Source: Streptomyces graminilatus
GTDB lineage: Bacteria; Actinomycetota; Actinomycetes; Streptomycetales; Streptomycetaceae
Length of the DNA stretch: 52,416 bases
Reading direction: 5' to 3'
Assembly (NCBI RefSeq): GCF_001418565.1
Contig: NZ_LIQQ01000124.1
Span: 1 to 52,416, forward strand
The translations under genes were made by a program, and so were the position numbers. Within the stretch, counting starts at the first letter, position 1; each line of letters starts with the position of its first letter. The notes beneath the pieces are model-generated. The model ran no database searches. It worked only from the letters and a program-made list of their open reading frames with translations, and was not told where the DNA came from. Shown in pieces: positions 1-52,416 of this stretch.

Positions 1-37
1 GGGAAGGTGTGGGGAGGGCGTGATCGTAACTTGCCAT

Positions 38-50
38 CCCACATCGTGGG
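38..50. promoter_or_regulatory. Short inverted repeat upstream of mmuM
   Basis: CCCAC-ATC-GTGGG is a perfect 5-bp inverted repeat about 50 bp upstream of the -10 box of the methyltransferase gene. It could be an operator half-pair. It is short enough to be chance in DNA this GC-rich. Confidence 0.2.
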
Positions 51-100
51 CCATCTGTTCATGTACTGGACACATGCGGCCGTCGCGACCCGCCGTCGAC

Positions 101-112
101 TAGCGTCGGGGC
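101..112 (+). promoter_or_regulatory. Leaderless -10 box of mmuM
   Basis: TAGCGT at 101-106 is followed by six bases and then the ATG at 113. There is no Shine-Dalgarno sequence. This is the arrangement of a leaderless actinobacterial transcript, where transcription starts at or next to the start codon. The same TANNNT-N6/7 layout precedes five other genes in this window. No good -35 hexamer is visible. Confidence 0.6.
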
Positions 113-1084
113 ATGACCAGCGAGACCAGTGAGACCAACGAGAGCCGCGAGACCAGCCCGAGCGGCGGTGTCTCCCCGTCCTCCCGTTCGGCCTTCTCCG
201 CCGCCCTGTCCTCGGGCGTGCCGCTCGTCCTCGACGGCGGGATGTCCAACCAGTTGGCGTCCGCCGGGCACGATCTGAGCGACGAGCTGTGGTCGGCGCG
301 GCTGCTCGTCGAGCAGCCCGAGGCGATCGTCGACGCGCACCTCGCCTACTACGAGGCGGGCGCGGACGTCGCGATCACCTCCAGCTACCAGGCGACTTTC
401 GCCGGCTTCGCCAAGCGGGGCATCGGCCGGGAGCGGGCCGCCGAACTGCTCGCGCTGAGCGTGGAGTTGGCCCGCGAGGCGGCGCGCCGGGCGAAGACGG
501 AGCGGCCGTTGTGGGTGGCGGCGTCCGTCGGCCCGTACGGGGCGATGCTCGCGGACGGCTCCGAGTACCGGGGCCGGTACGGGCTGAGCGTGGCGGAGCT
601 GGAGCGTTTCCACCGGCCTCGGGTGGAGGTGCTGGCCGCCGCCGGGCCGGACGTCCTGGCCCTGGAGACGATCCCCGATGTCGACGAGGCCGACGCCCTG
701 CTGCGCTCGGTGCGCGGGCTCGGCGTGCCGGTCTGGCTGTCGTACAGCGTGGCCGGGGAGCACACCCGGGCCGGGCAGCCGCTGGCGGAGGCGTTCGCAC
801 TGGCCGCCGAGGCGGACGAGGTCGTCGCGGTCGGCGTGAACTGCTGTGTGCCCGAGGACGTGGAAGGCGCCGTGGAGCTGGCCGCCCGGGTGACCGGCAA
901 GCCGGTCGTGGTCTACCCGAACAGCGGCGAGGTCTGGGACGCCGACGCCCGTGCCTGGACCGGCAGTTCGACCTTCACCACCGGCCAGGTCACGGGCTGG
1001 CGGGACGCGGGGGCACGGCTGATCGGCGGCTGCTGCCGGGTGGGGCCGGAGGCGATCACATCGATCACCGACACGCTGCGGTGA
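113..1084 (+). CDS. mmuM: Homocysteine S-methyltransferase
   Basis: Cytosolic enzyme that transfers a methyl group, in this family usually from S-methylmethionine, to homocysteine to give methionine. The 323-aa length fits the MmuM/Pfam S-methyl_trans family. The three zinc-ligand cysteines are present: Cys244 in VNCC and the Cys307-Cys308 pair in GGCC near the C-terminus. The N-terminal LVLDGGMSNQL matches the usual 'DGGMGTxL' opening of the barrel. The first ~28 residues are Ser/Thr/Glu-rich and not part of the fold, but the start is supported by the leaderless -10 box six bases upstream. It is a single gene, convergent with the esterase. Specific donor is inferred from the family. Confidence 0.93.
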   Translation: MTSETSETNESRETSPSGGVSPSSRSAFSAALSSGVPLVLDGGMSNQLASAGHDLSDELWSARLLVEQPEAIVDAHLAYYEAGADVAITSSYQATFAGFAKRGIGRERAAELLALSVELAREAARRAKTERPLWVAASVGPYGAMLADGSEYRGRYGLSVAELERFHRPRVEVLAAAGPDVLALETIPDVDEADALLRSVRGLGVPVWLSYSVAGEHTRAGQPLAEAFALAAEADEVVAVGVNCCVPEDVEGAVELAARVTGKPVVVYPNSGEVWDADARAWTGSSTFTTGQVTGWRDAGARLIGGCCRVGPEAITSITDTLR

Positions 1085-1098
1085 CGACGTGCGTGACG

Positions 1099-1121
1099 GC
1101 CGTGTACGTGACGTACGCGGC
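1099..1121. terminator. Hairpin between convergent mmuM and esterase genes
   Basis: GCCGTGTACGT-G-ACGTACGCGGC is an almost perfect inverted repeat (one G-T wobble) 15 bp after the mmuM stop and 28 bp after the esterase stop. It probably ends transcription from both sides. There is no T-run, as is usual for these genomes. Confidence 0.45.
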
Positions 1122-1148
1122 GCGCCTCCCGTGGGGACCGGTTGCCGG

Positions 1149-2792
1149 TCAGCGTCGCGGGGCGTCTCCTGGGTGACGGAGTCGGCGTACGACCGACAGC
1201 GGTTCCGCACCCCGTAGGGGCAGCCTGGGCCGGGTGGCCGGTCCGGGGGCGGGGGCCGGGGTCGCGGAGGCCGGGTCGTCCGCCGCCCACAGGGCCAGTT
1301 CCCGGTCCCGTGGGCCTTCCACCGTGTGCGGCTCGCCGTCGCTGAAGATCCGCACCGGGTGCGAGGGGTCCCAGGGCTGCCAGCCCGGGTCGCCGTCGAC
1401 CGCGAAGCGCACCCATGCCGAGTGCATGGCCCCGGCGAGTTCCTCCGGGGCGCCCTCGCCCGCCAGCTTGGCCGACTCGGGGGCCCGGTGGGTGTCGAAC
1501 ACGAATCCCAGTTCGAGGGCGTGGCAGGCGCCCAGGTCCGGCTTGGCGGACGGCCAGGCGAACTCGTACACATACGCGCTGCCGCCATCGCCGTCACCCT
1601 CGGCCCGGGTGTCCGCGAGCCGGTGCAGCGGTACGCGGAGCAGGTGGTCGGTGACGAGCTGGCCGACGAGATCGGCCGTGCCCGCGTCGGGGTGCAGGGC
1701 GCGGTAGCCGCGCGGGACCTCGGGGCCGCAGCGGCAGCGGGCCATGGCGCCGGCCTGGGCGACCGGACCGAGCCGGTCGACGCGCTCCAGGAGTCCGCCC
1801 GGGACCAGCCACAGCCGGTACTCGTCCCGGGTCCAGCCCAGGAGCAGGTCGACATCGGCGGCGGCTCCCTCGACGAGGGCCTCCAGGGGGTCGCGGGGTA
1901 CGAGGTCGCCGTCGACGACGATGCCGAAGGCGGGCCCGCCCAGCACCGGGCTGCTCAGCCGGCCGACCTCGCCCTGGACGCGCAGCAGCAGCTCCCGGTC
2001 GACGGCGGCGAAGGCCTCGGCGGTCGCCGGGATCTTGAGCCGGGTCGCCATCCGGCGCACCATCCGCCGTACCTTGTCGCGGTCGCTCGCCTCGGGCGGC
2101 CCGCTCTGAAGCACCGCCCGCCGGAAGAGCCCCTGAGCGCGGGGAGCGGCGAGCAGCGCGCCGATGCTGATCGCGCCGGCCGACTGGCCGAAGACGGTGA
2201 CCCGGTCGGGGTCGCCGCCGAAGGCCGCGATCGACGCCCGCACCCACTCCAGCGCGGCCAGCTGGTCACGGAGGCCCGGGTTCGGGGGCGCGTCCGGGAA
2301 GAGACCGTAACCCTCCACGCCCAGACGGTAGTTGACCGAGACGAGGACCACGCCGTCGCGGGCGAAGGCGCCGCCGTCGTAGACGGGCACGGCCGAGGAG
2401 CCGCGGGTCAGGGCGCCGCCGTGGAACCACACCATGACGGGGAGCCGGGCCCCGCGTCCGGGCTCCGGTGTCCAGACGTTGAGGTTGAGGCAGTCGTCGC
2501 CGGGCACCACCGGGTCGGACAGCAGCCGGGCGAAGACCTCGGAGTACGGCGGTTTCGGCGCGGTGGGACCGAAGCGGTCCGCGTCGCGGACCCCGTCCCA
2601 GGGGGTGGGCGGCACGGGCGGACGGAAGCGGCGGGGGCCGAAGGGCGGAGCGGCATACGGAATGCCTCGGAACACGGCGATCCGGCCGCCCCCGCGCCCA
2701 CCGACGTGCCCGTTGCCCTCGGGGCGCTCGTATCTGCCGCGGACGTCCCCGTAGGGCGTACGTACGACGGGTCGCGTCGACTCGTCCGTCAT
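1149..2792 (-). CDS. Type-B carboxylesterase/lipase
   Basis: Alpha/beta-hydrolase of the carboxylesterase type-B family, hydrolysing ester bonds of unknown substrates. Length 547 aa is usual. Motifs seen: the early FRGIPYAAPPFGPRRFRPP block, DCLNLNVWTP, the oxyanion-hole FHGGA, the nucleophile elbow GQSAG with Ser204, and a late HALELGFVFD stretch carrying the likely catalytic His. There is no signal peptide, so it is probably cytosolic. The ATG at 2792 has a purine-rich GGTGGG just upstream. The last ~30 residues are Pro/Ala/Arg-rich and unconserved in appearance. It is monocistronic and faces the VOC gene across 209 bp. Confidence 0.92.
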   Translation of the reverse strand: MTDESTRPVVRTPYGDVRGRYERPEGNGHVGGRGGGRIAVFRGIPYAAPPFGPRRFRPPVPPTPWDGVRDADRFGPTAPKPPYSEVFARLLSDPVVPGDDCLNLNVWTPEPGRGARLPVMVWFHGGALTRGSSAVPVYDGGAFARDGVVLVSVNYRLGVEGYGLFPDAPPNPGLRDQLAALEWVRASIAAFGGDPDRVTVFGQSAGAISIGALLAAPRAQGLFRRAVLQSGPPEASDRDKVRRMVRRMATRLKIPATAEAFAAVDRELLLRVQGEVGRLSSPVLGGPAFGIVVDGDLVPRDPLEALVEGAAADVDLLLGWTRDEYRLWLVPGGLLERVDRLGPVAQAGAMARCRCGPEVPRGYRALHPDAGTADLVGQLVTDHLLRVPLHRLADTRAEGDGDGGSAYVYEFAWPSAKPDLGACHALELGFVFDTHRAPESAKLAGEGAPEELAGAMHSAWVRFAVDGDPGWQPWDPSHPVRIFSDGEPHTVEGPRDRELALWAADDPASATPAPAPGPATRPRLPLRGAEPLSVVRRLRHPGDAPRR

Positions 2793-2989
2793 CTGCCCAC
2801 CAGCTCTCTCGCCGCCGCTCGTGAACCGTTCAGATCAGAGCAACACATGACCTGCGGGTATTCCCGCCGACGGAGCCGTTCACAGAGCCATTCGGTGGGT
2901 GATCGGGCGGCTGCCCGGCGTACACGTGCGACGGCCGTCCTCGCGCGGACACGTCCGATTCCTTCAAGACCGGCCACCGGTGACCCGCC

Positions 2990-3001
2990 TAGCGTGGCCG
3001 C
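2990..3001 (+). promoter_or_regulatory. Leaderless -10 box of VOC gene
   Basis: TAGCGT (2990-2995), six bases, then ATG at 3002. There is no ribosome binding site. It is the same hexamer and spacing as before mmuM at 113 and the caspase-Hsp90 gene at 38647. Confidence 0.6.
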
Positions 3002-3523
3002 ATGACGACTTCACCACCGACACCACGACCGACGACCCCACGTCCCACCCCGCGGTTCGACGCCATCGGGATCGTCACCGCCGATCTCGCCGCGTCCCTC
3101 GCGTTCTACCGGCGGCTCGGGCTCGACTTCCCCGAGGGGGCCGAGCAGCAGCCGCATGTCGAGGCGCAACTGCCGGGTGGGATGCGGCTGTTGTTCGACA
3201 CCGAGGAGACCGTCCGGTCCTTTCACCCCGGGTGGCGTCCGCCCAGCGGCGGCGGCCGGATCGGGCTGGCCATGCTGTGCGGCTCCCCCGCCGAAGTCGA
3301 CGCCCTGTACGAGCAGTTGGTGGGCGCCGGATATCGGAGCGAGCTGAAGCCGTGGGACGCCGTATGGGGCCAGCGGTACGCGTGCGTGCTCGACCCCGAC
3401 GGCAACGGGGTCGACCTCTTCGCGGCGCTGGACCGGCCCCCGCCTCACCCGGCGAGTAGCCGGCCCAGCGGCATCCCCGCCAACTCCCGTACGTCACGGG
3501 AGAGGTGGGCCTGGTCGGCGTAG
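3002..3523 (+). CDS. VOC (glyoxalase/bleomycin-resistance fold) protein
   Basis: Small vicinal-oxygen-chelate family protein of 173 aa. Two beta-alpha-beta modules are visible: [22 protein letters not shown] at the start and the closing [10 protein letters not shown] signature at about residues 131-140. The first strand lacks the usual metal-binding His, so a classic glyoxalase I activity is not supported; substrate unknown. The VOC fold ends near residue 146. The last ~27 residues are Pro/Ser/Arg-rich and read into the 3' end of the oppositely oriented AraC-type gene, so the two coding regions overlap tail to tail by 79 bp. Confidence 0.85.
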
Positions 3524-4131
3524 CCCGCGCGAGTCGCCGTATCGGCGAAGGGCACCCCCTGCCGGGCCAGGGCGAGGGCGCGCTGGAGGCGGAGGACACG
3601 GGCCAGCGTCTTGGGTCCGTAGCCGAAGGCGGCGAGGGAGCGGCGATGCAACTGGCGTGCGCTCAGGCCGAGTTCGTCGGCGGTACGGGCGACCGGGCGG
3701 CCTGCCCACAGGGCCACGACCAGGCCGGTGAGCAAGGGATCGGGCGGCGGCGCCAGAGCGGCCATACGCAGCGCCAGCTCCTCCAGCCCCGTCGCCGGGT
3801 CGGCCGCAGCGTGGACACGGGCCGCCAGGCGTCGCGCCTCGGCCGCTCCCCACAGCTCGGCCAACTCGACGCGCCGGTCCCGGAGTTCGTGCGCGGGCAC
3901 GCCCAGCAGGGCCGGCGCCGTGCCCGGGTGGAAGCGGACGCCCGCCCAGTGCGCGGGGGCGCCCTCGGGGACGTACGGGCGGGTGTCGGGTCCCGCGACC
4001 AGGAGCCGGCCCTCGCTCCACAGCAGGTCCATACAGCCGTCGGGCAGGACGGGCCATGTGTCGCAGGGCCCGGCCGGGGTCTTCGTCCACACCGTCGCGC
4101 CCGGCAGCAGGGAGGGCCGTTCCTCATACAC
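3445..4131 (-). CDS. AraC-family transcriptional regulator (DUF6597 type)
   Basis: DNA-binding regulator of 228 aa. The N-terminal half (YEERPS...PDGCMDLLW...GVRFHPG) matches the sensor-like region often found in this AraC subfamily. The C-terminal half carries two helix-turn-helix units: [17 protein letters not shown] and the [19 protein letters not shown] block typical of AraC. I place the start at the GTG at 4131, giving (M)YEERPS. A -10 box TAGCGT lies seven bases upstream on the minus strand, which implies leaderless translation; an in-frame GTG at 4167 would instead lie upstream of that promoter. Ligand and targets are unknown; the VOC gene it overlaps is a candidate. Confidence 0.87.
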
Positions 4132-4144
4132 GTACGACACGCTA
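4132..4144 (-). promoter_or_regulatory. Leaderless -10 box of AraC-type gene
   Basis: On the minus strand TAGCGT covers 4144-4139, followed by seven bases and GTG at 4131. This decides the start codon against the upstream in-frame GTG at 4167. Confidence 0.55.
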
Positions 4145-4307
4145 CGCCGCCCGGCGCCCTCGTCCACCTGGGCCCGTCGTCCGGATCACGCCGCCTTCGG
4201 GCCGGGGCGGCGCATCGGGGCCGGCGAAGGGGGGTGCGGCGCGGAGGGCGGGAGACGACACCGGTCCGCCACCGGGGGCCTGCGTGCCACACCTCGCACA
4301 CCTCGCA

Positions 4308-4460
4308 CGGCCCAGGCGCGCGCTGGAGGACGGCCGTGGGCCCGGAAACGGGAGAGGATCCGGCCGACGGGCGCGGACCCGGACGACGGCAGGGTGACAC
4401 CGATCCCGATCCGGGAGACTGCGTGGCGCCCCGCGCGGCCCAGGCGCGCCCTGGTGGACG
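4308..4460. repeat. Spaced 25-bp direct repeat near the broken gene
   Basis: A 25-bp stretch beginning CGGCCCAGGCGCG and ending GGACG occurs at 4308-4332 and again at 4436-4460, with two mismatches (23/25). The second copy runs into the pseudogene's LVDVVT stretch. It suggests a local duplication during decay of this region. Confidence 0.5.
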
Positions 4461-4724
4461 TCGTCACGGCCGCGCCGGTGTCCGGGGAGCGGTATGCGGG
4501 GCGGACGTTGGAGCCGACCGGGCCTCGGCTGCCGAGCTTCCGGGAGGCGGTCGCGGAGATCGCCGCGGTGACCGGCAGCGAACTGACGTGGAGGTCTTCG
4601 AGGGGCTCCTCGACGGCCACGGCTCCCGCCTCACGGACGTCGTCCGGCAGATCCTCGGCCGTGAGCCGCGCGAGTCTCCGACTTCGTACGGGAGAACGCG
4701 GCGGCCGGCGTCTGGAAGGCGTGA
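4385..4724 (+). pseudogene. Remnant of NmrA-like NAD(P)H-binding oxidoreductase (C-terminal part)
   Basis: Three reading frames in succession spell the C-terminus of the NmrA/NAD(P)-binding family. Frame one gives DGRVTPIPI...LVDVVTAAPV...YAGRTLEPTGPR..SFREAVAEIAAVTG. A shift near 4588 gives EVFEGLLDGHGSRLTDVVRQILGREPR. A second shift near 4669 gives VSDFVRENAAAGVWKA and the stop at 4722-4724. The linker normally found between the first two blocks appears to be missing. The N-terminal Rossmann half is not recognisable upstream; 4132-4384 has no convincing gene. Functional expression is not possible as read. Confidence 0.6.
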
Positions 4725-4737
4725 CACAGGACGGCGT

Positions 4738-4767
4738 GAGACCGGAAGGGGCGAGACCGGCAGGGGC
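4738..4767. repeat. Two tandem 15-bp repeats
   Basis: GAGACCGGAAGGGGC is followed directly by GAGACCGGCAGGGGC, with one mismatch. They sit between the broken oxidoreductase and the 3' end of the BrkB gene. Function is unknown; they may be replication slippage. Confidence 0.4.
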
Positions 4768-4799
4768 GGGCGGACATCACCGCACCGGCCCGTTCTCCG

Positions 4800-5957
4800 T
4801 CACTTGTCGGAGGGCGGGCCCTCCGCTGCCTTGGGCGTGCTCTTCGCGTGGGTCCGCAGCCTGGACGTCACGTCCTCCGGGGGCAGGAAGCGCGACCAGC
4901 GTTCCGGGAACTCGGAGGGCATGTCGCAGTCGTCGGGGTCATCGTCGTCGTGCTCGTGGGCGTGGATGGCGGCCATCCTGGCGACGTACTCGGCGGCCTC
5001 CTCCTCGCGGATCCGTTCGTTGGCGGCCCGTGCGGCGGCGGTGGAGGCGGCCGGCCAGACACGGTCGATCGCCGCGTTGACGGCGGCCCCGACGAGCACC
5101 GCGAACGCGGACACCCCGACCCACAGCAGGACGGCGACAGCGGCGGCGAGCGAGCCGTAGATCGTGGCGCCCTCGATCGTCTTGGTCAGGTAGATGCGCA
5201 GCAGGAAGCTGCCGAGCACCCACATCGCGAGGGCCATCAGCGCGCCCGGCACGTCCTCGATCCACGGTGAGCGCACCGGGACCGACACATGGAACAGCGT
5301 CGTCAGGAAGGCGATGGACAGCAGGATGACGACAGGCCAGTACAGGATCTGTACGAGCGTCTCCGACCAGGGCAGGACGTTGAGTACGGCGTCCGGGCCC
5401 GCCACCATCAGCGGCAGCGCGACCGAGCCGATCAGCAGCGCCACCACGAACAGTACGAAGGCGACGAGCCGGGTCTTGACGATGCCCCGGACGCCGTCGA
5501 GGCCGTACATCACGGTGATCGTGTCGATGAAGACGTTCACCGCGCGCGAGCCGGACCAGAGGGCGAACAGGAACCCTATGGAGATGACGTCGGGCCTGCC
5601 GCCCTTCATCACGTCGTTCAGGATCGGCTGGGCGATCTCGGTGACGCCCTTGTCGGACAGGACCGTGCGGGACGCCTCCAGGAGGTTGGTCTCCAGGCTG
5701 GTGATGGTGTCGGTGCCGGTCCAGTCGTCGACGTAGCCGAGCAGCCCGATCAGGCTCAGCAGCAGGGGCGGCACGGACAGCAGCGTGAAGAAGGCCGCCT
5801 CGGCCGCCAGACCCAGGATCCGGTACTCGATGCACGAGTTGACGGTGTCCTTGAGCAACAGCCAGGCGGTCCTGCGCTTGGAGACGTTCCGGTAGAGAAC
5901 GCGCGCGCGATGGAGTCGGCCGCTGGGGCTCTCGGGAAGTTCACTTGCTGCCTGCAC
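4800..5957 (-). CDS. YihY/BrkB family inner-membrane protein
   Basis: Integral membrane protein of 385 aa. After a basic cytoplasmic N-terminus come about six hydrophobic segments: near residues 48-75 (AAFFTLLSVPPLLLSLIGLLGY), 125-140, 165-190 (LVAFVLFVVALLIGSVALPL), 205-225, 240-262 and 270-300. The CIEYRILGLAAEAAFFTLLS start and the WSGSRAV motif are family hallmarks. The C-terminal tail (residues ~305-385) is charged, with a His/Asp-rich HEHDDDDPDD patch. The family's role is not settled; older links to serum resistance and RNase BN are not reliable. The GTG start is chosen because -10 TACCGT lies six bases upstream. Confidence 0.88.
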   Translation of the reverse strand: MQAASELPESPSGRLHRARVLYRNVSKRRTAWLLLKDTVNSCIEYRILGLAAEAAFFTLLSVPPLLLSLIGLLGYVDDWTGTDTITSLETNLLEASRTVLSDKGVTEIAQPILNDVMKGGRPDVISIGFLFALWSGSRAVNVFIDTITVMYGLDGVRGIVKTRLVAFVLFVVALLIGSVALPLMVAGPDAVLNVLPWSETLVQILYWPVVILLSIAFLTTLFHVSVPVRSPWIEDVPGALMALAMWVLGSFLLRIYLTKTIEGATIYGSLAAAVAVLLWVGVSAFAVLVGAAVNAAIDRVWPAASTAAARAANERIREEEAAEYVARMAAIHAHEHDDDDPDDCDMPSEFPERWSRFLPPEDVTSRLRTHAKSTPKAAEGPPSDK

Positions 5958-5969
5958 GCCCTAACGGTA
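5958..5969 (-). promoter_or_regulatory. Leaderless -10 box of BrkB gene
   Basis: On the minus strand TACCGT (5969-5964) is followed by TAGGGC and the GTG at 5957. It fits TANNNT-N6-start. No ribosome binding site is seen. Confidence 0.5.
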
Positions 5970-6051
5970 TCGGGCGGGCGCCACCCCTCTCACCCTCCGG
6001 TGCCTCGCTCAGGGCGCAGCGCCCGTACGCCGCTCTCTTCCCTCTGTTCCC

Positions 6052-6532
6052 GTGACGGCAGAAAACGATTTTCACCACCGGCGGCGGTACGCCCCGGGCC
6101 GGCCGCGGCTCGCTCGCCGCGGTCACCGCCCGCCCGCCGGCCGTCGGCCTGACCGGACTGCTGCTGGGCTGTGCCGCCAACGCGGGCGGACTCGAAGCCG
6201 ACGTCCTCCTGGCCTTCTCCGCCCTGCTGTTCCTGCTCGCCCTGCCCCCGCTGACCCTGCGGGCACGGACTCCGGCCTGCCTCGCTCTCGCCCTGGGCGT
6301 GGTCGCGCCGTTCCTCGTCCACCTGCTCCGGGGGGCGCTGCCCGAACCCGCCTTCGACGGTGCCCCGCTGTGCGGCGAGCACGACCTGGCGCCCCTGGCC
6401 TCCGGCGAAGGCGGCCCTCTCGCGGCCGGCCCGACCGCACCCGTCCGACCGGCCCGGCCTCGCCCGACCGGCGCCACGGCACGGGGTGCGGCGCGGCGGG
6501 AATCCGCCGACCGGCACCGTACCGGGGGATAG
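6052..6532 (+). pseudogene. Small membrane protein ORF, apparently frameshifted near its start
   Basis: A frame open from 6056 to the TAG at 6530-6532 has strong GC3 codon bias and two hydrophobic segments (VGLTGLLLGCAANAGGL; VLLAFSALLFLLALPPL), then LALALGVVAPFLVHLL and a Pro/Ala/Arg-rich tail. It has no good start. A GTG at 6052 lies one frame off. Removing one base near 6068 would join VTAEN to VFTTGGG and give a ~159-aa protein. It may be a true frameshift, a sequencing error, or a shorter gene from GTG 6299. No family recognised and no clear ribosome binding site. Its stop codon overlaps the promoter of the next gene. Confidence 0.4.
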
Positions 6533-6541
6533 ATTTCCCGT
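6530..6541 (+). promoter_or_regulatory. Leaderless -10 box of acyl-CoA dehydrogenase gene
   Basis: TAGATT (6530-6535), six bases, then ATG at 6542. The TAG doubles as the stop codon of the preceding open frame. Confidence 0.55.
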
Positions 6542-8176
6542 ATGGCTGCCAGCACCCACACCGTGACCAACCAGGTGCCTCCCCTGGTCGGATATGACCT
6601 GTTCACCGCCGACAAGGCCCTGGTCGCGGCCGTCGAGAGGCACCTGGACCCCGGGCTTCTGGACGGAGCCCGGGACGACCTGTCCACGCTGGGCCGGTCC
6701 GCCGGATCCGCGCAGGTGCAGGAATGGGGAGCGCTCGCCAACGACAACCCCCCGAAGCTGCGGACGCACGACCGGTACGGCAACCGGATCGACGAGGTGG
6801 AGTTCCATCCGGCCTGGCACCGGCTGCTCGGCAAGGGCGTCTCGGCCGGGATGACGGCGGCCTGGACGCGGCCGGGCGGGCATGTGCGGCGGGCCGCGGC
6901 GTTCGTGGTCTGGTCCCAGGCCGAGGCGGGCCACGGCTGCCCGCTGTCGATGACCCACGCGGCGGTGCCCGCGCTGCGCACCGACCCGGCACTCGCCGCC
7001 GAGTGGGAGCCCCGGCTGACGTCCACCGTCTACGAGAAGGAGCTCTGGCCGGCGGACCGGAAGGCCGGCGCGCTCTTCGGGATGGGCATGACGGAGAAAC
7101 AGGGCGGCAGCGACGTACGGACCAACACGACCGTCGCGAGGCCGCTCGCCGAGGACGGTACGTACAAGCTGACGGGCCACAAATGGTTCTGCTCGGCGCC
7201 CATGTCGGACGGCTTCCTGGTGCTGGCCCAGGCGCCCGGCGGGGTGACCTGCTTCCTGCTGCCCCGGGTCCTCGCGGACGGTACGCGCAACGAGTTCCGG
7301 ATCCAGCGGCTCAAGGACAAGCTGGGCAACCGGTCCAACGCCTCCGCCGAGGTCGAGTTCGACGGGACGTGGGTGCGCCGGGTCGGGGACGAGGGGCGCG
7401 GGGTGCGCACCATCATCGAGATGGTGTCGGCGACGCGGCTCGACTGTGTGCTGGGGGCCGCCGCGCTGATGCGGCAGGCGGTCGCCCAGGCCGTGCACCA
7501 CTGCACGTACCGGGAGGCGTTCGGCGGGAAGCTCGTCGACAAGCCGCTGATGCGCAACGTACTCGCCGATCTGGCCCTGGAGTCGGAGGCGGCGACGACG
7601 CTCGCGCTGCGGCTGGCCGCCGCCTACGACGACGGCGGCGAGCGGGAACGGGCGTTCCTGCGGCTCGCGTTGCCGGCCGCCAAGTACTGGGTGACCAAAC
7701 GCTGCACCCCACTGGTGGTGGAGGCGTCCGAGTGCCTGGGCGGCAACGGCTACGTCGAGGAGTCGGGCATGCCCCGGCTGCTGCGCGAGTCGCCGCTCAA
7801 CTCGATCTGGGAGGGCGCCGGGAACGTACAGGCGCTGGATGTGCTGCGGGCGATCCAGCGGGAGCCCGCCGCCCTCAACGCGTTCCTCCAGGAGGTCGGG
7901 CAGGCACGCGGAGCCGACCACCGGCTGGACGGCGCCATCAAGGACCTGCTGACCGAACTCGCCGACCTGGCGGGCATCGAGGGCCGGGCGCGGCGGCTGG
8001 CCGAGCGGATCGCGCTGGTGCTCCAGGGATCGCTGCTGGTCCGGTTCGCGCCCCCGGAGACCGCCGACGCGTTCTGCGCCTCCCGGCTGGGCGGCGACTG
8101 GGGCAGCGCCTTCGGCACCCTCCCGCACACCCTGGACCTGGCGTCGGTCGTGGAGCGGGCCCGGCCGGTCGCGTAG
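6542..8176 (+). CDS. AidB-like acyl-CoA dehydrogenase
   Basis: Flavoprotein of the acyl-CoA dehydrogenase superfamily, 544 aa, close in layout to the DNA-alkylation-response protein AidB. Signs of this subfamily are the length (ordinary dehydrogenases are ~380 aa), the MGMTEKQGGSDVRTNTT FAD/substrate block near residues 180-200, LTGHKWFCSAPMSDGFLVLAQ, ASECLGGNGYVEE and the conserved RESPLNSIWEGAGNV. The last ~120 residues form the extra helical region that in AidB binds DNA. Whether it protects DNA or oxidises a CoA ester cannot be told from sequence. It is transcribed alone from a leaderless promoter and followed by a strong terminator. Confidence 0.9.
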   Translation: MAASTHTVTNQVPPLVGYDLFTADKALVAAVERHLDPGLLDGARDDLSTLGRSAGSAQVQEWGALANDNPPKLRTHDRYGNRIDEVEFHPAWHRLLGKGVSAGMTAAWTRPGGHVRRAAAFVVWSQAEAGHGCPLSMTHAAVPALRTDPALAAEWEPRLTSTVYEKELWPADRKAGALFGMGMTEKQGGSDVRTNTTVARPLAEDGTYKLTGHKWFCSAPMSDGFLVLAQAPGGVTCFLLPRVLADGTRNEFRIQRLKDKLGNRSNASAEVEFDGTWVRRVGDEGRGVRTIIEMVSATRLDCVLGAAALMRQAVAQAVHHCTYREAFGGKLVDKPLMRNVLADLALESEAATTLALRLAAAYDDGGERERAFLRLALPAAKYWVTKRCTPLVVEASECLGGNGYVEESGMPRLLRESPLNSIWEGAGNVQALDVLRAIQREPAALNAFLQEVGQARGADHRLDGAIKDLLTELADLAGIEGRARRLAERIALVLQGSLLVRFAPPETADAFCASRLGGDWGSAFGTLPHTLDLASVVERARPVA

Positions 8177-8188
8177 GGCCTGTTGTGT

Positions 8189-8228
8189 GGCGGGGGTGGT
8201 GCCGCGCCGACACGGCACCACCCCCGCC
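8189..8228 (+). terminator. Strong terminator after acyl-CoA dehydrogenase gene
   Basis: A perfect 16-bp inverted repeat, GGCGGGGGTGGTGCCG at 8189-8204 and its complement at 8213-8228, with an 8-nt loop, starts 12 bp after the stop codon. No T-run follows. Confidence 0.8.
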
Positions 8229-8311
8229 CAACTGCCCCGCATCGATCGGGAGCACGGACGCCGCGCGGCGGCGTCGCCCAAGTTTCAGCCACCGCACGGC
8301 GGTTCACCAGG

Positions 8312-8329
8312 GTTGCAAGGGGTTGCAAC
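8312..8329. promoter_or_regulatory. Candidate operator upstream of GAF regulator
   Basis: GTTGCAAGGGGTTGCAAC: two TTGCAA palindromes separated by GGGG, giving both a direct and an inverted repeat with 7-bp arms. It lies ~90 bp before the regulator's start in an otherwise featureless leader, a good position for autoregulation. Confidence 0.45.
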
Positions 8330-8417
8330 TTGCTGGCATATGTGTGCGGACTGTGGTTCTCCGCGCCTCGGGGGCGGCACCATGAGAAATCGAGTCAATA
8401 CGGGTCGGGAGGACAGC

Positions 8418-9728
8418 GTGGCGAATCCGCCGATGGACGTCGGGCGGCTTGTCGCCCGTGACGGGGCGCAGGCGGCTCGGCTGCTCAGTGACGTGCGCGC
8501 GGCCCGCCTCACCGGACAGCGGCCGCTCCTGGCGCCCCGGCCCGTGATCGACCAGTCCTGGGACCGGATGCTGCGCGGCGGTGTCGACCCGGACCACGAC
8601 TTCCGGACCGGGCTGCTGACCCGCGAGGAGCTGGAGCGCCGGCGTGCGGCCTCCCGGCTGCGGCATGTCCTGCCGGTGCTGCGGCAGGGGCTGTTGTCGG
8701 TCGCGGACATCACCCGGCACATCATGGTCGTCGCCGACGAGGACGGCCGGGTGCTGTGGCGCGAGGGCTGTTCTCCGGTGCTGCGCAAGGCCGACTCGAT
8801 CGGGTTCGAGCCGGGCGCCGACTGGGCCGAGGGCGTCGTCGGGACCAACGGTGTGGGCACTCCGGTGGTCGCCCGGCGCCCCGTACAGGTCTTCGCCTCC
8901 GAGCACTTCGTACGGTCCCACGCCACCTGGACGTGCACGGGCGCCCCGATCACCGATCCGCGTGACGGCACGCTGATCGGCGTGGTGGATGTGAGCGGCC
9001 CGCTGGAGACCATGCACCCGGCCACGCTCGCCTGGGTCGACTCGGTCGCCAAGCTCGCCGAGGCCCGGCTGCGGGAGTTGCACCACCGGTCGCTGGAGCG
9101 GCTGCGTACGGCGGCGGCGCCGGTGCTGGCGCGGCTCGGCGGGCGGGCCCTTGCGGTGGACCGGGACGGCTGGACGGCAGCGGTCACCGGTCTGCCGTAC
9201 ACGAGCCGGGTCGCGCTGCCCAAGTCGCTGTCGCCGGGCCGGTGTTGGCTGCCTTCGCTGGGGCTGTGCGCGGTGGAGCCGCTGGCGGGCGGCTGGCTGG
9301 TCCGCGTCGCCGCCGAGCCCGAGGGACGCGGCGACTCTCGGGTCGTGCTGGATCTGCGCGGGCCGCGCCGCTGGTCGGTGGCCGTGTCGGGCCCGGCGGG
9401 CTCCTGGGCGCACGAACTGAGTCCCCGGCACGCCGAGTTGCTGTATCTCCTGACCCTGCACCCGGCCGGCCGCAGTGCGGCGGGCCTGGCCGACGACCTG
9501 TTCTCGGACCCGGCCCGCACGGTGACCGTGCGCGCGGAGATGTCGCGGATACGCCGGTATCTCGGGTCGTTCCTGGAGCACCGTCCGTACCGCTTCGGCG
9601 AGGACACGGAAGTCACCGTCCTCCTGCCGGACGATCCCCGCGATCTGCTGCCCCACTCGACGGCCCCGTCCGTGGCCCGGGAACGGGTCCCGGGGTCCGG
9701 CGGGCGGGCGGCGGACGACGCACAGTGA
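8418..9728 (+). CDS. GAF-domain transcriptional regulator (AcoR N-terminus-like)
   Basis: Regulatory protein of 436 aa. Residues ~90-240 are a GAF sensor domain of the type seen in acetoin regulator AcoR (SWDRMLRGGVDPDHD, VADEDGRVLWREG, GTNGVGTPVVARRPVQVF, GVVDVSGPLETMHP). The sigma54 AAA+ module of AcoR is absent. The C-terminal part ends in a winged-helix-like region (LSPRHAELLYLLTLHPAG, VTVRAEMSRIRRYLG). In actinobacteria such proteins often control alcohol or aldehyde dehydrogenase genes; none is adjacent here. I choose GTG 8418 because GGGAGGA lies five bases upstream; an ATG at 8382 in frame has only a weak site. Confidence 0.85.
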   Translation: MANPPMDVGRLVARDGAQAARLLSDVRAARLTGQRPLLAPRPVIDQSWDRMLRGGVDPDHDFRTGLLTREELERRRAASRLRHVLPVLRQGLLSVADITRHIMVVADEDGRVLWREGCSPVLRKADSIGFEPGADWAEGVVGTNGVGTPVVARRPVQVFASEHFVRSHATWTCTGAPITDPRDGTLIGVVDVSGPLETMHPATLAWVDSVAKLAEARLRELHHRSLERLRTAAAPVLARLGGRALAVDRDGWTAAVTGLPYTSRVALPKSLSPGRCWLPSLGLCAVEPLAGGWLVRVAAEPEGRGDSRVVLDLRGPRRWSVAVSGPAGSWAHELSPRHAELLYLLTLHPAGRSAAGLADDLFSDPARTVTVRAEMSRIRRYLGSFLEHRPYRFGEDTEVTVLLPDDPRDLLPHSTAPSVARERVPGSGGRAADDAQ

Positions 9729-9918
9729 CCCGCACGTGACACCGGGGTGAGAAAACGTGTCCGAACGGCCCCCGGGTTCAACACAGGGGCAAGGATTCCG
9801 ACGTATTCGACCAGGCCCGGCGCCCCCTGACGTACCATCCTTCCCACGGCCCCCCACACTGCGACCCGGGTTCAACGTACGGAACGCGAGCCGCAGTTGG
9901 CCTGCCTCGGGAGGATGA

Positions 9919-11325
9919 ATGACGTATCGCGGCAGACACCGCAGGCAGAAGAGGGGCAGAGCGCTGCGCGGCGTGCTCGCCGGAACCGCCCTCGCCCTGA
10001 CCGCCGCCGCCACCATCGTGAGCGCCTCCCAGGCTGTGAGCAGCGACAACCCGGGGCCCCTACGGTCCGTGACGTCCGCCGCCGAGCTGAAGGACTTCCA
10101 GCTCAAGGAGCATCTGGCTTCGAGGAGTTCACTCGACCGGCTGGCAACCTCCATGGGCGGCACGGTGGGTGTGAGCACCGTCCTGGAGCACACCAACCGC
10201 ACGATGCGCGGCGCGACCCAGTGCGCCGCCACCGAGACCGGTGCGTTGCCCGTCGCCCCGACGGCCACCCGCGCGTACTGCTGGGACGAGGCCGACTCTG
10301 CCAGTCAGCGCTGGCTGCCGCAGTCCGTGACCACCTCGGGCGACGCGGACGAGGACGGCCGCTGGGGCGCCAACCGGGTGATCCTGTCCGGCTGGACGCA
10401 CAACGACGCCAAACCGGACGAACCCGAGGTGTCCCGTGGTCTCGCGCGGGTCGCCGTCATCGACGCGAACGACCTGGCCGACATGACGTACCGCTGGGTG
10501 CTCCTGGTCGTCCCGACCGAGGACGGCTCCGACTACCGCAAGCTGTCCTCGTCTATCTCCGGCATGGTCTGGTACCAGGACAAGCTGCTGGTCACCGCCT
10601 CGACCACGGACACCGACCGCAGATCCCTGTACGTCTACGACCTGAACCGCATCCAGCGCGCCTCGGTCGACAGTCCGGCGGTCGGCCGGGTGGCCGGCGG
10701 CTGGTCGGCGCACGGGTACGGCTATGTCATGCCCGCCGTCGCCTCGTACAGCCTGACCGGCGGCAGGTGCGATCCGTCCGCCGACGACCGCGTCCCCTGT
10801 TTCGGCTCCCTCTCGCTCGACCGCAGCTCCACGCCGGACAGTCTGGTGGCGAGCGAGTCGTTCGCGGCCGGGGCCGACCGGCGCAGCCGCCTGTGGCGCT
10901 ACTCGTTCAGCACGGCGGGCGACCGCTCCGGCCTCCTCGCCGCCGACGCCCTGGGCCGGGTGAACGCGGTCGAGGCGTACTCGACGAAGGCCACCGGCAT
11001 CCAGGGCGTGCTGTCCTACCGGTCGACGGGCGACGAGAAGGCGGACTGGTACGTCGGTCTCGCCAAGGGCGCCAAGGACCGCCACGGCACCCTGTGGCGC
11101 CTGGACTCCGACGGCGCGAAGGCGGCCCGCTGCGGCCCGGACGACGAGTCCCGCCGCTGCTGGGGCGAACACGCCGAGTCCCTCTCCTACTGGGAAGGCA
11201 CGGGCGAACTCTGGTCCCTGACGGAGTGGGCGGCGGACGCGCGGTCGGGCTGGCACGGAACACCGGTCCCGGAACGGATCCTGTACGCGGTACCGCTGTC
11301 GTCGATCACCGGTTCGCTGAAGTAG
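9919..11325 (+). CDS. Secreted protein of unknown function
   Basis: Exported protein of 468 aa. A basic N-terminus (RGRHRRQKRGR) and hydrophobic stretch (LAGTALALTAAATIV) form a Sec signal peptide, likely cut after SASQA near residue 37. The mature protein has no membrane anchor. It contains repeated aromatic/short-strand blocks (SGMVWYQDKLLVTAS, RSLYVYDLNRIQ, GTLWRLDSDG, YWEGTGELWSLTEW, RILYAVPLSSI) spaced like beta-propeller blades, with several Cys in pairs suggesting disulfides (RCDPSADDRVPC; RCGPDDESRRC). The ATG has a perfect GGGAGGA five bases upstream. I do not recognise a family; the propeller reading is an inference. Confidence 0.85.
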   Translation: MTYRGRHRRQKRGRALRGVLAGTALALTAAATIVSASQAVSSDNPGPLRSVTSAAELKDFQLKEHLASRSSLDRLATSMGGTVGVSTVLEHTNRTMRGATQCAATETGALPVAPTATRAYCWDEADSASQRWLPQSVTTSGDADEDGRWGANRVILSGWTHNDAKPDEPEVSRGLARVAVIDANDLADMTYRWVLLVVPTEDGSDYRKLSSSISGMVWYQDKLLVTASTTDTDRRSLYVYDLNRIQRASVDSPAVGRVAGGWSAHGYGYVMPAVASYSLTGGRCDPSADDRVPCFGSLSLDRSSTPDSLVASESFAAGADRRSRLWRYSFSTAGDRSGLLAADALGRVNAVEAYSTKATGIQGVLSYRSTGDEKADWYVGLAKGAKDRHGTLWRLDSDGAKAARCGPDDESRRCWGEHAESLSYWEGTGELWSLTEWAADARSGWHGTPVPERILYAVPLSSITGSLK

Positions 11326-11384
11326 CGAGGGATTCGGGCAGGGTGCACTGAGGTAGGTCGGAGGTGCGCGCAGCGCCTCCGACA

Positions 11385-11502
11385 GGGGCGCGGGACTGTA
11401 TCCGATCCGCGGCTCGACAGCGCCCCGCTTTAGGGGCGCGGGGCTGTATGCGATTTGCGGCTCCGCCGCGTGGGCGCGACCAGCCCCCACCGGGCCGCAC
11501 AC
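11385..11502. repeat. Dispersed Streptomyces-type intergenic repeat, partly duplicated
   Basis: Two 32-bp direct copies starting AGGGGCGCGGG lie at 11385-11416 and 11433-11464 (28/32 identical). The second runs on into GCGCGACCAGCCCCCACCGG. The same module occurs reversed at 33617-33656. Such GGGGCGCGGGG...GACCAGCCCCCACCGG units are spread between genes in many Streptomyces chromosomes. They can fold into GC-rich hairpins and lie between convergent genes here. Confidence 0.65.
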
Positions 11503-11508
11503 GATGAA

Positions 11509-12519
11509 CTACGTAGCGCTGCGCTCACTCACTTCCCGCAACTCCTGTTCCCCCGGCTCACTGGGCCGCCCCTCACGCAACAGCTCGCGCCAATGTTCCC
11601 GACTCCAGTCGGCCGGCGCACTCCCCCCGGTGAACTCCTCCACCAACGCCACGAACCGCGCCGGATCACTGTGGAACGGAAAATGCCCCGCCCCCTCAAA
11701 AATCTCCAGCCGACTCCCGGGCATCGCCTCATGCGCCCCATAGGCGTGCCGCACCGGCACCACACTGTCCCGGTCACCCCACAACAACATCGTGGGCATG
11801 CCCTCAGTGAGATAGCACCGGTCGAGCATGGTCACCACCTGCCCGCGCCAGTCGACCACCGCGCGCAGCGTACGGATGAAGGCGTTGCGCGAGGTCTCGT
11901 CGGGCAACGCGTCCACCAGAGTCAGCAACTCGGGCGCGTCCCGCCCCAGATCGGTGTCGAGAAGTTTCATCAGCCCTACGACGAGCCCCACTTGAAGCCG
12001 CATCCCTGGCAACCGCAGGGCGGACAGCACGAGATGGGCGCCCGGCAGCGACACCGCCCGCAGGACGGGGTTGACCTCACGGCCGACACCGCCCGCGCTG
12101 ACGAGGATGAGCCGCTCGGTGCGCTCGGGGAACTGGTAGGCGAACTGCATGGCCACCCCGCCGCCGAGGGAGTGTCCGACGAGCGTCGCGGACTCGATGC
12201 CGAGGGTGGTGAGCAGATCGCGCACACCGTTGGCGTAGGCGGCCACCGAGTAGTCGGCGCGCGGCTTGTCGGAGGCGCCGTGGCCGAGCAGGTCGGGGGC
12301 GATCACGGTGTGGCTGCGGGCGAGGTCGGGGATCAGTTCGGCCCAGGTCGCCGAGGAGTCCCCGATCCCGTGGATCAGGACGAGGGCGGGGCCCTGGCCG
12401 GCCATCCGGAAGGCCCGGCGGTACCCGTGCACGACGCGGTACCGCAGTTCGAGTTCGCCGTCGCCGACCGGTCGCAGCCGCACGGCCCGTGCCGGTCCGC
12501 GCCGCGGGACGTCCGTCAC
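11509..12519 (-). CDS. Alpha/beta-fold hydrolase
   Basis: Cytosolic alpha/beta hydrolase, 336 aa. The family motifs are present in order: LVLIHGIGDSSATW with the oxyanion HG, APDLLGHGASDKP, the nucleophile elbow GHSLGGG, the acid strand TMLLWGDRDSVVP, and EGAGHFPFHSDP with the catalytic His. A ~50-residue N-terminal extension (LRPVGDGELELRYRVVHGYRRAF) precedes the core. The GTG at 12519 is chosen because GGGGAGG lies ~7 bases upstream; a longer ORF to 12621 lacks such a site. Substrate is unknown. It is transcribed away from the small gene at 12743 and has no operon partner. Confidence 0.88.
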   Translation of the reverse strand: MTDVPRRGPARAVRLRPVGDGELELRYRVVHGYRRAFRMAGQGPALVLIHGIGDSSATWAELIPDLARSHTVIAPDLLGHGASDKPRADYSVAAYANGVRDLLTTLGIESATLVGHSLGGGVAMQFAYQFPERTERLILVSAGGVGREVNPVLRAVSLPGAHLVLSALRLPGMRLQVGLVVGLMKLLDTDLGRDAPELLTLVDALPDETSRNAFIRTLRAVVDWRGQVVTMLDRCYLTEGMPTMLLWGDRDSVVPVRHAYGAHEAMPGSRLEIFEGAGHFPFHSDPARFVALVEEFTGGSAPADWSREHWRELLREGRPSEPGEQELREVSERSAT

Positions 12520-12695
12520 GCGCCCACCTCCCCGCTTCCTGTGCCCCGGTTCGTTGCCGAAAGCCCTTTCCCACCCAGCGTAGAAACCCCGTTCCCACAA
12601 GGCGTTTCGAGGAGGTTTCACGTCCGCTAACCGGGCGAACCGAGGTGTGCGGAAGCGGGATTGTCAGTGGCGGGCGGCAAGCTGGGGGACGCAGG

Positions 12696-12711
12696 GATGA
12701 GCAGATGAGCA
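12696..12711. repeat. Tandem 8-bp repeat
   Basis: GATGAGCAGATGAGCA, two exact 8-bp copies, in the leader of the 75-aa gene about 30 bp before its start. No function assigned. Confidence 0.35.
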
Positions 12712-12742
12712 GAACTGACGCCGACATGGGGAGAGCCGTCCG

Positions 12743-12970
12743 ATGCCGACCGCCGTACTGACCGACCGTGAGCGCACCGCCGTACAGGCCTACTTGCGGC
12801 TGCTGCACACCGTCCGCGCGGCCTTCGACATGCCGCCGGGCAGCCACCGGCCGCCCGTCGTACCGCCGGCCGTCCTCGCGGAGGCCGAGGCGGCCCTGGA
12901 GCGGGCGGGTCTGACGGGCAACGAGGAGCGGTTCTTCCGGTTGCTCAGACAGGCTGGTGCGGCACGCTGA
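12743..12970 (+). CDS. Small conserved-looking helical protein
   Basis: A 75-aa protein with no signal peptide or membrane segment. It is predicted by eye to be three helices (TDRERTAVQAYLRLLHTVRAAFDM; PAVLAEAEAALERAG; NEERFFRLLRQAG). GGGGAGAG seven bases upstream is a good ribosome binding site, and third-position GC is coding-like. Its 3' end overlaps the 3' end of the convergent phosphopantetheinyl transferase gene by 26 bp. No family recognised. Confidence 0.65.
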   Translation: MPTAVLTDRERTAVQAYLRLLHTVRAAFDMPPGSHRPPVVPPAVLAEAEAALERAGLTGNEERFFRLLRQAGAAR

Positions 12971-13676
12971 CCGCCGTCGCCAGCAGCCCGTGCCGCACGG
13001 TCCAGCGCCCGTCGAAGTGCCCGACCTCCCGGCCGTCGACGACCGGTCCGGGCACCAGCAGACGGGCCCGGAAGGTGCCGTACGGGTGCGGGCCCGGGCC
13101 GGTCGCCGTGAACGCTATGTCGGCCTCACTGAAGTCCAGCCACTTGCCGGTGAGCGGGAACCACGCCTTGTAGACCGCTTCCTTGGCGCTGAACAGCAGC
13201 CTGTCCCAGTGCACGGCGGGTCCGCCCGCGCCGGGGCCGGCGGCCGTCAGCGCGCGCAGGTGCGCCAGTTCGGTGGGCAGGGCCACCGAGTCGAGGACGC
13301 CCTCGGGCAGCGGCTGGTGGGGTTCGGCGTCGATGCCGATGGAGGCGAGGTCGGTGGCGCGGACCAGGGTGGCGGCGCAGTAGCCCTCGCAGTGGGTCAT
13401 GCTGCCGACCAGTCCGGCCGGCCACTGCGGGGCGCCCCGCTCACCGGGGAGCACGGGCTGCGGCGGCACGCCGAGCTTCTCCATGGCCCGGCGGGCACAG
13501 GCGCGGACGAGGGTGAACTCGCGCACGCGCTTGGCCACCGCCCGGCTCACGAGCGCCTCTTCCTCGGGGTACAGCGTCATGTCCCCGAGCCCGCCGGCGC
13601 CGTACGCCGCGTCGAGCGTCTCGTCACCGTACGCTTCCACGGCCACCGCCGTGGCCGGAAGCAGCTCCTCGATCAC
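12945..13676 (-). CDS. 4'-phosphopantetheinyl transferase (EntD/Sfp type)
   Basis: Enzyme of 243 aa that moves phosphopantetheine from CoA to a serine of carrier proteins, activating polyketide, fatty-acid or siderophore synthases. Diagnostic motifs: GSMTHCEGYCAA, the Mg-binding SIGIDAEPHQPLPEGV and the FSAKEAVYKAWFPLTGKWLDF signature. This spacing and the LYPEEEALVSRAVAKR..EF..VR.CAR start fit the EntD-like group rather than AcpS. The GTG start overlaps the stop of the metallophosphoesterase gene (GTGA, 13673-13676), so the two are translationally coupled. No biosynthetic cluster is seen beside it, suggesting a general housekeeping role. Confidence 0.93.
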   Translation of the reverse strand: MIEELLPATAVAVEAYGDETLDAAYGAGGLGDMTLYPEEEALVSRAVAKRVREFTLVRACARRAMEKLGVPPQPVLPGERGAPQWPAGLVGSMTHCEGYCAATLVRATDLASIGIDAEPHQPLPEGVLDSVALPTELAHLRALTAAGPGAGGPAVHWDRLLFSAKEAVYKAWFPLTGKWLDFSEADIAFTATGPGPHPYGTFRARLLVPGPVVDGREVGHFDGRWTVRHGLLATAVSVPHQPV

Positions 13677-14533
13677 CGGGTCCCGACCTCCATCGGCAGT
13701 ATGCGGCGCAGCCTTCCCGGGTCTCCGGGGCGCTTCTGCCATTCGCGGGGATAGCCCACGGACACTTCTTCGAAGCGGACGCCCTCGTGCCAGGTGGTGC
13801 GAGGGATGTGCAGATGGCCGTAGACCATGGTCTTGACCCGGAACCGGCGGTGCCAGTCGGCGGTCAGCGTGGTGCCGCACCACATGGCGAACTCGGGGTG
13901 CCACAGCACGTCCATGGGGTGCCGGTCGAGCGGATAGTGGTTGACGAGCACCGTCGGCAGGTCCTCGGGCAGCTCGGCGAGCCGCCGCTCCGTCTCGGCC
14001 ACCCGGGCGCGGCACCAGGCCTCGCGCGTCGGGTAGGGGTCGGGGTGCAGAAGGTACTCGTCGGTGCAGACGATGCCCGTGCTCTCCGCGTACGCGAGAC
14101 CCTCCGCCTTGGTGGCGCAGCCCTTCGGCAGGAAGGAGTAGTCGTACAGGAGGAAGAGCGGCGCGACGGCCACGGGGCCACCGGGGCCCTCCCACACGGG
14201 GTACGGGTCCTCGGGCGTCGTCACACCCAGCTCACGGCACAGGTCGACCAGGTGTTCGTAGCGGGCGACGCCGCGCAGGGTGACCGGGTCCGAGGGGTGG
14301 GTCCACAGCTCGTGGTTGCCGGGCGCCCAGATCACCTTGCGGAACCGTCCGGCGAGGGTTTCCAGGACCCAGCGGATGTCGGCCACGTTCTCCGACACGT
14401 CGCCGGCGACCAGGAGCCAGTCGTCGTCCGTCTCCGGGCGCATCTGTTCGACCAAAGCACGGTTCTCGGAGTAGCCGATGTGCAGATCACTGATCGCCAG
14501 GAGCTGTCCGGCACCGCCGGCCGTCGTCTCCAC
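13673..14533 (-). CDS. Calcineurin-like metallophosphoesterase
   Basis: Cytosolic phosphoesterase of 286 aa. All metal-binding motifs of the family are visible: ISDLHIGYSENR (DxH), LVAGDVSEN (GD), WAPGNHELW (GNHE), VLVNHYPLDRHP (H) and MVYGHLHIPRT (GHxH). Substrate is unknown. It is the first gene of a two-gene operon with the phosphopantetheinyl transferase; family members next to such transferases have been proposed to act on CoA or holo-carrier proteins, which is inference here. The GTG at 14533 (AAAGGGG upstream) is preferred over an ATG-less extension to 14614. Confidence 0.88.
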   Translation of the reverse strand: METTAGGAGQLLAISDLHIGYSENRALVEQMRPETDDDWLLVAGDVSENVADIRWVLETLAGRFRKVIWAPGNHELWTHPSDPVTLRGVARYEHLVDLCRELGVTTPEDPYPVWEGPGGPVAVAPLFLLYDYSFLPKGCATKAEGLAYAESTGIVCTDEYLLHPDPYPTREAWCRARVAETERRLAELPEDLPTVLVNHYPLDRHPMDVLWHPEFAMWCGTTLTADWHRRFRVKTMVYGHLHIPRTTWHEGVRFEEVSVGYPREWQKRPGDPGRLRRILPMEVGTR

Positions 14534-14898
14534 TCCAGCCCCTTTCGTATCCGAACTCGACTTCCGCGAGCGCAGGTTCGGATCAACAAGAACACATCCC
14601 CGACAGCCCGACAAGTGTGAGCTTCCGCTCGTCGGAGGCCCTCTCCTCGCAGCTCACCGGCCGGGCCGAAGATCATTACAGGTGGGCACCGGGAGCACAC
14701 AAGGCAACACACGGGGTACTGCTGTCAATTCCGTAACACGCGCGTAGCAGGAACAGGGCCTTCGGAGCCTTATGATCGCCTCAACACTTCCGCCAAGAAC
14801 CCGGTTCGCACCCGGCGGCTTGTCGTGTTCCCAACTCTCCCCTGGCCGGGCTCGGCCCTTGCTTCGCCGTGCCCGTGAACCTTGAAAGGTGGCCCTGC
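14534..14898. promoter_or_regulatory. Divergent promoter region between phosphoesterase and ATP-grasp genes
   Basis: A 365-bp stretch with no gene. On the left an inverted repeat ATCCGAAC...GTTCGGAT (arms 14549-14556 and 14576-14583) lies in the phosphoesterase leader. On the right TATGAT at 14771-14776 is a good -10 hexamer for the ATP-grasp gene, leaving a leader of about 115 nt; no matching -35 is obvious. A ribosome binding site GAAAGGTGG sits just before 14899. Confidence 0.45.
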
Positions 14899-16059
14899 AT
14901 GGTCTCTCGCGTACGCGTCTGGCTGAACCGCACGTACGCGGAGAACGTGTTCTTCATGGAACAGCTGAGGAGAAATCCCAGCGACCGCGCGGTCGAGATT
15001 CACGCCACCCACGGGGACGCCGACTCCCCCGTCCTGGCCGCCGCCGACACCGCCGCCATGGAGCCCGAGGGCCTGTCCCCCGCCGCGTACGTGGAGTACG
15101 CGCTCGACCAGTGCGACCGCCGCGAGATCGACGTGTTCGTGCCCCGGCTGCACCAGGACGCGATCGTCGAGCACCGCGCGGACTTCGAGGCGGTCGGCAC
15201 CAAGCTGCTCGCGCCGACGCCGGAGGCGGTGGCCGTCTTCCAGGACAAGGCGACCGCGTACCAGGCCGTCGAGGCCGTCGGAGTGCCGGTGCCGCCGTGG
15301 TGGCGGGTCCGCAGCGCCGACGAACTCCTCGCCGCTGTCGAGGAGTTGGAGGCCGGCGGCCACAAGGCGTGCTTCAAGCCGGCCGCGGGCGCGGGCGGGG
15401 TGGGCTTCCGGGTGATCACCCGCGCCCCCTTCTCGATGTCGCACCTCAACGGGTTCCCCTCCCCCTACGTCCAGTTGGACATGGTGCTCGACGTCCTGCG
15501 GAACACGGACGAGGACGTGGACTGGCTGGTGATGCCCCGTCTGGAGCAGCCGGAGGTGTCCGTCGACTGCCTCACCGGCCCCGACTCGCGCATCCGGATG
15601 GCGATCGGCCGCACCAAGAACGGCCGGCGGCGCGGCTTCACGCTCGACGAGGCCTGGCTGGAGCCCGCGCGGCTCATCGCCGAGGGCTTCGGGCTGCACC
15701 ACCTGAGCAACATCCAGTTCCGGATGTACGAGGACCGGCCGGTGCTGATGGACGTCAACACGCGTCCCGCCGGCGGTCTGCACCAGCTCTCGCTGTGCGG
15801 CATCAACGCCCCCTGGGCGGCAGTGCAGTTGGCGCTCGGCGAGGACCCGGGCGACCTGGTGCCGCCGTTCCTCGGCCAGGACTACGCGGTGATCTCCGCG
15901 CCGCGCCCGGTACGCACGGTGTCGGCGCCCGCGGACGAGGTCCCGGCGCCCACGGTGTCCGCAGTACCGGCGCGTGCTACCGAGCAGCTGGTGTCGGAGA
16001 CCGTCGAGACGTCCTCCACCGAAGCGGCGGCCGGAGCGGCTGCGGGAGCGTCGGCCTAG
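14899..16059 (+). CDS. ATP-grasp domain protein
   Basis: Carboxylate-amine/thiol-ligase fold protein of 386 aa, cytosolic. An N-terminal pre-ATP-grasp region (VSRVRVWLNRTYAENVFFMEQLRRN) is followed by the ATP-grasp core: KATAYQAVEAVGVPVPPWW, the nucleotide loop CFKPAAGAGGVGFRVI, and the metal-binding VLMDVNTRPAGGLHQL with Asp and Asn-x-Arg. The C-terminal ~50 residues are Ala/Val/Thr-rich and low complexity. The start ATG 14899 has AAAGGTGG upstream; an in-frame ATG at 14869 lacks one. Substrates are unknown. It stands alone between a promoter region and a strong terminator, next to the phosphopantetheinyl transferase pair. Confidence 0.85.
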   Translation: MVSRVRVWLNRTYAENVFFMEQLRRNPSDRAVEIHATHGDADSPVLAAADTAAMEPEGLSPAAYVEYALDQCDRREIDVFVPRLHQDAIVEHRADFEAVGTKLLAPTPEAVAVFQDKATAYQAVEAVGVPVPPWWRVRSADELLAAVEELEAGGHKACFKPAAGAGGVGFRVITRAPFSMSHLNGFPSPYVQLDMVLDVLRNTDEDVDWLVMPRLEQPEVSVDCLTGPDSRIRMAIGRTKNGRRRGFTLDEAWLEPARLIAEGFGLHHLSNIQFRMYEDRPVLMDVNTRPAGGLHQLSLCGINAPWAAVQLALGEDPGDLVPPFLGQDYAVISAPRPVRTVSAPADEVPAPTVSAVPARATEQLVSETVETSSTEAAAGAAAGASA

Positions 16060-16069
16060 TCTTCTTCTG

Positions 16070-16111
16070 AGGCCTGGGCCAGGACCGACCGACAGGTCCT
16101 GGCCCAGGCCT
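16070..16111 (+). terminator. Strong terminator after ATP-grasp gene
   Basis: Perfect 17-bp inverted repeat AGGCCTGGGCCAGGACC (16070-16086) and its complement (16095-16111) with an 8-nt loop, starting 11 bp after the stop codon. Confidence 0.8.
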
Positions 16112-16202
16112 TCCACGTCGGCCTGCGTGTACGGCGGATCCGTCGCCGGTCCGCCGTCGCGCTCGGCCAAATGGGTCGCGTGGCGTTCTCCCCCATCCGA
16201 GG

Positions 16203-16724
16203 ATGGCGGTCATGCAGCGCATCGAGTTCGTGCACTTTCCCGTCAGCGACGATCCGTCGGCCCCGCTCCGGTGGGGCATGCGTGTCGGCGGCACGGATCT
16301 GCGTGTGCTTGTCGCCAAGGCCACCCGCCACCTCTGGCGCAAGGAGCACCAGAAGTGGACCGAGGCCAAGCAGGAGCGCTTTCTGCTCACCCAGCACATC
16401 GGCCTCTACGTCGAGGAGGTCGGCGACCCCTTACGCCACTTCCTCGGTGACCCCTCGCCCAGGTTCACCGATTCCTGTGCCGGCGCCACCCCGCTCCTCG
16501 GCTGCGTCTGCGGCGACTGGGCCTGCTGGCCGCTGCTGGCGCTCGTCACCGCCACCTCCGAGACCGTCACCTGGTCGTCCTTCCGCCAGCCCCACCGCGA
16601 ACAGTGGGGCGAGCTGGACATGGGCCCGTACGTCTTCGACCGCACCGCCTACGAAGCCGCACTCGCGCACCCGGTCCGGCTCGACGAGGACCCGATCGGA
16701 CCGGACCCGGACGAGATGCCCTGA
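16203..16724 (+). CDS. Conserved hypothetical protein with TTA codon
   Basis: A 173-aa soluble protein. Notable parts are an N-terminal QRIEFVHFPVSDDPSAPLRWGMRVGG strand-rich start and a central GCVCGDWACWPLLALV block with three Cys, reminiscent of proteins that appear across Streptomyces without assigned function. Leu77 is encoded by TTA (16431-16433), the rare codon read only by the bldA tRNA in this genus, so translation may be delayed until development. The start may be ATG 16203 or ATG 16212; GAGG sits just before the first and ~10 bases before the second. It is followed by a hairpin at 16749. Confidence 0.8.
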   Translation: MAVMQRIEFVHFPVSDDPSAPLRWGMRVGGTDLRVLVAKATRHLWRKEHQKWTEAKQERFLLTQHIGLYVEEVGDPLRHFLGDPSPRFTDSCAGATPLLGCVCGDWACWPLLALVTATSETVTWSSFRQPHREQWGELDMGPYVFDRTAYEAALAHPVRLDEDPIGPDPDEMP

Positions 16725-16748
16725 CCCGCGACCGGCCGGGCACGCGAA

Positions 16749-16775
16749 GGGCGGGCCGCACCGAGCGACCCGCCC
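16749..16775. terminator. Hairpin between convergent genes
   Basis: GGGCGGG (16749-16755) pairs with CCCGCCC (16769-16775), loop 13 nt. It lies between the stops of the hypothetical gene and the alpha-mannosidase gene and may serve both. Confidence 0.4.
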
Positions 16776-16802
16776 CTCATCCTGCTAACGCCCTGGTGAC
16801 TC

Positions 16803-19800
16803 CTACTTGGCCACCGTCAGGCGGAGCGTCTGCACTTCGAACGGCCGCAGCGTCACCGGCACCGAGTCGCCGTCCGTCCGGGCCTCCGCCAGGGGGCGCT
16901 CCAGCAGGTCGGTGATCTTGGCGCCCGCCAGCGGGAACCCGGTGCACAGCGCACCCTCGGCCCGGCCGCCGCGCGACTCGTAGAGGCGGACGACGACGTC
17001 GCCGGACGCGTCGTCGGCGAGCTTGACCGCCTCGATGGTCACACCGTCGCCGTCCGCCCAGACGACCGGCTCGGGCGCGCCCGCCGCGTCCGCGACACGC
17101 AGCGGCAGGTTGAGTGAGTAGCCTTCCGCGACCGCGTCCTCGATGCTCGCGCCGGGCAGCAGCGAGTACGTGAAACGGTGCCTGCCCTGGTCCGCGCCGG
17201 GGTCGGGGATGCGCGGGGCGCGCACCAGCGAGAGGCGGACCGTGGTGGTCGTACCGCCGTCCTCGCGGACCGTGCGGGAGACGTCGTGGCCGTACGTCGA
17301 GTCGTTGAGGACCGCGACGCCGTAGCCGGGCTCGGCGAGGTGCACCCAGCGGTGGCCGGAGACCTCGAAGCGGGCCGACTCCCAGGTGGTGTTGGTGTGC
17401 GTGGGCCGCTGGACGTGGCCGAACTGGATCTCGGCCGAGGAGTGCGCGGCCCTGATGTCCACCGGGAAGGCGGCCTTGAGGATCTTCTCGGCCTCGTGCC
17501 AGTCGATGTCCGTCTCGAAGTCGATCCGGGGACTGCCGGACCGTACGGTGATCGTCTGGACGATCTTCGAGCCCTTGCCGAAGTGACGCTCCACGCGGAG
17601 GGAGCCGAGGAGCGGGTCCTCGTCGGACACCGTGACGGAGGACGTCTCCAGGAGGTCCGTGTAGCGGTTCTGGTAGTGCTTGTCGATGTCCCAGGCGTCC
17701 CAGTAGTTCGGGAGGTCGGTGTGCAGGCGCAGCAAGTTGCCCTTGTCCGCGAGGACTTCGCGGTCCGCCTTCAGGTCGCGGACCGACGCCAGGGTGCCGT
17801 CCTCGGCCAACTCGACGCGTACCAGGCCGTTGTCGAGGATCCGGCCGCCGGTGATCGTCACCGGCTGCGGGGGCTCCGCGACGGCCAGCGGGGCGCTGCC
17901 GCTCGCCGGGACCTCCACGTACATGGGGACGCCCGTGGAGGTGCGGACCACCTCGGCCCGGTCGTACGGGCTGGTGTTGAAGGCGCGGGACTCGCCGCCG
18001 CCGAGCGCGGCGATCGCCTCGGCGGTGATCGCCTCCAACTCCTCGGCCACGCGGGCGTATTCGGCCTCCGCCTCGCGGTGCACCCAGGCGATGGACGAGC
18101 CCGGCAGGATGTCGTGGAACTGGTGGAGGAGCACCGTCTTCCAGAGGCGGTCGAGGTGCTCGTACGGGTACGCGTAGCCCGGCGCGTGCAGTGCGGCCGT
18201 CGTGGCCCACAACTCGGCCTCGCGGAGCTTGTGTTCGCTGCGCCGGTTGCCCTGCTTGGTGCGGGCCTGGGAGGTGTAGGTGGCCCTGTGCAGTTCCAGG
18301 TACAGCTCGCCGACCCAGACCGGGGCGTCGGGGTACTCCTCGCGGGCCTTGGCGAAGAACTCGTCGGGGTGCTCGATCTCGACGGTCGCCGAGCCCTCCA
18401 AGTCCGCGAGCCTGCGGGCGCGTTCCATGATCTCGCGGGTGGGGCCGCCGCCGCCGTCGCCCCAGCCGAAGGGGGCCAGCGAGCGGTTCGCGACGCCCTT
18501 CTCCTGGTAGTTGCGCGTCGCGCGGGACATCTCCTCGCCGCTGAAGCGGGCGTTGTAGGTGTCGACCGGCGGGAAGTGCGTGAAGATGCGGGTGCCGTCG
18601 ATGCCCTCCCACCAGAAGGTGTGGTGGGGGAACTTGTTGGTCTGGTTCCAGGAGATCTTCTGGGTGAGGAACCACTCGTTGCCGGCGAGCTTGGCGAGCT
18701 GCGGGTAGGCAGCGGTGTAGCCGAAGGAGTCCGGCAGCCACACGCCCTTGGTCTCGACGCCGAAGTGCTCGATGAAGAACCGCTTGCCGTGGATGAGCTG
18801 GCGGGCCATGGCCTCGCCGCCGGGCAGGTTGCCGTCGGCCTCGACCCACATACCGCCGACCGGCGCCCACTGGCCCCGCTTCACGGACTCCTGGATGCGC
18901 GCCCACACCTTGGGGTAGTTGTCGCGCACCCACTCGTACTGCTGGGCCTGCGAGCAGGCGAAGATGAAGTCCTCGTACTCGTCGGCCAGCGAGGTGACGT
19001 TGGAGAAGGTGCGGGACGTCTTGCGCTTGGTCTCGCGGATCGGCCACAGCCACGCCGAGTCGATGTGCGCGTGGCCGACACCGGAGATCTTGTGGGCGCT
19101 GGCGTTGGCCGGCTTGGCCAGGGTGGGTGCCAGGGCCGCCCGTACCGCCGCCGCCGAACCGGCCACGTCGTCCAGGTCGAGCAGGTCGAGGGCGCGGTCC
19201 AGGGCGTGCATGATCTCGTGGCGGCGCGGGTCGTGCTCGCCCAGCACCAGCATCAGCTCGCGCAGCACCTGGACGTCGAGGTCGAGGTGGAAGACCTCCT
19301 CGTCGAGGATGGCGAGGTCGGCGCGCTTGAAGGTGTAGATCGGCTTGTCGCCGGCGGTGAGGATGTCACCCATGGGGGTGATCTTGGAGAAGTTGTCGGC
19401 CAGGATGTCCGGGTTGGAGGCCGCCTCGACCAGGTAGTCGATCTCCTCGCCGCCGACGGCCGGGTTGGCGATCGCCACGTACTGGTTGAGCGGGTTGACC
19501 GCCTTCAGCGGGGTGCCGTCGGTGGTGTGGACCAGGGCCTCGGCCTGGTTGCCGGGCCAGTCGCCGGTGAAGCCGAGGTCGATGACCGCCTCGACGCGCC
19601 GGCCGGCCCACTCGGCGGGCACCCGGCCGCGCATCCGGAACCAGGTGGTGCCCCAGGGCGGGCCCCAGGGGGTGTCCATGGCGAACGGCGCGTAGGTCGC
19701 GGCCGACGCCTCCTCGAAGGAGACCGGCTCGCCCGGCGCCTGCCAGGCCTCGACCTCGAAGGGAGCGGTGGCCGCGTAGATCGCCGCCTTGATCCGCTGG

Positions 19801-19850
19801 TCGTGGAGTCGCTGGACGCGCTCCTCGATCCGCTGGCGTTCGTCGTGCAT
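16803..19850 (-). CDS. Alpha-mannosidase, glycoside hydrolase family 38
   Basis: Intracellular (no signal peptide) alpha-mannosidase of 1015 aa. The GH38 zinc site GHAHIDSAWLWP is at residues 259-270 and the nucleophile Asp374 is in WLPDSFGYTAAYPQ. The later zinc-site motif HQFHDILPGSSI is present near residue 590, followed by the central helical and C-terminal beta domains (HFGKGSKIVQTITVRSGSPRIDF). The N-terminal ~250-residue domain is the usual one for bacterial/vacuolar-type members. GGAGA six bases upstream supports the ATG. It follows the GH4 gene after 53 bp containing a LacI-type palindrome, so it may be read from the DeoR-GH4 operon and also have its own promoter. Confidence 0.95.
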   Translation of the reverse strand: MHDERQRIEERVQRLHDQRIKAAIYAATAPFEVEAWQAPGEPVSFEEASAATYAPFAMDTPWGPPWGTTWFRMRGRVPAEWAGRRVEAVIDLGFTGDWPGNQAEALVHTTDGTPLKAVNPLNQYVAIANPAVGGEEIDYLVEAASNPDILADNFSKITPMGDILTAGDKPIYTFKRADLAILDEEVFHLDLDVQVLRELMLVLGEHDPRRHEIMHALDRALDLLDLDDVAGSAAAVRAALAPTLAKPANASAHKISGVGHAHIDSAWLWPIRETKRKTSRTFSNVTSLADEYEDFIFACSQAQQYEWVRDNYPKVWARIQESVKRGQWAPVGGMWVEADGNLPGGEAMARQLIHGKRFFIEHFGVETKGVWLPDSFGYTAAYPQLAKLAGNEWFLTQKISWNQTNKFPHHTFWWEGIDGTRIFTHFPPVDTYNARFSGEEMSRATRNYQEKGVANRSLAPFGWGDGGGGPTREIMERARRLADLEGSATVEIEHPDEFFAKAREEYPDAPVWVGELYLELHRATYTSQARTKQGNRRSEHKLREAELWATTAALHAPGYAYPYEHLDRLWKTVLLHQFHDILPGSSIAWVHREAEAEYARVAEELEAITAEAIAALGGGESRAFNTSPYDRAEVVRTSTGVPMYVEVPASGSAPLAVAEPPQPVTITGGRILDNGLVRVELAEDGTLASVRDLKADREVLADKGNLLRLHTDLPNYWDAWDIDKHYQNRYTDLLETSSVTVSDEDPLLGSLRVERHFGKGSKIVQTITVRSGSPRIDFETDIDWHEAEKILKAAFPVDIRAAHSSAEIQFGHVQRPTHTNTTWESARFEVSGHRWVHLAEPGYGVAVLNDSTYGHDVSRTVREDGGTTTTVRLSLVRAPRIPDPGADQGRHRFTYSLLPGASIEDAVAEGYSLNLPLRVADAAGAPEPVVWADGDGVTIEAVKLADDASGDVVVRLYESRGGRAEGALCTGFPLAGAKITDLLERPLAEARTDGDSVPVTLRPFEVQTLRLTVAK

Positions 19851-19894
19851 GAGAAGTCTCCAGACCAGATTCGGGCAAGACCGCTAACGAGTGG

Positions 19895-19908
19895 GGAAAG
19901 CGCTTACT
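19895..19908. promoter_or_regulatory. LacI/CcpA-like palindromic operator
   Basis: GGAAAGCGCTTACT, with the perfect core AAGCGCTT at 19898-19905, resembles the operators bound by LacI-family sugar regulators. It overlaps the GH4 stop codon and lies ~45 bp upstream of the alpha-mannosidase start. No LacI-family gene is in the window, so the regulator would be encoded elsewhere. Confidence 0.45.
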
Positions 19909-21241
19909 TAAGGTACGCCAGACCAGGGTGGACCGCGGTGTATCCGTCGACCAGCCTGCGGGCGACGTTCACGGAGTCGACGAGCGGGTGCAGCGCGAAC
20001 GCCTTGACCGCCGTCGCGCGGGAGCCGGACCCGGCGGCGGCGAGCACCTCGCGTTCGACCGCCTTGACCGAGCAGACCAGGCCGGAGGCGTGGTCGGGCA
20101 GCGGGTCGACGGCGACGGGGTGGGCGCCGTTGGCGTCGACCAGGCAGGGCACCTCGATGACGGCCTCGGCGTCCAGCACCGAGAGCGTGCCGCGGTTGCG
20201 GACGTTGAGGATCAGCGTGGTGCGCTCGTCGCGGGCGATGGCCCGCATCAGGGCGAGGGCGACCTTCTCGTAGCCCCCGGACAGGTCGTCGGCGTCGCGT
20301 TCGCCCGCGCCCGCCGTCTCACGGGCCTCGGCCATGTAGGTGGCCTCGCGCTCGGCGCGGGTGCGGTCCCAGGCGGTGAGGGCGGCGGCGTCCGGCCGCT
20401 TCATCTCCTCGTAGAAACCGGCCTGCTGGTCGCGCAGGAAGGCGCCGCGGGTCTTCTCGGCCTCGCTGTACGCCCGTACGGCCTCGCGGTTGAAGTAGTA
20501 GTAGTGCAGATACTCGTTCGGGATCGCGCCCAGCGACTGGAGCCAGTCGGTGCCGAAGAGCTTGCCCTCCTCGAAGGAGCCGAGGAGGTCGGGGTCGGCG
20601 AGCAGGCGCGGGAGTTCGTCGCGGCCGTTGATCCTGAGGCCGCGCACCCAGCCGAGGTGGTTGAGGCCGACGTAGTCGATCCACGCCTCGCCGGGATTGG
20701 CGCCGAGCACCCGGGCGATACGGCGGCCGAGGCCCACCGGGGAGTCGCAGATGCCGATGACGCGGTCACCGAGGTGGCGGGACATGGCCTCGGTGACCAG
20801 GCCGGCCGGGTTGGTGAAGTTGATGACCCAGGCGTCGGGGGCGACCCGGGCGACGCGCCGCGCGATGTCCTCGGCGACCGGGACCGTGCGCAGGCCGTAG
20901 GCGATGCCGCCGGCGCCGACCGTCTCCTGGCCGAGGACGCCCTGGTCCAGTGCCACCTTCTCGTCGTTGGCGCGGCCCTCCAGGCCGCCGACGCGGATCG
21001 CGGAGAAGACGAAGTCGGCGCCGGTGAGCGCCTCGTCGAGGTCGGTCGTGGCGCTCACCTCGGGGGCGTCGGGCACTCCCGCCGCCTGTTCGGCCAGGAC
21101 CCGGGTGACCGCCGAGAGGCGGCCCGCGTCCAGGTCGTGCAGGACGACATGGGTCACCCGGCCCTCGGCGTGGTCGCCCAGGAGCGCCCCGTACACGAGC
21201 GGTACGCGGAATCCGCCGCCGCCCAGAATCGTCAGCTTCAA
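19904..21241 (-). CDS. Glycoside hydrolase family 4 (6-phospho-beta-glucosidase-like)
   Basis: NAD+- and metal-dependent glycosidase of 445 aa acting in the cytosol. The N-terminal Rossmann strand LTILGGGGFRVPLVYGAL is typical of GH4; the metal ligands Cys165 (GICDSP) and His195 (LNHLGW) are both present, as is NFTNPAGLVTEA. The closest textbook relatives cleave 6-phospho-beta-glucosides, but the window has no phosphotransferase system to make them; the PfkB-like kinase next door could supply a phosphorylated substrate. It starts with TTG at 21241, overlapping the DeoR stop (TTGA), with AAAGG upstream: translational coupling with the regulator. Confidence 0.88.
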   Translation of the reverse strand: MKLTILGGGGFRVPLVYGALLGDHAEGRVTHVVLHDLDAGRLSAVTRVLAEQAAGVPDAPEVSATTDLDEALTGADFVFSAIRVGGLEGRANDEKVALDQGVLGQETVGAGGIAYGLRTVPVAEDIARRVARVAPDAWVINFTNPAGLVTEAMSRHLGDRVIGICDSPVGLGRRIARVLGANPGEAWIDYVGLNHLGWVRGLRINGRDELPRLLADPDLLGSFEEGKLFGTDWLQSLGAIPNEYLHYYYFNREAVRAYSEAEKTRGAFLRDQQAGFYEEMKRPDAAALTAWDRTRAEREATYMAEARETAGAGERDADDLSGGYEKVALALMRAIARDERTTLILNVRNRGTLSVLDAEAVIEVPCLVDANGAHPVAVDPLPDHASGLVCSVKAVEREVLAAAGSGSRATAVKAFALHPLVDSVNVARRLVDGYTAVHPGLAYLK

Positions 21242-22023
21242 GGTTGCACCTTTCCTGCCGTGATGACCTGCACCCCGGCCTCCTGCAGAGAGGACTGCGT
21301 CGCCGGGTCGACCGGCGCGTTCGTCACCACCATGTCCAGGTCCTCGGGACCGCAGACCTTCGCCATTCCCGTGCCGGGGAACTTGGCCCGGTCGGCGAGC
21401 AGCGCGACCCGGTCGGCGGACTTGATCATGGCGCGCTTGACGGGCACCTCGACCACCGTGGTGTCCATCACCTGGCCGCCGGGACGGACGCCGCTGGTGC
21501 CCAGGAAGAGCCAGTCGGCGTGCAGCTGGCGCAGGTTGTCCTCGGTGAGGAAACCGACCAGGGAGCGGTACTCGCGCCGGACCATGCCGCCGAGGAGCAC
21601 CAGTTCGATGCCCTCGTCGTCCAGCAGCTCCTCGAAGACCACCAGATTGCTGGTGATCACGGTGAGCCGGCGGCCGTGCAGCTGCCGGGCCAGCCGGTAG
21701 GCGGTGGTGCCGATGTCGAGCAGCACGGACTGGCCGTCCTCGACGAGCGAGGCGGCCCTCGCCGCTATCGCGTCCTTCTCGGCGACGCGCACCTCGGCGA
21801 CCTCGGCGAAGGGCTGGTCGCCCTCCTCGACCACGGCGCCGCCGTGGACACGTGTGAGCAGGCCCTCCTCCTCCAGCCTGACCAGGTCACGCCGGACGGT
21901 GGCGGGGCTCACGCCCAGTTGCTCGGAGAGATCGGTCACGGCTGCGGGGCCCCCTGAACGCAGGGCCCGCAGGATGAGTTGATGTCGTCGTTCTGCCAGC
22001 ACGCGCTGAACAGTACTCGTCAT
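21238..22023 (-). CDS. DeoR/GlpR-family transcriptional regulator
   Basis: Sugar-responsive repressor type, 261 aa. N-terminal DeoR winged helix: RRHQLILRALRSGGPAAVTDLSEQLGVSPATVRRDLVRLEEEGLLTRVHGG. The C-terminal sensor domain has the phosphosugar-binding signature (DEGIELVLLGGMVRREYRSLVG, LFLGTSGVRPGGQVMDTT). The family usually binds a phosphorylated sugar, fitting a pathway with a PfkB kinase and GH4 enzyme. I use ATG 22023; a TTG at 22029 in frame is possible. It leads the minus-strand unit DeoR-GH4-GH38 and is divergent from the kinase and transport operon, so it likely controls both. Confidence 0.9.
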   Translation of the reverse strand: MTSTVQRVLAERRHQLILRALRSGGPAAVTDLSEQLGVSPATVRRDLVRLEEEGLLTRVHGGAVVEEGDQPFAEVAEVRVAEKDAIAARAASLVEDGQSVLLDIGTTAYRLARQLHGRRLTVITSNLVVFEELLDDEGIELVLLGGMVRREYRSLVGFLTEDNLRQLHADWLFLGTSGVRPGGQVMDTTVVEVPVKRAMIKSADRVALLADRAKFPGTGMAKVCGPEDLDMVVTNAPVDPATQSSLQEAGVQVITAGKVQP

Positions 22024-22092
22024 CTTCAATCATTTCCATGCTTGCTTCTGCTCGACTCTTGCCAAATCTTCCGAAGGCGCGCACGATTCCGG

Positions 22093-22102
22093 TCATCGAT
22101 GA
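22093..22102. promoter_or_regulatory. Palindrome in the DeoR/kinase divergent promoter
   Basis: TCATCGATGA is a perfect 10-bp palindrome 26 bp before the kinase GTG and 70 bp from the DeoR start. Two GACGAG copies follow directly (22101-22116). It is a candidate binding site for the DeoR protein; the assignment is by position only. Confidence 0.35.
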
Positions 22103-22127
22103 CGAGTTTTGACGAGAGGAAGCCCGC

Positions 22128-23132
22128 GTGGACGACGAACGGCCCGATGTGCTGCTGACCGGGCTGCTCTTCTTCGACCTCGTCCTGACCGGCCTGGGCA
22201 AGCCCCCGACCCCCGGCGAGGAGATCTGGACCTCGGGGATGGGCACCAGCCCCGGCGGGATCGCGAACCTCGCGGTGGCCGCCGCGCGGTACGGACTCAA
22301 GACCTCCCTGGCCACGGTCTTCGGGGACGACGCCTACGGTACCCACTGCCGCGACGTCCTGGCCGGTCAGGAGGGCGTCGACCTCTCGCTCTCGCGCACC
22401 GCGGACGACTGGCACACCCCCGTCACCGTCTCGCTCGCCTACGCCGGCGACCGCGCCCTGATCACCCACGGGCAGCCGCCCCCGTACTCCCAGGACACCC
22501 TGCTGGGCGACCCGCCCGAGGCGCGCACCGCGCTCGTGCACATCGAGGCCGAGCCCCACCGGTGGCTGGCCAAGGCGGCGGCGAACGGCACGCTGATCTA
22601 CGCGGACGTCGGCTGGGACCCCACCCAGCAGTGGTCGAAGGACCTGCTCGACCAGCTCGCCCTGTGCCACGCCTTCCTCCCCAACGAGACCGAGGCGACG
22701 GCGTACACCCGCACCGACACCGCGATCGCCGCGCTGGGCACGCTCAGCGAACTCGTCCCGGTGGCGGTCGTCACCCGTGGCGGTGACGGCGCGATCGCCG
22801 TGGACCAGGTAACGGGCGAGTTCGCTGAGGTCCCGGCCCTGCCTGTGGACGTGGTGGACTCGACCGGCGCCGGTGACGTGTTCGGCGCCAGTTTCGTCGC
22901 CGCGTCGCTCGGCGGCTGGCCGCTGGAGGAGCGGCTGCGGTTCGCCGTACTGGCCGCCTCCCTGTCCGTACGGCAGCACGGCGGGGCGCTCGCCGCGCCC
23001 GGCTGGTACCACGTGCACCGCTGGTGGCAGACGCTGCGGGATCCCGAACTGCGGCGCGCCTACGGCTTCCTGGCCGACCGGCTGCCGGCCGATCCGGGTC
23101 CGCCGGTGCGGTACGCGCCCGTCACACCCTGA
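22128..23132 (+). CDS. PfkB-family carbohydrate kinase
   Basis: Ribokinase-fold sugar kinase of 334 aa. Seen are the N-terminal substrate region GMGTSPGGIANLAVAAARYG (PfkB signature 1 type), the central FLPNETEATAYT (NxxE Mg motif) and the C-terminal VDSTGAGDVFGASFVA with the catalytic Asp of the GAGD anion hole. Substrate not predictable. GAGAGGAAG upstream of the GTG is a good ribosome binding site. As first gene of the plus-strand unit, it is positioned to phosphorylate the imported sugar or glycoside in the cytosol; this is inferred from context. Confidence 0.9.
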   Translation: MDDERPDVLLTGLLFFDLVLTGLGKPPTPGEEIWTSGMGTSPGGIANLAVAAARYGLKTSLATVFGDDAYGTHCRDVLAGQEGVDLSLSRTADDWHTPVTVSLAYAGDRALITHGQPPPYSQDTLLGDPPEARTALVHIEAEPHRWLAKAAANGTLIYADVGWDPTQQWSKDLLDQLALCHAFLPNETEATAYTRTDTAIAALGTLSELVPVAVVTRGGDGAIAVDQVTGEFAEVPALPVDVVDSTGAGDVFGASFVAASLGGWPLEERLRFAVLAASLSVRQHGGALAAPGWYHVHRWWQTLRDPELRRAYGFLADRLPADPGPPVRYAPVTP

Positions 23133-23168
23133 CCTCCCACTCCGACCTTCCACCCTGACCGTCCTCTT

Positions 23169-23180
23169 ACATACGTATGT
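23169..23180. promoter_or_regulatory. Palindrome upstream of sugar-binding protein gene
   Basis: ACATACGTATGT is a perfect 12-bp palindrome in an unusually AT-rich patch 47 bp before the binding-protein start. A related half (GCGCTTATGT) follows at 23187-23196. This looks like an operator for the transport operon; the DeoR protein is one candidate. Confidence 0.5.
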
Positions 23181-23226
23181 CCTTATGCGCTTATGTACTG
23201 AACAGATCCGAAAGGCGGTGGGAGCT

Positions 23227-24513
23227 GTGCGGCTCTCACGAAGGGGCCTCCTGCGCGCGGGCCTGGCCGGGTCGGCCGCCACGGCGCTCGGGGGCCTGGC
23301 GAGCGGCTGCGCCGTTCCGACCGGCTCCACCGGGCGCGACATGGTCCTGTGGTACTGGAGCGGCGGTCTGAGCGACACCGTCGTCAAGAACGCCAAGGCC
23401 CGCTACGGCGGCTCGGTGGACCTCCGGCCCATCCAGATCGGCGGCCAGTACCGCTCCAAGCTGATCACCACGATCACCGGCCAGGCCCATGTCCCCGACA
23501 TCGCGGGGCTCAAGGGCGAGGACATGGCCGCCTATCTGCCGAACGCGGACCAGTTCATCGATCTGCGGACCCTGGGCGCGGAGAAGTACCGCAGCCAGTA
23601 CCTGCCGTGGAAGTGGGACCAGGGCGTCGCCGACGACGGCACGATGGTCGGCTTCCCGATCGACTGCGGGCCGGTCGCGCACTTCTACCAGTACGACGTG
23701 TTCCGCAAGGCGGGCCTGCCCTACGAGCCCGACGACGTGTCGGAGGGGCTGGGCACCTGGGAGGCGTTCTTCGCCGCCGGGGAGCAGCTCGGCAGGCGCG
23801 TGCCGGGGGCCAAGCTGCTCACCGACGTCAACGGCGTCTTCGAGAACGTCGTGCAGCAGGGCGCCCAGCGGTACGTGGACAAGGACCGCCACTTCATCGG
23901 CGACCAGGAGCATGTGCGCCGGGCCTGGGCGCTCGCCGTGGAGGCGAAGAAGCGCGGGCTCGTCTCGGACCTGGTGAGCGGCACCCCGGACCAGTTGTCG
24001 GCGATCCAGGACGGCAAGCTGCCGAGCCAGCTGAACGCCTCCTGGGCCAGCTTCGACATCAAGAACGGTGTGCCGAAGACCAAGGGCAGGTGGCGGGTGG
24101 CGCAGATGCCCGTGCGGCCCGCGAACAACGGCGGCTCGTTCCTGTCGATCACGAAGGCGTGCCGGGAGCCGGAGAAGGCCTTCGAGATCATCACCTGGAT
24201 CCTCGACGCGGCCAACCAGGCTCAGGGTTACGTCGACGCGGGCCTGTTCCCGTCCACGCCGGCCTCGTACGGCCTGAAGCAGATGCGGGAGCCCGACCCC
24301 TTCTTCGGCGGCCAGGTCACCACCGATGTCTTCGGGCCGGCCGCGCAGAAGATCGTGGTCGCCTACAACAGCCCGTTCGACGTCGCGCTCGGGACGCCCA
24401 TCAAGGACGAGATCAAGAACGTCGGTGTCCTCGGCAAGGACCCGAAGAAGGCCTGGAGTGACGCCATGAGCAAGTGCCGCCGGATCGCGAAGCACCTGGG
24501 GGTGAGCTACTGA
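23227..24513 (+). CDS. Extracellular sugar-binding lipoprotein (ABC transporter, CUT1 type)
   Basis: Substrate-binding protein of 428 aa, exported by the TAT route and lipid-anchored: SRRGLLRAGLAGSAATALGGL gives the twin-arginine and hydrophobic segment, and LASGC is the lipobox with the acylated Cys. The mature part has family-1 solute-binding features (DMVLWYWSGG, TWEAFFAAGEQL, GSFLSITKACREPEKAFEIITWI). It delivers an oligosaccharide to the two permeases whose genes follow with ATGA overlap. Start uncertain between GTG 23218 and GTG 23227; the purine run AAAGGCGGTGGGAG lies over both. No ATPase gene is in the locus; the shared MsiK ATPase is the usual partner in this genus. Confidence 0.9.
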   Translation: MRLSRRGLLRAGLAGSAATALGGLASGCAVPTGSTGRDMVLWYWSGGLSDTVVKNAKARYGGSVDLRPIQIGGQYRSKLITTITGQAHVPDIAGLKGEDMAAYLPNADQFIDLRTLGAEKYRSQYLPWKWDQGVADDGTMVGFPIDCGPVAHFYQYDVFRKAGLPYEPDDVSEGLGTWEAFFAAGEQLGRRVPGAKLLTDVNGVFENVVQQGAQRYVDKDRHFIGDQEHVRRAWALAVEAKKRGLVSDLVSGTPDQLSAIQDGKLPSQLNASWASFDIKNGVPKTKGRWRVAQMPVRPANNGGSFLSITKACREPEKAFEIITWILDAANQAQGYVDAGLFPSTPASYGLKQMREPDPFFGGQVTTDVFGPAAQKIVVAYNSPFDVALGTPIKDEIKNVGVLGKDPKKAWSDAMSKCRRIAKHLGVSY

Positions 24514-25466
24514 TGGCCGTCGTCGAGCAGTCCCCGCCCGTCGTGGCGCACCGGCCCGCGCCGACCGGGCCGAGGAAGGGGTGGCGCAAGTACTGGCACC
24601 TCTACGCCGCGATCTCCCCCTTCTATCTGATCTTCCTGGCCTTCGGCCTGTTCCCGGTGGGCTTCTCGCTCTACCTGTCCTTCCACCGCTGGGACGGCCT
24701 CGGCTCGATGGAGTGGGCCGGGCTCTCGCAGTACCAGTACCTGCTGGGCGACAGCGATTTCTGGGCCTCGATCGGCAACACGGTCATCATCTGGGCGCTG
24801 GCCACCTTCCCGATGATCCTGCTGGCGATGGTCACGGCCGTGATGCTCAACTCGGCGGTCCGATTCAAGAGCGTCTACCGCATCGCGTACTTCCTGCCGA
24901 GCGTCACCTCGGTCGTCGCGGTCGCGATCGTCTTCGGTTCGATCTTCTCCACCAACAGCGGTGTGGTGAACGCCGTCCTGCACGGCCTGGGCATCGACCA
25001 GGTGGCGTGGCTGAACACGCCCTGGGGCATCAAGGTCACCATCGCGGCGTTGATGACCTGGCAGTGGACCGGCTACAACGCGATCATCTTCCTCGCCGGG
25101 CTCCAGACCGTCCCGGGCGAGCTGTACGAGGCGGCGCGCATGGACGGCGCGGGCCCCGTCCAGACCTTCTTCAAGATCACGCTGCCGCTGCTGCGGCCCA
25201 CCCTGCTGTTCGTGCTCGTCGTCTCGACGGTCACAGGCTTGCAGAGCTTCTCCGAACCACAGGTACTGCTCCAGACCTCGTCCAACGACTCGACGTTCGC
25301 GGGCGGGCCCGGCCACTCGGGCCAGACGATGGTCCTCTACTTCTTCCAGCAGACCTTCGACAACAACGACTTCGGGTACGGAGCCGCGGTGGCGTGGGGC
25401 ATCTTCCTCGTCGTCGTCCTCTTCTCGATCATCAACTGGCGCCTCGTGCAGCGCCGGGGCGACTAG
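24513..25466 (+). CDS. ABC sugar transporter permease (MalF-like)
   Basis: Integral membrane permease of 317 aa with six hydrophobic segments, starting at about residues 30-50 (AAISPFYLIFLAFGLFPVGF). The EAA loop that contacts the ATPase is EAARMDGAGPVQTFFKITLP near residues 210-230. The Pro/Arg-rich N-terminal ~25 residues are cytoplasmic. Its ATG overlaps the binding-protein stop (TGATG). It works with the binding protein and the next permease to import an oligosaccharide. Confidence 0.93.
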   Translation: MAVVEQSPPVVAHRPAPTGPRKGWRKYWHLYAAISPFYLIFLAFGLFPVGFSLYLSFHRWDGLGSMEWAGLSQYQYLLGDSDFWASIGNTVIIWALATFPMILLAMVTAVMLNSAVRFKSVYRIAYFLPSVTSVVAVAIVFGSIFSTNSGVVNAVLHGLGIDQVAWLNTPWGIKVTIAALMTWQWTGYNAIIFLAGLQTVPGELYEAARMDGAGPVQTFFKITLPLLRPTLLFVLVVSTVTGLQSFSEPQVLLQTSSNDSTFAGGPGHSGQTMVLYFFQQTFDNNDFGYGAAVAWGIFLVVVLFSIINWRLVQRRGD

Positions 25467-25481
25467 GAAGGGCGCGCGCAA

Positions 25482-26317
25482 ATGGCATCCATCAAGGGGT
25501 CCCGCCGCAGGGGGCTCGCGCTGCACGTCCCGCTGGTCGTCGGCACGCTGATCTCGGCCTTCCCGTTCTACTGGGCCGTGATCATGTCCACGCACAGCTC
25601 GTCGGAGATCTTCTCCTACCCGCCGAAGCTGCTGCCCGGCACACACTTCCTGGAGAACGTCCGCAACCTGTTCCACGCCATCGACTTCTTCGGGTCGATG
25701 TGGAACTCGCTGCTGGTGGCGGTGTCGGTGACCTTCCTGGTCCTGCTCTTCGACTCCCTCGCGGCGTTCGTCTTCGCCAAGTTCGAGTTCCCCGGCAAGG
25801 GCGTGCTGTTCGGGCTGCTCATGGTGATCTTCATGGTCCCGGCGCAGTTGTCGGTCATCCCGCAGTTCGTCGTCATGGCGAAGATCGGCTGGATCGGCTC
25901 GATGACGGCGCTGATCGTGCCGGCCGCCGCCAACGCCTTCGGCATCTTCTGGATGCGCCAGTACATGAAGACCGCCATCCATGACGAACTGCTCGACGCC
26001 TCCAGGCTCGACGGCGCGAACTTCCTGCGCCAGTACTGGCATGTGGCGCTGCCGGTGGTCCGCCCCGGGCTCGCCTTCCTCGGCATCTTCACCTTCATGG
26101 GCCAGTGGAACGACTTCGCCTGGCCCCTGATCTCCCTCACCAACCCCGACAACGTGACCCTCCAGGTCGCGCTGTCCCAGCTCAACGGCACCCACGGCAC
26201 CACCGACTACGGCATCGTGATGACCGGCGCGCTGCTCGCCCTCGTCCCGCTGCTGATCGTGTTCGCCATCGGCGCCAAGCAGATCATCGGCGACCTCTCG
26301 AAGGGAGCTGTCCGCGG

Positions 26318-26321
<4 letters not shown>
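25482..26321 (+). CDS. ABC sugar transporter permease (MalG-like)
   Basis: Second permease, 279 aa, six hydrophobic segments beginning with LHVPLVVGTLISAFPFYWAVIM. Its EAA-type loop is LLDASRLDGANFLRQYWHVALP. The spacing to the first permease is 15 bp with AGGAAGGG as ribosome binding site. The stop overlaps the start of the GH2 gene (ATGA), so transport and hydrolysis are translated together. Confidence 0.93.
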
Positions 26322-29254
<2,933 letters not shown>

Positions 29255-29305
29255 CTCCCCCCACACTCCCCCTCTCACCTCACAGAACCTCCTACGGAGT
29301 CAGTT

Positions 29306-31168
29306 GTGTGCACCTCGCACGAGTCCGGGCTCGACCCTGCCCTGGAAGCCCCCCAGGCGGGCGCCGGACGGCGTACGTTCCTGCGGGCGACCGCGCTGAT
29401 TGGCGCGGCGGCGACCGCGTCCGCCGCCCTGCCGACGGCCGCCGCCGAGGCCCTGCCGGACAAGGCACGTTCGCATTGGCGGCCCGACACCGAGAGCCGC
29501 CGGTTCACGCTCGCCGTGATGCCCGACACCCAGTACCTCTTCGACGGGCCGAGCATCGACAAGGCGCCCGTCGAGGCCTCGCTGCGCTATCTGCTGGAGC
29601 ACGGGCGGGACGAGAACATCGTGTTCCTGTCCCACCTGGGCGACCTCACGCAGAACGGCGCGGCGCCGGAGTTCGCCGCGATCGGTGACGCGTTCCGGCT
29701 GCTGGACCGGCGGGGCGTCGGCTACAGCGTCCTCGCGGGCAACCACGACGTGCGGTCCTCCACGACCGACCAGCGGGGCGACTCCGCGTACCTCGACGAG
29801 TTCGGCCCGGACCGGTTCCAGGGGAAGCGGACCTTCGGCGGAGCCTCGCCCGACGGGTACAACACCTTCCACGTCTTCAAGGCGGCCGGGCAGGAGTGGC
29901 TGGTCCTGGCGCTGGACTGGCGGCTGTCCGACAAGGGTTACGCGTGGGCGAAGAACGTCCTGGCGCAGCACCCGACGCTGCCGGTGATCCTCACGACGCA
30001 CGAACTGGTCGTCGAGGACGACACCCTGTCCAGCTACGGGCAGCAGTTGTGGGACCAGTTGATCGCCGACCACGACCAGATCTTCCTCACCCTCAACGGG
30101 CACTACTGGCCGGCCGGGCGCGCGACGCGCAAGAACAAGGCCGGGCACGACGTCGAACTGCACCTCACGAACTACCAGAACCGGTACTTCGGCGGCGCGG
30201 CGATGATCCGCCTCTACCGTTTCGACCTCGACCGCGACACGATCGACGTGGAGACGGTCTCCCCGTGGATCCTCGGCCGCGCGGCGAAGGGGCTCAACGA
30301 GCTGGAGCGGCAGGAGATCGAACTCAGCGGCGAGGCCGACCGGTTCTCCGTCGACATCGACTTCGCGGAGCGCTTCGCCGGTTTCGCCCCGGTACCCGCG
30401 CGTCCCGCCCGCCCGGCGTCGAAGATGGTGATCCCGGGCACGGTTGCCTACTGGCGCTTCGACGGACAGCAGGACGGGGCCGAGCTCACCGGCACGGTCC
30501 GCGACCGGTCCGGCCGCGGCAACGACCTCACCGTGGTGTCGGTGGGCGGCGGCAAGCTGAACTGGTCCAGCGACCACCACCCCGACCAGCCCGGCCACGG
30601 CAGCCTCGACTTCCACGGCTTCAAGGCCCCGCTACAGGGCGCCTATCTGCGTACGGTCGACGGCGCGCCCCTCAACTCGGCGACCTTCAAGGCCGGTTAC
30701 ACCATCGAGGCGTTCTACCGGATGCCCGCCGACTGGGACCCCGCGCACCACGCCTGGGCCGGAGTGGTCAGCCGTACGGGTACGGGCGGGGCCGCGGGCA
30801 AGACGGGCGACGACCCGGACGAGCCGCTGGCCACGCTGTCCCTCTCCAACGACCGCGAGCCCCAGTGGGCCATGCGGCCCCTCAACCAGCAGGTCATCGC
30901 CACCAACTGGGGCCAGGAGACGCCCCTGGAGACCTGGTGGCACCTCGCCGTCGTCAACAACGGCAGGCACACCACGCTGTACGTGCAGGGCTGCCCGGTC
31001 GTCCGCAACCCCACCGCGCCCTCGATCGGCATCACCTCGGTCGGTCTGCCGTGGCTGCTCGGCGGCTACGAGTACGCGGGGAAGATCGACCAGATCCTGC
31101 ACGCCCGACTCGGTGACGTACGGATCGTCGAACGGGCGCTGCCCGTCCACGCGTTCATGAACCACTGA
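29306..31168 (+). CDS. Secreted metallophosphoesterase with C-terminal LamG-like domain
   Basis: TAT-exported protein of 620 aa (GRRTFLRATALIGAAATASA signal). The calcineurin-like domain spans ~65-350: VMPDTQYLFDG, LSHLGDLTQNG, LAGNHDVRS, ILTTHELV and LNGHYWPAG carry the metal ligands. Residues ~375-615 form a concanavalin/LamG-like beta sandwich (YWRFDG..GAELTGTVRDRSGRGNDL, YTIEAFYRMP, WWHLAVVNNGRHTTLYVQG), likely binding a glycan. Together this suggests a phosphodiesterase that works on a polymeric, phosphate-containing sugar outside the cell. The GTG start has GGAG eight bases upstream. It follows the GH2 gene by 51 bp, in the same direction and probably the same operon. Confidence 0.9.
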   Translation: MCTSHESGLDPALEAPQAGAGRRTFLRATALIGAAATASAALPTAAAEALPDKARSHWRPDTESRRFTLAVMPDTQYLFDGPSIDKAPVEASLRYLLEHGRDENIVFLSHLGDLTQNGAAPEFAAIGDAFRLLDRRGVGYSVLAGNHDVRSSTTDQRGDSAYLDEFGPDRFQGKRTFGGASPDGYNTFHVFKAAGQEWLVLALDWRLSDKGYAWAKNVLAQHPTLPVILTTHELVVEDDTLSSYGQQLWDQLIADHDQIFLTLNGHYWPAGRATRKNKAGHDVELHLTNYQNRYFGGAAMIRLYRFDLDRDTIDVETVSPWILGRAAKGLNELERQEIELSGEADRFSVDIDFAERFAGFAPVPARPARPASKMVIPGTVAYWRFDGQQDGAELTGTVRDRSGRGNDLTVVSVGGGKLNWSSDHHPDQPGHGSLDFHGFKAPLQGAYLRTVDGAPLNSATFKAGYTIEAFYRMPADWDPAHHAWAGVVSRTGTGGAAGKTGDDPDEPLATLSLSNDREPQWAMRPLNQQVIATNWGQETPLETWWHLAVVNNGRHTTLYVQGCPVVRNPTAPSIGITSVGLPWLLGGYEYAGKIDQILHARLGDVRIVERALPVHAFMNH

Positions 31169-31179
31169 CCCCAAGACTC

Positions 31180-31226
31180 TTCAGACTCCGCGCATTTCAG
31201 ACTCCACGCATTTCAGACTCCGAGGA
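31180..31226 (+). repeat. Three 16-bp direct repeats in a leader
   Basis: TTCAGACTCCGCGCA, TTCAGACTCCACGCA and TTCAGACTCCGAGGA begin at 31180, 31196 and 31212, an exact 16-bp period (three copies, last one diverging at its end). They fill most of the 69-bp gap before the PHP gene and end in GAGGA, which with the following bases may act as its ribosome binding site. Confidence 0.7.
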
Positions 31227-31237
31227 ACTCACAGACC

Positions 31238-32932
31238 ATGACAGAGCAGCAACTGCCTGCCTGGGCCGATCCCGCCGTCTCCCCCGCCGGTCTTGACGCC
31301 CAGGGCGTCTCCCGGCGTCAACTCCTGCACCGGGCGGGCCTGTTCAGCGCCGCCTTCGCCGCCGGTTCACTGGCGACGCCCGCCTCCGCCGCGTCCGGTT
31401 CGCGACAGCACCTCGGCGGCCACGACCCGCGCCTCGCCTATCTCGTCGGCGACCATCACATCCACACCGTGTACAGCCACGACGCCAAGTACACCTTCTC
31501 CCAACTGGCCGCCGCCGGTGAGAAGTTCGGCCTCGACTGGATGGTGTTCACCGAGCACTCCAACTTCGGGCACGCCCAGTTCGGCGCCCCGCTGGAGCAC
31601 GCCGAGATCCTCAAGGCGCGCAAGGAGAACCCCCGTCAGCTCATCTTCCAGGGCCTGGAGTGGTACATCCCGGGCGCCGAGCACTGCACGGTGTTCTCGC
31701 CTCCCGGCCCCAACGAGGTCGACCTGCTCACCAAGTTCGAGAGCGCCTACGACGGCAAGCTCCTCGGCTACACCGACGGTTCGGCCGGCGGCGCGAACAC
31801 CGCCCGCAACGAGGCCCACGCCGTCAAGGGCATCCAGTGGCTGGCCGAGCAGCGCCGCACCGGTTACGTGGACGACGTACTGGTCCTCGCCAACCACCCG
31901 ATGCGCCTGGGCATCGACTCCCCGCACGAGATGCGCAACTGGCGGGACGCGGCCCCCGAGATCATGATCGGCATGGAGGGCGCTCCCGGCGCCCAGGGCG
32001 CGGCCATCCCCGGCTGGCGCGGGCCCAACTCGATCCGCGGCGAGTACGAGAACAAGCCGTCGGCGCAGTCCTGGCAGGGCTACCCGGCGGACTCGTACCA
32101 GACGTACGGCGGTTTCGACTGGGCGACCGCGACGGTCGGCGGTCTGTGGGACTCGATGCTGGCCGAAGGCAGGCTGTTCTCGATCACCACGAACTCCGAC
32201 GCGCACCGGATCGTCTTCGACACCTGGAAGAACGGCGACTGGCCGGCCGGGCGGAACTTCGACAACACCGGCAAGCTGCCCGACCCGGTCAACACCACCA
32301 CCCCGCAGCCCGGCAGCGACTTCTGGCCCGGCCAGTTCAGCCGCACCCACGTGGGCGTCACGCGCTTCGGCTACGGCGCGGTGATGGCGGGCATGCGCGC
32401 GGGCCGGGTCTGGGTGGACCACGGGCACCTGCTGGACGGGCTCGAAGTACGGCTGACGCGTGACTCCGCGCCCGGCCGGGGTGTCACGCTGGGCGGCCGG
32501 ATCCGGGTCCGCAAGGGCGAGAAGCTCACACTGAACATCACCGTGACCAGCGCCTCGCGTCTCAACCCGCAGGGAATCCTGCCCGAGTTGGCGCACGTCG
32601 ACGTGATCCAGGGCGCGGTGCGCGGTCCGGTCGCCGACCGGGACACCTGGAAGGCGCCGGACACGAAGGTCGTCAAGTCGCAGGACGTGACGGGCCGCAC
32701 GGGTACGTACACCCTGCGCGTGCCGCTGACGGCCGGCGACGAGTCGTTCTACGTCCGGCTGCGCGGCAGCGACGGCAACCGGAACGGCGCCGGTTACCTC
32801 GGTGCCGCGATCGACCCGCACGGCCCGATCACGCACCAGCCCGGAAACGGCGACCCGTGGGCCGACACGTGGTTCTACTCGAACCCGGTCTTCGTCGATG
32901 TCGTGGGCCACGACCACGGTCACGGTCACTGA
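31238..32932 (+). CDS. Secreted PHP-domain phosphoesterase
   Basis: TAT-exported protein of 564 aa (SRRQLLHRAGLFSAAFAAGSLATPASA). The PHP domain begins at ~residue 68: LVGDHHIHTVYSHDAKYT (HxH...D), FTEHSNFGH, LANHPMRLG and TTNSDAHRIVFD contain the expected metal ligands. The last ~150 residues look like a beta-sandwich (GEKLTLNITVTSASRLNP, GTYTLRVPLTAGDESFYVRLRG). The C-terminus ends GHDHGHGH, a metal-binding-like tail. It is the last gene of the plus-strand glycan unit and a second exported phosphoesterase beside the metallophosphoesterase. Substrate unknown; a phosphorylated glycan or inositol phosphate is a guess from context. Confidence 0.88.
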   Translation: MTEQQLPAWADPAVSPAGLDAQGVSRRQLLHRAGLFSAAFAAGSLATPASAASGSRQHLGGHDPRLAYLVGDHHIHTVYSHDAKYTFSQLAAAGEKFGLDWMVFTEHSNFGHAQFGAPLEHAEILKARKENPRQLIFQGLEWYIPGAEHCTVFSPPGPNEVDLLTKFESAYDGKLLGYTDGSAGGANTARNEAHAVKGIQWLAEQRRTGYVDDVLVLANHPMRLGIDSPHEMRNWRDAAPEIMIGMEGAPGAQGAAIPGWRGPNSIRGEYENKPSAQSWQGYPADSYQTYGGFDWATATVGGLWDSMLAEGRLFSITTNSDAHRIVFDTWKNGDWPAGRNFDNTGKLPDPVNTTTPQPGSDFWPGQFSRTHVGVTRFGYGAVMAGMRAGRVWVDHGHLLDGLEVRLTRDSAPGRGVTLGGRIRVRKGEKLTLNITVTSASRLNPQGILPELAHVDVIQGAVRGPVADRDTWKAPDTKVVKSQDVTGRTGTYTLRVPLTAGDESFYVRLRGSDGNRNGAGYLGAAIDPHGPITHQPGNGDPWADTWFYSNPVFVDVVGHDHGHGH

Positions 32933-32960
32933 CAGATGGATGTCACTGACTGATGGAGCC

Positions 32961-32989
32961 CTGATGGAGCGTCAGTTCCTGTCCATCAG
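32961..32989. terminator. Inverted repeat after PHP gene
   Basis: CTGATGGA (32961-32968) and TCCATCAG (32982-32989) are perfect 8-bp arms. Preceding partial copies of CTGATGGAGC make a small repeated patch. It is probably part of a double terminator with the next hairpin. Confidence 0.4.
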
Positions 32990-33019
32990 CGGGTTATCAG
33001 TCCCGCCCAGGGCACTGTG

Positions 33020-33055
33020 CGTCGACGGCGGCGGAATCGCGTCCGCCGTCGGCGC
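33020..33055. terminator. Bidirectional terminator between PHP and MaoC genes
   Basis: CGACGGCGG (33023-33031) pairs with CCGCCGTCG (33043-33051); the stem extends further with one mismatch to 33020-33055. It lies between convergent genes, 20 bp from the MaoC stop. Confidence 0.6.
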
Positions 33056-33075
33056 GCAGTGCGGGGCGAAGGCGA

Positions 33076-33531
33076 TCAGGCGTAGAAGCGGGACAGGCTC
33101 TGAAGTACCGCCGCCGGCTTCGGGGCGCCCTCGATCTCGATCGTGCCGTCGACGGCGATCTGCACCCCGCCCGGCACGTCCTCCACGTCGGCCAGCCTGC
33201 CGACGAGACGGATCTTCGAGCCGACCTTCACCGGCGAGGGGAAACGCACCTTGTTGAGGCCGTAGTTGACCTTCGTGGTCACGCCCTGGACGTCCAGCAG
33301 CTCGGTGAAGAGCGGGATGAAAAGGGAGAGGGTGAGGTATCCGTGGGCGATCGGGGCGCCGAAGGGACCCGCGGCGGCCTTCTCCGGGTCCACGTGGATC
33401 CACTGGTGGTCGCCTGTCGCGTCGGCGAAGGTGTTGATGCGCTCCTGCGTGACCTCGATCCACTCACTGGTGCCGAGGTCGCTGCCGGCGAGCTTCTTGA
33501 GTTCGTCGATACCGTTGACGGTGATGCTCAT
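33076..33531 (-). CDS. MaoC-family (R)-specific enoyl-CoA hydratase
   Basis: Hot-dog fold hydratase of 151 aa. The hydratase-2 motif is FADATGDHQWIHVDPEKAAAGPFGAPIAHGYLTLS, with the catalytic Asp/His pair in ATGDHQWIH. It adds water to enoyl-CoA to give (R)-3-hydroxyacyl-CoA. GAAGGAA upstream supports the ATG. It is the last gene of the minus-strand operon SDR - amidohydrolase - CoA ligase - MaoC and fits a CoA-ester catabolic role with the SDR as the dehydrogenase. Confidence 0.9.
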   Translation of the reverse strand: MSITVNGIDELKKLAGSDLGTSEWIEVTQERINTFADATGDHQWIHVDPEKAAAGPFGAPIAHGYLTLSLFIPLFTELLDVQGVTTKVNYGLNKVRFPSPVKVGSKIRLVGRLADVEDVPGGVQIAVDGTIEIEGAPKPAAVLQSLSRFYA

Positions 33532-33616
33532 AATCGCGTTCCTTCAATGGGAGTTGGGCTGAAAGGTGATTGCCGGACGGACTACGTGCTCCGGTGGAAG
33601 CAACGTGTTGAACCCG

Positions 33617-33656
33617 CGGGCCGGTGGGGGCTGGTCGCGCAGTTCCCCGCGCCCCT
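33617..33656 (-). repeat. Dispersed intergenic repeat (copy 2)
   Basis: On the minus strand this reads AGGGGCGCGGGGAACTGCGC followed by GACCAGCCCCCACCGG, the same module as at 11433-11497. It lies between the CoA ligase and MaoC genes, inside an operon, so it would be transcribed and could fold in the mRNA. Confidence 0.65.
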
Positions 33657-33694
33657 ACAGGGCGCGATACCGCACCGGAGTTCGCAAAGACCGC

Positions 33695-35200
33695 CTACGA
33701 ACCCGCGCCGTATGCCTTGCGCACCCGCGCCTTGAGGAGCTTCCCCGAGGCCGTGCGCGGGAGTTCGTCCGCGACGACGACCGACTTCGGGATCTTGTAC
33801 TTGGCGAGCCGCCCGGACAGTGAGGCCAGTACCTCGTCCGCGTCCAGGGCCGCGCCCTCGCGGGGCACGACGACCGCGCGCGGCACCTCGCCCCACTTCT
33901 CGTCGGCGACGCCGATCACCGCGCACTCGACGATGTCAGGGTGGGCCAGGAGCAGATCCTCGATCTCGGCGGGGTAGATGTTCTCCCCACCCGAGATAAT
34001 CATGTCCTTGATGCGGTCGACGATGAAGACGTAGCCGTCCTCGTCGGTCCGGGCGGCGTCCCCGCTGCGGAACCAGCCGTCCGTGAGGGAGGCGGCCGTC
34101 TCCTCGGGCAGCCCCCAGTAGCCGGGCATGACGTGCGGGCCCCGGACCACGATCTCGCCGGTCTCGCCGACCTCGGCCGGAGTCAGGTCGGGCCGTACCA
34201 CCCGTACATCGCTGAAGAAGTGCGGTACGCCCGCCGAGCCGGCCTTGCTGATCGCGTGCTCGGCGTCCAGGAACAGGGTCCCCGGCGAGGCCTCGGTCAT
34301 GCCGTAGCCCTGGAGGAAGGTGAGCCCGCGTTCCTGGAAGGCGGCGATGAGCGGGGTCGGCACCGGTGAGCCGCCGCAGGAGAGCATCCGCAGCGACGAC
34401 AGGTCGGCGTCGGCCCAGCGCGGGTGTCTGGCCACCAGGTCGAACATGGTCGGCACGCCGAACATGAAGGTGATCCGGTGTCGTTCGATCAGGTCGAAGG
34501 TGTCCTCGGGGACGAAGGACTCGACCAGGACACAGGTCCCGCCCTTGAGCAGCACGGGCAGGGTGAGCATGTTCAGCCCGGCCGTGTGGAACAACGGGGC
34601 GGAGACCAGGGCGCGTTCGTCGGTGATGACGTCCTGGTCGACGAGCACGTTGACGGCGTTCCAGGTCAGGTTGCCGTGCGTGAGCATGGCTCCTTTGGGG
34701 CGGCCGGTCGTGCCCGAGGTGTACATGATGATGCAGGTGTCGTCGGCGGTGACGGGCGCGTCGATCGGCTCGCCGGAGGCACCGGCGAGCGCCTGTTCGT
34801 ACTCGGCGCCGACCTCGACGTACGCCCGCACGTCCGTGTTGCCGGGCAGCCCGGCGACAAGACCGGCGTGCGAGGGGCCGTACACGAGGGCCCTGGCACC
34901 GGAGTCGGCGAGCTGGTAGGCGATCTCCGGGCCGGCGAGCCGGGTGTTGAGCGGTACGAAGACCGCGCCGAGCGTGCCCGCCGCGAACAGTGTCTCCAGG
35001 TAGGAGGGGTGGTTCGGGCCCAGATAGGCGACCCGGTCACCTCGGCGCACACCCCTCTCGCGCAGGGCGTGCGCGAGACGGGTGGTGCGCTCGTACAGCT
35101 CGGCGTAGGTGATCGTGGTGTCGCCGTGGATCAGCGCGGTGCGTTGGGGGGTCTTGCGAGCCCGGCGGGCGGGCCAGGACCCCAGTCCCTCGTTGCGCAT
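33695..35200 (-). CDS. Acyl-CoA synthetase (AMP-dependent ligase)
   Basis: Adenylate-forming enzyme of 501 aa that activates a carboxylic acid as CoA thioester. The P-loop is IMYTSGTTGRPKGAMLTHGN, followed by QGYGMTEASP, GWFRSGDAARTDEDGYVFIVDR, the hinge DMIISGGENIYPAEIE and the catalytic PRTASGKLLKARVR near the C-terminus. Chain preference cannot be read off; the layout is that of medium/long-chain fatty-acid or aryl-acid ligases. AGAGGGG precedes the ATG. It probably supplies the CoA ester used by the SDR and MaoC enzymes of the same operon. Confidence 0.93.
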   Translation of the reverse strand: MRNEGLGSWPARRARKTPQRTALIHGDTTITYAELYERTTRLAHALRERGVRRGDRVAYLGPNHPSYLETLFAAGTLGAVFVPLNTRLAGPEIAYQLADSGARALVYGPSHAGLVAGLPGNTDVRAYVEVGAEYEQALAGASGEPIDAPVTADDTCIIMYTSGTTGRPKGAMLTHGNLTWNAVNVLVDQDVITDERALVSAPLFHTAGLNMLTLPVLLKGGTCVLVESFVPEDTFDLIERHRITFMFGVPTMFDLVARHPRWADADLSSLRMLSCGGSPVPTPLIAAFQERGLTFLQGYGMTEASPGTLFLDAEHAISKAGSAGVPHFFSDVRVVRPDLTPAEVGETGEIVVRGPHVMPGYWGLPEETAASLTDGWFRSGDAARTDEDGYVFIVDRIKDMIISGGENIYPAEIEDLLLAHPDIVECAVIGVADEKWGEVPRAVVVPREGAALDADEVLASLSGRLAKYKIPKSVVVADELPRTASGKLLKARVRKAYGAGS

Positions 35201-35258
35201 CGTTGCGCCCCTCTACGAGTTCGGGTTGCGAGACATGGGACAGGACAGGCGGGACGGC

Positions 35259-36143
35259 TTACGGCTTCGTGAGGCCGAGCAGCCGGGCCGCGTTCTCCTT
35301 GAGGATCTTCGGCCTGACCTCGTCCTTGATCGGCAGCTTCTCGAAGTCGGCGAGCCAGCGGTCCGGGGTGAGCACCGGGTAGTCGGAGCCGAAGAGGACC
35401 TTGTCCTTGAGCAGCGTGTTGGCGTACTGCACGAGCTGCGGCGGGAAGTACTTCGGCGACCAGCCGGAGAGGTCGATGTGCACCCCCGGCTTGTGCGTGG
35501 CGACGGCGAGCGCCTCGTCCTGCCAGGGGAAGGAGGGGTGCGCCAGGATGATCTTCATCTCGGGGAAGTCCGCGGACACGTCGTCCACGTGCAGCGGGTT
35601 GCTGTACTTGAGCCTGATCCCGCCGCCACCGGGCACCCCTGCGCCGATGCCGGTCTGGCCGGTGTGGAAGAGCGCGATCGTGCCGGTCTCCTCGATCACC
35701 TCGTACAGCTCGTACGCCACCGAGCGGTCGTTGGGGAAGAAGCCCTGGATGCTGGGGTGGAACTTGAAGCCCCTGACCCCGTACTCCTCGACCAGTCGCC
35801 GCGCCTGCTTGACGCCCGCCCGGCCCCGGAAGGGGTCGATGGAGGCGAAGGGGATCAGCACGTCCGCGTTGGCCGCGGCGGCCTCGGCGACCTCCTCGTT
35901 GGGGACGGGCGCGGTGCCGGTCGCGGACTCGGCGTCCACCGTGAAGATGACGGCGGCCATCTTCCGCTCGCGGTAGTACGCGGCGGTCTCCTCCAGGGTC
36001 GGCTTCCGCTTGCCCTCGACCTTGAAGTAGGCCGACGAGGCGTCGTGGAGGTCGTCGTCCAGGGACGAGTTGCCCTTGGAGGAGATCTCGGCGTGGGTGT
36101 GGACGTCGATCGCGACGAGTTCCTCGACGTTGAGGTTCGCCAT
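35259..36143 (-). CDS. Amidohydrolase-family (metal-dependent hydrolase/decarboxylase) protein
   Basis: TIM-barrel enzyme of 294 aa of the amidohydrolase-2 group (ACMSD-like hydrolases and decarboxylases). Metal-ligand motifs: AIDVHTHAE (HxH) at the start, GFKFHPSIQGF, IILAHPSFPW and LFGSDYPVLTPDRW with the catalytic Asp. Substrate unknown; members act on aromatic acids and lactones. The ATG has GGAGG eight bases upstream, starting inside the gap of 2 bp after the SDR stop, so the pair is tightly linked. Confidence 0.88.
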   Translation of the reverse strand: MANLNVEELVAIDVHTHAEISSKGNSSLDDDLHDASSAYFKVEGKRKPTLEETAAYYRERKMAAVIFTVDAESATGTAPVPNEEVAEAAAANADVLIPFASIDPFRGRAGVKQARRLVEEYGVRGFKFHPSIQGFFPNDRSVAYELYEVIEETGTIALFHTGQTGIGAGVPGGGGIRLKYSNPLHVDDVSADFPEMKIILAHPSFPWQDEALAVATHKPGVHIDLSGWSPKYFPPQLVQYANTLLKDKVLFGSDYPVLTPDRWLADFEKLPIKDEVRPKILKENAARLLGLTKP

Positions 36144-36145
36144 GG

Positions 36146-37063
36146 TCACACCTCCGGGAACTTGGGAGCGGGGATGCCCACCGACTGGAGCTCGGCGCCG
36201 ACCGAGGTCGACCAGACGTCGGCCAGGGTCTCGGGGGTCCAGCCGCCGTCCGCGTACGCCGCCTTGATCTCCTGCGGGTGCGACCAGAGTGCCACCTTGT
36301 CGCCGCCGATGCCGATGGCCTGGCCGGTGATTCCCCGGGCGGCCTCGGAGGCGAGGAAGGGGACGAGGGCCGCGCAGTCCTCGGGGGTGCCGAAGCCCTC
36401 GCCCTTGCGGAGGAAGGCCGGGAACGGCACGCCGTTCTTCAGCGCCTCGACGTACGGCGCGAAGGCGGGGATGGTCTCGGTCATGGCGGTGGCGGCCACC
36501 GGCACGATCGCGTTGACGGTGATGTTCGCCCGGCCGAGCTCCATCGACCAGGTACGGGCGAAGGCCGCGATGCCCGCCTTCGCGGCGGCGTAGTTCGTCT
36601 GGCCGAAGTTGCCGCGCTGGCCGGCCGGGGAGCCGACCAGGATCAGCGTGCCGCCCTCGCCCTGCTCGCGCATGCGTACGGCGGCGGCGCGGGCGCAGGT
36701 GAAGGTGCCCTTGAGGTGGGTGGTGATCACCGCGTCGAAGTCGTCGTCGGTCATCTTCCACAGCACCTTGTCGCGCAGGATGCCCGCGTTGGTGACCAGG
36801 ATGTCGAGCCGCCCGAACTCCTCCACCGCGCGGTTCACGAGCCGCTCGGCGGCCTCGGTCGTACCGACCGGGACGACCTCGGCCACGGCGTTGCCGCCCG
36901 CCGCGGTGATGGACTTCACGGCCTGCTCGGCCACCGTCTCGTCGACGTCGTTGACGACCACGGAGGCGCCGGCGGCGGCGAGGGCGTGCGCGTAGGCGAG
37001 GCCGAGGCCACGGCCACTGCCGGTGACGACGGCGACCTTGCCGGTCAGATCGATGCTGGGCAC
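36146..37063 (-). CDS. Short-chain dehydrogenase (3-hydroxyacyl-CoA dehydrogenase-like)
   Basis: SDR of 305 aa. NAD(P) motif VVTGSGRGLGLAYA, NAG motif LVTNAGILRD, catalytic Ser in LVGSPAGQRG and Tyr-x3-Lys in TNYAAAKAG. The opening AHALAAAGASVVVNDVD and the longer C-terminal tail resemble the dehydrogenase part of multifunctional peroxisomal beta-oxidation enzyme type 2, so oxidation of a 3-hydroxyacyl-CoA is likely. It is the first gene of the operon; the GTG start at 37063 has AAGGGA upstream, and the promoter lies at 37158-37186 next to the divergent MarR gene. Confidence 0.9.
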   Translation of the reverse strand: MPSIDLTGKVAVVTGSGRGLGLAYAHALAAAGASVVVNDVDETVAEQAVKSITAAGGNAVAEVVPVGTTEAAERLVNRAVEEFGRLDILVTNAGILRDKVLWKMTDDDFDAVITTHLKGTFTCARAAAVRMREQGEGGTLILVGSPAGQRGNFGQTNYAAAKAGIAAFARTWSMELGRANITVNAIVPVAATAMTETIPAFAPYVEALKNGVPFPAFLRKGEGFGTPEDCAALVPFLASEAARGITGQAIGIGGDKVALWSHPQEIKAAYADGGWTPETLADVWSTSVGAELQSVGIPAPKFPEV

Positions 37064-37157
37064 GAGGGGGGTCCCTTCACAGGAAGACGACAGACAGCGG
37101 GACGGCGAGACGGCGAAACGGCCACGGACGCTGACTCCGGACGACCGCTTGAGATCG

Positions 37158-37186
37158 AAGCTAAGAGCAATGATTGTTGACGTCAA
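37158..37186 (-). promoter_or_regulatory. Promoter of the SDR operon with palindromic operator
   Basis: On the minus strand TTGACG (37186-37181), 17 bases and TAGCTT (37163-37158) make a good sigma70-type promoter. The perfect palindrome TTGACGTCAA (37177-37186) covers the -35 box, so a bound repressor would block it. The divergent MarR protein is the obvious candidate. Confidence 0.6.
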
Positions 37187-37229
37187 TAGTTGTTGCCACC
37201 ATATTCGTGGGTCATGCTGGAATCAGCAC

Positions 37230-37754
37230 ATGGAACCGCCCCTGCCCGGGGCCTCGACGAGGGAGCCCGCCATCGCCCGCCAGCAGGACGTCCAGAACCC
37301 AGCCCACATAGACGCCCACGAACCCTGGATGCGCGGCCTGCACGCGGACACCGGCTACCTGCTGTACCGACTGGGCCTGCGCTCCGGCCAGCTCTTCAAC
37401 ACGTTCCTCCAGGAGTCGGGGCTACGGCTGCGCCACTACGCGGTGCTCCGTTTCCTCGCCACCTCCACGGGCGCGCTCCAGCGCGAGCTGAGCACCTCGC
37501 TCGGCTACGACCCGAGCGCGATCGTCGGCCTGGTGGACGACCTGGAGAAGCTGGGCTTCGTCGAGCGCCGCCCCTCCCCCGACGACCGGCGCAGCCGGAT
37601 CGTCGCCCTGACCGCGGACGGCCGCGTCTTCCTCCGCGACACCGACGAGGCCGGCCAGCGCGTCACCAACGAACTGCTGGGCCCGCTCGACGCGACCGAG
37701 CGGGAGTCCCTGCACGCCCTGCTCCAGCGGCTCGCGGAGGACGGACGCAAATGA
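37230..37754 (+). CDS. MarR-family transcriptional regulator
   Basis: Winged-helix regulator of 174 aa. Core: YLLYRLGLRSGQLFNTFLQESGLRLRHYAVLRFL, then STSLGYDPSAIVGLVDDLEKLGFVERRPSPDDRRSRIVALTADG, the MarR recognition helix and wing (DDRRSR). Family members often respond to CoA esters or aromatic acids. It is divergent from the SDR operon, and TTGACGTCAA in the shared region is its probable site. The start ATG 37230 has only a weak upstream site; ATG 37329 is another option. Confidence 0.9.
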   Translation: MEPPLPGASTREPAIARQQDVQNPAHIDAHEPWMRGLHADTGYLLYRLGLRSGQLFNTFLQESGLRLRHYAVLRFLATSTGALQRELSTSLGYDPSAIVGLVDDLEKLGFVERRPSPDDRRSRIVALTADGRVFLRDTDEAGQRVTNELLGPLDATERESLHALLQRLAEDGRK

Positions 37755-37791
37755 CGTCGCGCACCTCGCCGCCTCCGGGAGCCGGTCGCCC

Positions 37792-38544
37792 ATGACCGCC
37801 CGCTCGGCGCCCGACCGGCTGCTGTCCGTACTCGGCGCCTTCGACCACGACCACCCGGCGCTGTCCCTCACGGACATCAGCCGGCGGGCCGGGCTGACCC
37901 TCACCACCACGCACCGACTCGTGGGGGCCCTCACCGACTGGGGCGCCCTGGAACGGGACGACGACGGCGTCTACCACGTGGGCCTGCGGCTGTGGGAGGT
38001 CGCGGCGCTCGCCCCGCGCGGGCTGGCCCTGCGGCAGGTCGCGCTGCCGTATCTGGAGGACCTGTACGAAGCGACGCACGAGAACGTGCAGTTGGCGGTA
38101 CGGGACGGCGGCGAGGTCGTCTACATCGAGTGGCTGTCGGGCCGTTCGGCGGTCGGCGTGCACATCAGGGTCGGCGCCCGCTGGCCGCTGCACGCCACGG
38201 GCGTCGGCCTCGCCCTCCTCGCCCACGGCGACCCGGCACTCCAGCAGCAGTACTGCGAGGGCCCGTTGGCCGCCTTCACCCCGCACACGATCACCGACCC
38301 GGGACAGTTGCGCCGTGTCCTGGCCGAAGTCCGGCGCACGGGCGTGGCGGTGAGCAGCCGTCAGGTGACCGAGGACGCGCTGTCGGTGGCGGCCCCTGTG
38401 CACGGTCCGGGCGGCACGGTGACCGCCGCGGTGTCGGTCGTGGTGCCCCGGGCGGACGCCCAGGTACCGGCACTGGTGCCCGCGGTACGGCTGGCGGCGC
38501 GGGGGATCTCACGGGCGCTGGGGTGGCGGCCGGACGGTCGGTGA
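37792..38544 (+). CDS. IclR-family transcriptional regulator
   Basis: Regulator of 250 aa with an N-terminal winged helix (RLLSVLGAFDHDHPALSLTDISRRAGLTLTTTHRLVGALTDWGALERDD) and the IclR effector domain (EDLYEATHENVQLAVRDGGEVVYIEWLSG, PLHATGVGLALLAH, AVSSRQVTEDALSVAAPVHGPGG). Ligands are usually small organic acids. It follows the MarR gene by 37 bp in the same direction with GGGAG upstream, so two regulators flank the acyl-CoA type operon; which genes it controls is unknown. Confidence 0.9.
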   Translation: MTARSAPDRLLSVLGAFDHDHPALSLTDISRRAGLTLTTTHRLVGALTDWGALERDDDGVYHVGLRLWEVAALAPRGLALRQVALPYLEDLYEATHENVQLAVRDGGEVVYIEWLSGRSAVGVHIRVGARWPLHATGVGLALLAHGDPALQQQYCEGPLAAFTPHTITDPGQLRRVLAEVRRTGVAVSSRQVTEDALSVAAPVHGPGGTVTAAVSVVVPRADAQVPALVPAVRLAARGISRALGWRPDGR

Positions 38545-38591
38545 GCGGGCCGGGTGTGCGCGGTCCGCCTTTCTCCGAGCTGACAACAACT

Positions 38592-38603
38592 CACTTATCA
38601 GTG
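38592..38603. promoter_or_regulatory. Candidate operator before the caspase-Hsp90 gene
   Basis: CACTTATCAGTG: 4-bp arms around TATC in an AT-rich patch (38581-38610), ending 31 bp before the -10 box. It is in the right place for an activator or repressor. Weak by itself. Confidence 0.3.
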
Positions 38604-38634
38604 TGAAACGGCCCCCGCCGGGCCGAAGTCGCGC

Positions 38635-38646
38635 TAGCGTCCCCGC
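38635..38646 (+). promoter_or_regulatory. Leaderless -10 box of the caspase-Hsp90 gene
   Basis: TAGCGT (38635-38640), CCCCGC, then GTG at 38647, the same hexamer and spacing as at 101 and 2990. No ribosome binding site is present. Confidence 0.6.
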
Positions 38647-41600
38647 GTGACGATCAGACGATCCGCTCTCCTCATCGGTGTGGGCGACACCCCACGTGCC
38701 GCGTCGCGGTTCGGTCCACTGACGGAGGCGGTGGCGTGCGACCTCGAAGCGATGAGTACGCAGCTTGCCGCGTCAGGATATTCCGTCCGCACCCTTGAGC
38801 AAGGCGACGACGGACTGGTCAAGAAGAACGACATCACCACGGCGTTGGAGCAGGCGGCCCAGGAGGATTGCGACCTGCTGCTCGTGTACTTCACAGGGCA
38901 CGGGGTGCATGTGATGGGCGCCGACTATCTGGTTCCCGGCGATGCCGTTGCCCCGGGGCCAGGGCTTGCGTGGTCGCCGGGGCAGATCGAGTCGCTGCTC
39001 TCCCTCGACATGACGCGCTACCTGAGGGGATGCCGGGCCCCATCGGTCATCTACGTGGTGGACGCCTGCCGTGACAGCGGCCCGGACGACGACTCTGCGG
39101 GCTTTGGCGCCGCCACCGTCCACGCCCCGTCGACGCGTCTCGCGCTACTGGTCGGCTGCGACCGCGGGCAACGGTGCCATTTCGACGACACGGGAAGTCA
39201 CTTCACCCGTGCGCTCTCCGAAGCCCTGGGCCCCTACGCCCCGCAGCGCACCCTCGACGCGGTGTTCCGCCAGGCCAAGCAGCGCACCGCCGACTACGCG
39301 GTGCGCTCCGGTGAGCAGCACCCCCAGGTGAGCTGCGCGCCCGGCGACGAGGCGCTCTCCGCCTTCCCCGAGCTGTGCGTGGGCACCGAGATCCCGCTGC
39401 GCTGGCGCGAGGACGTGGAGAAAGCCCCCTTGTGGAGCGCCGGACCGGGCGAGGACGGCCCCGACTCGGCCATGCGCGAGCGCATCGCCGAGTTCGCGCG
39501 TGCGTGCGCCATCTCCGTCCTCAAGGACCGGCGTCGCTTCGACGACCCCTGGAACGACCCCGGGCTGCCCACCCGCACCGTGCGCCGTGTGATGCCGGAG
39601 CTGCTGCGGGGCGGCTCCGACCGCTCTCCGGTGGAGACCGGCCTGCTGGCGGCGCTGCCGTTCCTGCGGGAGGCCATGTGGGCTCGCAAGCTCAGCCGCC
39701 TGGCCGACGCGGACCCCTTCGACCTCGATCCGGTAGGCCCGGACAGCAACCGTTCCAAAATGCGCACCGAGCTGCAATACGTACACGAGAGCCATCCCCA
39801 GCTGCTGCGCAAGGCTCGCGGCCACGGCCGTCGGGGCGAGACCGAGTCGCACCGGGCGCTGGCGGCCTGGCTGGCCCATCGCTGGGTGGCCGAGCAACTC
39901 GTCGACCTGCCCGACTCCGGCGGCCAGGAACTGATCGGACTGCTGGCCAGGGCACTGCTCGGTCCGGGGCAGGATCATGAGGAGCAACTGAACGAAGTCT
40001 ACTGGCTGTTGGCGAACAGTATCCGGTTCCTCGCGGACGACCCCGTCGATCTGCCCTCGTACAACCGGCATCTGGCAGGAGCACCCACAGCCCTCACCAC
40101 CGCGGAGGAACGGTGCCAGGTACGGCTGTGGAGCGTGTTGGGTCTGGTCCGCCTCGGCGGTCTCCTCGCCGCCGACGTACGGCAGTTCCCCGACGTACTG
40201 CCCGATCACGTGGGTGTGGCGGACCCGGTCCGGCCGCCCGATGTCGTACGCATCCTGCACGACCAACTGGAGTGGGCCAACGAGGGCGACGACCTGCATC
40301 TGAATATGCTGTGCCCGCATCCAGCCCTCCACGAGGGGCTGACGGATCTAGCGCTGCGCGCGGACCGCGCGCTGCGCGCCCTGCACGATGCCCGGGAGCA
40401 GCGGCGCAGCGACTTCCCGGACCGGCTGCCGGGCCGGGTCACCACCCGCGATCTGCTCCCCGCGCGCCGGCCGCAGTCGGGCCAGTCGGAGGAACGAGCC
40501 TATTCGACGCCGCTGTTGCGCTTCGCACTGGCTCAGGACGAGATTCGTGAACTACTGATGGGGCATCAGCTGTACGGGGACCGGTCTCTGGCCGTGAGGG
40601 AGTTGTACCAGAACGCCGCTGACGCCTGCCGCTACCGCGAGCTGAGGTGGAAGTACCTCAGCCGCACGGGCGGTGCCCCCTCCAACTGGACCGCCGAGAT
40701 CCGCATCACCCAGGGCCGCGAACCGTCGAAGGACGGCCGCCCGGGCCGGGCGTACATCGAGTGCCGCGACAATGGAGTCGGCATGGGCCGGGCCCAGTTG
40801 GAGCAGACGTTCAGCCGGGCGGGCCGCCGCTTCTCCCAGACCCGCGCGTTCCGCCAGGAGCAGGCCCGCTGGCTGGAGGAGGACCCGGCCCTGCGCCTCT
40901 ATCCCTACAGCCGGTTCGGCATCGGCGTACTCAGCTATTTCATGATCGCCGACGAGGTCATCCTGGTGACCCGGGAAGTGACCGCGAAGGGTTCGATCGC
41001 CGAAGCGCTGACCGTCGACATCTCGAGCAGCAGCGGTCTGTTCCGGATCCGGGGGTACGAGGACAAGGACGGCGGCGATCCGATGCGGGACGGGGGTACT
41101 CGGGTCCGGCTCATGCTGAGCGAGCCCGAGTGGGACAACGAGTTGGTTTCCGCGCTGGAGGTGCTGAAGCATCAGGTCCGGCTGAGCGAGTACGAACTGG
41201 TCCTCACGGAGGAGGACAACACCCCTCTCGTGTGGCCTGCGGGGGAACTGCGGCATCCCGCGCCGAAGGACGACCCCGATCCCGTTCCACCGCGCACCAC
41301 CACCCGGGGCTCTGTCTGGTGGGTGACCAACCAAGGCATGGTGCTCGCCGACGGCATCGTCACCTCGCAGGAACCCTTCGGGTATGTCGTCAATCTGACC
41401 GGCCCGCAGGCGCCCCAACTCAGCGTCAATCGCAACAGCCTGCTGAGCTGGGACCGCCCATGGGCCAGGGAGCAGGTGGAGCGGGCCACAGCCGACCTGC
41501 CCGAGTGGGCGGGGCTGGACCTCGAATGGCTGTGGCGGTTGGAGAGTTCAGACATCGGGCTCGCCCGGGTGGCGGGCACGGAGCTGGCCGGACGAGGGCT

Positions 41601-43743
41601 CGTGCTGCCCATCTACCGGAACTCGTCGTACCGTCTGCCGGACGTCTCCCTGGACCACGTCGGCTGGTTCGCCGACGACAGGGATTTCCTGCCGCAGAAT
41701 CTCAACTCAGGGCCGCCCGGCGGAAATGACGTCACTCGCCCGTGGCGTCTGGCGGTTCTGCGCGGCCAGGGCATCCAGGTCGACGACACTTTCAGCTCGC
41801 AGGCGGTGCTGCCCAAGGACCTGTCCGGGCATCCTGTTCCGCGCCCGGGTGACAGTAGCCTCATCGCGCAGGCCTCGGGCGATGCCCGCTCCCTGGTCGG
41901 GTACGCCTTCGACCACCAGCGGACCATCACCGATTCCCTTCGCGACCTGCGACGTTACGCCATACTCGGGCCAAGACTCCGGGTGCCACCTGTCGCGGTG
42001 GACAGGATGCCCGATCTGGAGTTCGTGCCCGAACGCGTCGACCGGGACCTGCTGGAGTGGATGTACACCTGGAACCAGCCGGGCCGGGCGGAGCGGCAGC
42101 CAGCAGCGGGAGCGCTGCTGTCCATCTCGGCCTACAGCGGCCTGGACATCGGCCACCTGCTGAAGCGCTGCCACCGGTACGCACCGCTGGGCCTGAAGGT
42201 GCCCGCCGTGCCCGCTGCCCGCATCTTCACCCGGGTCGCGACGACCAGGGACGCCGAGCTCCTGTCCGGATGGTCGGAGAACGACCGTACGTACTGCGAG
42301 GAGGGCCTGCCCAGAGATGTCCTGCCCTTCCACATCGCCCGGCTGGCAGAGCAACTCGGTCTCACCAGCGCCGAAACACTGGCAAAGCTGCGGGCCTGGG
42401 AGTTCCTCGGCTACCGGCTTCCCTCGGAGGACCAGTTGCTCGCGTCTGCCCCCAGCGCCGCCCAGTGGAATCTCTTCCGCCGCTTCTGGAACCCGCGGGA
42501 GGACAGGTCGGCTCCGAGCCTCCCCTCCTTGCTGATCGAGGCCACACGTCGCCAGATGACGATCACCGCTCTCCTCCAGTCCGTCGGCGACCTCGCCGGA
42601 CAGGCGGGCATGCGTCTGCCCGACCTGGACGGAGAGGCGGCCGGACTTCCCGCGATGGAGGACAACGACCTGAAACTCCTCACTGTCAACGAGGACCTCA
42701 ACACTCCGCTGCCCGATCGTTCGATCTCCATCGATTTCTTGGCCCTCTGTCACGCGCCTGGCGGTCAGCTGCCAGGCCTTGGAGGCGACCTGGACGAGGA
42801 ATCCTGGGAGGTCTTCGTCTCGCGAGTGCGCCGGGTGGCGGCACTCGGCATGGCTGTTCCCGACGACCTCGAACCCCTTCGGCACTGGGTGGAACTCTCG
42901 CCCCGCAACCGCATCGCTCTCCTCGCCAGCAGCATCGATCCAGCGGTTCCGTGGACGGCGGCCACCCTCGTCTCGGTGGCGGGCGAGCTGAAGGAGTCAC
43001 TGGGTGACAGCCTGAGCCGGCTGGCCGCTCACGGGCCCAAGCTCGGGAAGCACGTACCGAGCCTTCCCGACGGGGCCACCCTGCTCAGCCCGAGCACGGC
43101 CGAATCCGACCTGATGACGGAACTCAGGGGACTAGAAACCGGTGAGCCTCTCCAAACCGTCTGGATCGACATCACACCGTTCGATCTGGCGAGGTACGCC
43201 TGCAACGCTGCCCTCACCGTCGACGAGGCCCTCGACCGGCTGGCCCCCTACCGCGCCCTCGGCGCTCAGCTCCCCGAACTCACCGACGAGCAGCGCGTCC
43301 TGGTGACCGGGCTCAAGCCCGGCCGGCGCGACCTCCTCGCCCTGTCCGATGCCATGGCCGGCGAGAAGCCACGCGACCCTTCCCCCGTCAAGCCCCTGGA
43401 ACTCGTAGCCCTGGCCGCCCGTCTTGGCCGATCCGCCCAGCAGGTGCACGAGCGACTGAGCCGCTACGAGCCTCTCGGCGTCGTCATGGAGGTCCCGGAC
43501 GCCCCCGATGTCCTCCCTCTCTGGCAGGACCTCATCCTCCTGACCGAGGGCCTCAACGGACAGGAACCCGCCCTGCAAGGCACCGTCTCCGCGGCACGGA
43601 TCGAGGCGCTGGCCCGCGAACTGGACTCCACCAGTGACTGGGTGACAGGGCGCCTGCTCGTCTACGCGGAAATGTTCCAGCTGCACATCGCCCCGGCCGA
43701 GAGTCCCGCCAACCCGAATGAACCCCAGGAGCAGCCGTCTTGA
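38647..43743 (+). CDS. Caspase - Hsp90-like ATPase - winged-helix-repeat protein (predicted conflict/immunity device)
   Basis: A 1698-aa cytosolic protein with no signal or membrane segment. Residues 1-245: caspase-like protease, with His85 in YFTGHGVH and Cys141 in VVDACRDS, both in expected contexts. 260-620: helical, unassigned. 630-830: Hsp90/GHKL ATPase with Glu652/Asn656 (AVRELYQNAADACR), DNGVGM at 708-713, FGIGVLSYFMIAD from 757 and a GGTRV motif. 830-1080: middle region (QLSVNRNSLLSWDRPW). 1080-1680: about nine divergent repeats ending in 'RY..LG..LP', read as winged helices. Proteins joining caspase and Hsp90 ATPase modules are known from comparative genomics of bacterial conflict systems; the repeats would sense or scaffold, the ATPase gate, the protease execute. 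It overlaps the next gene by TTGA. A/T at third positions looks commoner than in flanking genes. Confidence 0.85.
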   Translation: MTIRRSALLIGVGDTPRAASRFGPLTEAVACDLEAMSTQLAASGYSVRTLEQGDDGLVKKNDITTALEQAAQEDCDLLLVYFTGHGVHVMGADYLVPGDAVAPGPGLAWSPGQIESLLSLDMTRYLRGCRAPSVIYVVDACRDSGPDDDSAGFGAATVHAPSTRLALLVGCDRGQRCHFDDTGSHFTRALSEALGPYAPQRTLDAVFRQAKQRTADYAVRSGEQHPQVSCAPGDEALSAFPELCVGTEIPLRWREDVEKAPLWSAGPGEDGPDSAMRERIAEFARACAISVLKDRRRFDDPWNDPGLPTRTVRRVMPELLRGGSDRSPVETGLLAALPFLREAMWARKLSRLADADPFDLDPVGPDSNRSKMRTELQYVHESHPQLLRKARGHGRRGETESHRALAAWLAHRWVAEQLVDLPDSGGQELIGLLARALLGPGQDHEEQLNEVYWLLANSIRFLADDPVDLPSYNRHLAGAPTALTTAEERCQVRLWSVLGLVRLGGLLAADVRQFPDVLPDHVGVADPVRPPDVVRILHDQLEWANEGDDLHLNMLCPHPALHEGLTDLALRADRALRALHDAREQRRSDFPDRLPGRVTTRDLLPARRPQSGQSEERAYSTPLLRFALAQDEIRELLMGHQLYGDRSLAVRELYQNAADACRYRELRWKYLSRTGGAPSNWTAEIRITQGREPSKDGRPGRAYIECRDNGVGMGRAQLEQTFSRAGRRFSQTRAFRQEQARWLEEDPALRLYPYSRFGIGVLSYFMIADEVILVTREVTAKGSIAEALTVDISSSSGLFRIRGYEDKDGGDPMRDGGTRVRLMLSEPEWDNELVSALEVLKHQVRLSEYELVLTEEDNTPLVWPAGELRHPAPKDDPDPVPPRTTTRGSVWWVTNQGMVLADGIVTSQEPFGYVVNLTGPQAPQLSVNRNSLLSWDRPWAREQVERATADLPEWAGLDLEWLWRLESSDIGLARVAGTELAGRGLVLPIYRNSSYRLPDVSLDHVGWFADDRDFLPQNLNSGPPGGNDVTRPWRLAVLRGQGIQVDDTFSSQAVLPKDLSGHPVPRPGDSSLIAQASGDARSLVGYAFDHQRTITDSLRDLRRYAILGPRLRVPPVAVDRMPDLEFVPERVDRDLLEWMYTWNQPGRAERQPAAGALLSISAYSGLDIGHLLKRCHRYAPLGLKVPAVPAARIFTRVATTRDAELLSGWSENDRTYCEEGLPRDVLPFHIARLAEQLGLTSAETLAKLRAWEFLGYRLPSEDQLLASAPSAAQWNLFRRFWNPREDRSAPSLPSLLIEATRRQMTITALLQSVGDLAGQAGMRLPDLDGEAAGLPAMEDNDLKLLTVNEDLNTPLPDRSISIDFLALCHAPGGQLPGLGGDLDEESWEVFVSRVRRVAALGMAVPDDLEPLRHWVELSPRNRIALLASSIDPAVPWTAATLVSVAGELKESLGDSLSRLAAHGPKLGKHVPSLPDGATLLSPSTAESDLMTELRGLETGEPLQTVWIDITPFDLARYACNAALTVDEALDRLAPYRALGAQLPELTDEQRVLVTGLKPGRRDLLALSDAMAGEKPRDPSPVKPLELVALAARLGRSAQQVHERLSRYEPLGVVMEVPDAPDVLPLWQDLILLTEGLNGQEPALQGTVSAARIEALARELDSTSDWVTGRLLVYAEMFQLHIAPAESPANPNEPQEQPS

Positions 43744-44072
43744 GTACCCCTCCCCACAATCAGGACCTGCCTTACGCCCAGGTCGACGCCGGCCTCGTCA
43801 ACGACACCTTCCAGGTCACCGCGGACCCTGCCGGGGTCACCGTCACCGGCATCTGCCCTCGCTGTGACGGTCGTACCTCGACCACACTCCCGCTGGGAAT
43901 CGCGGGCACGAAAGGCCTGTTCAGCTCGAAGGACAGGGTGCCGACCCCGGCCGAGCAGGCCGATGCCAAAGCCGCCGAGACGTTCTTCTGCGAATGCGGT
44001 TTCGCGCACACAGGGCAGCCGGAGAACACTCACTTCGAGGGCTGCGGCGCCCAGTGGAAGGTCAAGCCATGA
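43740..44072 (+). CDS. Cysteine-rich small protein of the caspase-Hsp90 cassette
   Basis: Soluble 110-aa protein. Cys39 and Cys42 (GICPRC) with Cys84, Cys86, His90 and Cys102 (FFCECGFAH; EGCGAQW) could form a zinc-ribbon-like site with a long central loop. The N-terminal ~35 residues look like a beta-rich segment (NDTFQVTADPAGVTVTG). The TTG start at 43740 overlaps the stop of the upstream gene and has AGGAG eight bases before it; the end overlaps the next gene by ATGA. This strict coupling says all three products are needed together. No known family recognised; adaptor or substrate of the caspase are options. Confidence 0.8.
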   Translation: MSTPPHNQDLPYAQVDAGLVNDTFQVTADPAGVTVTGICPRCDGRTSTTLPLGIAGTKGLFSSKDRVPTPAEQADAKAAETFFCECGFAHTGQPENTHFEGCGAQWKVKP

Positions 44073-44671
44073 GCGCCGGCGTCGACCGCCGCTGGGCCGA
44101 ACTCGCCCGGGAACTCGAGTTCAGCCAGCTCGACCAGCTCCGCAAGCAGGCGGAGGGCTGGCGCAACGGACTGGTCGGGCTCACCGCTCTGGTCACCGTC
44201 CTCGCCGTCCTCAAGGGGCGCGACGACCTGACCAACCTGCCCTCACCCTGGCAGACCGTCGCGACCATACTGCTGGGCGCGGCCTATCTCTTCCTCGTGG
44301 CAGGTTCGCTGGTCACCGTACGCGCCTCCTACGGAAAGCCCGGTGACCTGCTTCATCTCGGCGGGCAGTCGCTGCGCAAATGGACCCTCACCGAGATCCG
44401 GCGGGTACGTCGGGCGCTGTACCTCAGCATGGCCGCCTTCGCCCTTGGCATGACTCTCGTAGCGGCCGCCGTCGGTGTCTCCTGGACCCACACCGAAGAG
44501 TCCACCGCCGATCTCGTCAAGGTCACCACCGCCACAGCTGACTTCTGCGGGCAGCTCGTGTCGTACACCCCTTCAAACGTCACCCTCCTCCCCACCACCG
44601 GAGACACCGCCAAGCCCCTTGTCCTCCGCACCGCACAGGTCCGGAAGATCACCCCGGCGACCGGCTGCTGA
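44069..44671 (+). CDS. Three-TM membrane protein of the caspase-Hsp90 cassette
   Basis: A 200-aa protein. A charged helical N-terminus (RRWAELARELEFSQLDQLRKQAEGW) is followed by hydrophobic segments at ~34-49 (LVGLTALVTVLAVLKG), 65-83 (ATILLGAAYLFLVAGSL) and 117-137 (LYLSMAAFALGMTLVAAAVGV). A ~60-residue C-terminal part holds Cys160 and ends in Cys200 and may lie outside the membrane. No known family recognised. In a protease-armed cassette a small membrane protein is a plausible effector that damages the membrane once cleaved or released, or the anchor for the large protein. Both are inference. The ATG overlaps the previous stop. Confidence 0.82.
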   Translation: MSAGVDRRWAELARELEFSQLDQLRKQAEGWRNGLVGLTALVTVLAVLKGRDDLTNLPSPWQTVATILLGAAYLFLVAGSLVTVRASYGKPGDLLHLGGQSLRKWTLTEIRRVRRALYLSMAAFALGMTLVAAAVGVSWTHTEESTADLVKVTTATADFCGQLVSYTPSNVTLLPTTGDTAKPLVLRTAQVRKITPATGC

Positions 44672-44700
44672 TCCCTCCCGGACGCCGATGCCCACCCCGG

Positions 44701-44865
44701 ACGGCCGGCCCGCGGAGCCCGGCATCCGCGACCTTCGTCGGGTACGTCAGGCCGGAGACCGACTCCCCCTCCCGCGTCGCCACGCCGGTGTCGATCAACT
44801 TCACGGAAGCTGTCACCGATCCGGCCGCGGTCCAGCAGGCGATCACCGTGACTGCCGCTGAATTC
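44701..44865 (+). pseudogene. Remnant of an L,D-transpeptidase Ig-like domain
   Basis: One frame reads ASATFVGYVRPETDSPSRVA, then TPVSINFTEAVTDPAAVQQA and ITVT, closely matching the N-terminal Ig-like domain of actinobacterial L,D-transpeptidases (pattern 'VGVGMPV.V.F...V.D.AAV..A..VT'). It then runs out into unrelated sequence. The lipobox, second Ig domain and the HGT...SHGC catalytic region are absent. It is a short relic next to the caspase-Hsp90 cassette. Confidence 0.5.
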
Positions 44866-44916
44866 CCGGTCCCGCCTCTTGACGACCGGTGCCACCGGGA
44901 GCACATTGGGCCCACT

Positions 44917-44932
44917 TTGAGAGCGCTCTCAA
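44917..44932. promoter_or_regulatory. LacI/CebR-type operator before GH16 gene
   Basis: TTGAGAGCGCTCTCAA is a perfect 16-bp palindrome 53 bp upstream of the start codon. Its GAGCGCTC core is that of operators bound by LacI-family repressors such as CebR, which control cellulose/glucan genes in Streptomyces. It suggests glucan-oligosaccharide induction. Confidence 0.65.
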
Positions 44933-44984
44933 GCAATCTCGAAGGCGCCCCCACACCCCCCACCCCGTACCCGAAGAGGCACCC

Positions 44985-46427
44985 ATGAGGGACACTTCAG
45001 GCACCTCCCCCACGTCAGGTCCGCCCGTCGGACGCCGTCCCCTGCGTCGCGGCCCCCTGCGCCGCGCCCCCCTGCGTCGCGCGCTCGTCGCCATAGGTGC
45101 CGTGATCAGCCTCGCGGCAGCCGCCGTGTCGGTGGCCAGGGCGGACGCGCCCGCGCCTCCGTCCGGCTGGACGCAGGTCTTCCTCGACGACTTCAACGGC
45201 GCCGCCGGGACCGGCGTCTCCACCGCCAACTGGCAGTACTCCACCGGGACTTCGTATCCGGGCGGCCCCGCCAACTGGGGCACCGGCGAGATCGAGAGGA
45301 TGACGAACAGCACCACCAACGTCTCGCTCGACGGCAACGGCAACCTCCGGATCACCCCGGTGCGCGACTCCGCCGGGAACTGGACCTCGGGCCGCATAGA
45401 GACCAACCGCACCGACTTCCAGCCCCCGGCCGGTGGCAAGCTGCGCGTCGAGGCCCGTCTCCAGGTACCGAACGTCACCGGCGCCGCCGCCCTCGGCTAC
45501 TGGCCCGCGTTCTGGATGCTCGGGGCGCCCTACCGGGGCAACTTCCAGAACTGGCCGGGCGTCGGCGAGCTGGACATCATGGAGAACACGCAGGGCCGCA
45601 ACACCATCTGGGGCACCATGCACTGCGGCACCAGCCCGGGCGGCCCCTGCAACGAGACGACCGGCATCGGTGGTACGACCACCTGCGCCGGCACGACCTG
45701 CCAGGCCGGTTTCCACACGTACCGTATGGAGTGGGACCGCTCGGTGAGCCCGGAGGCCATCCGCTTCTACGTCGACGGCACCAACTACCACACGGTGACC
45801 GCGAACCAGGTCGACGCCACGACCTGGGCCAACGCCACGAACCACGGCTTCTTCGTCATCCTCAACGTGGCGATGGGCGGCGCCTTCCCGGCGGCGTTCG
45901 GCGGTGGCCCGGACGCCAATACCGTCTCCGGGCGACCGATGGTCGTCGACTACGTGCAGGTGCTCCGGTCGACCACCGGCGGCGGCGATCCGACCACGCC
46001 CCCGCCGGCCGGGACCCGGGACGCGTACAGCGCGATCCAGGCGGAGTCGTACGACAGCCAGTCGGGCACCAGTACGGAGAGCACCACCGATACCGGCGGC
46101 GGCCAGAACATCGGCTCGCTGGCCAACGGCGACTGGGCGCTCTACCGGGGCGTCGATTTCGGCTCCACGGCTGCCACCCAGTTCGTCGGCAGGGTCGCGA
46201 GCGGGGCGAACGCGGGCGTGAGCGGGCTGGTCGAGGTGCGCCTCGACAGCCGTACGAGCACACCGATCGGCAGTTTCTCGATCGGCAGCACGGGCGGCTG
46301 GCAGCGCTGGCGGACGGTCCCGGCGAACATCAGCGCCGTCACCGGCACCCATGACGTCTATCTGACCTTCACCAGCGGCCAGGCGCAGGACTTCGTGAAC
46401 GTGAACTGGTTCACCTTCGGTCACTGA
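44985..46427 (+). CDS. Secreted GH16 beta-glucanase with C-terminal CBM6-like module
   Basis: Secreted endo-beta-1,3(4)-glucanase, 480 aa. The signal peptide has an unusual basic start built from LRRxP repeats (RRPLRRGPLRRAPLRRA), then AIGAVISLAAAAVSVARADA. GH16 domain ~60-325 with the catalytic ELDIME motif: Glu195, Asp197, Glu200. A short Pro/Thr/Gly linker leads to a CBM6-like beta sandwich (~345-480: IQAESYDSQSGTSTE, IGSLANGDWALYRGVDFG, DVYLTFTSGQAQDFVNVNWF). It degrades fungal or plant beta-glucan outside the cell. GAAGAGG precedes the ATG. Single gene with its own operator and terminator. Confidence 0.94.
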   Translation: MRDTSGTSPTSGPPVGRRPLRRGPLRRAPLRRALVAIGAVISLAAAAVSVARADAPAPPSGWTQVFLDDFNGAAGTGVSTANWQYSTGTSYPGGPANWGTGEIERMTNSTTNVSLDGNGNLRITPVRDSAGNWTSGRIETNRTDFQPPAGGKLRVEARLQVPNVTGAAALGYWPAFWMLGAPYRGNFQNWPGVGELDIMENTQGRNTIWGTMHCGTSPGGPCNETTGIGGTTTCAGTTCQAGFHTYRMEWDRSVSPEAIRFYVDGTNYHTVTANQVDATTWANATNHGFFVILNVAMGGAFPAAFGGGPDANTVSGRPMVVDYVQVLRSTTGGGDPTTPPPAGTRDAYSAIQAESYDSQSGTSTESTTDTGGGQNIGSLANGDWALYRGVDFGSTAATQFVGRVASGANAGVSGLVEVRLDSRTSTPIGSFSIGSTGGWQRWRTVPANISAVTGTHDVYLTFTSGQAQDFVNVNWFTFGH

Positions 46428-46448
46428 GACCGTCGTACGAGCAGCCGC

Positions 46449-46482
46449 CGAGGGGCGGGACCACCAGGGTCCGCCCCTCGGT
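46449..46482 (+). terminator. Terminator after GH16 gene
   Basis: CCGAGGGGCGG (46449-46459) and CCGCCCCTCGG (46472-46482) are perfect 11-bp arms with a 12-nt loop, 21 bp after the stop. The remaining gap to zwf (46483-46681) shows no gene; it should hold the zwf promoter, but no clear hexamers are seen. Confidence 0.7.
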
Positions 46483-46681
46483 CCGTGTGCGTCGGGAGCG
46501 TCGGGAGCGCCCTTCCGCCGTCAGTGAAGGCGTGCGTGGCGGTCGCGGCGGGTGGCGGTCCGGCCTGGTACCGCTACGTCGGTGACACAGGACACCAGGA
46601 CCCCCTTCGCCGGGAACGCGGCCGGGGCCGCGCGGGAATTCCTCTCCGCCGGGCGCGGTTGATCCGAACGCCAGAAAGAAG

Positions 46682-48262
46682 ATGATCACAGTGACCACCG
46701 AAACGATCACCCTGCCGGCCGCCGACGCAGGGCCGGCCGACGACTGGGACAACCCGCTGCGCGACCCCGGCGACCGCCGACTCCCCCTGATCGCGGGCCC
46801 GTCCGGACTCGTCATCTTCGGGGTGACCGGCGACCTGTCCCGCAAGAAGCTGATGCCGGCCGTCTACGACCTCGCCAACCGGGGTCTGCTCCCGCCGGGC
46901 TTCTCGCTCGTCGGGTTCGCCCGCCGGGACTGGGAGGACGAGGACTTCGCGCAGATCGTCCACGACTCGGTGCGCGACCACGCCCGTACGGAGTTCCGTG
47001 AGGAGGTCTGGCAGCAGCTCGCCGAGGGCATGCGGTTCATCCCCGGCGACTTCGACGACGACACCGCGTTCGAGAAACTGCGCGCGACAGTCGACGAGCT
47101 GGACGCGTCCAGGGGTACGAGCGGCAACTACGCCTTCTACCTCTCCGTACCGCCGAAGTCCTTCGAGAAGGTCGTCCAGCAACTGAAGAAGCACGGACTG
47201 GCCGACGCGCCGGAGGGTTCCTGGCGACGCGGGGTGATCGAGAAGCCGTTCGGGCACAACCTGGCCAGCGCGCGTGAGCTGAACCGGGTCCTGCACGACG
47301 TGTTCGACCCGGAGCAGGTCTTCCGGATCGACCACTACCTCGGCAAGGAGACCGTCCAGAACATCCTGGCGCTCCGCTTCGCCAACCAGATGTACGAGCC
47401 CGTCTGGAACCGGTCGTACGTCGACCACGTACAGATCACGATGGCCGAGGACATCGGCATCGGCGGCCGGGCCGGTTACTACGACGGCATCGGGTCGGCG
47501 CGTGACGTCATCCAGAACCATCTGCTCCAGTTGATGGCCCTGACGGCCATGGAGGAGCCGATCGCCTTCGACGGCGAGTCGCTGCTGACCGAGAAGCTCA
47601 AGGTCCTCAAGTCGGTGAAGCTGCCCGAACACCTGGGCGAACACACCGTGCGTGGGCAGTACGCGAGAGGCTGGCAGGGCGGCGAGGAGGTGCCCGGCTA
47701 CCTCGAAGAGGACGGCATCGACGCGCAGTCCAGCACCGACACGTACGCGGCCGTCAAACTGGAGGTCGACAACCGCCGTTGGGCGGGCGTCCCCTTCTAT
47801 CTGCGGACCGGCAAGCGGCTCGGGCGGCGCGTCACGGAGATCGCGGTCGTCTTCCAGCGCGCCCCGCACTCCCCGTTCGACTCGACGGCCACCGAGGAAC
47901 TCGGCGCGAACGCGATCGTCATCCGCGTCCAGCCCGACGAGGGCATGACCGTGCGGTTCGGTTCCAAGGTCCCGGGTACGTCGATGGAGATCAGGGACGT
48001 CACGATGGACTTCGCCTACGGCGAGTCCTTCACGGAGTCCAGCCCGGAGGCGTACGAACGGCTCATCCTGGACGTCCTGCTCGGCGACGCCAATTTGTTC
48101 CCCCGTCACCAGGAAGTGGAAGAGTCCTGGAAGATCCTCGACCCGATCGAGGAGTACTGGGGCACGCACGGCAGGCCCGCGCAGTACTCCTCGGGCAGTT
48201 GGGGCCCCGAGGAAGCCGACGAGATGCTCGCACGAGACGGACGGAGCTGGCGCAGGCCATGA
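46682..48262 (+). CDS. zwf: Glucose-6-phosphate dehydrogenase
   Basis: First enzyme of the oxidative pentose phosphate pathway, making 6-phosphogluconolactone and NADPH; 526 aa. The NADP motif is FGVTGDLSRKKLMPA, and the active-site stretch IDHYLGKETVQN places the DHYLGK at residues 217-222. IEKPFGH, RNRSYVDHVQI-type and FYLRTGKRLGRR motifs are also present. An N-terminal extension of ~30 residues precedes the fold. The start could be ATG 46682 or GTG 46691; AGAAAGAAG sits just before the first and at better spacing for the second. The stop overlaps opcA (ATGA). Confidence 0.97.
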   Translation: MITVTTETITLPAADAGPADDWDNPLRDPGDRRLPLIAGPSGLVIFGVTGDLSRKKLMPAVYDLANRGLLPPGFSLVGFARRDWEDEDFAQIVHDSVRDHARTEFREEVWQQLAEGMRFIPGDFDDDTAFEKLRATVDELDASRGTSGNYAFYLSVPPKSFEKVVQQLKKHGLADAPEGSWRRGVIEKPFGHNLASARELNRVLHDVFDPEQVFRIDHYLGKETVQNILALRFANQMYEPVWNRSYVDHVQITMAEDIGIGGRAGYYDGIGSARDVIQNHLLQLMALTAMEEPIAFDGESLLTEKLKVLKSVKLPEHLGEHTVRGQYARGWQGGEEVPGYLEEDGIDAQSSTDTYAAVKLEVDNRRWAGVPFYLRTGKRLGRRVTEIAVVFQRAPHSPFDSTATEELGANAIVIRVQPDEGMTVRFGSKVPGTSMEIRDVTMDFAYGESFTESSPEAYERLILDVLLGDANLFPRHQEVEESWKILDPIEEYWGTHGRPAQYSSGSWGPEEADEMLARDGRSWRRP

Positions 48263-49194
48263 AAATCGACCTCACCGACACCACGGCAAGCAAGATCAAC
48301 AAAGCACTGGTGCAGGGGCGGCGCGCCATCGGCACCCCTGCCGTGGGCATGGTCCTGACGATGGTGATCGTCACGGACGAGGAGAACGCCTACGACTCGA
48401 TCAAGGCCGCGGAGGACGCCTCGCACGAGCACCCCGCGCGCACCCTGGTCGTCATCAAGCGGCACGCCCGCAGCCCGCGCGACCGCACCAACTCCCGCCT
48501 CGACGCCGAGGTAAGGGTGGGCGCCGACGCCGGCACCGGCGAGACGGTGATCCTGCGGACGTACGGCGAGGTGTCGGACCACGCCGACTCCGTCGTCCTG
48601 CCGCTGCTGCTGCCGGACGCCCCGGTCGTCGTCTGGTGGCCGGTGAACGCCCCCGAGGTGCCCGCCAAGGATCCGCTGGGCGCGCTGGCCCAGCGCCGGA
48701 TCACCGACATGTACGCGGTCGAGCGGCCGCTCGTCGCCCTGGAGGCCCGGGTGCGTTCGTACGCGCCCGGCGACACCGACCTGGCGTGGACACGGCTCAC
48801 CCCGTGGCGCTCGATGCTCGCCGCTGCCCTCGACCAGGCCCATACGAAGATCATCTCGGCGGCCGTCGAGAGCGAGGCGGAGAACCCGAGCGCCGAACTG
48901 CTGGCCCGCTGGCTCGGTGCCCGTCTGTCCGTGAAGGTGGACCGCGTGGTCACCGCGGGCCCGGTCGTCACGGCCGTGCGCCTCGGCACCGACAAGGGCG
49001 AGATCGTCATCGACCGCCCCGAGGGCCCGCTCGCCACGCTCACCCTGCCGGGCCAGCCCCCGCGCACGCTCGCGCTGAAGGTGCGGCCCACGTCCGAACT
49101 CATCGCCGAGGAGCTGCGGCGCCTCGACGCCGACGAGATGTACGCGATCGCCCTGCGGGGCGACGCCGCCACGGAGACCCCCAGTGCCGTCTGA
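48259..49194 (+). CDS. opcA: Glucose-6-phosphate dehydrogenase assembly protein OpcA
   Basis: Actinobacterial and cyanobacterial partner of Zwf, required for full dehydrogenase activity or assembly; not an enzyme itself as far as known. Length 311 aa fits. Recognisable stretches are ARTLVVI near the start, LPLLLPDAPVVVWWPVNAPEVPAKDPLGALAQRRITD and WTRLTPWRSMLAAALDQ. Its ATG overlaps the zwf stop, so the two are made in fixed ratio. Confidence 0.95.
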   Translation: MKIDLTDTTASKINKALVQGRRAIGTPAVGMVLTMVIVTDEENAYDSIKAAEDASHEHPARTLVVIKRHARSPRDRTNSRLDAEVRVGADAGTGETVILRTYGEVSDHADSVVLPLLLPDAPVVVWWPVNAPEVPAKDPLGALAQRRITDMYAVERPLVALEARVRSYAPGDTDLAWTRLTPWRSMLAAALDQAHTKIISAAVESEAENPSAELLARWLGARLSVKVDRVVTAGPVVTAVRLGTDKGEIVIDRPEGPLATLTLPGQPPRTLALKVRPTSELIAEELRRLDADEMYAIALRGDAATETPSAV

Positions 49195-49256
49195 CTCCCC
49201 CGTCGCCCCCGTGGCCACGCCTCGCACTCTTCGTCACGCTCAGGAAGTGAACTGAC

Positions 49257-50135
49257 ATGCAGATTGGTCTGATCGGTCTCGGCAAGATGGGCGGCAACAT
49301 GCGCGAGCGCATCCGCCGCGCCGGCCACACCGTCATCGGCTACGACCGCAACCCCGAGGTCTCCGACGTGGGCAGCCTCGCCGAACTGGTCGAGGGGCTC
49401 GAAGCGCCGCGCGTGGTCTGGGTGATGGTCCCGGCGGGCGCCGCCACCCAGTCCGTCGTCGACGAGCTCGGCGGGCTCCTGGAGTCCGGCGACACGGTCG
49501 TGGACGGTGGCAACTCCCGCTGGACGGACGACGAGAAGCACGCCGAGGAGCTGGGCGCCAAGGGCATCGGCTTTGTCGACGCCGGTGTCTCGGGCGGTGT
49601 GTGGGGGCTCCAGAACGGCTACGCCCTGATGGTCGGCGGCGACAAGGAGCACGTCGAGCGGCTCCACCCGATCTTCGAGGCGCTCAAGCCCGAGGGCCCG
49701 TACGGCTATGTCCACGCGGGCAAGGTGGGTTCCGGGCACTTCTCGAAGATGGTCCACAACGGCATCGAGTACGCCATGATGCAGGCCTACGCCGAGGGCT
49801 GGGAGCTGCTGGAGAAGGTCGACTCCGTCACCGACGTGCGCGAGGTCTTCCGCTCCTGGCAGGAGGGCACCGTCATCCGCTCCTGGCTCCTCGACCTCGC
49901 CGTCAACGCCCTCGACGAGGACGAACACCTGGAGCGGCTGCGCGGGTTCGCGCAGGACTCCGGCGAGGGCCGGTGGACGGTCGAGGCGGCCGTCGACAAC
50001 TCCGTGCCGCTGCCCGCGATCACGGCGTCCCTCTTCGCCCGGTTCGCGTCCCGGCAGGACGACTCCCCGCAGATGAAGATGATCGCGGCACTGCGCAACC
50101 AGTTCGGCGGCCACGCCGTCGAGTCCAAGGAGTAG
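49257..50135 (+). CDS. gnd: 6-phosphogluconate dehydrogenase (short, NAD-type)
   Basis: Oxidatively decarboxylates 6-phosphogluconate to ribulose 5-phosphate. At 292 aa it is the short form (GntZ/YqeC-like), which is often NAD-linked, rather than the ~470-aa NADP form. Seen: Rossmann motif IGLIGLGKMGGNM, VDGGNSRWTDD, VDAGVSGGVWGLQNGYALMVGG, and the active-site GHFSKMVHNGIEYAMMQ with the catalytic Lys and Asn. Asp at YDRNPE after strand 2 (GYDRN) agrees with NAD preference. It follows opcA by 62 bp. Confidence 0.93.
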   Translation: MQIGLIGLGKMGGNMRERIRRAGHTVIGYDRNPEVSDVGSLAELVEGLEAPRVVWVMVPAGAATQSVVDELGGLLESGDTVVDGGNSRWTDDEKHAEELGAKGIGFVDAGVSGGVWGLQNGYALMVGGDKEHVERLHPIFEALKPEGPYGYVHAGKVGSGHFSKMVHNGIEYAMMQAYAEGWELLEKVDSVTDVREVFRSWQEGTVIRSWLLDLAVNALDEDEHLERLRGFAQDSGEGRWTVEAAVDNSVPLPAITASLFARFASRQDDSPQMKMIAALRNQFGGHAVESKE

Positions 50136-50141
50136 ACAGCC

Positions 50142-50741
50142 GTGGGTGACCTTCTCCTGGTCCGCCACGGCGAGACGGAGTGGAGCGCGTCGGGACAGCA
50201 CACGAGCTGGACCGACCTGCCCCTCACCGCGCACGGTGAGGAGCAGGCCAAGTCCCTCGTCCCGCTCCTCGCGAAGCGGACCTTCGCACGGGTGGTGACC
50301 AGCCCCCTCCACCGCGCCGTCCGCACCGCCGAACTCGCCGGCCTGTCCGGGATGTCGACCGATCCGGACCTGCACGAGTGGGACTACGGCGGGTACGAGG
50401 GTGTGACGACCGCCGAGATCCAGCGCACCCGGCCCGGCTGGTTCCTGTTCACGGACGGGGTGGCGCCCGGACCCGACGGGCATCCGGGCGAGTCGCCCGA
50501 GGACGTGGGCCGGCGCGCGGACCGCGTCCTGGCCCGTGTCGCGTCCGCGCTCGGGGAGGGTGACGTGATCCTGGTGGCCCACGGGCACTTCCTGCGTGTC
50601 CTGACGGCCCGTTACCTGGGGCTGCCGCCCGCCGACGGACGGCTGTTCCAGCTCGCCACGGGCACCGTCAGCAGACTCTCGACGGAGCACGACCGCCCGG
50701 TGATCGCTGACTGGAACTCCCGCTGGAACACGGAGAGTTGA
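50142..50741 (+). CDS. Histidine phosphatase (phosphoglycerate-mutase-like)
   Basis: Branch-1 histidine phosphatase of 199 aa. The phosphohistidine is His9 in LLVRHGETEW; SPLHRAVRTAEL, LHEWDYGGYEG and VAHGHFLRVLTARYLG give the other catalytic Arg, Glu and His. Enzymes of this size dephosphorylate small sugar phosphates or act on other phosphoesters; a mutase role is unlikely. It begins 6 bp after gnd, so it belongs to the pentose phosphate operon and may act on one of its intermediates. Confidence 0.9.
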   Translation: MGDLLLVRHGETEWSASGQHTSWTDLPLTAHGEEQAKSLVPLLAKRTFARVVTSPLHRAVRTAELAGLSGMSTDPDLHEWDYGGYEGVTTAEIQRTRPGWFLFTDGVAPGPDGHPGESPEDVGRRADRVLARVASALGEGDVILVAHGHFLRVLTARYLGLPPADGRLFQLATGTVSRLSTEHDRPVIADWNSRWNTES

Positions 50742-50775
50742 GCAGCCGCTCGGCCTGGAGCGGGCTGAAGTGCCG

Positions 50776-50807
50776 ATCGGGTCCGGGGCGTTGCCCCCGG
50801 ACCCGAT
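50776..50807 (+). terminator. Terminator of the zwf operon
   Basis: ATCGGGTCCGGGG (50776-50788) and CCCCGGACCCGAT (50795-50807) form a perfect 13-bp stem with a 6-nt loop, 35 bp after the phosphatase stop. It belongs to the GGGTCCGGGG...CCCCGGACCC repeat type frequent in these genomes. Confidence 0.8.
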
Positions 50808-50843
50808 TGACATGTGCGTGCACGGCGCGTCAGAGTCGCCCCG

Positions 50844-52313
50844 ATGGAGATCACCGATCTGACAGCGGCCGAAGCGCGGGTGTGGCGGGCCTTCCACAAG
50901 GGCGAGACCGTGGACTTCCGCGAGGGCGACGCGGAGGCCGACGACCCGGCGGGCGGCTACGGCTGGGGACCGGAGCGCACGGTCCGCGCCTCCGTGCTGC
51001 GGGCCCTGCTGGTCGGCACCGCGCGGGAGGACGGCGAGATCCCCATGCTCCGGCTGTCGGGCGCCCGTGTCACGGAGCAACTGCGGCTCGAGTACGCGGT
51101 GGTGGACCACCCGCTCCATCTGCGGTACTGCCACTTCGACGAGTCCCCCGACCTCTACGGCACCCGGTTGCGCCAACTGAATCTGCGCGGCTCGGTGCTC
51201 CCCGCGATCAACCTCGCGAGCACCCGGATCGACGGCCCGCTGCGCATGTCCTACTGCCGGGCGCGGGGGACGGTGCGGCTGGCGGGCGCGGAGATAGCGG
51301 GGGCGCTCTTCCTGGACGGGGCCGAGATCACCGCGTGGGACCCGACCGAGCCGGTGCTCCAGCTCCATCAGGCCGTGCTCGGCGACGGTTTCGCGGCGCC
51401 CGGGCTGCGGGTGCGGGGCGAGGTGCGGCTCGACGGTGCCACGGTGGGCGGTTCGATCGGCCTGGACGACGCCGAACTGGTCAACCCCGGCGGGCACGCC
51501 CTGTGCGCACGGTCCCTAGAAGTGCGGGCCGACGTGCGGGCACGGGGTCTGCGCACCCAGGGCGGCCTCGACCTGCGCGGTTCGCGTATCGCGGGCTCGC
51601 TCGACTTCACTCGGGCGCGGTTGTCCAACCCCGGCGGTACGGCTCTGCGGGCCAGCAGTTGCGCCATCGGTGAGTTGTGGCTGTACCGGTGCGCGCCGAT
51701 CGAGGGACGGCTGCATCTGCGCCGCTCCCGGATCGACGTACTGGGCTTCGAGTCGGAGGTCGCCCCGGGCGAGGTGCTCTTCAACAACCTCAGCTACACG
51801 GCGCTCAATCCGACCGAGCCCGCCCACCTCCGTCTGCCCTTGCTCGAACGCGACGGCGACGGCTATGTCCCGTACGCCTACGAGCAGTTGGCCGCCGCCT
51901 ACCGGCATGCCGGCGACGACGGGGCGGCCCGTCTGGTGCAGCTCGCCAAGCTGCGCCGGCACCGGGCCACCCTGTCCTGGCCCGGCCGGGTGTGGGGCCA
52001 CCTCCAGGACATCGCCGTCGGCTACGGCTTCCGCCCGCTGCGTGCGGCCGTCTGGCTGCTGTCGCTGCTGGCGGCCGGTTCCGTCACGTACGCCCTGCAC
52101 CACCCGCACCCTCTCAAGGCCGACGAGGCCCCGGAGTTCAACCCGGTCTTCTACACCCTCGACCTGCTTCTCCCGGTGATCTCCTTCGGTCAGGAGGAGG
52201 CGTTCGCGCCCACGGGCGGCTACCAGTTCCTGTCGTACGTCCTCGTCCTGACCGGCTGGCTCCTGGCCACGACCGTCATCGCCGGCGTGAGCAGGAGCGT
52301 CGCCCGGCAGTAG
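50844..52313 (+). CDS. Beta-helix (pentapeptide-like) protein with C-terminal membrane segments
   Basis: A 489-aa protein. Residues ~65-330 hold repeated short strands spaced by ~20 residues (LRLSGARVTEQLRLEYAVV, LNLRGSVLPAINLASTRID, VRLAGAEIAGALFLDGAEI, VRLDGATVGGSIGLDDAEL, LDLRGSRIAGSLDFTRARL), as in right-handed beta-helices. Residues ~365-400 are helical (YEQLAAAYRHAGDDGAARLVQLAKLRRHR). Three hydrophobic segments follow near 402-420, 435-455 and 468-485. Family members in Streptomyces are annotated only as membrane or oxidoreductase-like proteins; function unknown. ATG 50844 is used; CAGAGT seven bases upstream could be a weak leaderless -10, as no ribosome binding site is seen. Confidence 0.83.
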   Translation: MEITDLTAAEARVWRAFHKGETVDFREGDAEADDPAGGYGWGPERTVRASVLRALLVGTAREDGEIPMLRLSGARVTEQLRLEYAVVDHPLHLRYCHFDESPDLYGTRLRQLNLRGSVLPAINLASTRIDGPLRMSYCRARGTVRLAGAEIAGALFLDGAEITAWDPTEPVLQLHQAVLGDGFAAPGLRVRGEVRLDGATVGGSIGLDDAELVNPGGHALCARSLEVRADVRARGLRTQGGLDLRGSRIAGSLDFTRARLSNPGGTALRASSCAIGELWLYRCAPIEGRLHLRRSRIDVLGFESEVAPGEVLFNNLSYTALNPTEPAHLRLPLLERDGDGYVPYAYEQLAAAYRHAGDDGAARLVQLAKLRRHRATLSWPGRVWGHLQDIAVGYGFRPLRAAVWLLSLLAAGSVTYALHHPHPLKADEAPEFNPVFYTLDLLLPVISFGQEEAFAPTGGYQFLSYVLVLTGWLLATTVIAGVSRSVARQ

Positions 52314-52334
52314 GACGTTCGGGGTGGGTGAGGC

Positions 52335-52354
52335 CGGGGGTGTTTTCGCCCCCG
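52335..52354 (+). terminator. Terminator after the beta-helix gene
   Basis: CGGGGGTGTTTTCGCCCCCG, 6-bp stem and 8-nt loop, 21 bp after the stop. Confidence 0.6.
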
Positions 52355-52373
52355 CCGCCCTTTCCCGTCCCGT

Positions 52374-52416
52374 CCCTCAGGGGCTGCGCCCCCGAACCCC
52401 CGCTTCGGCCCTGAAC
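52374..52416. repeat. Start of a common Streptomyces intergenic repeat at the window edge
   Basis: CAGGGGCTGCGCCCCCGAAC followed by CCCCGCTTCGGCCCTGAAC matches a repeat type commonly seen between genes in this genus. It contains the hairpin GGGGCTGCGCCCC and is cut off by the end of the window. Confidence 0.5.

What the first reader, a model, noticed from the sequence alone, without database searches (positions are those of the whole stretch)
38647..44671. Three-gene caspase / Hsp90 ATPase / membrane-protein cassette: candidate antiphage or programmed-death system
One 1698-aa protein combines a caspase-like protease (His85, Cys141), an intact-looking GHKL Hsp90-type ATPase and many winged-helix-like repeats. 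It is coupled by TTGA and ATGA overlaps to a Cys-rich small protein and a three-TM protein. Known comparative work links caspase plus Hsp90-like ATPase proteins to bacterial conflict systems. I do not recognise the two small partners, which may make this a distinct subtype: protease activation, small adaptor/substrate, membrane effector.
Basis: partly seen in the sequence, partly recalled or inferred. Interest (0 to 1): 0.93.

Follow-up and report, generated by a model that had tools for sequence, protein, structure and literature searches.

The report
Caspase-Hsp90 cassette with shared membrane pair
Some Streptomyces carry a three-gene cassette - a caspase-like protease fused to an Hsp90-type ATPase, a small cysteine-rich protein and a membrane protein - and the two small genes also sit beside a second, different kind of caspase-like protease, so the pair is likely the membrane-damaging end of a protease-triggered suicide switch, possibly against phages.

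Summary
Gene 1 (38647-43743) is caspase + iHD-CE + Hsp90 N and M domains + wHTH repeats, a known architecture class; gene 2 (43740-44072) is a zinc-ribbon-like CPxC/CxC/H/C protein (ZnR); gene 3 (44069-44671) is a membrane protein with a small beta-barrel tail. Genes 2 and 3 match no Pfam, NCBIfam or PADLOC family above cut-off. They travel with the caspase: ZnR precedes gene 3 in 54 of 54 named loci and gene 1 is intact beside them in 49. New here: the same pair also stands beside CHAT proteases, another caspase-fold family. Of 62 gene-3 copies in 295 genomes of the genus, 26 neighbour caspase-iHD-CE-Hsp90, 21 CHAT, 15 neither closely. Of 37 further copies: 11, 16, one with both kinds, 9 neither. 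Nine of nine caspase-less iHD-CE-Hsp90 genes examined lack the pair. So the pair follows the protease, not the Hsp90 body. Best reading: the sensor body switches on the caspase, which acts on ZnR (conserved Lys58 is a candidate cut site) and frees the membrane effector. Cleavage, killing and phage defence are untested. The cassette is accessory, with empty sites, among metabolic genes and not in a visible defence island.

The parts
38647..43743 (+). Gene 1: caspase - iHD-CE - Hsp90 (N+M domains) - wHTH repeats, 1698 aa
38656..39336 (+). Caspase (Peptidase_C14) domain, residues 4-230; His85 codon 38899-38901, Cys141 codon 39067-39069; Asp139 two before the Cys, aligned with the Asp of MALT1
   Evidence: E 7.6e-16; 54 of 54 invariant
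39403..40464 (+). iHD-CE domain (PF24401), residues 253-606
40555..41604 (+). Hsp90-type ATPase, N domain (about 637-828) and M domain (to about 986); Glu652, Asn656, Asp708, Gly758/760, Arg929
43516..43656 (+). best-scoring of three wHTH-HSP90_Na-assoc stretches (PF24410), residues 1624-1670
43740..44072 (+). Gene 2: small zinc-ribbon-like protein (ZnR), 110 aa; C39-x2-C42, C84-x-C86, H90, C102
43911..43913 (+). Lys58 codon of the ZnR: K in 53 and R in 1 of 54 C14-type ZnRs, not conserved in CHAT-type ZnRs; candidate scissile site (inference)
44069..44671 (+). Gene 3: membrane protein (two strong and one weaker hydrophobic segment) with a C-terminal small beta-barrel carrying C160 and C200, 200 aa
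37792..38544 (+). left flank: IclR regulator, orthologous in relatives with the empty site
44889..46427 (+). right flank: GH16 + CBM6 enzyme, orthologous in relatives with the empty site

Best explanation
The cassette is likely a protease-triggered membrane effector system: the wHTH/iHD-CE/Hsp90 body of gene 1 would sense a trigger, ATP-driven closing of the Hsp90 clamp would bring the caspase domains together, and the active caspase would act on the small ZnR protein, freeing the gene-3 membrane protein to damage the cell's own membrane. Shown here: the three-gene linkage; the caspase dyad and Hsp90 motifs intact in all 54 aligned proteins; the same ZnR-gene 3 pair beside CHAT proteases; the absence of the pair from the nine caspase-less iHD-CE genes examined. 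Inferred: that the pair is the protease's substrate and output; that ZnR is the translationally coupled inhibitor and gene 3 the effector, rather than the reverse; that the C14 caspase cuts after Lys58 in the loop between the two cysteine knuckles; that the outcome is growth arrest or death; that the trigger is a phage.
For: Linkage: of 54 named loci found with gene 3, ZnR is directly upstream in 54, gene 1 is intact upstream in 47 and downstream in 2; in the other 5 it is broken (L047, L064), a remnant (L058) or beyond the contig end (L038, L075). In the unnamed genus survey, all 26 copies with an iHD-CE match nearby also have the C14 caspase, the Hsp90 part and ZnR (25 fetched and checked, plus the window). 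Pair shared with a second protease class: CHAT (PF12770) next to it in 21 of 62 copies of the genus survey and 16 of 37 further copies; L185 has a caspase-helicase gene, a TPR-CHAT gene, ZnR and gene 3. Background: 62 CHAT matches in 18 genomes and 120 in 31, these being genomes that hold the pair, about 0.5% per 12 kb; P for 16 of 33 is 7e-28 if places were independent and uniform. Specificity: 9 of 9 fetched iHD-CE-Hsp90 genes without a caspase match have neither ZnR nor gene 3 in the stretch. Active sites: His85, Cys141, Glu652, Asn656, Asp708, Arg929 in 54 of 54; one Cys and two His columns invariant in 15 of 15 aligned CHAT domains. Class-specific Lys58: 53 K + 1 R of 54 C14-type ZnRs; in 30 CHAT-type ZnRs R 8, P 5, G 5, A 4, rest not listed. 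The caspase aligns to the paracaspase MALT1, D-x-C to D-M-C. [quoted passage not shown] caspase-gated pro-nucleases in canu (PMC12799240, passages).
Against: No cleavage, toxicity or phage data. In 15 of 62 and 9 of 37 gene-3 copies no C14 or CHAT gene is close (one of the 15, L131, has a CHAT gene about 4 kb off; several others are fragments or carry stops), and none of 7 more distant copies (L189-L195) has one. The ZnR model finds no ZnR in 7 of the 10 copies (L226-L229, L231-L233), L187, L188 and L191-L195. L155 has a diverged caspase with GHG and DAC on an iHD-CE-Hsp90 gene but no pair. On the gene-3 tree C14 and CHAT rows need only one switch, so repeated swapping is not shown. The conserved extracytoplasmic cysteines and barrel of gene 3 would also suit a sensor. 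Lys58 may be structural; position 59 is G in only 41 of 54. No PADLOC enrichment in the flanks.
Confidence: 0.5

Rival explanations
1. Gene 3 is the sensor, not the killer: a membrane protein with an extracytoplasmic barrel that reports envelope damage or phage entry through the ZnR adaptor to the protease, whose substrates lie elsewhere.
For: Gene 3 has a conserved C-terminal barrel with two near-invariant cysteines (C160 in 54 of 55 C14-type and 34 of 36 CHAT-type rows, C200 in 54 of 55 and 33 of 36), placed outside the cell by the positive-inside count in 31 of the 31 rows with three hydropathy segments. The published EACC1-caspase system was read as membrane sensor plus caspase (PMC7159879 section 33).
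Against: The large proteins already carry large sensor-like bodies (Hsp90 + wHTH, TPRs, helicase) that differ while the pair stays; a constant partner with variable sensors looks more like output than input.
Confidence: 0.27
2. A stress or development programme of multicellular actinobacteria rather than phage defence: Hsp90-gated proteolysis that prunes cells or remodels the membrane, using the same parts.
For: The named hits are nearly all Streptomyces and other actinobacteria, many of them mycelial; flanks are metabolic; no clear defence-gene enrichment in 70 flank proteins against 70 controls.
Against: Patchy presence (52 of 295 genomes), empty sites, tandem copies and broken copies suit a conflict system better than a core developmental one.
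Confidence: 0.2
3. The Hsp90 part is a chaperone for the small partners and the caspase is a quality-control protease; no killing.
For: Hsp90 N and M domains with the ATP-site residues and the M-domain Arg intact.
Against: No Hsp90 family was found in the CHAT proteins scanned beside the pair, and the nine Hsp90-iHD-CE genes without a caspase do without the pair, so the pair is tied to the protease.
Confidence: 0.08

Closest known systems
Canu caspase-nuclease systems (PMC12799240; passages read, parts of the abstract among them)
   Same: Caspase, MALT1-like, encoded with an effector that it switches on; the effector family pairs with more than one protease family.
   Different: Effector there is an MBL-fold pro-nuclease; here a membrane protein with a zinc-ribbon-like partner, and the caspase carries iHD-CE, Hsp90 and wHTH parts.
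Bacterial gasdermin systems (PMC9612521; passages read)
   Same: Caspase-like or other protease encoded next to a membrane-acting protein.
   Different: No gasdermin match in Pfam for any of the three proteins; gene 3 is a helical membrane protein, and the candidate cut site is in a separate small protein.
Type III-E Craspase, TPR-CHAT with Csx30/RpoE (PMC9729208; passages read)
   Same: TPR-CHAT is the protease type found in the sister loci; a neighbouring gene is the substrate.
   Different: The partners here are ZnR and gene 3, not Csx30/RpoE; no CRISPR effector was looked for beyond the Pfam scans of the large neighbours.
EACC1-caspase two-gene system, actinobacteria (PMC7159879; section 33 and passages read)
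   Same: N-terminal caspase with a long variable C-terminal part; membrane partner; actinobacteria of multicellular habit.
   Different: EACC1 is a 5' gene with one TM helix; here the partners are 3' and different. NCBIfam caspase_w_EACC1 scores 39.3 against a cut-off of 140. 'hsp90' is not found in that paper's text.
iHD-CE / wHTH-Hsp90 proteins (Pfam PF24401, PF24410)
   Same: Gene 1 is a clear member of this architecture class.
   Different: Nine of the ten iHD-CE genes fetched because they lack gene 3 nearby also lack a caspase match.

Membership tests
Caspase superfamily (Peptidase_C14) | caspase fold with His-Cys dyad | tested here: met
Caspase superfamily (Peptidase_C14) | proteolytic activity and P1 preference | not testable with these tools
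   needs biochemistry
Hsp90/HtpG chaperones | N-domain ATP site and M domain | tested here: met
Hsp90/HtpG chaperones | full-length chaperone equivalog | tested here: not met
   49.3 bits against a cut-off of 371; match stops at profile position 178 of 614
iHD-CE / wHTH-Hsp90 proteins | PF24401 and PF24410 over cut-off | tested here: met
   232.2 and 77.7 bits against 27 and 23
EACC1-caspase system | 5' EACC1 gene and EACC1-type caspase | tested here: not met
   5' neighbour is an IclR regulator; caspase_w_EACC1 39.3 of 140 bits
SLATT membrane effectors (gene 3) | SLATT model over its cut-off | tested here: not met
   20 of 41 bits; 2 of 25 family members match at E 0.01
Gasdermin | gasdermin domain | tested here: not met
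   no such family among the Pfam matches up to E 1 for the three proteins
Zinc ribbon (gene 2) | paired metal-binding knuckles | tested here: inconclusive
   CPxC, CxC, H, C conserved (53-54 of 54 C14-type, 30 of 30 CHAT-type that were selected by CPxC, CxC and GCG), but no Pfam family over cut-off and metal binding is not tested
MscS channels (gene 3) | three TM helices followed by an Sm-like barrel, barrel inside the cell (recalled) | tested here: inconclusive

The most novel reading that the evidence does not exclude
The ZnR-gene 3 pair is a new bacterial executioner module: an inhibitor-held membrane killer, unrelated to gasdermins and pro-nucleases, that caspase-fold proteases of two separate families (caspase-Hsp90 and TPR-CHAT) release by cutting the zinc-ribbon guard, so that one execution device serves many different sensors.
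Probability: 0.33. Interest if true: 0.82.

Novelty: new variant of a known kind. Interest (0 to 1): 0.63.

Why it matters
Caspase-Hsp90 proteins of this class carry named domains, but I found no described output for them. If the ZnR-gene 3 pair is that output, it gives a concrete, testable protease-substrate-effector chain, links the caspase-Hsp90 proteins to the CHAT proteases through one shared device, and adds a membrane executioner that is neither gasdermin nor nuclease. It would also give an open question - what an Hsp90 clamp does on an immune-type protease - a direct readout: cleavage of a 110-aa protein at a named residue.

Tried and rejected
Gene 3 as a SLATT protein: weak in the window protein (20 of 41 bits), 2 of 25 members; not kept. 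Gene 3 as a small MscS: the Sm-like barrel is suggestive, but the MscS alignments have rmsd about 23 A and the predicted topology is opposite; not kept. The fold rows are weak (no Foldseek E below 0.001; helical rows are within what the tool calls common), so no fold claim beyond 'small barrel'.

Defence-island test: 70 of 187 flank proteins from the named loci against 70 of 154 proteins from 20 arbitrary stretches of 6 genomes, PADLOC at 1e-8. Flanks: 9 families, each in 1 to 4 of 70 proteins. Controls: 31 families, the 25 shown each in 1 of 70. No clear enrichment; the tool does not give the number of distinct proteins.

Limits of my own counts. Lys58 was picked after looking at the class-specific columns, so it is a hypothesis, not a test. 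The gene 1/gene 2 overlap count (39 of 47) chose the start codon nearest the stop, which favours overlaps. The ZnR model was trained partly on loci it was then run on. In one search one row (L127) was read in the wrong frame; one search used a motif filter instead, which kept 30 of 36 CHAT-type ZnRs. The CHAT and C14 models come from these loci, so a far protease would be missed. Six of the 62 gene-3 rows were overlooked at first and fetched later. The genus survey and the named loci overlap: several contigs have the same length (for example L234 and L032, L241 and L061).

Literature: the listings of ten searches show no paper on this three-gene set or the ZnR-gene 3 pair; the library lacks most subscription journals, and one likely source (J Bacteriol 00365-20, recalled) is not held. 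The Pfam names iHD-CE and wHTH-HSP90_Na-assoc show that others have described the large-protein domains. In PMC8195603 and PMC3482391 I saw passages or word counts only.

Recalled, not from a call: that Asp two before the catalytic Cys goes with Arg/Lys at P1 in paracaspases and metacaspases; that upstream translational coupling is usual for inhibitor-toxin pairs; the Hsp90 role of the M-domain Arg and that Arg929 is its counterpart (read by eye from the motif).
Full report
What is there. The three ORFs are as described. Gene 1 reads, from the N terminus: caspase (Peptidase_C14, 4-230), iHD-CE (253-606), Hsp90-type ATPase (NCBIfam HtpG 637-828), and a C-terminal region with three wHTH-HSP90_Na-assoc stretches. 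Gene 2 has two knuckles, C39-x2-C42 and C84-x-C86, with H90 and C102. Gene 3 is a membrane protein. Genes 2 and 3 have no family over a curated cut-off in Pfam or NCBIfam and none at all in PADLOC at E 1. PADLOC sees gene 1 only as a weak generic caspase (E 1.2e-4).

Linkage. A scan of species genomes with gene 3 gave 54 loci in Streptomyces, Kitasatospora, Streptacidiphilus, Micromonospora and Acrocarpospora. A ZnR ORF stands directly before gene 3 in 54 of 54. Gene 1 is intact upstream in 47, downstream in 2 (L043, L044), broken in 2 (L047, L064), only a C-terminal remnant in 1 (L058), and beyond the contig end in 2 (L038, L075). Four loci (L046, L049, L060, L062) have a second gene-1-type gene downstream. 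Gene 2 and gene 3 overlap by 4 bases in 51 of 54.

Accessory nature. The own genome has one iHD-CE gene. Of 61 genomes (own included) 8 have a match to gene 1 that starts in the caspase domain and runs 800 residues or more. Of 295 genomes of the genus 52 have gene 3 and 45 iHD-CE (the tool scores only the best few candidates, so these are lower bounds). The flanks are an IclR regulator and a GH16/CBM6 enzyme, with SDR, G6PD and 6PGD genes nearby. Two relatives (G009, G013) hold the IclR and GH16 genes at 82-84% DNA identity with 0.6-0.8 kb between them, and have no gene-3 or iHD-CE match; the six others fetched have 4.6 to 12.4 kb there.

The pair also goes with CHAT. In the genus survey there are 62 gene-3 rows. 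26 have an iHD-CE match within about 8 kb: the window and 25 others, and all 25 carry C14 caspase, iHD-CE, Hsp90 part, ZnR and gene 3. I fetched the other 36 (30, the 6 first overlooked). A CHAT gene is next to the pair, within about 1 kb, in 21; in 1 (L131) it is about 4 kb off; neither protease is in the stretch in 14 (L120, L126, L130, L135-L137, L141, L144, L145, L224, L226-L229). In some CHAT loci the protease precedes the pair; in others it is divergent. Further set: one search gave 37 rows of the genus from genomes not. CHAT is beside 16, C14 with iHD-CE beside 11, L185 has both kinds, and 9 have neither (L173, L180, L184, L186-L188, L230, L232, L233). Several of these C14 rows are species already among L032-L085, so the new information is in the CHAT rows. 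Seven more distant copies (L189 from another family of the order, L190-L195 from elsewhere in the phylum) have neither protease, and five of them no ZnR by model; the two weakest phylum rows, G651 and G406, were not fetched. CHAT background is 62 matches in 18 genomes and 120 in 31; these genomes hold the pair, so the background is if anything too high. It is about 0.5% per 12 kb; 16 of the 33 rows has P 7e-28 under independence.

Same family, two classes. ZnRs of both kinds share CPxC, CxC, H, P and GCG. Gene 3 of both kinds shares A28, W31, R32, G50, A86, G89, W139 and the C160-G161/C200 pattern. On a quick gene-3 tree of 74 rows the 22 C14 rows lie in one supported group with 3 rows without protease (98), CHAT rows in two groups; C14 and CHAT need one switch. 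So the pair keeps to its protease class and the switch looks old.

Specificity. Ten iHD-CE genes without gene 3 nearby were fetched. Nine have no caspase match and none of the nine has ZnR or gene 3 in the stretch; the tenth (L155) has a diverged caspase with GHG and DAC, and no pair. Pfam on six of the ten finds iHD-CE and wHTH in all six and Peptidase_C14 in none, L155 included. The pair therefore follows the caspase, with one exception, and not the Hsp90 body.

Mechanism. I commit to: sensor body, caspase activation, action on ZnR, release of gene 3. Support is the constant pair with variable sensor bodies (Hsp90-wHTH, TPR, helicase), intact active sites, coupling of ZnR and gene 3, and the published rule that CHAT proteases commonly have substrates encoded nearby (PMC9729208, passage). 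One residue stands out: ZnR position 58, in a variable loop, is K in 53 and R in 1 of 54 C14-type ZnRs, while CHAT-type ZnRs show no clear preference there. With a paracaspase-like D-x-C caspase this makes Lys58 the candidate cut site. Gene 3: model of 49 sequences, pLDDT 79, pTM 0.55, three long helices and a five-stranded barrel; positive-inside counts favour N-in in 31 of 31 rows with three segments, but 53 of 85 rows, the window among them, show only two. Everything after 'linked' is inference.

Known or new. The large protein is a member of a described architecture; protease-gated effectors are a known kind (gasdermin, Craspase, canu: PMC9612521, PMC9729208, PMC12799240, passages seen). 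The ZnR-gene 3 pair, its tie to two caspase-fold families, and the candidate cut site were not seen in the listings of ten searches. A search with a CHAT-type gene 3 gave 88 proteins; those with a name in the listing are called hypothetical, uncharacterized or membrane proteins, one a SLA1 homology domain protein. Hence: new variant of a known kind.

Noticed in passing
L185 (G738), 1494-9150 in gene-3 orientation: Caspase fused to an SF1-type helicase (AAA_11/AAA_12), then a TPR-CHAT gene, then ZnR and gene 3: both protease kinds in one cluster.
   Followed up: partly
L146-L154: iHD-CE-Hsp90-wHTH genes with no caspase match and no ZnR-gene 3; what effector they use is unknown.
   Followed up: partly
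L155, 4334-9037 (-): iHD-CE-Hsp90 gene with a diverged N-terminal caspase (GHG at 92, DAC at 141) that Pfam misses, and no ZnR-gene 3 pair.
   Followed up: partly
L046, L049, L060, L062: A second full caspase-iHD-Hsp90 gene starts about 1.2-1.3 kb after gene 3, behind an intervening ORF of about 340 aa in three of the four.
   Followed up: no
L037, L038, L039, L041, L051, L078 (downstream of gene 3): A gene of about 460-470 aa recurs right after the cassette; may be synteny or a fourth member.
   Followed up: no
window 40312-40332 (gene 1 residues 556-562): C556, H558 and H562 (C-x-H-x3-H) are near-invariant inside the iHD-CE domain; possible metal site.
   Followed up: no
L116, L118, L127, L134, L141: Short or no CHAT before the pair and a 760-1010 aa protein after it, TPR-like in some; looks like a split sensor.
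   Followed up: partly
window 38545-44888 interval in relatives (L198-L203): The interval between IclR and GH16 differs in length and gene calls between relatives, so it is a variable site.
   Followed up: partly
G000:C207:8563-9084: A second caspase-like stretch (589-aa frame, 29% identity, E 5.8e-5) elsewhere in the same genome.
   Followed up: no
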